NCBI GenBank assembly: GCA_003130845.1
Contig: QEXW01000007.1
Span: forward strand, 1-36,060
Direction: 5' to 3'
DNA: 36,060 nucleotides
From: Anaerolineae bacterium
GTDB lineage: Bacteria > Chloroflexota > Anaerolineae > Anaerolineales > Villigracilaceae
The position numbers were made by a program, and so were the translations under genes. The notes under the pieces were generated by a model. That model did not search any database and was not told where the DNA came from. It saw nothing but the letters and a program-made list of their open reading frames with translations. Of the stretch, positions 1-36,060 are shown one piece after another. The stretch's first letter is position 1. Every line of letters starts with the position of its first letter.

Positions 1-1026
1 GAGCAAATGCTGAGCGGTTGGCTATTTCTCTCCCCCAACCTACTCGGCTTTCTCATCTTCTTTGCCGGCCCGCTGCTCCTGTCCTTCTACTTTTCGTTTA
101 CCGATTCCGATGCCTTCAACACACCCAACTGGGTAGGTCTTGCCAACTACGCCAAAATCCTCAACATCACCATCAAACCCCTGGCATCACCAGACCAACT
201 CGCGCGTGAAGTGCTAGATATTAACATCTACGATGAAGTAGGGCGTCTAAAAATCGGCAATGGTGGCCTACTACTTGGCGCGCAAGACCGCTTCTTCTGG
301 CTAGCGCTGCGCAACACCCTCACCTATGCCTTGCTGGTTGTCCCGCTTAGCGTCATCCCTGCCCTCTTCCTAGCAAACATCCTTAACAGCAAACTACCGG
401 GCATGAAATTCTTCCGAGCAGTTTATTTCATCCCGAGCATAGCCGCCATTGTAGGCATTGCTCTGGTCTGGCAATGGCTGTACAACGCCACCGTCGGCTA
501 CATCAACTACTTCATCACACTCACCATTGAATTCCTCAATAGCTGGTTCAACGCCGGTCTAATAGACCCCAAAATCCGCTGGGTCTCCGACGAGCGCACC
601 GCACTCTTATCCATTGTCATCATAGCCGCATGGCAAACCATGGGCTTCAACACCGTCTTATTCCTAGCGGGCCTACAAAACATCCCTGGCGAATTATACG
701 AAGCCGCCACCGTAGATGGCGCCGGCGCATGGGACAAATTTTGGCGCATCACCCTACCCTTACTCGCCCCCTCTACGTTTTACGTCGTCTCCACCACCAC
801 CATCCAAGCCATGCAAGTCTTCGAACAAGTCTTCATCCTGATGAACCCACCCGAAGGCCCCAACAACTCCACCATCACCCTAGTCTTATACCTATACCGT
901 AGCGGCTTCCAGAACTTTAAACAAGGCTATGCTTCAGCCCTAGCGTGGGTCTTATTCATCGTCATTTTTGGGTTGACGCTGATTCAATTCCGTCAACAAC
1001 GCCGTAGCAGCATCTACGAAAACTGA
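1..1026 (+). CDS. ABC sugar transporter permease (MalF/UgpA type), 5' partial
   Basis: Inner-membrane subunit of a carbohydrate ABC importer. The frame is open to the window edge and the first ATG (position 7) falls directly before TM1. Family members usually carry 10-30 residues before TM1, so the true start is probably outside the window. Hydrophobic segments fit six TM helices. The EAA loop that docks the ATPase lies near residues 229-250, with EAATVDGAGAWDKF followed by the I-x-LP signature. About 50 residues are inserted between TM1 and TM2, more than in ordinary MalF/UgpA-type proteins apart from MalF itself. The partner permease follows after 16 nt. The binding protein and ATPase are not in the window. 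Substrate unknown; the downstream GH31 suggests an alpha-linked oligosaccharide. Confidence 0.9.
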   Translation, partial: EQMLSGWLFLSPNLLGFLIFFAGPLLLSFYFSFTDSDAFNTPNWVGLANYAKILNITIKPLASPDQLAREVLDINIYDEVGRLKIGNGGLLLGAQDRFFWLALRNTLTYALLVVPLSVIPALFLANILNSKLPGMKFFRAVYFIPSIAAIVGIALVWQWLYNATVGYINYFITLTIEFLNSWFNAGLIDPKIRWVSDERTALLSIVIIAAWQTMGFNTVLFLAGLQNIPGELYEAATVDGAGAWDKFWRITLPLLAPSTFYVVSTTTIQAMQVFEQVFILMNPPEGPNNSTITLVLYLYRSGFQNFKQGYASALAWVLFIVIFGLTLIQFRQQRRSSIYEN

Positions 1027-1042
1027 ACGTGGAGGACCGGCA

Positions 1043-2242
1043 ATGAAATCCTATCGAGTCATCACCTTTCTCAAGAACTTGAGCATCTACATCATCTTGA
1101 CCTTCTTTGCGCTGGTCATGCTCTTCCCGTTCATCTACATGCTCACCACCTCGCTCAAACTGCCCGCCGACACCTTCCGCTATCCCCCACGCTTGCTGCC
1201 GCGTGAACCAGCCTTCATCGAAATAGCAGGCTACCCTGAAAAACTACCGCTCTACTACGTAGAAAAAGACGGACAACGTCGCGAATTTGCTCTTGTGCGC
1301 AGCAACATTCGCATTGGCACCTTTGCCCCGCCAGATAACCCTAGCGCCGTTATTGAACGCTTCCTGAGTGAAGTCACCCCCACCGGTCAAACTGTAACCG
1401 TGAACGGCAAAGAAGAACCCCTCTTCCAAGTCACCATAGACGGACAAAGCGTGCCAATGATTCAACTCAGCCAAACCACCGTTGGCGAATTCATAGACCC
1501 AGAAAACCCCCAAACCAAAGCCTACCAAAACGTGCGCCTCAGCCAACCGGTTGAGACCATCACCTGGCACCCAGAAAACTACCAAAAAGTCATCGAATTG
1601 CAAGGGCTCGACCGCGCCTTAACCAACACTGCCCTGGTCACCATCCTGGTTGTCATCGGACAACTCGCAACCTCCGTCCTAGGTGGCTATGCCTTTGCGC
1701 GGCTCAAATTTCCTGGGCGTGATACCCTATTCGTCTTCTACCTTGGCACCATCATGATACCGTTCGTCATGCTGATTGTGCCACTCTATCAATTAATGGT
1801 CCTAATCGGCTGGACCGACCGCCTAGCCTCTCTCATCGTTCCCTGGATTTTCACCGCCTACGGCACCTTCCTCATGCGCCAGCATTTCATCACTTTCCCA
1901 AAAGAAATTGAAGAAGCAGCCCTACTCGATGGCGCATCGCGTCTGCAAATCCTCAAGGACATCATCATCCCTGCCAGTGTACCCGCATTAGCCACCCAAG
2001 CCACCTTCACCTTCCTCTACGCCTGGAACTCCTTCCTCTGGCCGCTAGTGGTCATCAACGTAGGCAACGAAAAGAATCACGTTCTGACCTTAGCGCTCAA
2101 CGTTCTACGTGGGCGTGCCTCGGACACCCCCAATCTCATCCTAGCGGGCGCTGCCATCGCCATTCTACCGCCATTAATCGTCTTCATTCTTGGCCAACGC
2201 TTCTTTGTTGAAAGCGTGGCCTCCAGCGGCGTGAAAGGATAA
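1043..2242 (+). CDS. ABC sugar transporter permease (MalG/UgpE type) with large extracytoplasmic insert
   Basis: Second permease of the same importer. GGAGG precedes the ATG by about 9 nt. TM1 (about residues 12-35) is followed by an unusually long insert, about residues 45-185, before the five remaining helices. That makes the protein 399 aa against roughly 270-300 for MalG-type permeases. The EAA loop is at about residues 288-312 (EEAALLDGASRLQIL, then IIIP). The insert is mostly beta-prone and polar and should face outside. It may help dock the binding protein or substrate. Family assignment is firm; substrate and insert function are inferred. Confidence 0.92.
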   Translation: MKSYRVITFLKNLSIYIILTFFALVMLFPFIYMLTTSLKLPADTFRYPPRLLPREPAFIEIAGYPEKLPLYYVEKDGQRREFALVRSNIRIGTFAPPDNPSAVIERFLSEVTPTGQTVTVNGKEEPLFQVTIDGQSVPMIQLSQTTVGEFIDPENPQTKAYQNVRLSQPVETITWHPENYQKVIELQGLDRALTNTALVTILVVIGQLATSVLGGYAFARLKFPGRDTLFVFYLGTIMIPFVMLIVPLYQLMVLIGWTDRLASLIVPWIFTAYGTFLMRQHFITFPKEIEEAALLDGASRLQILKDIIIPASVPALATQATFTFLYAWNSFLWPLVVINVGNEKNHVLTLALNVLRGRASDTPNLILAGAAIAILPPLIVFILGQRFFVESVASSGVKG

Positions 2243-2270
2243 AGCACCGGATAAAGCACGGGATAAAGCC
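2237..2270 (+). repeat. 12-bp tandem repeat, 2.8 copies, over the permease stop codon
   Basis: GGATAAAGCAC plus one variable base is repeated at 2237, 2249 and 2261. The first copy supplies the TAA stop of the upstream permease, so each copy carries an in-frame TAA. Function unknown; it may simply be slippage. Confidence 0.8.
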
Positions 2271-2321
2271 AACGCCCATTTCATCCTACACCCTTTACAC
2301 AGCAACGGAATAAGGAACCCC

Positions 2322-3086
2322 ATGACCACACAAGGCAATTCCAAACTACACAATCCCCATCTCAATGGGGATTCTTTCTTTTGGAAAAATGGACCGACCG
2401 GCATTTTGCTCTCCCATGGCTACACCGCCACGACAGCCGAAGTGCGCCCCCTTGCTGAACGGCTGCACCGACAAGGATACACCGTTGCAGGCCCGCTCTT
2501 ACCCGGACACGGCACCCAACCTGACGACCTGAACCATACCCGCTGGCAAGACTGGGTCCAAACCGGACAAGAAACTCTGATGCGCCTTTTTGAAACCTGC
2601 GAAACAGTATGGGTGGGTGGCGAATCGATGGGTGGCGTACTAGCGCTCTACCTAGCAGCACACCACCCACAAATCAAAGGCATCCTACTCTACGCCCCAG
2701 CCCTGGTGGTAAACATGACCTGGCTCGACCAAATAAAACTCTACCTCGGTTCGGCTTTCATGTCTCAAATTGGGCGCAGCAAACTTGACAACCCTGACAA
2801 ATGGCAAGGCTACCCGAGCCTACCCCTGAAAGGAATTATCCAACTATTACAATTCCAAAAAGCCACCCTACCACTTCTACCCCGCATCCATCAGCCGGTG
2901 CTCATCTTTCAAGGACGCCTTGACGAAACCGTCGCCCCCGAAACCGGGCAAGTCATCTTACAAAGCATCACCTCCCCGGTAAAAGAGTTACACTGGATGG
3001 AACAATCCCACCATACCATCATCTTAGATATCGAATTTGAACAAGTGCTTGCCCGCACACTTTCATTCCTCGCACAGAATCGGTGA
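2322..3086 (+). CDS. alpha/beta hydrolase, carboxylesterase/lysophospholipase type
   Basis: Serine hydrolase of about 28 kDa without a signal peptide. The oxyanion strand reads GILLSHGYT. The nucleophile elbow is GESMG with Ser102, the acid is Asp201 in GRLDETV, and the base is His230 or His231 in SHHT. Size and motif spacing resemble the Est30/YvaK carboxylesterases and monoacylglycerol lipases. AGGA lies upstream of the ATG at a suitable distance. It follows the permeases by about 80 nt and could be co-transcribed. The natural substrate cannot be told from sequence. Confidence 0.88.
   Translation: MTTQGNSKLHNPHLNGDSFFWKNGPTGILLSHGYTATTAEVRPLAERLHRQGYTVAGPLLPGHGTQPDDLNHTRWQDWVQTGQETLMRLFETCETVWVGGESMGGVLALYLAAHHPQIKGILLYAPALVVNMTWLDQIKLYLGSAFMSQIGRSKLDNPDKWQGYPSLPLKGIIQLLQFQKATLPLLPRIHQPVLIFQGRLDETVAPETGQVILQSITSPVKELHWMEQSHHTIILDIEFEQVLARTLSFLAQNR
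2352..2373 (+). promoter_or_regulatory. hairpin with U-rich tail inside the hydrolase 5' coding region
   Basis: Nine-base perfect stem (AATCCCCAT / ATGGGGATT) with a CTCA loop, followed by CTTTCTTTT. It resembles a weak intrinsic terminator within codons 11-18. The codons are conserved-looking (NPHLNGDSF), so it may be accidental. Confidence 0.3.
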
Positions 3087-3121
3087 AATCCATGCAATTC
3101 TCTCATCCATCCTAGTCATAC

Positions 3122-3144
3122 ATCATGTACAATCCAAACATGAT
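3122..3144. promoter_or_regulatory. inverted repeat, possible operator upstream of the sugar symporter
   Basis: ATCATGT and ACATGAT flank a 9-nt spacer in the AT-rich part of the 327-bp gap between the hydrolase and the symporter (3087-3413). TATATA-like sequence follows directly, so this may be a regulator site on the symporter/GH31 promoter. No regulator gene is adjacent. Confidence 0.4.
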
Positions 3145-3233
3145 ATATACATTTGTAAAAATTGTCTCTAACATTTTTTATTCTTTGTGGTAAAAACAAC
3201 TTTACAGCGCTTACACATTACTATCACCTTTAC

Positions 3234-3402
3234 CATCCGTTGCCCCCATCCCTTGCCCCATCCGTTGCCACATCCGCTTATCCGCTTCACCATCCGCTGC
3301 CCCATCCGCTTATCCGCTTCACCATCCGCTGCCCCATCCGCTTATCCGCTTCACCATCCGTTGCCACATCCGTTGCCACATCCGTTGCCCCATCCGCTAC
3401 CC
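3234..3402 (+). repeat. compound 12-bp/32-bp tandem repeat array
   Basis: About 169 bp built from 12-nt units CATCCGYTGCCM and a 20-nt variant CATCCGCTTATCCGCTTCAC. The alternation of 20+12 nt makes three near-identical 32-bp copies in the middle, flanked by runs of 12-mers. It fills the leader just before the symporter ribosome binding site. Frames running through it (His-Pro-Leu repeats) are a by-product of the repeat. Confidence 0.9.
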
Positions 3403-3413
3403 TGGAGCCTCCC

Positions 3414-4817
3414 ATGACAAATTCCTCTCCCACCCACACCATTGAAGACCTACCATTTGGACGCCAGATGGCCTACGCCATTGGACAGCTCGGCTGGTCC
3501 ACCCTGGTCAACATCATCGGCCTAATGCTAGTCTACTTCTACGTTCCACCCGAAGATGCGGGCATCCCCTTCCTCATTACCCAAGTCATCTTCCTGGGCA
3601 TTCTTAACGCCGTTTCGCTGATTGCTGCCTCGGGCCGGCTGATTGATGCCATCACCGACCCCTTAATTGCCTCCCTCAGTGACCGCTCCAAACATCCACG
3701 AGGACGGCGGATTCCGTTCATGCTCGCCGGAGCGTTCCCGGCGGCACTCTTCTGCTTACTCATGTTCGTCCCGCCGGTTGGGCAAATCAGCCCATGGAAC
3801 ATCGTCTGGGTCATCATTGTGCAAGCCCTCTTCTACACCTTCTTGACCGCCTACGTCACGCCCTACTTTGCCCTGTTGCCAGAACTCGGACATACCTCCA
3901 ACCAGCGCCTTAACCTATCAACCTGGATTTCGATAACCTACGCCCTAGGTATCATCGTTGCCGCCCAAACCCCGCTGCTGGCCGACGTCTTTCAAACAGC
4001 GCTTGGTGTCTCAAACCGCATGAACGCCATCCAGATAGCCATTGGCGCACTTGCACTACTTTCCTTCCTGCTCATGCTCAGCCCGGTGATGTTCATTGAC
4101 GAACGGCGCTACTGCCGCAGCAAACCAACCAGCGTACCCTTCATGGATGCCCTGCGCCAGACCTTCCGCAACCCCCATTTCATCTACTACGTCGTCGCCG
4201 ATTTTTCATACTTCATGGGATTAGCCATCATCAACACAGGCCTATTATTCTACATCACCGTCCTACTGGGTCAGCCAGAGGCTCTTGTAGGCAGCCTATT
4301 GGCCATCATGGTTCTGAGCTCCTTTGTGTTCTACCCACTGGTTAACCTTCTGGCGCGCAAAGTAGGCAAGAAAATTTTGGTCGTCCTCTCCTTCCTGGCC
4401 ATGAGCGTCGTCTTCATAGGCGTATACTTCCTAGGGCGCTTTCCTCTCTCGCCACAAGCCCAAGCCTACGCACTCGTCCTATTCTATGCCGTACCATTAG
4501 CCTTCCTCGGAGTACTACCCAACGCCATCCTAGCCGACATTGCCGGGCACGATGCCCTCAAAACCGGCGAAGCCAAAGAAGGCATGTACTTTGCCGCCCG
4601 CACACTCATGCAAAAAATTGGCCAAACGTTAGGGATATTCGTTTTTGCCATCCTCCTCACACTGGGCAAAGACCCTGGTAACGACCTGGGCATCCGCCTA
4701 AGCGGCATCGTCGGCTTCCTGCTCTGCTTCGCGGCCGGGCTCATCTTCACCCGCTACCAAGAATCGCGCCTGCTTGCCGAAATGCGTGAACTAGCCGAAA
4801 CCAACCACCCTGCATAA
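3414..4817 (+). CDS. MFS sugar:cation symporter, GPH family (MelB-like)
   Basis: Twelve-TM transporter of about 467 aa. The loop [17 protein letters not shown] (residues 75-91), continuing into PRGRRIPF, is the signature of the glycoside-pentoside-hexuronide:cation symporter family. The frame stays open to 3162, but the upstream part is only the tandem repeat. GGAG at 3404-3407 is 6 nt before the ATG at 3414, and the family-like N-terminus ([16 protein letters not shown]) begins right after it. The GH31 gene starts 3 nt after the stop, so the pair is an operon that probably imports and then hydrolyses an alpha-glycoside. Substrate and coupling ion are inferred. Confidence 0.92.
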
Positions 4818-4820
4818 GCC

Positions 4821-6710
4821 ATGCTACTGGAAATCGAAAACTGCCTACTTTCCATTGAGCGTGAACCACACTTCCGGCTGACCGGCTGTCGTTCGGGGAA
4901 CATCTGCCTGCGAACCAGCCCGCACCCACAGCCTGTTCTCGCCATCCATCAAACCGACATTGGCCTGAATGTAGAATTCTCCTCCTGCACCCTATCCATC
5001 ATACCCAATGGTCACGGTTGTGACCTACGCGTCTGGCCTGAAACAGCACAATTTTCGCTCTCCTTCGAAATGAACGGCTACTGGTACGGCCATGGCGAAC
5101 TCATTCACCAACAATACCCGCTCAACCGCCTCATGCTGCCCGAAAGCCCCTTTCAATCCTTCGACAACGGGCCTGCCGGACAGAGTTGCAAACCCCACCC
5201 CGCCTGGTTTTCCTCACAAGGCATTTCCATTATTGCACACAGCCCTGTCTCTGTTGGCATCAACCAACCGCCCATCACTTACCCTCGTTACCACTGGACA
5301 CTCGGCGCCGACAAAGGCCCATTTTCCCATCGCCCCTTTGCCGACCCAGGCGGAATCGGTGATGGGCACCTAACTTTTAGCGGCCCTGGTCTGCACCTAA
5401 CCATTCACCTAAGCGAAAACGCCCGTGCAGCCTACCAATACCTGACCAACCACTTCGGCCACCCTACCGACATACCGCCAGAGCAACTCTTTCGTCTGCC
5501 CACCTGGACAACCTGGGCGCGCTACAAAATGTTCATCACGCAGGAAACCATCCTGAACTTTGCCGATGAAATCATCCAAAACGGTTACCCCTACGGCGTG
5601 CTAGAAATTGACGACCGCTGGCAAATGCACTATGGCGATCTGGCCTTTGACCCACGCCGCTTTCCAGACCCCCGTGGCATGATTGCCCGCCTGCACGAAC
5701 AAGGCTTCCAAGTCACCGCCTGGGTCATTCCCTTCTTCGACCCCGCATCAGATACCTTTGCCGAAGCCAGCGCACAAGGCTACCTACTCCGCCAACCCGA
5801 TGGAACGCCCTACCCAGTGCGCTGGTGGCAAGGAATAGGCGGCCTGCTTGATGTAACCAACCCACGCGCATTGGCCTGGTTCCGAGAACGCCTAGCCCAC
5901 TTTCAACAAGAGACCGGCCTAGACGGCTACAAATTCGACGCCGGAGAAGCCGTCTTCTTCCCATCTGACGCCCTCAGCACCGAAACCCTTCACCCCAACC
6001 AATACACCCAGCGTTACATCGAGTTCATCGCACAACACTTCCGTCTCACCGAAGTCCGCTCCGCCTGGAAAAACCAGCGCGCACCCATCTTCTTCCGCCA
6101 GTGGGACAAAGAATCCAGCTGGGGACTAGATAACGGCCTGCACTCCGTGTTAAGCGGCATCCTCTCACTCGGACTATGTGGCTACCCCTTCATCCTACCA
6201 GACATGATTGGCGGCAACGCCTACGACTGCCTCGCCGATGCCGAACTGATGATTCGCTGGACTCAACTCAACGCCCTCCTGCCTGCCATGCAATTCAGCC
6301 TCGCCCCCTGGGATTACGGCGCCGAATGCAACGCCCTGTGCCGTCGCTACGCCGAACTGCATCTAGAATTTGCCCCACACATCCTAGCACAAGCACGCCA
6401 AGCGGCGCAGACCGGGGAACCCATCATTCGTCCACTCTGGTGGCTAGCCCCACACAACGAACACGCCCTCACCTGCAACGACCAGTTCCTGCTCGGCAAT
6501 GACATCCTGGTTGCCCCCGTCGTACACCCAGGGCAACGCACCCGCGACATATACCTGCCGCCCGGCGTCTGGTGCAACTACTGGACAGGCACACAATACC
6601 AAGGCGAAACCATCTTGCACGACTTCCCCGCCCCACTCGAAACCTTACCGCTATTCACAGCTTGTGCTTCAAACTCTCACCCCCTCCATCCTGACCACCA
6701 TTCAGGATAG
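4821..6710 (+). CDS. glycoside hydrolase family 31 (alpha-glucosidase/alpha-galactosidase-like)
   Basis: Retaining alpha-glycosidase with the GH31 order: N-terminal beta domain (about 1-210), (beta/alpha)8 barrel (about 220-540) and a C-terminal beta domain. The nucleophile is Asp373 in GYKFDAGE. A likely acid/base is Asp437 in SSWGLDNG. The KFDAGE form resembles the subgroup that includes the MYORG/SitS-like enzymes, not classical maltases. There is no signal peptide, so it should act on imported sugar. The C-terminus is short and ends in a low-complexity tail (NSHPLHPDHHSG) that overlaps the next gene by 47 nt. The exact linkage is not predictable. Confidence 0.9.
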   Translation: MLLEIENCLLSIEREPHFRLTGCRSGNICLRTSPHPQPVLAIHQTDIGLNVEFSSCTLSIIPNGHGCDLRVWPETAQFSLSFEMNGYWYGHGELIHQQYPLNRLMLPESPFQSFDNGPAGQSCKPHPAWFSSQGISIIAHSPVSVGINQPPITYPRYHWTLGADKGPFSHRPFADPGGIGDGHLTFSGPGLHLTIHLSENARAAYQYLTNHFGHPTDIPPEQLFRLPTWTTWARYKMFITQETILNFADEIIQNGYPYGVLEIDDRWQMHYGDLAFDPRRFPDPRGMIARLHEQGFQVTAWVIPFFDPASDTFAEASAQGYLLRQPDGTPYPVRWWQGIGGLLDVTNPRALAWFRERLAHFQQETGLDGYKFDAGEAVFFPSDALSTETLHPNQYTQRYIEFIAQHFRLTEVRSAWKNQRAPIFFRQWDKESSWGLDNGLHSVLSGILSLGLCGYPFILPDMIGGNAYDCLADAELMIRWTQLNALLPAMQFSLAPWDYGAECNALCRRYAELHLEFAPHILAQARQAAQTGEPIIRPLWWLAPHNEHALTCNDQFLLGNDILVAPVVHPGQRTRDIYLPPGVWCNYWTGTQYQGETILHDFPAPLETLPLFTACASNSHPLHPDHHSG

Positions 6711-7599
6711 TGGACGGCGTGGCTGGCAAGCCTTCGGCGTACCGGTCAGTGGCCCTATGGACTGGCTCGCACACCGCGCTGCCAACCTGCTCGTCAACAA
6801 CCCTCCTGAAGCCGCCACACTCGAAATTGGTTACACCTCGGCCGAGTTTCTCGCGCTCACAGATTGCCTAATTGCAACAACCGGCCCAGGCTTTGCGCTC
6901 TTCATCAACGAGCGCCCCATGCAAATGTGGGCTTCCATTTTTGTGAGAAAAAACAGGCGGATTCGACTCGAAAAACAGGGACCCGGCAACTGGGCCTACC
7001 TCGCCGCTCATGGAGGCTTTCACACGCCCCTCATGCTTGGCTCCCGCTCAACATACGTTCTAGCCCGCCTCGGCCCGCCCCCCCTGGCCCCCGGCGACCT
7101 GCTACCCATCGGCGCATCGCGCAGCCATCTCCCGGCTCTGGCTGCGCGCACCCTAGCATCCCCCATCAACTATCCACTCAACCCTACCCTACGCGTCCTG
7201 CCTGGCCCCCAAGCAAATTATTTTTCCCTCACCGCCTTCTACACCAGCACATACACCATTTCTCCCACCTCAGACCGCACCGGCTACCGGCTGCTTGGCC
7301 CACCACTCGAACGGCACCGGACTGGTGAGATACTCTCCGAAGGAATGGTACGCGGCAACATCCAAGTTCCACCGGATGGATTCCCCATCGTCATGCAAGC
7401 CGACAGTCCTACGACCGGTGGCTACCCCAAAATTGCCGCCCTCATCACTGCCGACCAGCCCCTTCTAGCACAAACGCCCATCAGCACAGGAACCATCCGC
7501 TTCCGCGAAACAACCATCGAGCAAGCACACAACGCACTACAACAAACAGTAAACCAACTCACCATCCAGCACGCCGACATAACAGCATGGGATTGGTAA
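6664..7599 (+). CDS. pxpC: PxpC/KipA-like biotin-dependent carboxylase subunit (5-oxoprolinase subunit C family)
   Basis: Family known from 5-oxoprolinase subunit C, KipA and the C-terminal part of urea amidolyase. The start TLTPSILTTIQDSGRRGWQ and the later TSDRTGYRL, MVRGNIQVPPDG and ADSPTTGGYPKIA blocks match the family along its whole length (311 aa). I chose GTG at 6664 because homologous sequence begins there; the frame extends further upstream only inside GH31. No strong ribosome binding site is visible, so coupling to GH31 is likely. The usual partners PxpB and PxpA are absent, which is odd: either they lie elsewhere or this is a remnant left by a deletion. Confidence 0.85.
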   Translation: MLQTLTPSILTTIQDSGRRGWQAFGVPVSGPMDWLAHRAANLLVNNPPEAATLEIGYTSAEFLALTDCLIATTGPGFALFINERPMQMWASIFVRKNRRIRLEKQGPGNWAYLAAHGGFHTPLMLGSRSTYVLARLGPPPLAPGDLLPIGASRSHLPALAARTLASPINYPLNPTLRVLPGPQANYFSLTAFYTSTYTISPTSDRTGYRLLGPPLERHRTGEILSEGMVRGNIQVPPDGFPIVMQADSPTTGGYPKIAALITADQPLLAQTPISTGTIRFRETTIEQAHNALQQTVNQLTIQHADITAWDW

Positions 7600-7609
7600 C
7601 ACCCCGCTT

Positions 7610-8029
7610 CTACTCCCCAATTATCTTCACCAACACCCGCTTCTGGCGGCGACCATCAAACTCGCCATAAAAAATCTGCTCCCAAGGGCCAAAATCAAGC
7701 TTACCGTTCGTAATAGCAACAACCACCTCCCGCCCCATCACCTGTCGCTTAAGATGCGCATCGGCGTTATCTTCCCCGGTGCGATTATGCCAATATTGCC
7801 CAACAGGCTCGTGCGGCGCCAACTGCTCCAACCAGACCTCATAATCATGATGCAGGCCACTCTCGTCATCATTGATAAAAACCGAGGCCGTGATGTGCAT
7901 AGCATTAACCAGACAGAACCCTTCGCGAATGCCACTTTCACGCAAACAAGCCTCAACCTGTGGAGTAATATTAACAAACCCACGCCGGGCAGGGATATTG
8001 AACCATAATTCCTTGCGATAAGATTTCAT
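7610..8029 (-). CDS. YjbQ/UPF0047 family protein (secondary thiamine-phosphate synthase enzyme)
   Basis: Small single-domain protein (139 aa from the chosen start). It has the family pattern of conserved histidines and acids: [27 protein letters not shown] and [19 protein letters not shown]. Some family members complement thiamine-phosphate synthase loss, but the physiological role is unsettled. The frame allows a start at 8047. AGGAG is 6 nt before the ATG at 8029, so I prefer that one. It is convergent with pxpC (10 nt apart) and divergent from the dehydratase. Confidence 0.85.
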
Positions 8030-8081
8030 CATACGCTCCTTTCTCAATCACCAAAAACGCAAATTTGAAATTCAAGCGCAA

Positions 8082-8109
8082 ATTGTAGCACGAGTCAAAA
8101 CATCAACAA
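8082..8109 (-). promoter_or_regulatory. sigma-70-type promoter for the YjbQ-family gene
   Basis: On the - strand TTGTTG (8104-8109) and TACAAT (8082-8087) are 16 bp apart, about 52 nt before the start codon. Confidence 0.55.
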
Positions 8110-8155
8110 TTGGCCCTATGGCACAATCCTCTTCACCTCCAAAAGGAGACCACCC

Positions 8156-9115
8156 ATGCCTCTCACCCTCAACGACATTCTGGCTGCAGCAGAACGCATA
8201 CGACCCTACATACACCGCACGCCGGTCCTGACCTGTGAAAGCCTCAACCAAAAAGTAGGAGCAAAACTTTTCTTAAAATGTGAAAATCTACAAAAAGTAG
8301 GTGCTTTCAAATTTCGAGGCGCAACCAACGCGGTTTTTTCTCTCTCTGCCACACAAGCAGCACGCGGCGTTGTCGCACACTCTTCCGGCAACCATGCTCA
8401 AGCACTAGCACTAGCAGCACGAATGCGTGGCATTCCAGCCTATATTGTCATGCCCCACACAGCCCCTCAAGTAAAAAAAGAGGCCGTACAAGGCTATGGT
8501 GGACAAATCACGTTTTGCGAACCGACCCTAGAAGCACGTGAAAACACCAAAACTGAAGTCATCGCCCGCACCGGGGCCATCGAAATACACCCCTACAACA
8601 ACGAAATGGTCATTGCTGGGCAAGGCACAGCGGCATTGGAACTACTCCAAGAAGTTCCCGACCTAGACATCATTCTAACCCCGGTAGGAGGGGGTGGCCT
8701 ATTGAGTGGTACAGCCATCGCCGCCACCGAAACACACCCCAATGTGCGCGTCATCGCCGCCGAACCGGAACAAGCCGATGATGCCTATCGCTCCCTACAA
8801 GCTGGCACCATCCTACCCTCGCACAACCCCAAAACGATAGCCGATGGACTACTCACCTCGCTTGGTACACTCACCTTCCCCATCATTCGCGCACGGGTGG
8901 AGCAAATTGTCACAGTCAGTGAAACAGCCATCATCGAAGCCATGCGCTTCACCTGGGAACGCGCCAAAATCATCATCGAGCCATCGGCTGCCGTGCCATT
9001 GGGTCTGCTGTTCGAGCGCAAAATTGACCTGACAGGCAAACGTATAGGAATCATTCTATCCGGCGGAAACGTAGACCTGACCAAACTCCCCTGGCAAGCA
9101 GAAACCCACCCATAA
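8156..9115 (+). CDS. threonine/serine dehydratase-like PLP enzyme (fold type II)
   Basis: PLP-dependent beta-eliminase/racemase of 319 aa. The Schiff-base lysine is Lys52 in AFKFRGA. The substrate loop is SSGNHAQ, the PLP phosphate loop is VGGGGLLSG, and the C-terminal pyridine-contact strand is ILSGGNVDL. It lacks an ACT regulatory domain, so it is the short TdcB/serine-racemase type and not long biosynthetic IlvA. Likely reactions are threonine to 2-oxobutanoate plus ammonia, or serine racemisation/dehydration. AGGAG is 8-9 nt before the ATG. It is followed at once by a strong hairpin terminator. Confidence 0.9.
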   Translation: MPLTLNDILAAAERIRPYIHRTPVLTCESLNQKVGAKLFLKCENLQKVGAFKFRGATNAVFSLSATQAARGVVAHSSGNHAQALALAARMRGIPAYIVMPHTAPQVKKEAVQGYGGQITFCEPTLEARENTKTEVIARTGAIEIHPYNNEMVIAGQGTAALELLQEVPDLDIILTPVGGGGLLSGTAIAATETHPNVRVIAAEPEQADDAYRSLQAGTILPSHNPKTIADGLLTSLGTLTFPIIRARVEQIVTVSETAIIEAMRFTWERAKIIIEPSAAVPLGLLFERKIDLTGKRIGIILSGGNVDLTKLPWQAETHP

Positions 9116-9120
9116 AACAA

Positions 9121-9156
9121 GCGAGAGGATGTTCATTCTCATCCTCTCGCCGTTTT
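9121..9156. terminator. hairpin terminator after the dehydratase; probably also the original tRNA-Glu terminator
   Basis: Eleven-base perfect stem (GCGAGAGGATG / CATCCTCTCGC, 9121-9131 and 9140-9150) with an 8-nt loop. CGTTTTC follows on +, and TTGTTTTA follows on -. If the element were removed, the tRNA-Glu 3' end would lie only 15 nt away, so this hairpin probably ended tRNA-Glu transcription before the insertion. Confidence 0.85.
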
Positions 9157-9161
9157 CATAA

Positions 9162-10700
9162 TCAGGTGCCCCCAAAGTTCTGGGACGTTTTGGGTGTTAT
9201 CAAGCCGTCTATAGGGTAAGTGTAACAGATTCTGACGTGAGTATAGTCCAGTTCAATTTTGGTGATGAAACGGGTCAAGGTTCGGCGCAAAGCGGCTACA
9301 TCGCCCGCTGTGTGCAGGTCTTCCAGTTCACCGCGCCAAACAGAGAGCGCCAGCGCCAGGGCTTCAGGAGTAATTTCAATCTGTGACGACTGTAAACGCG
9401 CCTCCAATTGGTTGATCTCATAGAGCAAACGGGCTTTTTCACCTTCGCGCTGCTTGAGTCTGTCTTTTACGTCTTGCGTGTCCAATTGACCAGATTCGAG
9501 CAAATCCAGTAAGCGCATTATGCCGCGCTGGGTGATTTTGAGGGCTTCGCGCCTGGTTTCAATTTCGCGTTCTATGATAATGGTGTCTTGAAGTTGAAGA
9601 CGGGTCTCCTCGAGCAGGTCCTTCACAAAAGCAGGGGTAAGGATTCGATTTAGGACTGTCTCAATCACCAGGGTTTCCACCTTGCGCGCGCCAATTCGCC
9701 GGGCGTTGGGGCATAAGTTCCCTTTACGGTCTTTCGTGCCGCAAATGTAATAAGGCCAGTTATGCCCCTTATGATGGACCATTGCCGCGCCGCAATGTGA
9801 GCAAATAGATAAGCCAGCCAGCAGAGAAGGGTAAGCCTTGCTTCTTGGGCTGTTTATGCCGGTTCTAGGTTTGCGTTCTACCCGTTTGACGGCTTCCCAG
9901 GTTTCAGGTGTTATGGCTGGCGGATGGTGATTGTGAAATTCCAGTTCACCACAGCGGGCAATACCCAGATATGAGCGATTCCGAAAGAAGTCTACCCAGC
10001 AGTTGATCGAGCGGTATAACTTGCCGCCAGTTGCCTCTTGGATTTGCTTATAACTTGCGCCTTCGGCGCGCATCCGCCAGGCCAGTTGAACCAGGGGGAA
10101 CAATTCTGGGTCAGGTTCCCAGCGTGACGCCATGCGCGCCTTGCCATCTCTGGTTTCACCGCGTGAAACTTGCACCGCCTTATAACCGCGAGGGGGAATA
10201 CCAGGGGAAAAGCCTTCACGCACCAAGGCAGCTAGGCCGCGCTTTACATCGCGCGAGTTTTGACGCCGCTTTTCTTCATTGGCTATGTCAATCACCTTTT
10301 CTACCAGGCGCGCATAGGGGCCGTCTGGAATCATGTCTGTCAGGGAATGAATAACCACCCCGCGCTTTCTCAGCATGGATTTGTAATAATCCGAATCATC
10401 CACATCGCGCGAGAAGCGAGCAAAATTCCAGATAATCAACCCCTGGGGACGGGTGGCGGGGTCTTTGGTGGCGTCTATCATGGCCATGAATTGGGCGCGC
10501 CCGTCCACTTTACCGCCTGAGCGGGCCACATCTGAAAAAATGTGCGTAAGCGCCAGCCCATGCACGCGACAATAGGCAACAATCTCACGTTCTTGTTGTG
10601 CCGTGCTGCCTTCCTGGGTAGGACCACCTGAATCACGCAAATAGGCGAATACCAGCGAGCCAGGGGGTAGGTCAACGGGGGGTGGATTGTATTCAGGCAT
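9162..10700 (-). CDS. large serine recombinase (integrase/resolvase family)
   Basis: 512 aa in the order: resolvase catalytic domain (about 16-165), recombinase domain (about 180-285), zinc ribbon (CSHC then CG...C, about 297-335) and a coiled coil (about 355-430). The catalytic serine is Ser24 in YLRDSG. Such enzymes integrate or excise DNA at short att sites. GGAGGTGA overlaps the stop of the preceding 62-aa gene and lies about 5 nt before the ATG, so the two are coupled. The stop codon is just outside the attachment core. In the predicted circle the frame continues through LAIGAKAVIIELE and stops 3 nt before xis, giving 525 aa. The integrated form may therefore be slightly truncated. Confidence 0.95.
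   Translation of the reverse strand: MPEYNPPPVDLPPGSLVFAYLRDSGGPTQEGSTAQQEREIVAYCRVHGLALTHIFSDVARSGGKVDGRAQFMAMIDATKDPATRPQGLIIWNFARFSRDVDDSDYYKSMLRKRGVVIHSLTDMIPDGPYARLVEKVIDIANEEKRRQNSRDVKRGLAALVREGFSPGIPPRGYKAVQVSRGETRDGKARMASRWEPDPELFPLVQLAWRMRAEGASYKQIQEATGGKLYRSINCWVDFFRNRSYLGIARCGELEFHNHHPPAITPETWEAVKRVERKPRTGINSPRSKAYPSLLAGLSICSHCGAAMVHHKGHNWPYYICGTKDRKGNLCPNARRIGARKVETLVIETVLNRILTPAFVKDLLEETRLQLQDTIIIEREIETRREALKITQRGIMRLLDLLESGQLDTQDVKDRLKQREGEKARLLYEINQLEARLQSSQIEITPEALALALSVWRGELEDLHTAGDVAALRRTLTRFITKIELDYTHVRICYTYPIDGLITPKTSQNFGGT
9166..9175. repeat. attachment-site core, distal copy
   Basis: GTGCCCCCAA, identical to 21790-21799. It lies in the last four codons of the serine recombinase, whose stop codon (9162-9164) would therefore be host DNA. 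Confidence 0.65.
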
Positions 10701-10704
10701 TCAG

Positions 10705-10893
10705 TCACCTCCGGGGATTTGGATAGATTTTGCCGTCTCTGACAACCAAGACGCCTATGGCCAACAAACCACGCAAGGTGGTCGCCAGGTCGTGGGCTAT
10801 TATAGAGCGGGCGGCCATTTGCGCCGATTCCAGATCGGGGAAAGTTGCGCCGGTGAGTTCTATCAGTTGCAAGTCAGGGATTTTACGTGGCAT
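10705..10893 (-). CDS. small hypothetical protein between primase and recombinase
   Basis: 62 aa, not recognised. I chose the ATG at 10893 because AGGTG stands 6 nt upstream; a TTG further up would overlap the primase stop. It begins 14 nt after the primase and its TGA lies inside the ribosome binding site of the recombinase, so the three genes form one translational unit. It has no TM segment or cysteine pair. A small DNA-binding or accessory factor for recombination is possible but not shown. Confidence 0.7.
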   Translation of the reverse strand: MPRKIPDLQLIELTGATFPDLESAQMAARSIIAHDLATTLRGLLAIGVLVVRDGKIYPNPRR

Positions 10894-10907
10894 GATTACA
10901 CCTGCCT

Positions 10908-12035
10908 TTACCAAATCCAGGATTCTTGACTGGTCAAAGCCAGTAACGCACCAGGATACTTTGCTAGTTCAGATACAAACCATTCTCTAAACAAGCCGGT
11001 TCGATTGTGATAATCGGTGATGTCTTTGTCAAAAGGCATCACCTGTGGCAGAGTCAATCGCTGAAAGTTGAAGCGCGCCAGGTCTTCAGCGCCTTTTTGC
11101 CCGGCTTCGTCCAAGTCATAGACAGTAAAACGATACTTCGGGTACAACAGATACAAGCCCCATGTAGCCACGTTGAAGCGCTTCGCATTGGTTGACGCTC
11201 CCAGTGTGGCTACACCTGCCAGGTCTCCGACTTCCTGCCAGGCCAGCAGGGCGTCAAGTTCACCCTCGGTAAAGACCACCGACCGGTCTTTGAACATGAC
11301 CAGGTTCTCAGCCATGTAAAGGGCGGGCACACTGCCAGGGATGTGGATATATTTAGGGTTACCTTGTGGGCGTCTGATTTTGATATACCAAAGGTCAGCA
11401 CCCACTTGGCAGGGGATGACAAAGCCCTGGGGAAGCCACACTTTAGACTTTCCTTCCTCAACCGGTAGCCCCAAATCGGCGCGCGAGATATACCAGTCTT
11501 TCGGGTTGTAACCTATGCCCCAATGTTGACCGGTCAAAACGCTTAAGCCGCGCTGTAACCACCATTCCACCGGAACCATCCGCTGGGTTATCTTTTCGCC
11601 AGTCTCTCGATCAGTCATGTCGAATTCGGTTTTAGATTCGCGCGATTGTGCAAACGTGTCATACTGCTTGCGGGCATAGGCCATAAATTCGCGCGCGCGC
11701 TTTTGCCAGGCGGGGCCGGGCGGATTGTCTGGCAATTCGTAAATCTCGTCAGCGGGGCGGGGCGTGTAAGGTTGGGCTGGTTCTCCCACAATACGCCGGG
11801 CATCTTCAAGACTGTAACCACGCTTTAAGAAATAGCCAACCGCGCCGCCGTGTTCATTGCACGAAAAGCAATAAAAGCCGGGGTTATGGGTGGCATCGCC
11901 ATTGGTTACCTTAAGACTGGCGGTTTTTTCATTTCCGCCGCCATGAAACGGGCATTTGAAAAAGTAGTTCCTGCCAATCTTGCGCGCCTGTTGATGTAGA
12001 TCGTTTTCGACCAGTCGAATAAAGTCTATTGCCAT
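10908..12035 (-). CDS. DNA primase, CHC2 zinc finger plus TOPRIM
   Basis: Primase of 375 aa for element replication. The CHC2 zinc site is Cys28, His31, Cys56 and Cys59. The TOPRIM-like part has Glu257 in FTEGELDALLA and the acidic pair Asp307/Asp309 in VYDLDEAG. It lacks the C-terminal helicase-binding part of host DnaG (about 600 aa), as plasmid and phage primases often do. AAGG lies about 9 nt before the ATG. It follows the RepA-like ATPase after an 81-bp gap that contains the symmetric GTTGTA array. Confidence 0.93.
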   Translation of the reverse strand: MAIDFIRLVENDLHQQARKIGRNYFFKCPFHGGGNEKTASLKVTNGDATHNPGFYCFSCNEHGGAVGYFLKRGYSLEDARRIVGEPAQPYTPRPADEIYELPDNPPGPAWQKRAREFMAYARKQYDTFAQSRESKTEFDMTDRETGEKITQRMVPVEWWLQRGLSVLTGQHWGIGYNPKDWYISRADLGLPVEEGKSKVWLPQGFVIPCQVGADLWYIKIRRPQGNPKYIHIPGSVPALYMAENLVMFKDRSVVFTEGELDALLAWQEVGDLAGVATLGASTNAKRFNVATWGLYLLYPKYRFTVYDLDEAGQKGAEDLARFNFQRLTLPQVMPFDKDITDYHNRTGLFREWFVSELAKYPGALLALTSQESWIW

Positions 12036-12050
12036 TTTTTCGCCTTTCCG

Positions 12051-12123
12051 GTTGTACCTGTTGTATGTGTTGTAACGCTTCTCACACCTTCAGAAGTGCT
12101 ACAACTGGTACAACGCCTACAAC
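12051..12123. repeat. symmetric array of six GTTGTA/TACAAC repeats with 9-bp period
   Basis: GTTGTA occurs at 12051, 12060 and 12069, and TACAAC at 12100, 12109 and 12118. Both triplets have an exact 9-bp period and the whole is symmetric about 12087. A short inner hairpin (CTTCT / AGAAG) lies in the middle. The outermost copy overlaps the stop of the RepA-like gene. The layout suggests repeated protein-binding sites in mirror order, such as a replication origin or recombination accessory site; a large RNA hairpin is the alternative. Confidence 0.8.
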
Positions 12124-13298
12124 TGGGTTACCAACTCATAATAAACTTCTGATGTTTGCGCGAGTGAGATGCGCCTTATCTTGCCGTCATTGACCAGGTC
12201 TTGTAACCGTCCGTGACAATTACTTTTATCCTGTCCTGTTACTTCTGCAATTTCTTTGAGATTTGCCCGTCCTAAATCACGCAAAGCATCAAGAATCGCT
12301 TTTCTTTTAGCAGTTAACTCAACATCACTCGCTACGCCCTCACAATGCCAGTAAAAGCCGCGCAGGTCAAAAACAAGTTTTAATTCGGTTTCAGCGACAT
12401 CTCGCCCGGTAATTGCGAGTTTTGCGCCTGCCCTGCCTTGTTCTTTGTATAGCCCCCACAAAGAATCGGTTACGCCCGCTTTTCCCACACTACCGTAGAT
12501 GTGATCAATCGGGTTTTGGGTAGGGGCATTCTTGGGCATGTGATCAATAATGACCAGCGCTACGCCCTTGTTTAGTGCATACTGCTGCAGGGGGCCGATG
12601 GCCTCCGTCATTTCTCCCGCGTCCAACTGGTCACCCTGAATTGCCCTGCTAAAAGTATCTACAATCACCACACGGTAACGATTTTTCTCAATGAATTTCA
12701 AGAGACGTTTACCACCACCAGCATTCAAAGCCGTGATCTGGTCCATAAACGCATCCGACATCATAAAATCAACAGAGCCTGGGGAAACGTTCCAATTCTG
12801 TTTTTTCATGCGGTCGTTTAAGCGCCGTTCGTTGTCTTCCAATGCCAGGATCAGCACCCGACCAGGCTTAACGTCTTTCCCAAACATTTTCCCACCGGTT
12901 AGTACCGAATTGGCCAACTGTAAAGCCAGCCAACTTTTTCCAACTTTTGGCTTGCCCACAAGAAAAGTGAGACCAGGCGCAAGGTATTCAGGAACTATCC
13001 AATCAATTGGTGGGTATTCGGTCTTCAAAATGAGCGCCGCGTCAACGGTCTTCAAGGGAGGCAGTAAACTCTCAATTTCAGGGGACGAATTCCCAACACT
13101 CAAAGCCTCGTTCAAAATGTGAGAGTTGAACTTCTCCATTTTTGCGCGTAAATCAGCTGGTAAAGCAGATAAATACAGAGCCAAAGCCCGTTTAGCCTCT
13201 TCGGGATTGGGTGTATAATGTTCTAAACGTTCCCCTTCGGACGTTTCGGATTTTGCCCCGGTTCTTCCCGCCGGGGCATTTTTGTTTGTGTTTTCCAT
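12117..13298 (-). CDS. RepA-like AAA ATPase/helicase (AAA_25 type), copy 1
   Basis: 393 aa. Walker A is GKPKVGKS (residues 115-122), Walker B is VVIVDT (about 210-215), and a further VIIDHMPKN strand follows, as in hexameric RepA/RSF1010-type helicases. The C-terminal 70 residues look like a winged helix (KAILDALRDLGRANLKEIAEVTG). The frame is open to 13361, but AGGAG sits 8 nt before the ATG at 13298. Next to the primase it should form the replication module. A candidate antisense RNA overlaps its first codons on the + strand. Confidence 0.88.
   Translation of the reverse strand: MENTNKNAPAGRTGAKSETSEGERLEHYTPNPEEAKRALALYLSALPADLRAKMEKFNSHILNEALSVGNSSPEIESLLPPLKTVDAALILKTEYPPIDWIVPEYLAPGLTFLVGKPKVGKSWLALQLANSVLTGGKMFGKDVKPGRVLILALEDNERRLNDRMKKQNWNVSPGSVDFMMSDAFMDQITALNAGGGKRLLKFIEKNRYRVVIVDTFSRAIQGDQLDAGEMTEAIGPLQQYALNKGVALVIIDHMPKNAPTQNPIDHIYGSVGKAGVTDSLWGLYKEQGRAGAKLAITGRDVAETELKLVFDLRGFYWHCEGVASDVELTAKRKAILDALRDLGRANLKEIAEVTGQDKSNCHGRLQDLVNDGKIRRISLAQTSEVYYELVTQL
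13191..13284 (+). ncRNA. candidate antisense RNA over the start of the RepA-like gene
   Basis: A + strand TATAAT at 13214-13219 has a weak TTTAGC 17 bp upstream (13191-13196). After a predicted start near 13226 come one hairpin (AAACGT / ACGTTT, 13225-13246) and a GC-rich terminator (TGCCCCGG / CCGGGGCA, 13254-13278) followed by TTTTTGTTT. The roughly 60-nt product would pair with codons about 5-25 of the - strand rep mRNA, as plasmid copy-control RNAs do. Entirely a pattern-based prediction. Confidence 0.45.
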
Positions 13299-13764
13299 AA
13301 TGTCATCTCCTAGTGTCGAAAAGATAGCCAGGCGGGGCAGCAACACACTAACCCCAAGCACTGATTGAAGGTTTTTCCGGGCATTTCCACGCTTTGCAAA
13401 ATGCCGACCTGATCGAGCGTTTCCAGGAAAAAGGCGGAATTTTGCGCCCTATTTACTCCTAGGACGTTCGGCTTCAAAAGGGTAAAATGCCCCCTCCCCC
13501 CTACCTGCCCAGTCTGTGCCTGTCCGAATGCCGTGCTATAGTCCACCGAACAGGACCAACCCAATGCCTGGCGAGTAGATCAAGTACCACAAGAAAAGCC
13601 GCTAGGTAGCGCCTAAGCCAAAACGTCAGAGACCATCCCGCCCACCCCAAAAACGCCATTCGTTGATAGGCTTCACTATCGGTATTAATCTATCAGTACC
13701 TTTGTCATCACTCTATCGGTATCAGACTTTTGTTAAGGTTCTGTGTTTTTGTGATTTAGGTCTG

Positions 13765-13817
13765 TGTCTGTGTGTCTGTCTACCCCCCTTTTAAGGGGGT
13801 AGACAGACACACAGACA
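13765..13817. repeat. perfect 23-bp inverted repeat (7-nt loop)
   Basis: Left arm 13765-13787, right arm 13795-13817, loop CTTTTAA. The arms combine a TGTCTGTGTGTCTGTC repeat with a run of five C/G. There is no U-tract directly after it on either strand, so it is not a standard terminator. A single-strand origin or other structural role is possible. Confidence 0.85.
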
Positions 13818-13882
13818 AGCATAAGTTCCTGGGCTGGGCTTTTTCCCAGCGCGCGGCCACACAACTATAAATGCCAGCAGAA

Positions 13883-13902
13883 AACGAATAAAGGGATTCG
13901 TT
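13883..13902 (-). terminator. possible weak terminator after the 167-aa gene
   Basis: Seven-base stem AACGAAT / ATTCGTT with a 6-nt loop, followed on the - strand by TTTTCTG. It lies about 50 nt after the stop of the 167-aa gene. Confidence 0.35.
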
Positions 13903-13949
13903 CTTTTCAGCCAGATTTTATTGCTGTGCGGCCTCGCCCCGCCGCGCTA

Positions 13950-14453
13950 TCACTCACCCAGCGCCGCGTACAAGGTGACCAGTTTGCGAAATGCGTCACC
14001 ATACCAGGCGTATTCGTAAATGTCAAAGTAGATTTCTTTATGTGAAAACGCCTTCTTGATTTCCTCATCATCCATGCCTACCAGAGCGATTAGAATGCCG
14101 CTTGTCAGAAGGTGTTCAAATATACAATCCAACTGCCCGCCGTCATCTTCGCCATACAAAAAATACCGATCTGCTTCCCCAGGTGGAAACAGCCCCCGGA
14201 TAAGTTCCCCTATCCGTTCGGCTTCATGCTGTCTTTTCTGAATAAACAATTTGCGTTCTATCCGTCTGGCTTTGGCGCAAAAATCTAAAGCCGCCGCGCG
14301 CCGCCGGTAGACTTCGGCTAGTCTCCCTAATTGCAGCCCGCCTAAGTGTAAAAACTGGTCCAGGTCAAAGTCAGCATCCCCCACAACCAACCGCCGCGCA
14401 CGCCTGTAAAGGTTGTCTATTTTTTCTTCGGGCAAGTATTCTCTAGTTTTCAT
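13950..14453 (-). CDS. hypothetical protein, 167 aa
   Basis: Not recognised. It starts inside the end of the upstream RepA-like copy 2 (11-nt overlap), which indicates translational coupling. Residues 1-80 are helical and rich in Arg/Lys and Glu (RRARRLVVG, RRIERKLFIQKRQHEAERIGELI); the rest is acidic and aromatic (FDIYEYAWYGDAF). No cysteine motif or TM segment. Coupling to a helicase-like ATPase suggests a replication accessory role, but this is only context. Confidence 0.75.
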   Translation of the reverse strand: MKTREYLPEEKIDNLYRRARRLVVGDADFDLDQFLHLGGLQLGRLAEVYRRRAAALDFCAKARRIERKLFIQKRQHEAERIGELIRGLFPPGEADRYFLYGEDDGGQLDCIFEHLLTSGILIALVGMDDEEIKKAFSHKEIYFDIYEYAWYGDAFRKLVTLYAALGE

Positions 14454-15732
14454 CTTCGCCGCCTTCGGCCAGCCGGTAAATTTTTGCGCCTTTGTTGCCA
14501 GCCCTAAAAATAATCTCTCGTGTGCCTTCCAGGGTGGCTATAGCATCCCTGATACTCTTGTCGCTGAGTTCCGGCTTCAACATTTTGACCGCCGCTATTA
14601 GTTCGGTCTGGTTACGTTTCCCAGCGGTCAAAATCTGCAAAATGGTGTCACGCGCCTTCGAGAAATTGGTCTGCCAGGTCAAGCGCCAGAAGCGCGCTTC
14701 GAGTAATTCAAGGTTTGCATCTTGCTTATAACTGAATTGGGCTGAGACATTGGGGGTTTCAGCCCCGCGCACCGCAACCGGGATCAGTTTGATATTTGCC
14801 CTGTCCACCCTGTCGCGTTCAATCAGATAAGCCGCGTCCACATTCGCCAAAATCGCGCCATGCCCGCGTAGTTGGTCCTCAGGCGCGCCGCCGTCTTTGC
14901 CCTGCCCTTTTTTGGCGTGGTGAATGAGAATAATTGCCAGGTTGCGCGCCTCTGAGATATTTCGTATGTTTCCCATGACTTGCGATATTAGCGGGCTGTT
15001 CTCATCAATTGCGCCCAATGCCTGCCCCAGGTGATCAATGACCAAAATCCCTACATCACCCAATTCGTCTAGGCGGTTAATCAGCGCGGCCACGTTTTCG
15101 GGTTGACTAAGGTCTGGCCAGGGGTTTGGCATGGAATACGCCAAAAACCGCCCGCGTTCTGGTTCGCGCCCCAGTGCCCGCGCGATTGCCTTCATGCGGC
15201 GCTTGAGGGTGGCCGCGCCGTTTTCCAGGTCCAGCCATACCACGCGCGCCGGGTTGACCTGTAAGCCATTGTCGCCTTGCGGGTTTGAAAGCCAGGGCTG
15301 CGGCCCAGCGACATGAAGACACATATCCAAAACCAGCAGGCTTTTGAGTGACTTCGGTTTGCCAAACCAAGCGGTAACACTAGGGCGAGATACAAATGGC
15401 TTGACCAGCCACTCCACCGGGGGCAGGTTTTCGGTAATCACATCTGCCAGGTCAAAGGCTTTCCACCCAACCCCGCCGCGCAATACGGCTAAATCGGTCT
15501 CCGGGTCTGCGTTGATCACCTGCTCAATCAGCGGGACCAGGTTGAGCGCTTTGAGTTCCTTTTCCAGCCTGGCCCAGCGCGCCGCGCCGCTCGGCCCTTC
15601 GCTGTGGACTGCCAGCGCAATGCCAAGCATGGGAACAGGCAGGGCCGCAAAATCCGCCGCTGCCAGTCCCCCGCCACCGTCCCTGACCAGCCGTTTGAAG
15701 AATGCCGGGATGTAATCGGTTTGGGTTGTCAT
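14443..15732 (-). CDS. RepA-like AAA ATPase (AAA_25 type), copy 2, with non-canonical P-loop
   Basis: 429 aa. The P-loop reads GKPKSLKS (residues 124-131): Leu129 replaces the usual glycine before the lysine. Similar PKSxKS P-loops occur in this family. Walker B-like VIDHLGQAL and a sensor strand IILIHHAKKG follow, and then RGHGAILANVDAAYLIE. The N-terminal 100 residues differ from copy 1, and the C-terminus carries a winged-helix-like segment (RNQTELIAAVKMLKPELSDKSIRDAIATL). Two such ATPases in one element suggest separate roles, for instance helicase and loader or regulator. Confidence 0.85.
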   Translation of the reverse strand: MTTQTDYIPAFFKRLVRDGGGGLAAADFAALPVPMLGIALAVHSEGPSGAARWARLEKELKALNLVPLIEQVINADPETDLAVLRGGVGWKAFDLADVITENLPPVEWLVKPFVSRPSVTAWFGKPKSLKSLLVLDMCLHVAGPQPWLSNPQGDNGLQVNPARVVWLDLENGAATLKRRMKAIARALGREPERGRFLAYSMPNPWPDLSQPENVAALINRLDELGDVGILVIDHLGQALGAIDENSPLISQVMGNIRNISEARNLAIILIHHAKKGQGKDGGAPEDQLRGHGAILANVDAAYLIERDRVDRANIKLIPVAVRGAETPNVSAQFSYKQDANLELLEARFWRLTWQTNFSKARDTILQILTAGKRNQTELIAAVKMLKPELSDKSIRDAIATLEGTREIIFRAGNKGAKIYRLAEGGEDEN

Positions 15733-15747
15733 GGTCTGGTCGCCCTG

Positions 15748-15933
15748 CTACTCATCGCTTTGGCTGCCCGTCTGGTTAGGGTCTGGAAAAATGAGCAGCC
15801 CGCGCCGGGCCAGTTCCTGGCGCAGAATATAGCGGGCTTGTTCATCGGGGGCGCGCAGGTCAAGCCGTGAGAGTTTGACCAGGGCCTCGAATTCGGGCTG
15901 TTCCAACAGTATCTTGATTTTGACAATGCTCAT
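15748..15933 (-). CDS. small ribbon-helix-helix-like protein, 61 aa
   Basis: The N-terminal strand MSIVKIKILLEQPEFEALVKL and the helix DEQARYILRQELARRGLL resemble RHH/Arc-type small DNA-binding proteins. AGGTG lies 5-6 nt before the ATG. It ends 15 nt before RepA-like copy 2, so it could be an autoregulator of that replication unit. Assignment is by pattern only. Confidence 0.65.
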   Translation of the reverse strand: MSIVKIKILLEQPEFEALVKLSRLDLRAPDEQARYILRQELARRGLLIFPDPNQTGSQSDE

Positions 15934-15948
15934 GGTTCACCTGAAAAC

Positions 15949-15983
15949 ATAAAAGGCAACGTTTTTTGTCCGTTGCCTTTTAT
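15949..15983 (-). terminator. hairpin between the 217-aa gene and the RHH-like gene
   Basis: Perfect 13-base stem (ATAAAAGGCAACG / CGTTGCCTTTTAT), 9-nt loop, with A/U-rich arms on both sides. It can end transcription of the 217-aa gene. The downstream start codon is only 16 nt away, so it may also act as an attenuator. Confidence 0.7.
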
Positions 15984-16051
15984 TCTGACTTCAGGCATTC
16001 CAGATGGAAAATACCAGTTTTAATCAGGTTACTCCAGGTTATCTTAAATTT

Positions 16052-16705
16052 TCATGACCTTTTATCCCTGTTTTGGCGTTTGTGTTTCCCTGCTTTGCGA
16101 TAAGGGATGTTTACTTTTTTTCGGCCTTTACTGCCCTGCCGGTATTCTGATATGACATTCTCAACTTGTGCCCCCGATACGTTTGCAACACCTTCGCGGT
16201 TCAGCATTTTGGCAATATCCTGACAAGTTAAATCAGTACGGCTTACATACAAACCCACGGCCAGCCTGTGCCAGTCTTCATCTGGCACGCCTAAATCTTC
16301 TGCAATCTTTTCCCACTTCTGAACCTCTGCCGATTTTTTGTTATCTCCTTTTGGAGTATCAGCGGGTGAACCTGCGGGCAGCTGTGGCGCTTGTTTTTTG
16401 AACGGTCCGCCCCACACTACGCCCCGGTTGACCAACTTCTGCCAGAGTGCTTCAAGTTTGGCAGTTCCAGAATTATTTTCAAAAACGAATACCCGCGCAT
16501 CACAACCGTATTCTTTTTCAGTAAAACGGATATTAAAGCCCAACGCCTGAATGTAAAGTTCAACCGGCCCCCACCCCCCGCTGAGATGATTTTCTACTCC
16601 GTTCTCAAATAGTGTTCTACTCACCAAAGAAGACAAAGTAACCGCATCGCGGTTTGAGTGGGATACCCATTCACGTTCTGTTTGTTTTTCGTCCAGATTA
16701 TCCAT
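16052..16705 (-). CDS. hypothetical protein, 217 aa, with strongly basic C-terminus
   Basis: Not recognised. Residues 1-95 look globular (VELYIQALGFNIRFTEKEYGCDARVFVFE). A Pro/Lys linker is followed by about residues 125-190, which look helical and HTH-like (TDLTCQDIAKMLNREGVANVSGAQVENVISEY). The last 25 residues are mostly Lys/Arg. DNA binding is likely. GAGGTGAGG lies just before the ATG. The leader is covered by a candidate antisense RNA on the + strand, and a hairpin terminator follows. A replication initiator or regulator is possible but unproven. Confidence 0.75.
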   Translation of the reverse strand: MDNLDEKQTEREWVSHSNRDAVTLSSLVSRTLFENGVENHLSGGWGPVELYIQALGFNIRFTEKEYGCDARVFVFENNSGTAKLEALWQKLVNRGVVWGGPFKKQAPQLPAGSPADTPKGDNKKSAEVQKWEKIAEDLGVPDEDWHRLAVGLYVSRTDLTCQDIAKMLNREGVANVSGAQVENVISEYRQGSKGRKKVNIPYRKAGKHKRQNRDKRS

Positions 16706-17008
16706 GCCCTCACCTCGCAGTTATCCGCCCTTGCGCCGGTGAGTCTGTCTGATACAATCACCACGCATGAGCCGCATCTCATGCCCCAGGGCGTGACCTG
16801 TTCCTACCAGGTCCCGCCTTTTTTGTTGGGGGTTGGGAAAATTTTACCCCTAAAACAAAATCACGCATAAAGAGCCAGGCGCGCTAAAAGCCTGCCTGCT
16901 GGGGTTGCGTTACGGTCACAGTCTCATTGTAACAATTAAGGCATCGCTGCCCCTCTCACACCTGCCCACCACCCCACCCAGCCGGGTGATGGGCAGTTCG
17001 TCAGAAGG
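16706..17008. other. 303-bp intergenic stretch
   Basis: Besides the candidate small RNA in its left half, I see only AT-rich sequence around 16840-16870 that may hold the - strand promoter of the 217-aa gene. The right half (16870-17008) shows nothing clear. Confidence 0.5.
16729..16823 (+). ncRNA. candidate small antisense RNA upstream of the 217-aa gene
   Basis: TTGCGC (16729-16734) and TACAAT (16751-16756) are 16 bp apart on the + strand. From a start near 16763 the RNA would contain a 7-bp hairpin (GCATGAG / CTCATGC, 16763-16782). A terminator stem follows (GGCG-GACCTG / CAGGTC-CGCC, 16788-16816, one mismatch), ending in TTTTTT. Size is about 60 nt. It is antisense to the leader of the - strand 217-aa gene and has no coding capacity. 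This promoter, hairpin and terminator layout resembles plasmid copy-control RNAs. Confidence 0.55.
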
Positions 17009-17263
17009 TCAGAGTAAAGCCAGTTGCACAGGTTTTCGGGCTGGGATTGTCCAGGATACACCGACTAAGTGGTGGGCTAGGTTGTATTCTTCAATCCAGG
17101 ATTCGGCTAAAGCGCGTGTGTTCTCTATTGCCTGTTGCAATCCCGCGCCGTGGTTGCGCCCGCCGCAGATGCAATCGCAGTCTGGTTCGTGGGCTTCGTA
17201 GCAGCGCGCATCACAGCGCCCCATGCAGCCTTCCGAGTTGTACACCGCGATTAGTGTTGTCAT
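17009..17263 (-). CDS. cysteine-rich 84-aa protein
   Basis: Small soluble protein with six cysteines within its first 35 residues (CMGRCDARCYEAHEPDCDCICGG), then GRNHGAGLQQAIENTR. The compact Cys pattern suggests metal binding. Similar small proteins occur on mobile elements, but the function is unknown. AGGTGACGGC precedes the ATG, which overlaps the stop of the upstream zinc-ribbon frame as ATGA. That overlap argues that both are translated. Confidence 0.75.
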   Translation of the reverse strand: MTTLIAVYNSEGCMGRCDARCYEAHEPDCDCICGGRNHGAGLQQAIENTRALAESWIEEYNLAHHLVGVSWTIPARKPVQLALL

Positions 17264-17421
17264 GCCGTCACCTTTTGCGTCTTGCGCATGTAGTACGCTT
17301 GCTGTTTACAGGCTAAATTGCAATACTTCCGCCGCCCGGCCCGTCCTGTTGTGATTAGTTTTCCGCAGGCTGGGTTTGCGCATCGCCGGTACTCTGTGAC
17401 TTCGCGCCGGGGTCGAAAGGG
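17260..17421 (-). CDS. zinc-ribbon reading frame without a start codon (possible -1 frameshift product)
   Basis: Encodes EYRRCANPACGK, then YCNLACKQQAYYMRK: a CX4C-X14-CX3C zinc ribbon like those of many small phage and plasmid proteins. The frame is open from 17466 to the TGA at 17260-17262 but contains no ATG, GTG or TTG before the ribbon. It overlaps the end of the 328-aa gene in the -1 frame. A canonical X-XXY-YYZ slippery heptamer, C-CCT-TTC (17415-17421), lies at the entry point. Its stop overlaps the next ATG (ATGA). I start the feature at the slippery site; the real start is unknown. Alternatives are a non-standard start codon or a lost start. Confidence 0.5.
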   Translation of the reverse strand, partial: PFRPRREVTEYRRCANPACGKLITTGRAGRRKYCNLACKQQAYYMRKTQKVTA

Positions 17422-18341
17422 CGGGCGGGCGCGCCGTCTCCCTTCGCAAACTTTGGCACGCTCAAGTCAAAATACATCTTGCGCCCATTTCCGTTGCCGT
17501 TCACCCAAGGCAGGGAAACGCCCGCTAGTAAGCCCATCAGCGGGGAGCCATTCGCCGGTTGCGGTTGTCCGCCGTCCAGTTCTGCCAGCCGATGGTCAGT
17601 ATAGTTCTTGTGCTTTTCGAGCGCCGCGCGTTCGCAGACAGTCGAGCAGTACAGCCTATCACCCGTTACAGGCTTACCACAATGCAGGCACAAGAAATCG
17701 CCCGACTTTTTCACCACAGGCAGGGCAGGCGCGTCTTTGGCGGTTGCATCAATGGTCGGGATGATTCCTGTCCCCAGGTTCGCTAGGTAACGCGCGCGGC
17801 TGTTCTGCATCCAGTCCGCCGCCAGCATGGGCGCGACCTGTGCCGCCAGAGTATCAGCGTTCTGGCTAATTTGTTTCAGCGTGGCGTCTTCGACTTTTGC
17901 GAAGGCTTCTTCTTCCGCCTGTTCTTTGAGTTTTTCGGGGTCGGTCAGGTGATGGGCAACTGTGGCCGCGATATTCAGGGCAATGACGCCAGAAAGCGCC
18001 AGCACCGCGCTTTGTATTTCATCCGGGGTCAGGGCGGTTGTCATGCCGCTTTTGCCGGTCTGGTAAAGCGTGTCCAGCGTGAACATGGCCACCGCGCCCA
18101 CCAAGTCAACCAGGACCATCAGGATACTGATAGCCCGCTGCCACCCGCCGCGTGAGCCGTACAGGTAGGCGAGTATCCAGGCAATCAAGCCACCATCCAA
18201 GGCTGCCAGCCCGAAATACGCTAGAATTTGACGGTCAGGGGGCAAGGTGAGCATGATGAAGTCCAGTGAACGGGTTGCAGAATATACCAGCAGCAGCCCG
18301 CCCAGGATGGTGACAAGTAACGCGCCGATTTTTTTGAACAT
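17355..18341 (-). CDS. four-TM membrane protein with cytoplasmic zinc motif
   Basis: 328 aa, not recognised as a named family. Four hydrophobic helices lie at about 7-24, 40-60, 70-92 and 110-130. A charged helical stretch (135-175) follows, then a zinc motif with Cys218, Cys221, Cys232 and Cys236 (CLHC-X10-CSTVC), and a disordered Gly/Pro/Gln tail. AAAGGAT precedes the ATG. The last 30 codons overlap the zinc-ribbon frame, so a -1 shift near Phe309 would replace the tail by a second zinc ribbon. Role unknown: membrane anchoring of element DNA or sensing are guesses. Confidence 0.8.
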   Translation of the reverse strand: MFKKIGALLVTILGGLLLVYSATRSLDFIMLTLPPDRQILAYFGLAALDGGLIAWILAYLYGSRGGWQRAISILMVLVDLVGAVAMFTLDTLYQTGKSGMTTALTPDEIQSAVLALSGVIALNIAATVAHHLTDPEKLKEQAEEEAFAKVEDATLKQISQNADTLAAQVAPMLAADWMQNSRARYLANLGTGIIPTIDATAKDAPALPVVKKSGDFLCLHCGKPVTGDRLYCSTVCERAALEKHKNYTDHRLAELDGGQPQPANGSPLMGLLAGVSLPWVNGNGNGRKMYFDLSVPKFAKGDGAPARPFDPGAKSQSTGDAQTQPAEN

Positions 18342-18367
18342 GTTTTTTATCCTTTCGTATTGGGGAA

Positions 18368-18586
18368 TTAGGGTTGGGAAAAAATAATTTGACGGATTTC
18401 GTCATGGTCAAGACATCTATCACAATACCAGTACCCCCTTGGGCAAAATGCGCCCTCTTGGTTGGCATAGTACCAGGCATTTTCGGGCGTCTCTTCGTGT
18501 GTAGAAGACTGCCCACAAAAATGGCACTCATACCAGTAGGTTGTCTTGTGGATAACTTGCGTCTTGCTTGGCAAGGTGTTAGGCAT
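18368..18586 (-). CDS. small zinc-finger protein, 72 aa
   Basis: Contains ECHFCGQ and, 22 residues later, FCPRGYWYCDRC, giving two CX2C-type pairs suited to one zinc. The frame runs further upstream into the SH3b gene, but GGAGG 10 nt before the ATG at 18586 makes this the better start. It begins 2 nt after the SH3b stop and ends 26 nt before the four-TM gene. Function unknown. Confidence 0.7.
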   Translation of the reverse strand: MPNTLPSKTQVIHKTTYWYECHFCGQSSTHEETPENAWYYANQEGAFCPRGYWYCDRCLDHDEIRQIIFSQP

Positions 18587-18588
18587 GG

Positions 18589-18972
18589 CTATTTGCCCTC
18601 CTGGCAGTAGCGGACATACACATAGCCGGTCAGTCCATCCGGGGTTCGCACCGTCACCCACACACCAGGCTGGATGACTTCGAGCGCGTCACCTTCGGTT
18701 AGGACTGCCAGCACCGGACAAGATACGGAGCCGCACGCTCGCAGGTTCACGCGTCCGCCATCCATGCCCGAGCGAATGACACACCAGGGCGTGGCGGTTG
18801 GGGTTGCCTGGAGGGGCAGGGGCGAGGGTGTGACGGTTGGACGCCCCGCCGCAAACAGTGCCGCCCGTTGCCCGCCGCCCGCCCCGGCCTGGAGAGATCG
18901 CCCCACGAAAGCAGCGTAGAACGTGCCCAAAAGAATAATCACGGTCAATAGCAAAACGAACACGCGCCGCAT
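18589..18972 (-). CDS. exported or membrane-anchored SH3b-domain protein, 127 aa
   Basis: The N-terminus MRRVFVLLLTVIILLGTFYAAFVG is a signal peptide or anchor without a lipobox. A Pro/Thr linker (residues 45-60) leads into a bacterial SH3 domain (about 70-122: VNLRACGSVSCPVLAVL, then WVTVRTPDGLTGYVYVRY). Two nearby Cys and one near the end could form disulfides. SH3b domains bind peptidoglycan or peptides. On a mobile element this could affect the cell surface. Part of the small-gene cluster 18972-17009. Confidence 0.8.
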   Translation of the reverse strand: MRRVFVLLLTVIILLGTFYAAFVGRSLQAGAGGGQRAALFAAGRPTVTPSPLPLQATPTATPWCVIRSGMDGGRVNLRACGSVSCPVLAVLTEGDALEVIQPGVWVTVRTPDGLTGYVYVRYCQEGK

Positions 18973-18997
18973 AATGGTTGCCTATCCTTTCTTCGAG

Positions 18998-19074
18998 TAG
19001 AATTTGTTAGGGGACGTTACCTATCCCGCCCCCTGCCCGTCCCGTTTCGCGCCGATTCCGGGATGGGCTTTTTT
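18998..19074 (+). ncRNA. weaker candidate antisense RNA with terminator
   Basis: TAGAAT (18998-19003) without a good -35 is followed by AGGGG / CCCCT pairing and a terminator stem GCCCGTCCCG / CGGGATGGGC (19035-19068, one G-U) ending in TTTTTT on the + strand. The terminator is convincing; no + strand gene needs it. It lies between the 80-aa gene and the SH3b gene, antisense to the latter's leader. Confidence 0.3.
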
Positions 19075-19315
19075 ACCGTTGCACCAACAGCCCTTTGTGA
19101 GCGCGGTAAGCGCGGTCAAAGTCTGTTGCCAGTTCTGACCAAACTTCATCAGCCATTGACCAGCAATGCCCGCGCGTGTCGCGTTCGGCTTCCAGAGCTG
19201 CTTCTTCGGGGGTGTCGAAAATCAGCAACCGGGCTACATTTTCCCAATTGCCATGCGACCAGCGGATGACCGCCCGCTGTTCTTCGACTGCCTGTTTGAT
19301 TTGTTCGGGTTTCAT
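19073..19315 (-). CDS. hypothetical protein, 80 aa
   Basis: Not recognised; acidic/polar, with VIRWSHGNWENVARLLIFDTPEEAALEAERD. The frame opens at 19375, but GGAGG 8 nt before the ATG at 19315 favours the shorter form. No TM segment or cysteine pair (one Cys). It follows the HTH regulator gene and leads the small-protein cluster. Confidence 0.65.
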   Translation of the reverse strand: MKPEQIKQAVEEQRAVIRWSHGNWENVARLLIFDTPEEAALEAERDTRGHCWSMADEVWSELATDFDRAYRAHKGLLVQR

Positions 19316-19422
19316 GCGTTTTTCCTCCAATGTGTGAAATTCAGCCAGCAGGCGCGCGCCCGCTGTAGCCTTCAAGGTTGTAGGCGGCCCGGCTTGCCCA
19401 CATCATGCGCTGTTTGGGCAGG

Positions 19423-19821
19423 TCACAGGGCCGCCGGGGTTATTTTTTTCTGTCCACGCCCCCGGCTGCCTTTTCGTTTGCGGTTGGAGATTTCTTCAAG
19501 CAAATGTCGAGCGGCTTTATATTTTTTTTGCCTTCGCAGTTCGTGCCATCGGTCCCATTCAGCGGGCGTCATTTTTGCCAAAAAACGCCCTAGCTGTACG
19601 GGATATTTTCGCCCACACGTGGGACATGCGCGCGGTTCCAAACCAAGCGCAGCCCGAATCGCCTGATTTGCAATATCCCGCCGTCCGGTTGCGTAATCTC
19701 GCCAAGCCTGGTGAGAAAGATTGACGCCATACAGGTCATTCAGTGTCTCGGCCGTTTTTCGCCATGAACGGGCTTTTGAGTAGACTTTTTGCACAAGACG
19801 GGGTGAGCATCGCTTTTTCAT
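19423..19821 (-). CDS. HTH/zinc-motif DNA-binding protein, 132 aa
   Basis: Residues 10-55 read as a helix-turn-helix (RSWRKTAETLNDLYGVNLSHQAWRDYATGRR). A CPTCGR half-site (about 66-71) and a basic tail (NRKRKGSRGRGQKK) follow. Proteins of this layout are common on phages and integrative elements; a regulatory role is inferred. An 11-bp inverted repeat (19838-19863) stands right before the start codon, as expected for an autorepressor operator. Confidence 0.75.
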   Translation of the reverse strand: MKKRCSPRLVQKVYSKARSWRKTAETLNDLYGVNLSHQAWRDYATGRRDIANQAIRAALGLEPRACPTCGRKYPVQLGRFLAKMTPAEWDRWHELRRQKKYKAARHLLEEISNRKRKGSRGRGQKKITPAAL

Positions 19822-19837
19822 TTTTCGCGCCTTCTAG

Positions 19838-19863
19838 GGGGTGTAGCAAGCGTGCTACACCCC
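19838..19863. promoter_or_regulatory. 11-bp perfect inverted repeat, candidate operator
   Basis: GGGGTGTAGCA and TGCTACACCCC separated by AGCG, 17-43 nt before the HTH gene start. There is no U-tract on either side, so a protein-binding site is more likely than a terminator. Confidence 0.55.
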
Positions 19864-19934
19864 AGAAAAACAGGGATAGTGTACAGTTGAAAACCTGTGT
19901 ATTTTGTATGCATCTTCAGTAGTCATTCACAAAC

Positions 19935-19965
19935 AAAAAAAGGCTGCATCCCGTGGATGACAACC
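19935..19965 (-). terminator. terminator of the tyrosine integrase gene
   Basis: On the - strand GGTTG-T-CATCC pairs with GGATG-CAGCC (one bulge, one G-U) around an ACG loop, followed by seven Ts. It lies 63 nt after the integrase stop. Confidence 0.75.
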
Positions 19966-20028
19966 CTTTTAGCCATCCTCCCGCCCAGGTCAGCAGGCAG
20001 GCATTACTCAAAACAGGTGGCAAGGCGG

Positions 20029-21087
20029 TCATGGCTGAGACTCTTCCGAACCCAGATTCACGCCGTCATTATCCGCCTGGCCGCGTTCGATATAGCGTGC
20101 CGCGCTTGTGGGGCTTTCCCAGCCGCCCCAAGCCATGAGCGCCGCCAGGCTTACTTTGGGGTCATGCCCGGCTTTGGTTGCGCCGTAGTGCCTGCAATCA
20201 TGCGGGCTGAGAGATTCGATTCCAATCGCCCGCCCCAATGCGCGCACCCGCGCATTGATTGCCCGCTCAGACATGCAAGAGCCAGGAATCAGCCCGCCGC
20301 TTTTGTTACTACCCAGGAAAAGCGGCCCGCTTTGGGCGTGTTGGTCTTTTTCGAGATATTCCACCAGGCAAGCCCATGCACGCCCACGCAAAACATGACG
20401 GGATGTGCGCCCAGTCTTGGGGCGGTAAAAAGTCATCTGCCTGGTTTCAAGATTGAAATTTTCAACTTTCAACCCAGCCGCCTCACTCACCCGCAAACCA
20501 TGATCCAAAAGCAGGCACATCAGCAGCGCATCGCGCCGCCCCTGTGGGGTGGGGGGTTGGGTTTTCAATTTGCGCGCCTGGTCATCGGTAAGTAGGGTAG
20601 CAGCCGCTTTTTTTGCGCCCTTGCGGGTGGCCAATCCTTGATCAGCGCGCGCCCGGTCGGTATCCACCGCCTCTTTTCGGGTGTAGCCGCGCAGGGATTG
20701 AAGCCGCAAAATCTCACTATCCGGGATGATTCCCGCCTGGTTTGCCAGCGCCATATAAACCTTGACGACACTCACCCGGTCATTGACCGTTTTCACACTG
20801 TAGCCTTGTTTCAACATCCAAAACTGAAAGCCCTGCACCAGCCCCCAGCCAATGCCCAGCCAGGCGGCCGGGTCGCTGTAAAGGTCTGGCACGGCTACGC
20901 CTTCGGCGCGCATGTACTCAGCAAACAAGGCCAGCGCCGCCCGCTGAGCGCGCCGGGTGTTTTCTGGCCGCCGTGCCTGATAGATGGCAAAGACCGCGCG
21001 CGCCGCCGCTTCATTCGCCGCCTGCCCAAAGGTTGCCAGGGTAGGGGCGGGAGCATTCTCCAAAGTTGGGATAATCTGGGTAAACAT
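20029..21087 (-). CDS. tyrosine recombinase/integrase
   Basis: 352 aa with an N-terminal SAM-like core-binding domain (about 25-125) and a catalytic domain (about 170-340). The catalytic residues are Arg199 (GLRVSE), Lys224 (PKTGR), His296/Arg299 (HDCRHYGAT), Trp323 in the second His position (GGWES) and nucleophile Tyr332 (ARYIE). AGGAGG lies 6 nt before the ATG. Its place near tRNA-Glu next to xis is the classic position of an integrase that targets tRNA 3' ends. The element also carries a serine recombinase, so which enzyme performs integration is open. Confidence 0.95.
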   Translation of the reverse strand: MFTQIIPTLENAPAPTLATFGQAANEAAARAVFAIYQARRPENTRRAQRAALALFAEYMRAEGVAVPDLYSDPAAWLGIGWGLVQGFQFWMLKQGYSVKTVNDRVSVVKVYMALANQAGIIPDSEILRLQSLRGYTRKEAVDTDRARADQGLATRKGAKKAAATLLTDDQARKLKTQPPTPQGRRDALLMCLLLDHGLRVSEAAGLKVENFNLETRQMTFYRPKTGRTSRHVLRGRAWACLVEYLEKDQHAQSGPLFLGSNKSGGLIPGSCMSERAINARVRALGRAIGIESLSPHDCRHYGATKAGHDPKVSLAALMAWGGWESPTSAARYIERGQADNDGVNLGSEESQP

Positions 21088-21461
21088 GAAAGCCTCCTGT
21101 GTTATGACCTGAATGATTTTGACATCGAACGATTACCTTCTAAAATGGGCGGTCCCGAATTGAACGGGATGGGTGGGTTACTCGTCTTTTCGCCCGCGCG
21201 TGTCGCCATCCACGCCGCCGCCCTGGTTTTGCTGTTAGGTTTTGCGCGCCCTAGTCCCTCAATTTTAGTCATCTCAGCCGCGCTTCACAGCGTGGCCCTG
21301 TCCGCTTCCCACGGCCAGGCAGAGCGCGCTAGGTTGTTAAGGTTCTCTTTCGTATTCGCAACAGTAAGAGCCTAAAAAATAAGCCGCGTCACTCGGCTTA
21401 CTATTGCGTTTGCAAAAGAGTATAGCGAAAATAAAAACGTCTGTCAATAGAACAGACGTTT
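21088..21461. other. 374-bp gap between xis and integrase
   Basis: Holds two - strand terminators at the xis side and a long leader before the integrase. In that leader a 77-nt stretch (21147-21223) has a tRNA T-arm-like hairpin with a TTCAATT loop and 6-bp outer pairing, but no proper anticodon arm. No gene supported. Confidence 0.5.
21373..21400 (-). terminator. second terminator after xis
   Basis: Stem TAAGCCG / CGGCTTA with a 7-nt loop, followed on the - strand by TTTTTTAGG. It backs up the stronger hairpin 31 nt upstream. Confidence 0.65.
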
Positions 21462-21465
21462 TTAT
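21431..21465 (-). terminator. terminator overlapping the xis stop codon
   Basis: Perfect 14-base stem (ATAAAAACGTCTGT / ACAGACGTTTTTAT), 7-nt loop, then TTTTCGC on the - strand. It would end the tRNA-Glu-xis transcript before the integrase. Confidence 0.85.
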
Positions 21466-21743
21466 TCTTTTTTCTGGATTTTCCCCCGAGTAGGGTCATT
21501 TTTACTCATGCCGCGCGTCTGGTCAAGGTATTCTTTGACTGATTTTCTTGACACAAGATAGATTTTGCCAACAGGCAAAGCCTCTAACTTCTGAATTTTG
21601 ATTAACCGCCGAACACCTGCTTCAGTTATTCCAAGTTCCTGAGCGGCTATTTTTACGGTCATAAACTCTGACAGATCAGGCATAAGTGTTGGGAGTGCGG
21701 TATCACAGGCAAAGAAACGAAAACGGGTTGAAAGTCGCATCAT
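21462..21743 (-). CDS. xis: excisionase-like MerR/HTH_17 DNA-binding protein
   Basis: 93 aa. The central segment EFMTVKIAAQELGITEAGVRRLIKIQKLEALPVGKIYLVSRKSVKEYL is the excisionase-type winged HTH (about residues 27-75), with a basic tail. Such proteins bend att DNA and steer integrase towards excision. GGAG is 6 nt before the first ATG. In the integrated state it lies directly downstream of tRNA-Glu on the same strand, with no terminator between, so tRNA read-through may express it. In the circular form it would follow the serine recombinase gene by 3 nt. Confidence 0.85.
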   Translation of the reverse strand: MMRLSTRFRFFACDTALPTLMPDLSEFMTVKIAAQELGITEAGVRRLIKIQKLEALPVGKIYLVSRKSVKEYLDQTRGMSKNDPTRGKIQKKE

Positions 21744-21789
21744 GGTTTACTCCAATTCGATGATGACGGCTTTTGCCCCGATTGCGAGT

Positions 21790-21799
21790 GTGCCCCCAA
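21790..21799. repeat. attachment-site core, tRNA copy
   Basis: GTGCCCCCAA: the last 9 nt of tRNA-Glu (complement) plus one trailer base, repeated at 9166-9175. Confidence 0.65.
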
Positions 21800-21863
21800 G
21801 GGGACTCGAACCCCTGTTTGAGCCTTGAGAGGGCTCCGTCCTAGACCGCTAGACGATGGGGGC
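21791..21863 (-). tRNA. tRNA-Glu (anticodon CTC)
   Basis: 73 nt with a full cloverleaf: acceptor GCCCCCA / TGGGGGC, anticodon stem GAGCC / GGCTC with loop CTCTCAA (anticodon CTC), T arm AGGGG-TTCGAGT-CCCCT and discriminator A. CCA is not encoded. It is intact because the element replaced only sequence after its 3' end, using the acceptor end as att core. Confidence 0.97.
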
Positions 21864-21885
21864 AACATGTTGAAAAGCGGGCTGT

Positions 21886-21914
21886 ATTGTATCACCCGCC
21901 TCGTTCGGCGTCAA
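21886..21914 (-). promoter_or_regulatory. tRNA-Glu promoter
   Basis: TTGACG (21909-21914) and TACAAT (21886-21891) with an ideal 17-bp spacer on the - strand. The predicted start is about 16 nt before the tRNA. Confidence 0.85.
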
Positions 21915-21964
21915 TAAAAAATTTTGAACAAGTGTGCTTGAGTTACCCGCGACCAACAATGAGA

Positions 21965-22330
21965 TTAGCAAGAAGTCTCTTCGAGAATAGTGGTTGTATC
22001 GGGCAGATTAGGGATAATACACAAAAACTCAAACGGTTCATTGGCAATATTTTGATACCAATGAGGGACATTCGCCGGGATGTAAATCACATCCCCTTTT
22101 TTGACCTCAAACACCTCTTCGCCAATCCCAATGCGCGCTGCTCCGCCCAAGACATATTGTTCATGTTCAACCGTATTCGTATGGCGCGGCATGCCTCCAC
22201 CAGGCTCCATCACAAAGCGGCGCATAGCAAAATGCGGCCCTTCCTCGGCCGAAATTAAGACTTGGCGGGTCGTTTTCACGCCACTTGGCACCAGCGTTGC
22301 ATCCACGTCACTCACATGTTTAACAGACAT
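21965..22330 (-). CDS. cupin-domain protein
   Basis: Single small beta-barrel of 121 aa. Cupin motif 1 is PGGGMPRHTNTVEHEQYVLGG and motif 2 is GDVIYIPANVPHWYQN, with His and Glu residues placed for a divalent metal. AGGAGG lies 5 nt before the ATG. Small stand-alone cupins of this kind are often isomerases, dioxygenases or sugar/ligand sensors; the exact activity is not deducible. Last gene of a - strand series behind recF (48-nt gap). Confidence 0.88.
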   Translation of the reverse strand: MSVKHVSDVDATLVPSGVKTTRQVLISAEEGPHFAMRRFVMEPGGGMPRHTNTVEHEQYVLGGAARIGIGEEVFEVKKGDVIYIPANVPHWYQNIANEPFEFLCIIPNLPDTTTILEETSC

Positions 22331-22378
22331 ACTACCTCCTTTTTAGCACCTTAACAATTCTACCAAGTTTCTACACAA

Positions 22379-23590
22379 CTAACCGCGCACTGTGACAGTA
22401 CCAGATTGAACCGACCAAAGAGTAGATTGATGGACAAAACCCGCGTCAAAAAAATGCTCATCCGTTGTCGTCAGCAAACACTGCTCTGGACCAGAGAGCG
22501 CAGCCAGCAAATCAGCACGTCGCTCGGCATCCAGCTCAGCCATCACCTCATCGAGCAAAACCACTGGCCACTGACCGGTTTTTTCTTTCATCCAAGCCAC
22601 TTCGGCCAACTTAAGCGAGAGAAGCGTCGTACGCACTTGTCCACGCGAGCCATAATAGCCCAGGTCCATTTTGCCAGCCAAAAAACGCAAATCATCACGG
22701 TGTGGGCCAAGCGTAGTCACACCCCGTTGAATTTCTTCAGAACGCAATCGGCGCAAAGCATCCAAAAACCCTTTGCGAATGAAAGACAAATCACAACCGG
22801 AACGGTCAACATCCACATCCATCTGCAAAACCATCTGCCCATTGGCCTGGACAGGGTCAAAAGCGGGCAAATATTTTAGACGTAAAACTTCTTTGCCACG
22901 TGTCAGGGCAAGATGTATGCGTTTAGCCAGCCTTTCCAGTTCCTGAATCGCCTGAATACGCCACAAAATCAGCTGGGCACCGGTTTCTGCCAGGCTAGCA
23001 TCCCAAAAATCCAGTTGCGCTGGGTCACCCCCTCGCTCAGCGAGCAATTTGAGCAACGCATTACGCTGCTCTAACGTCTTCTGATATTCACTCAAAGCAC
23101 GCGCATACCCTGGCAAGACTTGCGCCAGCGCTAGATTAAGCAAGCGCCGGCGTTCTTCCGGACCACCCTCCAGCACTTGCGACATCTGCGGGATATAAAG
23201 CACCGCATTAAATTGACCGATGACCTCACCCGCAGTCCGCTTAATGCCATCGAACAAAATTTCCTTGCGCACACGCTGACCATTTTGTACCCCAACCGGT
23301 TCCAAGATAATCCGCACTTCCAAGCGATGCATCCCCGTCTGATTCTGAAACTCGCCCACCATCCGTGCCACGGAAACGGTCGCCGAATTGGCAGCCGCCA
23401 AAAAGTTTACCAGCTGCCGGTCGGCGTGCGTTTGAAAGGAAGAAAAAGTCGCCAGATAGTAAACCGCCTCTAATACACTGGTCTTTCCCTGAGCATTGCT
23501 TCCCACCAGCAAAACAGCCCGCCGTGGAACATCTAAATCCAGGCGGGCAAAATTGCGAAAGTTAGTCAGTGAGAGATGCGTCAGGTGCAT
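22379..23590 (-). CDS. recF: DNA replication/repair protein RecF
   Basis: SMC-like ATPase that loads RecA at gaps. It starts with the family N-terminus MHLTHLSLTNFRNF, has Walker A GSNAQGKTSVLEA and a C-terminal ABC signature/Walker B region (SLKLAEVAWM, VLLDEVMAELD, LTTTDEHFF). It is 403 aa from the ATG at 23590, a little longer than E. coli RecF (357). The frame allows six more codons upstream, but homology begins at this Met. It is not next to dnaA/dnaN or gyrB, its classic neighbours. Confidence 0.93.
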   Translation of the reverse strand: MHLTHLSLTNFRNFARLDLDVPRRAVLLVGSNAQGKTSVLEAVYYLATFSSFQTHADRQLVNFLAAANSATVSVARMVGEFQNQTGMHRLEVRIILEPVGVQNGQRVRKEILFDGIKRTAGEVIGQFNAVLYIPQMSQVLEGGPEERRRLLNLALAQVLPGYARALSEYQKTLEQRNALLKLLAERGGDPAQLDFWDASLAETGAQLILWRIQAIQELERLAKRIHLALTRGKEVLRLKYLPAFDPVQANGQMVLQMDVDVDRSGCDLSFIRKGFLDALRRLRSEEIQRGVTTLGPHRDDLRFLAGKMDLGYYGSRGQVRTTLLSLKLAEVAWMKEKTGQWPVVLLDEVMAELDAERRADLLAALSGPEQCLLTTTDEHFFDAGFVHQSTLWSVQSGTVTVRG

Positions 23591-23645
23591 GCAGCAAAAA
23601 AACAGCACTGCAAACGCTTTGAACAGAATGAGAACGAAACTGACA

Positions 23646-24170
23646 CTACACCTTATCTTCCACCGGCGCTTCTGGTTTCCAGATTTTCGTGGCGCGGTCG
23701 GTGAACAAGATACCGTTCAAATGGTCAATTTCGTGCTGAAAAATACGCGCCGTCCAATCTTTGAGTTTAAGAGTCACCGGCTGCCCACGTCGGTTCTGCC
23801 CTTTCACCGTAATGGACTGAAAGCGTTCCACTTCGCCCATATAGCCGGGGATAGAAAGACAACCTTCTGGGCCGCTAACGGTTTCTGTCGAAGTGCGGGT
23901 AATTTCAGGGTTGACGACCACATATAAACGCTTGGGAGCGTTCTCGGCATCCTCTCGTTCTTCGTCTTCCTCTTTCTCAAAATATTCTACAACAATCACC
24001 TGCTCCAACACGCCCACTTGCGGCGCAGCCAAGCCCACACCGGGCGCCTGGCGCATAGTTTCAATCATGTCATCAATCAAAGTCTGCAATTTTTCATCAA
24101 ATTGCGTCACTTTTTGCGCCTTACGACGCAAAACGGGATCAGGCACAGTAACAATTTCGCGAATTGCCAT
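23646..24170 (-). CDS. def: peptide deformylase
   Basis: Removes the formyl group from N-terminal fMet of nascent proteins. Motif 1 is GVGLAAPQVG (45-53), motif 2 is EGCLS with Cys104, and motif 3 is QHEIDH with His146, Glu147 and His150. An unusual acidic insert (about 62-81, EYFEKEEDEEREDAENAPKR) lies in the loop after strand 3. GAGGT precedes the ATG. Upstream of recF by 55 nt, probably one transcript. Confidence 0.95.
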   Translation of the reverse strand: MAIREIVTVPDPVLRRKAQKVTQFDEKLQTLIDDMIETMRQAPGVGLAAPQVGVLEQVIVVEYFEKEEDEEREDAENAPKRLYVVVNPEITRTSTETVSGPEGCLSIPGYMGEVERFQSITVKGQNRRGQPVTLKLKDWTARIFQHEIDHLNGILFTDRATKIWKPEAPVEDKV

Positions 24171-24281
24171 AAGTGATACCTCTAGAGAACTGTTTGCCGA
24201 ACATCACACACGGTGCATTGCTAATGGTCACGTTTAACCACATCAAAACAAGCACCTTTTACCAATCATCGGACCTTTATT

Positions 24282-25964
24282 TTACCCTATCCCGCCCTCA
24301 CGCGCCCGGCGGCGCTCTTCTTCGATTTCCTGAATGGTTTTATGGTAATACCCTAACCACTCGGCCATACGTTCCCGTTCGGCAGCCGTATCGGCTTCCT
24401 TCTTCTTTGCCAAGCGCACCTGCAAACGACGGACAATATCCTGTTGAACAGAAGGCGGGTCCGCTACATCCTCGAAGTCAAAGTTTGTGCCACCCACCGA
24501 AATATACACAGTACCATAATTCAATAACACTTCAATAATGCCATTGCGCCGATATTCAGTGCTTAAGATGCCATCTAAAGGGGCTGCTTTGCGGTCTTCC
24601 GTGCCAAATGGTTTACGATAAATATCAATAATCTGGTCAGGCGTAACTTGATACAAGTCATTTTTCCAGTCTTCATAGCGGTAAAACCACCATAACGCCA
24701 ACCCCATCATCAAAGTAAACAGAATAAATACCAACCAGAGCGGTGGCGCACCAAACAAAAACGGGTATGCAACCAGAACGACCAAAATAGCCAGAATGCC
24801 TCCCAGTTGCGGAATCGTATGAAGGACTAGCACAAACCAATGTTTGTGATAGGTCACCGTTCCCCCATCTTCTTGGCGCAAAGGAAAGAGTTTATCCCAA
24901 AACCGTTTGACCGGTGCCTTCTGTACCGCCGGTATTGGCTTGGGCATGGGTGGGGGCGGTGGCAAATCTCGTTTCGGCACACCGAGTTTGGCACGAATCG
25001 AATTCTTAATGATTTCCTCATCTAGTTTGCGCGAAACTTGCTTGGTACGATTCCAGTATTCCTCTATCATGGCCGCCGCTTGCAAAGGATGGCGCACAAA
25101 AGTCATGCGGATTTGGCCAACAAAGGTGCGTACAATCACCGTACCATAGTCAAAAAAGCGTCTGCCCCAATAATCCGCCTCGGTGTTAACCGATAAGATG
25201 GTGCTCATCGGGGCTTCCTGACGGTTATCATACAAACCAATCACTTTCTCCAAATAAATAACGCGTTGGTTGGTAACGATGTAAAAATCGTTGCTCCAAT
25301 CCAAGTAAAGCCACAAAGCCCAAGCCAATGCAATCACCACCAAAAAGCCACCCACGCCGGCCAAAATCAGGTTTATCGGCAACCCAGAGGGCAACGGCCC
25401 GATGACAAGACCCAAACCTAACACCCCCAACGCAAACAAAAAGCCGAGTAGGGGCCAAGCCAACATGCGCCACAACACAACATGATGCTTACGCGCCAGA
25501 AAATAAATGACTTCATTATCTGAAAGCCATGGAAAGTTAAGTTCACTCGCCAGTTGGCGGCTATCCATCATCAAATCAAAGTTATCCCACAAGGTGGGCA
25601 TGCGGCTTAACAACTTTTTGAATTCTGAGCGATACAACACCAAGAGCAACGTGTTTGATTCATCGGCAATGGCTGTGGCATTGCGAATCCCTGCCTTGAG
25701 CAGGCCACGCTCACCAAAATAATCTCCAGGAAAGAGCGTAGCAACATGAATGCTGCGATCTTTTTGCCGACGGCTCAGCCGCACACGTCCCCGATAAATC
25801 ATATAAAACGAATCAGCCGGCGTACCCTCGGTAAAAATCGTCTCGCCTGCGCCATAGGCAGATTCCTGCATGATTTCCGCTACGGCAGCCAGATCTTTGT
25901 CATTCACGCCGCGAAACAAATGGGATTGCTTCAGAAAGGAAACACGGGCAGAGATGTCGGGCAT
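24282..25964 (-). CDS. cyclic nucleotide-binding-domain protein with duplicated TM-bPH module
   Basis: 560 aa: a cNMP/CRP-type sensor domain (about 12-130, with PGDYFGERGLL), then two tandem modules. Each module is a TM hairpin (about 168-220 and 385-430) followed by a bacterial PH-like domain. Both PH units contain a parallel pattern (YIVTNQRVIYLEK...FDYGTVIVRT and YQVTPDQIIDIYRK...LNYGTVYISV). It ends in a charged coiled tail. Probably a membrane-bound signalling protein that answers to a nucleotide; ligand and output are unknown. A -10 box lies 6 nt before the ATG, with no leader for a ribosome binding site. Confidence 0.85.
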   Translation of the reverse strand: MPDISARVSFLKQSHLFRGVNDKDLAAVAEIMQESAYGAGETIFTEGTPADSFYMIYRGRVRLSRRQKDRSIHVATLFPGDYFGERGLLKAGIRNATAIADESNTLLLVLYRSEFKKLLSRMPTLWDNFDLMMDSRQLASELNFPWLSDNEVIYFLARKHHVVLWRMLAWPLLGFLFALGVLGLGLVIGPLPSGLPINLILAGVGGFLVVIALAWALWLYLDWSNDFYIVTNQRVIYLEKVIGLYDNRQEAPMSTILSVNTEADYWGRRFFDYGTVIVRTFVGQIRMTFVRHPLQAAAMIEEYWNRTKQVSRKLDEEIIKNSIRAKLGVPKRDLPPPPPMPKPIPAVQKAPVKRFWDKLFPLRQEDGGTVTYHKHWFVLVLHTIPQLGGILAILVVLVAYPFLFGAPPLWLVFILFTLMMGLALWWFYRYEDWKNDLYQVTPDQIIDIYRKPFGTEDRKAAPLDGILSTEYRRNGIIEVLLNYGTVYISVGGTNFDFEDVADPPSVQQDIVRRLQVRLAKKKEADTAAERERMAEWLGYYHKTIQEIEEERRRAREGGIG

Positions 25965-25970
25965 GCGCTG

Positions 25971-25976
25971 ATTCTA
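25971..25976 (-). promoter_or_regulatory. -10 box positioned for a leaderless mRNA (cNMP/bPH gene)
   Basis: TAGAAT on the - strand with 6 nt between it and the ATG at 25964, so transcription should start at or next to the start codon. The -35 is weak. Confidence 0.5.
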
Positions 25977-26060
25977 GCACGAAAATCAAAGGGAGATAAC
26001 ACAGGAAGAGATAGACCCATCGCACCACGTCAAACAAACTTTGAAATCGGATTTGTCAGG

Positions 26061-26066
26061 TAAAAT
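26061..26066 (+). promoter_or_regulatory. -10 box positioned for a leaderless mRNA (lipoprotein gene)
   Basis: TAAAAT, then 7 nt, then the GTG start at 26074. No Shine-Dalgarno sequence is visible. Confidence 0.5.
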
Positions 26067-26073
26067 TCAACGC

Positions 26074-26715
26074 GTGAAACCGATTGCGCCTTCGCTTATA
26101 TTTCTGCTCATGACCGGCTTGGCTTGCAATGTCTCCATGTTCAACGAAGCCTTTACGCCTTCCGGGGCATTCTTATATCAAGAAACGTTCTCTACCCCTA
26201 ACAGCCGCTGGGATGAACGAATGCTAGAGGCCGGAGCGGTTGGTTATGCCAACGATGCCTACCGCATTCAATTGCATTTCCCTAATGCCCAACTCTGGTC
26301 ACGCCCTGGCCTTTACCTCAACGACGTGCGTGTGGAGGCAACCGTTCTATCGGCTGGGGCACCCGAAAGCCGCATGGGTGTGCTCTGTCGCCTCGTAGAT
26401 GACCAAAACTTCTACTTCTTTGTCATCAGCGCCGATGGGTTTTATGGAATCGGCAAGATGCGCGCCGGACAAGCCTCCCTCCTCACCGGAGCAGGCGCTA
26501 TGCTGCCTACAGATACCATCTTTACAGGCAATCTCCCCAACCAAGTACGCGGCGACTGTATTGGCAAAACGCTCACATTGTATGTTAACAACCGCCTGGT
26601 AGATTCCACCGCCGATGGCGACTTCTTCGCCGGAGATGTAGGCCTTTTGGCTGGGACCTCTGCTCAGCCCGAGACAGAAGTCTATTTCGATAATTTCTTC
26701 GTTATTAAACCCTAA
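26074..26715 (+). CDS. lipoprotein with concanavalin-like/LamG-type domain
   Basis: 213 aa from GTG 26074 (a TTG at 26041 is possible). The signal sequence KPIAPSLIFLLMTGLACN has a lipobox-like C. The rest is beta-rich with RVEATVLSAGAPESRMGVLCRLVDDQNFYFFVISADG and a final EVYFDNFFVIKP, a pattern typical of jelly-roll carbohydrate-binding or DUF1080-like domains. Probably surface-anchored; ligand unknown. Divergent from the cNMP/bPH gene. Confidence 0.8.
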   Translation: MKPIAPSLIFLLMTGLACNVSMFNEAFTPSGAFLYQETFSTPNSRWDERMLEAGAVGYANDAYRIQLHFPNAQLWSRPGLYLNDVRVEATVLSAGAPESRMGVLCRLVDDQNFYFFVISADGFYGIGKMRAGQASLLTGAGAMLPTDTIFTGNLPNQVRGDCIGKTLTLYVNNRLVDSTADGDFFAGDVGLLAGTSAQPETEVYFDNFFVIKP

Positions 26716-26779
26716 GAAAGCACCTTTCTATCCACACTCCAAAATGAACCTACCCACATCAACTTACAGGTAACGAATA

Positions 26780-28057
26780 ATGAAAATCCACCTTGATACC
26801 ATTGGTTGCCGTCTAAATCAAGCAGAAATTGAACAAATGGCGCAACAATTCCGCGCAGAGGGCCATACCTTGGTGTCTGAGCCAAGTATGGCCGACCTGG
26901 TGGTGATTAACACCTGCGCTGTGACCACCGAAGCCGCTGCGGATTCACGGCAAAAAATCCGCCAAGCGGCACGCGCCGGCGCCGGAGAAATCGTCGTCAC
27001 CGGCTGTTGGTCCAGCTTGCAACCTGCCCAAGCCGCCGCATTGCCTAATGTGGGACGGGTTATACCAAACGAGCGCAAAGACCACTTGGTCACCGAAATA
27101 CTTGGCCTGCCAGCCGAACATTTTGACCTAGAGCCGTTAGCCCGCCAAGCCCTGCCCGGCTTACGGCAACGCACCCGTGCTTTCATCAAAGTCCAAGATG
27201 GATGTGATAACGCCTGTACCTTCTGCATCACCACCGTTGCGCGCGGGGCCGGACGCTCACGGCCTATTCCTGCTGTGCTGACCGACATCCGCGCTGCCCT
27301 GGCAGGCGGCACACAAGAAGTGGTCCTAACCGGAGTCCACCTCGGCTCATGGGGACACGACTTTGGCCAAAACCTACCCACCCTCATTCGTGCCATATTG
27401 AACGAAACCGAGATTCCTCGTTTGCGGCTTTCCTCGCTTGAACCCTGGGACTTAAACGAAGCGTTCTTCTCACTTTGGGAAAATCCCCGCCTTTTGCCAC
27501 ACCTGCACCTACCTCTCCAATCGGGCAGCCCTACCGTTCTCAAGCGCATGTTACGTAAAACCACCCCACAGTCCTTTCGGCAGCTAGTGCAGGCAGCGCG
27601 CGCAGCCATTCCGGGGGTAGCCATCACAACAGATGTCATCGTGGGTTTTCCTGGCGAAAGCGAACAGGAATTTCGCGAAACGCTCGACTTCGTGCGAGAA
27701 ATCGAATTTGCCGGCGGCCACGTCTTTACCTACTCCTCTCGTCCAGGAACTCCGGCGGCGCGTATGAAAAATCACCTTTCCGGCGAAATCAAGAAAACCC
27801 GCAGCGCCGAATTGCGCAGCCTGTTCAACGCCTTGAGTCAAACCTACCGACGGCAGTTTGTAGGCCAAACCGTAGAAGTGCTGTGGGAAGCCACCAGTGA
27901 ATTGGATGATTGGGGCTGGAAAATGGAAGGGCTGACGGGCAATTATATTCGCATCAGCGCTCATGCACCCTCTCCACGCTGGAATATGGTGGACCAGGTA
28001 CGCATCACCTCCCTCACAGAGGACGGCTTAGAAGGAGAAATCATTACACCATGCTGA
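26780..28057 (+). CDS. mtaB: tRNA t6A37 methylthiotransferase MtaB
   Basis: Radical SAM enzyme that converts t6A to ms2t6A at tRNA position 37. The N-terminal MTTase domain has Cys10, Cys46 and Cys76 for the auxiliary 4Fe-4S cluster. The radical SAM CX3CX2C is Cys142, Cys146 and Cys149 (GCDNACTFC). A C-terminal TRAM-like region is present. At 425 aa with N-terminus LDTIGCRLNQAEIE it fits MtaB better than MiaB or RimO. The next gene overlaps its stop by 7 nt. Confidence 0.93.
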   Translation: MKIHLDTIGCRLNQAEIEQMAQQFRAEGHTLVSEPSMADLVVINTCAVTTEAAADSRQKIRQAARAGAGEIVVTGCWSSLQPAQAAALPNVGRVIPNERKDHLVTEILGLPAEHFDLEPLARQALPGLRQRTRAFIKVQDGCDNACTFCITTVARGAGRSRPIPAVLTDIRAALAGGTQEVVLTGVHLGSWGHDFGQNLPTLIRAILNETEIPRLRLSSLEPWDLNEAFFSLWENPRLLPHLHLPLQSGSPTVLKRMLRKTTPQSFRQLVQAARAAIPGVAITTDVIVGFPGESEQEFRETLDFVREIEFAGGHVFTYSSRPGTPAARMKNHLSGEIKKTRSAELRSLFNALSQTYRRQFVGQTVEVLWEATSELDDWGWKMEGLTGNYIRISAHAPSPRWNMVDQVRITSLTEDGLEGEIITPC

Positions 28058-28881
28058 ACCAATTGCGCGCTGTGCTAGGCCTCAACCGACACTCCTCCTA
28101 CTTGTTCGGCGCATTTCTATTGACTTGCTTGCTCATCATCTACATTTGGTGGCCCCTGGCGGTTGAATACTGGCAATTAATCCAACGCTACAATCAGGCG
28201 GGCTATCCCTGGCACGCGCTGATAGATTGGCTCTTATTGGGCATTTTTGCCTTCATGTCGGTCACCATTATGGCCCACGCTGACCTACGCACAGACAGCC
28301 TAATCATCTTTGTTGGACTGTGTGGTGGGTTAGTCATCGAAAGTTGGGGCACACAAACCGCACTATGGCATTACTACACGGCAGAACGCCCGCCACTGTG
28401 GATTATCCCTGCTTGGCCAATTGCCAGTTTAAGCATTCATCGCATCACCCACACCCTGCGGCACCTCACTGCCAAATGGCCAGAGCGTACCTTCCAAGCA
28501 ATCTATTGGCCGGTCTTTGGCGGTTTTTATGCGCTCATGGTTTGGTATGTAGCCCCCACCTTTGATAAACCCTACACCTTGCTTTCGCTGCTCTTATGCG
28601 CACTACTGATTCTTGCCCCCCTCAACAAGCGCTTGGCGCTCTTGACCTTTGCCGCCGGTTCGGGGTTGGGGTATTTCCTCGAATTGTGGGGAACAACGCG
28701 TGAATGTTGGACATACTACACTGCCGAAACACCTCCTGTGTTTGCCGTTTTTGCGCATGGCATGGCGGCTGTTGCCTTCTGGCAAGCCGAGCTGCTACTA
28801 GAAAAAACCTGGGGACGTTGGCAATCTGGAATATCACCTCGTTTTACCAAAAGCGAGAGTGTAGAAAACAAAAGCAAGTGA
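28051..28881 (+). CDS. multi-TM membrane protein with internal duplication
   Basis: 276 aa with seven or eight predicted TM helices. ATG 28051 overlaps the mtaB stop and GGAG lies about 11 nt upstream, so it is coupled to mtaB. Two internal copies of one motif, IESWGTQTALWHYYTAERPP (about residue 95) and LELWGTTRECWTYYTAETPP (about 210), show an ancient duplication. Glu-x-Trp-Gly and Trp-x-Tyr-Tyr in membrane loops recall carotenoid-pathway-type membrane proteins, but I cannot assign a function. Confidence 0.8.
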   Translation: MLNQLRAVLGLNRHSSYLFGAFLLTCLLIIYIWWPLAVEYWQLIQRYNQAGYPWHALIDWLLLGIFAFMSVTIMAHADLRTDSLIIFVGLCGGLVIESWGTQTALWHYYTAERPPLWIIPAWPIASLSIHRITHTLRHLTAKWPERTFQAIYWPVFGGFYALMVWYVAPTFDKPYTLLSLLLCALLILAPLNKRLALLTFAAGSGLGYFLELWGTTRECWTYYTAETPPVFAVFAHGMAAVAFWQAELLLEKTWGRWQSGISPRFTKSESVENKSK

Positions 28882-28883
28882 GA

Positions 28884-28889
28884 TAAAAT
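28884..28889 (+). promoter_or_regulatory. -10 box positioned for a leaderless mRNA (GGDEF gene)
   Basis: TAAAAT with 6 nt to the ATG at 28896. Confidence 0.45.
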
Positions 28890-28895
28890 AAAGAC

Positions 28896-29933
28896 ATGAA
28901 GGAGATTCCTGCCGGTCTCATTCTCATCTGCAACGACCTGGGTGAAGTCGAACAGGTACCGCTCGATGGATTGGGTCTCATGGCAGCCGTCAAACCCAGC
29001 CACAACAAGCCGGTGTTTCTGCGCCTGGTAGAACGCGAAAGCTTGGAACAAGCGCGGGCCTTTCTGACCGATTTACGCATCAACCGTAAAGTGTCGGACC
29101 GCGAGCTGACGATTCAGACCAGCGAAGGACCGCTCAATATCATCTTTGCGGGGCTAAAAACCAGCAGCCAGTTTGTGATTGTAGCCGCCAAAACCGCCGA
29201 CCTGCGGGAAAAGTTACTCGCACAAGCACTAAGCCAAATTCAGCCAACCGCTGAACCGCCTGCTGAGAGGAAGCCAAGCATGGCCACCCAGCAATTAAAA
29301 TCTCGGCTAGAAGTCGTGAAAGCCGAAGCAACCGAAACCCAACCCACACCAAAGGCGTTTTCCCCCACCGAAAAACCACACAGCAATCTTCGAGCGACCC
29401 GCGCAGAACTCGAACGCACCCATCGGGATTTATACGCACTGGCACTGATAGATACTCTAACCGGTATCTATAACCGACGGCACTTCATAGAACGATTGAA
29501 AGAAGAACTGCGCGAAGCAGAACGTTACAAGCGCTCGCCAGCCTTTCTATTGCTCGATATTGATAAATTTAAAGCCATTAACGAACAACATGGTTTGCAA
29601 GCCGGCGATGTCATCCTGCGCTCAACCGCCGAAATCATCCGAGGCGTGTTACGAAAAGTAGATTTGGTTGGGCGCTTGGGCGGCGATGAATTCGGCATCT
29701 TGCTGCTCGAAACCACCCCTGAAAATAGTCTGCGCGCCGCGCGGCGGTTACAAAAAAAGCTCTCAGATGTCGGCATCGAGGCGGAAGGGCGCCTATTCAA
29801 AATCGCCGTTTCGATTGCCGTCATTCACTTATCAGAAGCAAAATCTTTTTCGGCTGACCACCTGCTTAAGCAAGCCGAAGATTTGCTTAAGCAGGCGAAG
29901 TCAGCCGGTGGAAACCAAATTATTCATGCGTAG
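28896..29933 (+). CDS. diguanylate cyclase (GGDEF) with N-terminal PAS-like sensor
   Basis: 345 aa. Residues 1-110 look like a PAS-type alpha/beta sensor. A Pro/Glu-rich linker (about 115-165) and a signalling helix (RAELERTHRDLYALALIDTLTGIYNRR) lead to the GGDEF domain. The active site is GGDEF at 262-266 with DIDKFKAIN for metal. An RKVD inhibitory I-site lies at 253-256, so product feedback is expected. No TM segment, so it should be cytosolic and make c-di-GMP. No ribosome binding site is seen. Confidence 0.93.
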   Translation: MKEIPAGLILICNDLGEVEQVPLDGLGLMAAVKPSHNKPVFLRLVERESLEQARAFLTDLRINRKVSDRELTIQTSEGPLNIIFAGLKTSSQFVIVAAKTADLREKLLAQALSQIQPTAEPPAERKPSMATQQLKSRLEVVKAEATETQPTPKAFSPTEKPHSNLRATRAELERTHRDLYALALIDTLTGIYNRRHFIERLKEELREAERYKRSPAFLLLDIDKFKAINEQHGLQAGDVILRSTAEIIRGVLRKVDLVGRLGGDEFGILLLETTPENSLRAARRLQKKLSDVGIEAEGRLFKIAVSIAVIHLSEAKSFSADHLLKQAEDLLKQAKSAGGNQIIHA

Positions 29934-29959
29934 AACGAGATAGCTCTCGTCCGACGGTT

Positions 29960-31414
29960 TTAGACGACACGTTCGGCCACTTTGTGGCCATACCCCAATA
30001 ACTCTTTAACAATTCCCTGGCTGCGGCCTTCAGCATAAACACGCAAAACCGGTTCGGTGCCAGAGGGCCGAATAAGCAACCAAGAGTCATCTTCCATAAT
30101 GTATTTGACGCCATCCCGGCTGCTCACTTCAGCCACCTTCAGACTGCCAATTTCTGCCGGGGCTTGGTTGACCAGCATTTCGGTCATTTCTTTTTTGGCA
30201 ACCGGGCGCGAAAGACGCAAATCAGCACGTTCATAGAAGGCCGGGCCAACATCAGCCAACAGGTCGTCCACCAGTTGTCCGAGCGTCTTGCCGGATTTGG
30301 CAATCATTTCCACCAACAGCAAGCCCATGATAGGTCCATCGCCTTCGGGGATGTGACCTTTGAAGGAAATGCCACCCGATTCTTCGCCCCCAATCAGCAC
30401 GTCTTCGCTCATCATATAATCAGCAATATGATTGAATCCCACCGGCGTTTCATGCACGGTCAGGCCATAGCGTTTCGCCAAGCGGTCAATCATGCGGGTG
30501 GTGGAGACGGTGCGCACAACGGAACCCGTCCAGCCGCGCTGTTCGACCAGGTACTTGAGCGAAAGCGCCATAATTTTATGCGGGTCCACAAAATTGCCGC
30601 GTTCATCCATGGCTCCAATCCGGTCCGCATCGCCATCGGTGGCCAGGCCAAAGTTGCCCATGCCCGCCCCAATCGCCCCCGCGAGGGAGGAAAGATAGCG
30701 GCCAATCGGTTCGGGGTGAACGCCGCCAAAACCGGGGTTCATCTCGCCACGAATTTCTGTAATTTCACAGCCGGTGCCTTGTAAAAAGGCGCGTATCACC
30801 CCCCGACCTGAGCCATACATCGAGTCAACCACAAAACGCTGTGGGTTTTCGGCGATGATGTCGGTGTTAATCAGTCGCCGCAAGTGATTGAAATACGCCG
30901 GCAACGGGTTAAATTTTTGAATCAGCCCCAGTTCACGGGCTTTATCAAAATCCATCAGATTTGGACCACGCGCCCGCTGCTCATTATCGTTGATGTACAC
31001 TTCCACCTTGCGGCAATCTTCAGGCAAAGCCGAACCGCCATAAGCGGCCTTAAGCTTGACTCCGTTATAGCGCGGCGCATTGTGAGAGGCAGTAATCATG
31101 ACCCCGCCGGCCGCATTATTGTACTTGACGGCATACGAAATCGCCGGCGTAGGCGCATCGGCCTGTGCCAAGAGAACGGTAAAGCCATTGGCTGCCAAGA
31201 CGCGCGCCACTTCGGCAGCATAACGATCCGAAAGGAAGCGCGTATCGAAGCCAACGACAAACTTATTGGGGTCCACGTTGGGGGTAGATTTCGTGTCCCA
31301 ATGCTCTGAAGCAGCGGCATCGGCAATGGCTTGAGCCACCATACGCAAGTTACTAAAGGTGAAGGTATCTGAAATGACAGCGCGCCAACCATCGGTGCCA
31401 AAATGAATAGGCAT
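29960..31414 (-). CDS. phosphoglucomutase/phosphomannomutase (alpha-D-phosphohexomutase)
   Basis: 484 aa with the four loops of the superfamily: phosphoserine Ser110 in TASHNAPRYNG, Mg loop DGDADR (260-265), sugar loop GGEESGG (342-348) and C-terminal phosphate loop RPSGTEP. It interconverts hexose 1- and 6-phosphates; Glc versus Man preference is not decidable here, though GEESGG fits phosphoglucomutase-type activity. TACAAT lies about 30 nt upstream, and GAGGAG stands 15 nt before the ATG, rather far. Confidence 0.92.
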   Translation of the reverse strand: MPIHFGTDGWRAVISDTFTFSNLRMVAQAIADAAASEHWDTKSTPNVDPNKFVVGFDTRFLSDRYAAEVARVLAANGFTVLLAQADAPTPAISYAVKYNNAAGGVMITASHNAPRYNGVKLKAAYGGSALPEDCRKVEVYINDNEQRARGPNLMDFDKARELGLIQKFNPLPAYFNHLRRLINTDIIAENPQRFVVDSMYGSGRGVIRAFLQGTGCEITEIRGEMNPGFGGVHPEPIGRYLSSLAGAIGAGMGNFGLATDGDADRIGAMDERGNFVDPHKIMALSLKYLVEQRGWTGSVVRTVSTTRMIDRLAKRYGLTVHETPVGFNHIADYMMSEDVLIGGEESGGISFKGHIPEGDGPIMGLLLVEMIAKSGKTLGQLVDDLLADVGPAFYERADLRLSRPVAKKEMTEMLVNQAPAEIGSLKVAEVSSRDGVKYIMEDDSWLLIRPSGTEPVLRVYAEGRSQGIVKELLGYGHKVAERVV

Positions 31415-31513
31415 GTTTAAGACAATCTCCTCAATTTTTGGTATTGTAAGAAAAATTTGACGGGGTACAGCACTTCCCCGTCTAAGAGTGGATATTATGG
31501 TTTTCTTGATAGG

Positions 31514-32959
31514 TTAGGGTGAACCAAAGGGCGTGGCAGTAACAATCAGCCGCAACAACATCCAACCTTCGATGTCGCGCGACGGAATTCGTATTAGCAC
31601 CTTGACCCAGGTTTCGCCGTTGAGAACGACCGGGTCTTCCGGCAGAAATTCGACCAAATAGCCGTTTAAGACGGTGGTAATGGCCTTACCGCCTGGTTCC
31701 TCGCGAATGAGAGCGCCATTGCCGCCGGCTTCCGCCTGTACGCGGCCATAGATGGGGGTAGGCAAAGGCGTAGGAACTTGAACAAAGGCCGTGGTTTGCG
31801 TTGCCACAGGGGTAACCGTAGGCGGTTCAGTCGGCGGGAGGGGTGTAATCGTGGCTAGTTTGGTAGGAGGCAAACTAGGACTGGGTAAGAGAGTGAGGGT
31901 GGGGGTAGCAGAAGGCGTAGGAGATGGTTCAACCACCTCAGCCCGTCCACTGAGAAGTGTATCCAGCCCAAAGAAACCGCCAACAAAGGCCAAGCTAACC
32001 ACAATCACCGCAGTTGTAACAATATATCCTGAAGTCTCGACCGGGCGAAAACCCATGTAAAAGAAAATCAACAAACTGATAATCAGCGAGAGTGCAAGGT
32101 GAACGAGGAACACCAGGACCGCCTGCGGCCATATCCCTTCGATGCCAGAGCCAAGTCCAAACCCGGCAGCACTGACGGGCAAGAAGAATTCATAAGCCAC
32201 CATCAGACTGGCGAGAATAGGGCGTTCTTCGCTTTGAATAAACGAAACCATCAACGCGATTGTGCCAAGCAAGAGCAATAACAGGTCATACCACCACAGA
32301 CGGGCATGTAAAAGCGCCTGGGTAGAATCCATCGGCTGAAATAGGCGCGAGACGAAACCACCTAGCACGCCAATCAGAAACACCATCACAACGACAGTCA
32401 AAAGCGCCCCCAGGGTTTGCCCCAAGAAACGTGTTTCACCGGTCGAAGCAGCCAACATGGCACCCACCCAAGGAGCCATAAGAGGAGCAACGATAATCCC
32501 AAGGAGCAAGATGGCCGGAGCATTCAGTAGATACCCCACAGCCATAACACAAGCCGATACAAACGTAAAGATGAAAAAGTCCAGCGTCGGCGCCGAGCGG
32601 CGAGCAATTGATTCTAGCTTTTCCCCCAATTCATCCGCTTCGGGTCGCCGTAACAGGCGATTGGTACGCCGGCGACGACGCGGCGCTTCGGGTCGCGCTG
32701 GGCGTTCTTCAGGCAGGCGAATCGCCGCAGGAGTAAATTCGAACTCCTGTATCCGACGGCGAAAGGCTTCGACCTCATCCAGACGCCCAAACTCGAAGGC
32801 TGATTCTGCTTCAGAAGGAGAAGGTGGAGACGATGCTTCCCCCGCTCCATTGTTATGGGAGAACGGTTGCCCCTCTGCTTCGACAGGTGCTTTAGGAACA
32901 GCAGAACCGCCAGATGGCTGCTCGCTATTGGGGAAATGTTTCTCTTCAGAAAGGCTCAT
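31514..32959 (-). CDS. DUF389 membrane protein with C-terminal SH3b domain
   Basis: 481 aa. A disordered acidic/Pro-rich N-terminus (1-120) leads to a DUF389 core of six or seven TM helices (about 125-335, with LLLGIIVAPLMAPWVGAMLA). A Thr/Pro-rich linker (340-395) and an SH3b domain (about 405-475: ALIREEPGGKAITTVLNG) follow, presumably outside. DUF389 plus SH3b is an uncommon fusion. Its ATG overlaps the stop of the HAD gene (ATGA), so they are co-translated. Confidence 0.85.
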   Translation of the reverse strand: MSLSEEKHFPNSEQPSGGSAVPKAPVEAEGQPFSHNNGAGEASSPPSPSEAESAFEFGRLDEVEAFRRRIQEFEFTPAAIRLPEERPARPEAPRRRRRTNRLLRRPEADELGEKLESIARRSAPTLDFFIFTFVSACVMAVGYLLNAPAILLLGIIVAPLMAPWVGAMLAASTGETRFLGQTLGALLTVVVMVFLIGVLGGFVSRLFQPMDSTQALLHARLWWYDLLLLLLGTIALMVSFIQSEERPILASLMVAYEFFLPVSAAGFGLGSGIEGIWPQAVLVFLVHLALSLIISLLIFFYMGFRPVETSGYIVTTAVIVVSLAFVGGFFGLDTLLSGRAEVVEPSPTPSATPTLTLLPSPSLPPTKLATITPLPPTEPPTVTPVATQTTAFVQVPTPLPTPIYGRVQAEAGGNGALIREEPGGKAITTVLNGYLVEFLPEDPVVLNGETWVKVLIRIPSRDIEGWMLLRLIVTATPFGSP

Positions 32960-33426
32960 TTACGCAAGCTCGCAATCAATCGCAGGGGTTTCTCGAACAA
33001 GTCAAGAGCGCTCAGGATGTCAGGCATTAACAGGTCGGCAGCTGTTAAACTTTCAATGGACAAGCCCTCCATAGAGAGAACGCAGATTCCCAAGGCCGCC
33101 TCGCGCAACATCAGGGCATCGTTTGCACCTTGTCCAATCGCCGCTACCCGTTCTGCACCCAAGTGGCGGACATATTCAGCCTTTTGTTCAGCCTCCTGTC
33201 CGCCTCGAATGCGCACTGCTTGCAGGTTGAGCACATGGTCAATGGCAGCCTGCCGACCATGTGTATCTGCCGTCAGAAGGTGGATTTGCAATCTATCACG
33301 CAAGGCACCTATTCGTTTCACCACACCATCGAGCAAAACGCCATCCAACGCCAAGGTGCCGTTTACATCCATCACCAAGTGTTCCAGGCTAAAGCTGCCA
33401 CGTCCGGGGATGTTCAACTCAATCAT
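32956..33426 (-). CDS. HAD-superfamily protein, soluble P-type-ATPase-like
   Basis: 156 aa from the ATG at 33426. HAD motif I is DVNGT with nucleophile Asp20; Asn22 replaces the second Asp. Motif II is LLTADT and motif IV is GQGANDALML. The short cap-less form and the start MIELNIPGRGSFSLEHLVMDVNGT resemble soluble P-type-ATPase-like HADs (COG4087 type). The Asn22 change suggests slow phosphatase chemistry or a binding role. The frame continues upstream to 33582 without homology. A TATAAT box lies 7 nt before the ATG. Confidence 0.82.
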   Translation of the reverse strand: MIELNIPGRGSFSLEHLVMDVNGTLALDGVLLDGVVKRIGALRDRLQIHLLTADTHGRQAAIDHVLNLQAVRIRGGQEAEQKAEYVRHLGAERVAAIGQGANDALMLREAALGICVLSMEGLSIESLTAADLLMPDILSALDLFEKPLRLIASLRK

Positions 33427-33433
33427 ACAATCA

Positions 33434-33439
33434 ATTATA
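33434..33439 (-). promoter_or_regulatory. -10 box positioned for a leaderless mRNA (HAD gene)
   Basis: TATAAT on the - strand, 7 nt before the ATG at 33426, just after a 14-bp hairpin. Confidence 0.45.
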
Positions 33440-33442
33440 ACA

Positions 33443-33484
33443 GCGGATGAAATGGAGCAAACCTGAACATTCCATTTCATCCGC
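33443..33484. terminator. 14-bp perfect hairpin between the polyprenyl synthase and HAD genes
   Basis: Arms 33443-33456 and 33471-33484 (GCGGATGAAATGGA and complement), 14-nt loop. It stands 22 nt after the synthase stop. There is no strong U-tract, so it is a terminator without a good tail or an operator-like element at the HAD promoter. Confidence 0.45.
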
Positions 33485-33505
33485 CGAAACGGTCGCCTGA
33501 GAGCA

Positions 33506-34519
33506 TCATGATTGACGACTGAGCAATTTTTCGGCCAGCTCAAACAGGGCTGCGCCTGCTTCGCCTTGCGGGTCGGCCACACGTAGGCTGTTGAGTGCCA
33601 AGTCGGTCATTTGTTTGGCGGCTTCGTAGGTATAGCCATACGCCGATTCACTCGCCAGCAAATCAGCCACTTCTTGTACTTCCTCAGGGTGAATAGGCCC
33701 CTGCGCCCAACGAGCAGCAAACTTGCCGCGTTTGCTCAAACCCACCAGCACGGGTAAGGAATTTTTTCCTTCCACCAAGTCCGAGGCAGCCGATTTGCCG
33801 GTCAGGGCCTCATCGCCCCAAATGCCGAGCAAGTCATCCTGAACTTGGAAGGCTAAGCCAAGAGAGTGTCCAAAAGAGCGATAGGCCTGTTGGGTGGGGT
33901 CATCGGCTCCACCCAACAGGGCGCCGATGGCTGTGCAGGCTGCCAACAACGCTGCGGTTTTACCGCCAATCATTGGCCAATAATCTTCAATTTGCAAATC
34001 GCGGCGTCCCTGGTAGGACATATCCAAGTATTGCCCACGGGTTAGGTCCAAGCAGGTCTCTTGCAAAATGCGTGCGGCTTTGATGACTATCTCGGCTGGA
34101 TAGCGCGCAGAGAGGTCAAGCACGGCTTGATTGGCCAGCACAAAGAGCGCATCGCCGACATTAATCGCCATCGGCACGCCCCACTTCACCCACACCGTCG
34201 GCCGTCCGCGCCGCTTGTCAGAATTATCCTGCACATCGTCATGCACCAGGGAGAAATTATGCACGAGCTCCACAGCGGCGGCGGCAGGCAGAGCAGCGTT
34301 CCAATCGGCACCACAACCGGCAGCAGAAAGCAGTACCAACAATGGACGGATGCGTTTGCCGGTGGCCTCAGGACCGGCGCCTTCGCCACTCCAACCCATG
34401 TGATATGTCAACATGTCATAAAAGGGACGCGTGCGCGGCTGGTCCAGGCGCGCTACCTGACGCTGCAATTCGGATTCAATCGCCGGTAGCATGGAAGGTA
34501 TCAAGGTATTTAGGCTCAT
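33506..34519 (-). CDS. polyprenyl diphosphate synthase (trans-isoprenyl family)
   Basis: 337 aa, all-alpha isoprenoid synthase. The first aspartate-rich motif is DDVQD (94-98) followed by KRRGRPT. The second is QVQDDLLGIWGD (Asp218, Asp219, Asp226), the bacterial variant without DDxxD spacing. It condenses IPP with allylic diphosphates; chain length (C15-C25 likely) is not fixed by the sequence alone. Supplies quinone, carotenoid or lipid synthesis. TATAAT lies 22 nt upstream and GGAGA is near the ATG. Confidence 0.9.
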   Translation of the reverse strand: MSLNTLIPSMLPAIESELQRQVARLDQPRTRPFYDMLTYHMGWSGEGAGPEATGKRIRPLLVLLSAAGCGADWNAALPAAAAVELVHNFSLVHDDVQDNSDKRRGRPTVWVKWGVPMAINVGDALFVLANQAVLDLSARYPAEIVIKAARILQETCLDLTRGQYLDMSYQGRRDLQIEDYWPMIGGKTAALLAACTAIGALLGGADDPTQQAYRSFGHSLGLAFQVQDDLLGIWGDEALTGKSAASDLVEGKNSLPVLVGLSKRGKFAARWAQGPIHPEEVQEVADLLASESAYGYTYEAAKQMTDLALNSLRVADPQGEAGAALFELAEKLLSRQS

Positions 34520-34541
34520 AGCATAGGGTCTCCGTGCGTTG

Positions 34542-34547
34542 ATTATA
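34542..34547 (-). promoter_or_regulatory. -10 box of the polyprenyl synthase gene
   Basis: TATAAT on the - strand, 22 nt before the start codon, leaving room for the GGAGA ribosome binding site. The -35 is poor. Confidence 0.45.
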
Positions 34548-34753
34548 CAGAACTTCGCAGGAAATGTACCACAACTGCCCTAAAAACAGCAATTCACCCC
34601 TTGCTCATAGAGTTTAGAATTTGTCGCCGCGCTTCAACCCACATAGCACGCTGGATGGCTAAAAGCCTTTGCCACAAAGTCGGGCAAAATGAAATCGGTA
34701 GGCATTTGGCTCCAAGAGACACCCGGCATATCCTGCCGGGGCACCCACATAGG

Positions 34754-35239
34754 CTAGCGATTGTCTAGCAATCTCTTAATATCACTGCCAATCTTTTCAG
34801 GCTCAAAGGATGGCTCAAAACGCTTGACGACGTTGCCGTGCTGGTCAACCAGGAATTTGGTGAAATTCCAAGAGATACTATCTCCTAGAATAGTCCGCTT
34901 TTGGGAGCGCAGGTATTTGTAAAGCGGGTGGGCATTGGGGCCGTTGACATCAATCTTGGCAAAAACCGGAAATTTTACGTTGTAATTGCGCTGGCAAAAC
35001 TGTTGAATGACACTATTTTCTTCTGGCTCTTGCTCGCCAAATTGATTGCAAGGAAAGGCCAAGATTTCCAAGCCTTTCTCATGCCATTCATCGTATAGGG
35101 CTTGCAACCCCTTGTATTGCGGCGTAAACCCACAATGACTGGCCGTGTTGACGATTAATAAGACTTTGCCTTTGTATTGCTCCAGAGAATGCAAATTCCC
35201 TTGTGCATCTTCGACGTAGAAATCGTAGATTGTTGTCAT
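34754..35239 (-). CDS. glutathione peroxidase-family thiol peroxidase
   Basis: 161 aa. The peroxidatic Cys36 is in NTASHCGFTPQY; the tetrad partners are Gln70 in FPCNQFGEQ and the Trp/Asn in WNFTKFLV. Cys64 and Cys82 are extra, and Cys82 stands about where thioredoxin-dependent members carry the resolving cysteine. It is thus more likely a thioredoxin-dependent than a glutathione-dependent peroxidase. No signal peptide. A 7-bp hairpin (34722-34740) lies downstream. Confidence 0.92.
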   Translation of the reverse strand: MTTIYDFYVEDAQGNLHSLEQYKGKVLLIVNTASHCGFTPQYKGLQALYDEWHEKGLEILAFPCNQFGEQEPEENSVIQQFCQRNYNVKFPVFAKIDVNGPNAHPLYKYLRSQKRTILGDSISWNFTKFLVDQHGNVVKRFEPSFEPEKIGSDIKRLLDNR

Positions 35240-35325
35240 CAGTACCTCGTTGAGTCTTTTTTGAGATGGGCGATTTGAAACTAGCGTTTTGAAAATGCAT
35301 TATGCGCCTTCGGCTTCACAGCAAG

Positions 35326-35913
35326 TTAGTCTAACACGGTGAGAACCAAACTGACATAGTTTTCAAGACAATCGCGCTGTAAATTGATTTTTGCTAAGAA
35401 ATTCAGGTTGAAAAAATTGAACAAGATGTAATCAGCCACCTGACGAGCCGGCTGACGCAAACGGATATGCCCAGCCTGTGCAGCGCGTTCCAAGAATTCG
35501 GTAAATAAAGTCGCTGCAGCCTCGGTATGTTTGACAAGCACGGCGTTTACTTCTGGCTTGCGTTGCTCTAATTCGACCGAGGCCTTGAGTATCAATGAAC
35601 CACCGGGCAGTTGGTTCGCAAGCAGACTGTCAATCAATGATTGAAACATCTGCGCAAGCACCTCTTTGGGGTTGTCTGTTGGCTGGGTGAGCATGCGGCG
35701 CAACATTTCCAGTTCTTTTTGGCTGTGCCGCTCGAGTGCCAGCAAAAAAATTGCGTCTTTATCGCCAAAAGTAGCATATAGGCTACTGCTGCTCACGCCT
35801 AGGCGCGCCACCAAGTCACGAATAGAGGTGGCGGCGTAGCCTTTTTCGCAAAATAGCGCCATCGCCTGCTCAACAGAAAATTCCCAGTCAAATTCTCTGG
35901 TACGAGGTGACAT
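35326..35913 (-). CDS. TetR-family transcriptional regulator
   Basis: 195 aa from the ATG at 35913. The N-terminal HTH reads [38 protein letters not shown] (about 18-55), followed by an all-helical ligand domain. The frame opens six codons earlier, but that start would lie upstream of the -10 box. A 26-bp palindrome directly upstream is probably its operator, giving autorepression. The target beyond itself may be the neighbouring peroxidase gene or genes beyond the window. Confidence 0.9.
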
Positions 35914-35919
35914 GCAGTG

Positions 35920-35925
35920 AGTATA
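35920..35925 (-). promoter_or_regulatory. -10 box positioned for a leaderless mRNA (tetR-like gene)
   Basis: TATACT on the - strand, 6 nt before the ATG at 35913. Confidence 0.5.
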
Positions 35926-35929
35926 GCAC

Positions 35930-35955
35930 AATTCTGAAACAATCGTTTCAGAATT
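35930..35955. promoter_or_regulatory. 26-bp palindrome, probable TetR-family operator
   Basis: AATTCTGAAAC and its exact complement flank a 4-nt centre (AATC). It covers the expected -35 region of the TetR-like gene, as in autorepressed regulators. The rest of the window (35956-36060) shows nothing clear. Confidence 0.75.
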
Positions 35956-36060
35956 GGCAATTTATTAACTATTTCTAACCAAGATTAAGACCCAATCACG
36001 CTCAATGGCAAATTGCCTCCCTACTAGGCCTGCCACGTATAGAGAAACTCCCATTAAAAC

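Follow-up and report, generated by a model that had tools for sequence, protein, structure and literature searches.

In several mobile elements integration alters a gene of the element itself. In mycobacteriophage BPs and its relatives attP lies inside the repressor gene, and the prophage therefore makes a C-terminally shorter protein than the virus; the tail that is lost typically carries an ssrA-like degradation tag, some of the sites are at tRNA 3' ends, and in one group seven bacterial codons are added (PMC4557955, PMC8092301). The suicidal tyrosine integrases of archaea (SSV1, pTN3, pT26-2) disrupt their own gene upon integration, splitting it into int(N) and int(C), the latter with the catalytic domain (PMC8371274). 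Genomic islands at tRNA 3' ends insert at a tRNA gene whose sequence is restored by the end of the element, a reaction described as catalysed by tyrosine integrases (PMC4383910, PMC12884075). Here we analyzed an element in a 36,060-nt stretch of DNA from an Anaerolineae bacterium (contig QEXW01000007.1; hereafter the window) that keeps its joining site inside the last codons of its own serine integrase gene. The free circle thus appears to encode an enzyme with a conserved tail, while the copy inserted beside a tRNA gene encodes one whose tail is host DNA.

A first-pass annotation had proposed that the recombinase gene ends on the att core, that circularization would add a new C-terminus and fuse it to xis, and that the element may encode a short recombinase when integrated and a long one when circular. 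Our analysis confirmed the underlying observation. The integrated recombinase ends in NFGGT, reads across the core GTGCCCCCAA and stops in host DNA (Table 1). Joining the ends in silico gives a protein of 525 aa ending in GGTLAIGAKAVIIELE, with TAA at 21749-21747 and 3 nt to the ATG of the xis-like gene (hereafter xis) at 21743. The annotation had placed this stop over the xis ribosome binding site, but it follows the Shine-Dalgarno sequence, which lies inside the last two codons of the tail. Likewise, rather than being fused to xis, the recombinase gene is placed in tight, probably translationally coupled order before it. The host side of the junction is supported by one empty site in a genome of the same genus (L138), where tRNA-Glu is followed after about 140 bp by the 3' end of the same neighbouring gene.

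Table 1. Features of the integrated element and its flanks (positions in the window).
Feature	Position	Strand	Basis
Integrated element, 12,624 bp, recognised genes on the - strand	9166..21789	.	Two core copies, tRNA-Glu at one end, empty site in L138
Core copy GTGCCCCCAA inside the last codons of the serine recombinase	9166..9175	+	Sequence
Core copy that is the 3' end of tRNA-Glu	21790..21799	+	Sequence, ARAGORN
Large serine recombinase (integrase), 512 aa in the integrated form	9162..10700	-	Pfam Resolvase 6.5e-19, Zn_ribbon_recom 4.7e-12, Recombinase 6.3e-4 (20.4 bits, just below the cut-off of 21.1); phrog_95 integrase 5.7e-62
Present stop codon TGA, host DNA outside the core	9162..9164	-	Sequence, empty site
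Tail of the circular form, LAIGAKAVIIELE then TAA; also the arm of attP on that side of the core	21747..21789	-	In-silico circle, comparison of tails
Shine-Dalgarno GGAG of xis inside the last codons of the tail	21750..21753	-	Sequence read by eye
xis-like HTH_17 protein, 93 aa, behind the tRNA when integrated, behind int when circular	21462..21743	-	Pfam HTH_17 1.9e-7; phrog_66 excisionase 5.5e-5
tRNA-Glu (CTC), attB target	21790..21863	-	ARAGORN
Promoter-like site upstream of tRNA-Glu (TTGACG-17-TACAAT, 10 of 12)	21886..21914	-	Consensus match only; 5 found, 1.0 expected
Terminator-like hairpin, probably the tRNA's own terminator, now behind int	9120..9151	-	Consensus match only; 5 found, 2.6 expected
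Hairpin (21430-21466) after xis, overlapping a promoter-like site (21447-21419, 11 of 12)	21419..21466	-	Consensus match only
Small conserved ORF just upstream of the recombinase	10705..10914	-	Matches in 13 of the 28 related regions searched, L054 being a repeat of L004; no Pfam or PHROG match
Second recombinase, of tyrosine type, accessory here	20029..21087	-	Pfam Phage_integrase 4.8e-22

Since 13 open codons alone are not rare, we next turned to related loci (designated L003 onwards). Nine relatives had a second core copy, eight of them at a tRNA-Glu or tRNA-Val 3' end. In-silico circles of the window, L006-L010, L013, L014, L017 and L012 gave similar tails, resembling GEKSIMVEW. For the other 18 of 28 loci (L003-L005, L011, L015, L016, L018-L029) no circle could be built because the contig or the DNA retrieved ended, or because no second core was found. 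Crucially, two IMG/VR relatives are complete circles with exact end repeats of 123 bp (L075) and 103 bp (L076). These show one core and no tRNA in the DNA read (875 bases of the L076 contig were not in the locus), and their recombinase runs straight through the core into a tail and the HTH gene. In 12 of 12 circles built or found, the recombinase stops -16 to +7 nt from the first start of the same HTH gene. Although no circle or reads of the window's own element were seen, an open frame arising by chance across an arbitrary join is therefore extremely unlikely. Scans for more free forms with L075, the window enzyme, L013 and the tyrosine enzyme found L075 again or nothing, and phage and plasmid records hold only matches below 60% identity, those listed being 21-27%.

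The tyrosine recombinase could in principle move the element, as it lies near the tRNA end and tyrosine integrases commonly use tRNA genes (PMC4383910). However, among 28 related regions it had matches only in L075 and L076, and in none of the 9 relatives with both ends in hand, while the serine gene and the HTH gene are in all 9; the HTH gene is also in both complete circles. Moreover, the core was found in the last 150 nt of the serine recombinase ORF in 17 of 28 homologues (window included) and 22 of 53 viral loci, against 0.018 and 0.008 per 150 nt in the rest of these ORFs. We consider it very unlikely that the tyrosine recombinase moves the element and that the overlap of the serine gene with the core is a coincidence. 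Notably, not every homologue fits. Of the 11 of 28 that lack the exact core in the last 150 nt, L012, L021 and L024 have it further upstream and L022, L023 and L028 run into a tRNA, but in L005, L011, L015, L025 and L029 we found no core, and 31 of 53 viral loci lack it too.

We then examined the integrated ends. Of the 27 other homologues read, none ends at GGT. What follows the core differs, and in four (L022, L023, L027 and L028) the gene end overlaps a tRNA gene read antisense. Remarkably, two copies in one genome (G264) are 92% identical over 918 nt in a blastn comparison, the match ending with GGGGGCAC, at the last base of the core. An ungapped comparison of L007 with L075 upstream of the core was low (6-17 of 30 per block), so only the blocks after the core were used. 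The proposal that the recombinase is short when integrated holds for the window and in 7 of 10 pairs, but in L006, L012 and L017 the integrated reading frame runs on longer, and L012 keeps part of its tail because its repeat is 36 bp. What is constant is the exchange of a conserved tail for host codons.

To test whether the tail is conserved as protein, we compared nine tails in the coding frame. The BLOSUM62 score was 18.6 per pair against 5.6 (sd 3.9) for column shuffles, with 1 of 5,000 shuffles reaching the observed score. There were 0 stops against 4-12 in shifted frames, and mismatch by codon position was 0.48/0.29/0.53. The nine-tail window was aligned by eye on the EW motif, and the shuffle does not correct for relatedness. 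L012 reads the core in another frame, and its core-to-tail spacing is 30 nt instead of 31 (counted by hand), so that GKSIFVSWE stays in frame. An alternative is that the tail is incidental: attP would simply overlap the gene end, the peptide would reflect conserved recombinase-binding DNA and the xis ribosome binding site, and both enzyme forms would behave alike. Indeed, the tail lies in an arm of attP, the EWS residues coincide with the GGAG of xis, the integrated form keeps the catalytic and DNA-binding body, and many homologues lack the arrangement. Part of the conservation may thus be at the DNA level; a test for inverted repeats flanking the core neither showed nor excluded this (best 18-mer at or below the shuffled maximum in 12 of 12; lowest counts 3 for L007 and 10 for L013 of 100 shuffles). 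Nevertheless, the codon-frame test with the W and what follows left out gave 1 of 5,000, and 0 of 2,000 for 19 phage-clade tails. Together with the compensating frame in L012 and a predicted strand (see below), this makes the incidental reading unlikely.

AlphaFold2 modelled the L075 tail as a beta strand at residues 533-538 (block mean pLDDT 79) after disorder at 506-530, while the window's form is predicted to be disordered from 501. The L075 model had the fold of solved serine integrases (entry 9dxh, Z 17.0, 463 aligned, rmsd 12.2, which is large, with the domains placed differently; 4kis, Z 13.1, 296 aligned, rmsd 10.4). Of 19 structural matches that we take as large serine integrases, 16 align to model residue 502-509 at the furthest, one to 527, and two cover only N-terminal parts. 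No listed alignment reaches the tail strand, which is no proof of its absence from solved structures. These data also bear on the possibility that integration disables the integrase and locks the element in place until a complete copy arrives, as in the archaeal suicidal integrases. The host-coded ends do look arbitrary, and there is the precedent of the tyrosine enzymes. However, only 13-18 residues are lost, beyond the part that most listed solved serine integrases contain, and the 31 rows better than 1e-30 in the search for homologues have no internal stop, so the bodies stay open. We therefore regard this possibility as doubtful.

Taken together, the likely explanation is that the serine recombinase is the element's integrase and that its attP lies inside the 3' end of its own gene. 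In the circle the gene runs through the core into a conserved tail, predicted to be a beta strand on a flexible linker, and stops at the start of xis, so that int and xis are one tightly spaced unit. Recombination at a tRNA 3' end takes that tail away, gives the enzyme an arbitrary host-coded end (in the window none beyond the core), leaves a terminator-like hairpin behind int and puts xis directly behind the tRNA. The architecture, the tail, its conservation and the swap at the core follow from the sequence, as do, at the DNA level only, two protein forms and a change of xis expression. That both forms are made and active is inferred. Our best guess is that the circle's form is the enzyme of integration and the integrated form that of excision with Xis, and that the swap helps make the reaction one-way and resets on excision. 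It should be noted that, if Xis is the directionality factor, co-expressing it with int in the circle should oppose integration. A more speculative possibility, which we consider unlikely though not excluded, is that a large, mostly uncultured clade of serine integrases uses its own attachment site as a protein-level direction switch. The circle would make a tailed enzyme that integrates even with Xis present, because its C-terminal strand blocks or replaces Xis action, while the integrated copy would make a tail-less, Xis-responsive enzyme for excision, and enzymes mined from prophages would lack their native tail.

How serine integrases are kept one-way is usually answered by directionality factors, whereas here the gene may change the enzyme itself at each integration. 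This also has a practical side. One catalogue of serine integrases for genome engineering took coding sequences by Prodigal from genomes and compared those holding an element with those without (PMC10083194), so members of this clade, if present there, would carry host-coded ends instead of the native tail. In a literature search that was only partial, we recognised no report of a serine integrase with attP over its own 3' end.

As in BPs and its relatives, attP lies within a coding gene, so that, at the DNA level, the element and integrated forms differ at the C-terminus. In contrast to the repressor of BPs, the gene that is switched here is the integrase itself, and the lost tail looks like a structured strand rather than a degradation tag. 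As in SSV1, pTN3 and pT26-2, integration affects the integrase's own gene, but this is a serine enzyme in which only the last residues change and the domains stay together. The body shares domain order and fold with the large serine integrases of solved structure (Bxb1, phiC31 and Listeria innocua LI among them), to which the linker and predicted tail strand are extra in the alignments listed. Finally, in comparison with the genomic islands at tRNA 3' ends, insertion likewise occurs at a tRNA gene whose sequence the element's end restores, but here a serine integrase carries the tRNA end as coding sequence.

The window is a whole contig, in which an element of 12,624 bp lies between tRNA-Glu(CTC) and, on its other side, a terminator-like hairpin and a gene that by eye appears to encode a threonine dehydratase. 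In one same-genus genome (locus L138) the site is empty: tRNA-Glu is followed by a hairpin with a T run, as judged by eye, and about 140 bp further on by the end of the same gene (77% identical). So the stop codon of the recombinase is host DNA, as the first-pass annotation had stated. To reconstruct the junction, we read the - strand from the recombinase through the core into the sequence behind the tRNA. This reading gives a protein of 525 aa ending GGTLAIGAKAVIIELE, with the ATG of the xis-like HTH gene (xis) following 3 nt after the TAA stop codon. The Shine-Dalgarno sequence GGAG of this HTH gene lies in the last codons of the tail.

Coordinates of the features of the element and its surroundings (window positions unless another locus is named)
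Feature	Coordinates	Strand
Gene beside the element (by eye a threonine dehydratase)	8156-9115	
Terminator-like site following int	9151-9120	
Stop codon of the recombinase, host DNA	9164-9162	-
Integrated element	9166-21789	
69-aa ORF of no known family preceding the integrase	10705-10914	
Tyrosine recombinase	20029-21087	
Hairpin after xis with overlapping promoter-like site	21419-21466	
TAA stop codon of the reading across the joined ends	21749-21747	-
tRNA-Glu(CTC)	21863-21790	-
Promoter-like site of tRNA-Glu	21914-21886	
Second serine recombinase on the circle L076	12719-14431 (L076)	

Next, we searched 150 related genomes (the window's own included), of which 46 hold a match at E<=0.001, and a wider draw of 400, of which 34 hold a match at 1e-60. 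The gene end was read for 28 loci, the window among them. In nine relatives a second copy of the core was found 6.7 to 8.6 kb upstream: at a tRNA-Glu 3' end in loci L006, L008, L009, L010 and L012, at a tRNA-Val 3' end in L013, L014 and L017, and beside no recognised tRNA in L007. Joining the ends gives tails such as WMKGEKSIMVEWSK, RIIRGEKSVTIEWSKS, PLKSETPIMIEWSTK and CLFSDKPLMVEWSSR, and for tRNA-Val LFFRRIDHYSIEIEME. In the chromosome the same place holds other codons, which by eye often run into a hairpin followed by T's. The integrated frame is shorter than the circular one in 7 of 10 cases (window included) and longer in L006, L012 and L017. The homologues L022, L023, L027 and L028 end inside a tRNA gene read antisense, and the locus L182 does likewise. 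L012 has a 36-bp repeat at its two ends instead of one of about 10 to 14 bp and so keeps part of its tail when integrated; it reads the core in another frame, yet GKSIFVSWE stays in frame. The attB used by L012 may have been the scar of an earlier, related element. Notably, one genome (G264) holds two copies that are 92% identical over 918 nt, and the match ends with the last base of GGGGGCAC.

Free forms were found in IMG/VR, where L075 (16,029 bp, with an exact 123-bp end repeat) and L076 (15,910 bp, with a 103-bp end repeat) are complete circles. In the DNA read (all of L075, and L076 without its first 875 bases) there is no tRNA and one core, and a contiguous recombinase ends GGTQIIRGEKSIMVEWR and GGTYIIRGNKSIMVEWSK, respectively, directly followed by the HTH gene. 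L076 also encodes, downstream of the HTH gene, a second serine recombinase that is 36% identical over most of its length. After the core, the gene end of L007 leaves the L075 sequence (9 and 6 of 30 nt), while the other end of L007 follows it (21 and 20 of 30).

To test whether the tail is conserved as protein or as DNA, we compared ten codons of nine tails, leaving out the ribosome binding site. The coding frame scores 18.6 per pair against 5.6 (sd 3.9) after column shuffling, a score reached by 1 of 5,000 shuffles, and the true frame has 0 stops while shifted frames have 4 to 12. This alignment was made by eye on the EW motif, and relatedness was not corrected for. Among the viral loci, 20 have the core 50-85 nt before the stop, and their 19 distinct tails (LYRHSIKLVYE and the like) score 8.9 against -2.5 (sd 2.5), with 0 of 2,000 shuffles reaching this value; two of the 19, L087 and L096, look like host ends and were kept. 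The core occurs in the last 150 nt of the ORF in 17 of 28 genes and in 22 of 53 viral serine integrase genes (IMG/VR loci L075-L127), against 0.018 and 0.008 expected from the rest of these ORFs. In many of these 22 viral genes the tRNA 3'-end core GGGGGCAC is followed by a shared tail like [LI]YR[HQ]..F..., which is followed in several by a terminator-like hairpin whose stem is coded by the last residues. Of the genes without the core in this position, L012, L021 and L024 carry it further upstream, L022, L023 and L028 end in a tRNA, and in L005, L011, L015, L025 and L029 none was found; 31 of the 53 viral loci lack it as well, some of them being cut by the contig end. L011 and L015 are homologues about 46% identical, with a C-terminal extension of roughly 90 residues that looks by eye like a helix-turn-helix. 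A constraint on the DNA from the attP arm is expected too, but the inverted-repeat test neither showed nor excluded it.

We then used AlphaFold2 to model the natural L075 form (43-row alignment, mean pLDDT 85.9, pTM 0.53). The model shows C-terminal strands at 487-493 and 496-501, disorder at 506-530, which includes the codons around the core, and then a strand at 533-538 in a block of mean pLDDT 79, although only two close rows carry this tail and the partner of the strand could not be read. The window's form is predicted to be disordered from 501. Of 19 structural matches that we take as large serine integrases (Bxb1, phiC31, LI and others), 16 align to model residue 502-509 at the furthest, one aligns to 527, and two cover only N-terminal parts. 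The tail is thus probably an addition to an otherwise complete serine integrase.

In the circle, the recombinase gene (int) and xis are one tight unit, since in 12 of 12 circles the int stop lies -16 to +7 nt from the first xis start. In the chromosome, by contrast, xis stands directly behind the tRNA, which has a promoter-like site; no terminator-like site was found between them, while int is followed by one. These sites are consensus matches and not measurements. A hairpin with 15 counted pairs after xis overlaps the -35 box of a promoter-like site matching 11 of 12, and might be terminator and operator in one. The 69-aa ORF that precedes the integrase is found in many relatives (13 of 28 regions) and is a frequent partner of the module. 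If Xis is a directionality factor, its coupling to int in the circle is a puzzle, and a tail that makes the enzyme indifferent to Xis would solve it, although this bold reading is not shown by the present data.

The element also carries a tyrosine recombinase, which could in principle be the enzyme that moves it. However, this gene has matches (61 and 69% identical) only in the two circles L075 and L076 among the 28 related regions searched, several of which hold part of an element only and four of which repeat others. The serine gene and the HTH gene are present in all nine two-ended relatives and in both circles. The serine enzyme is therefore the likely integrase.

In the literature searched we recognised no serine integrase of this design. 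An attP inside a gene is known for the repressor of mycobacteriophage BPs (PMC4557955, PMC8092301) and for archaeal suicidal tyrosine integrases (PMC8371274), whereas here the gene that contains the site is that of a serine integrase.
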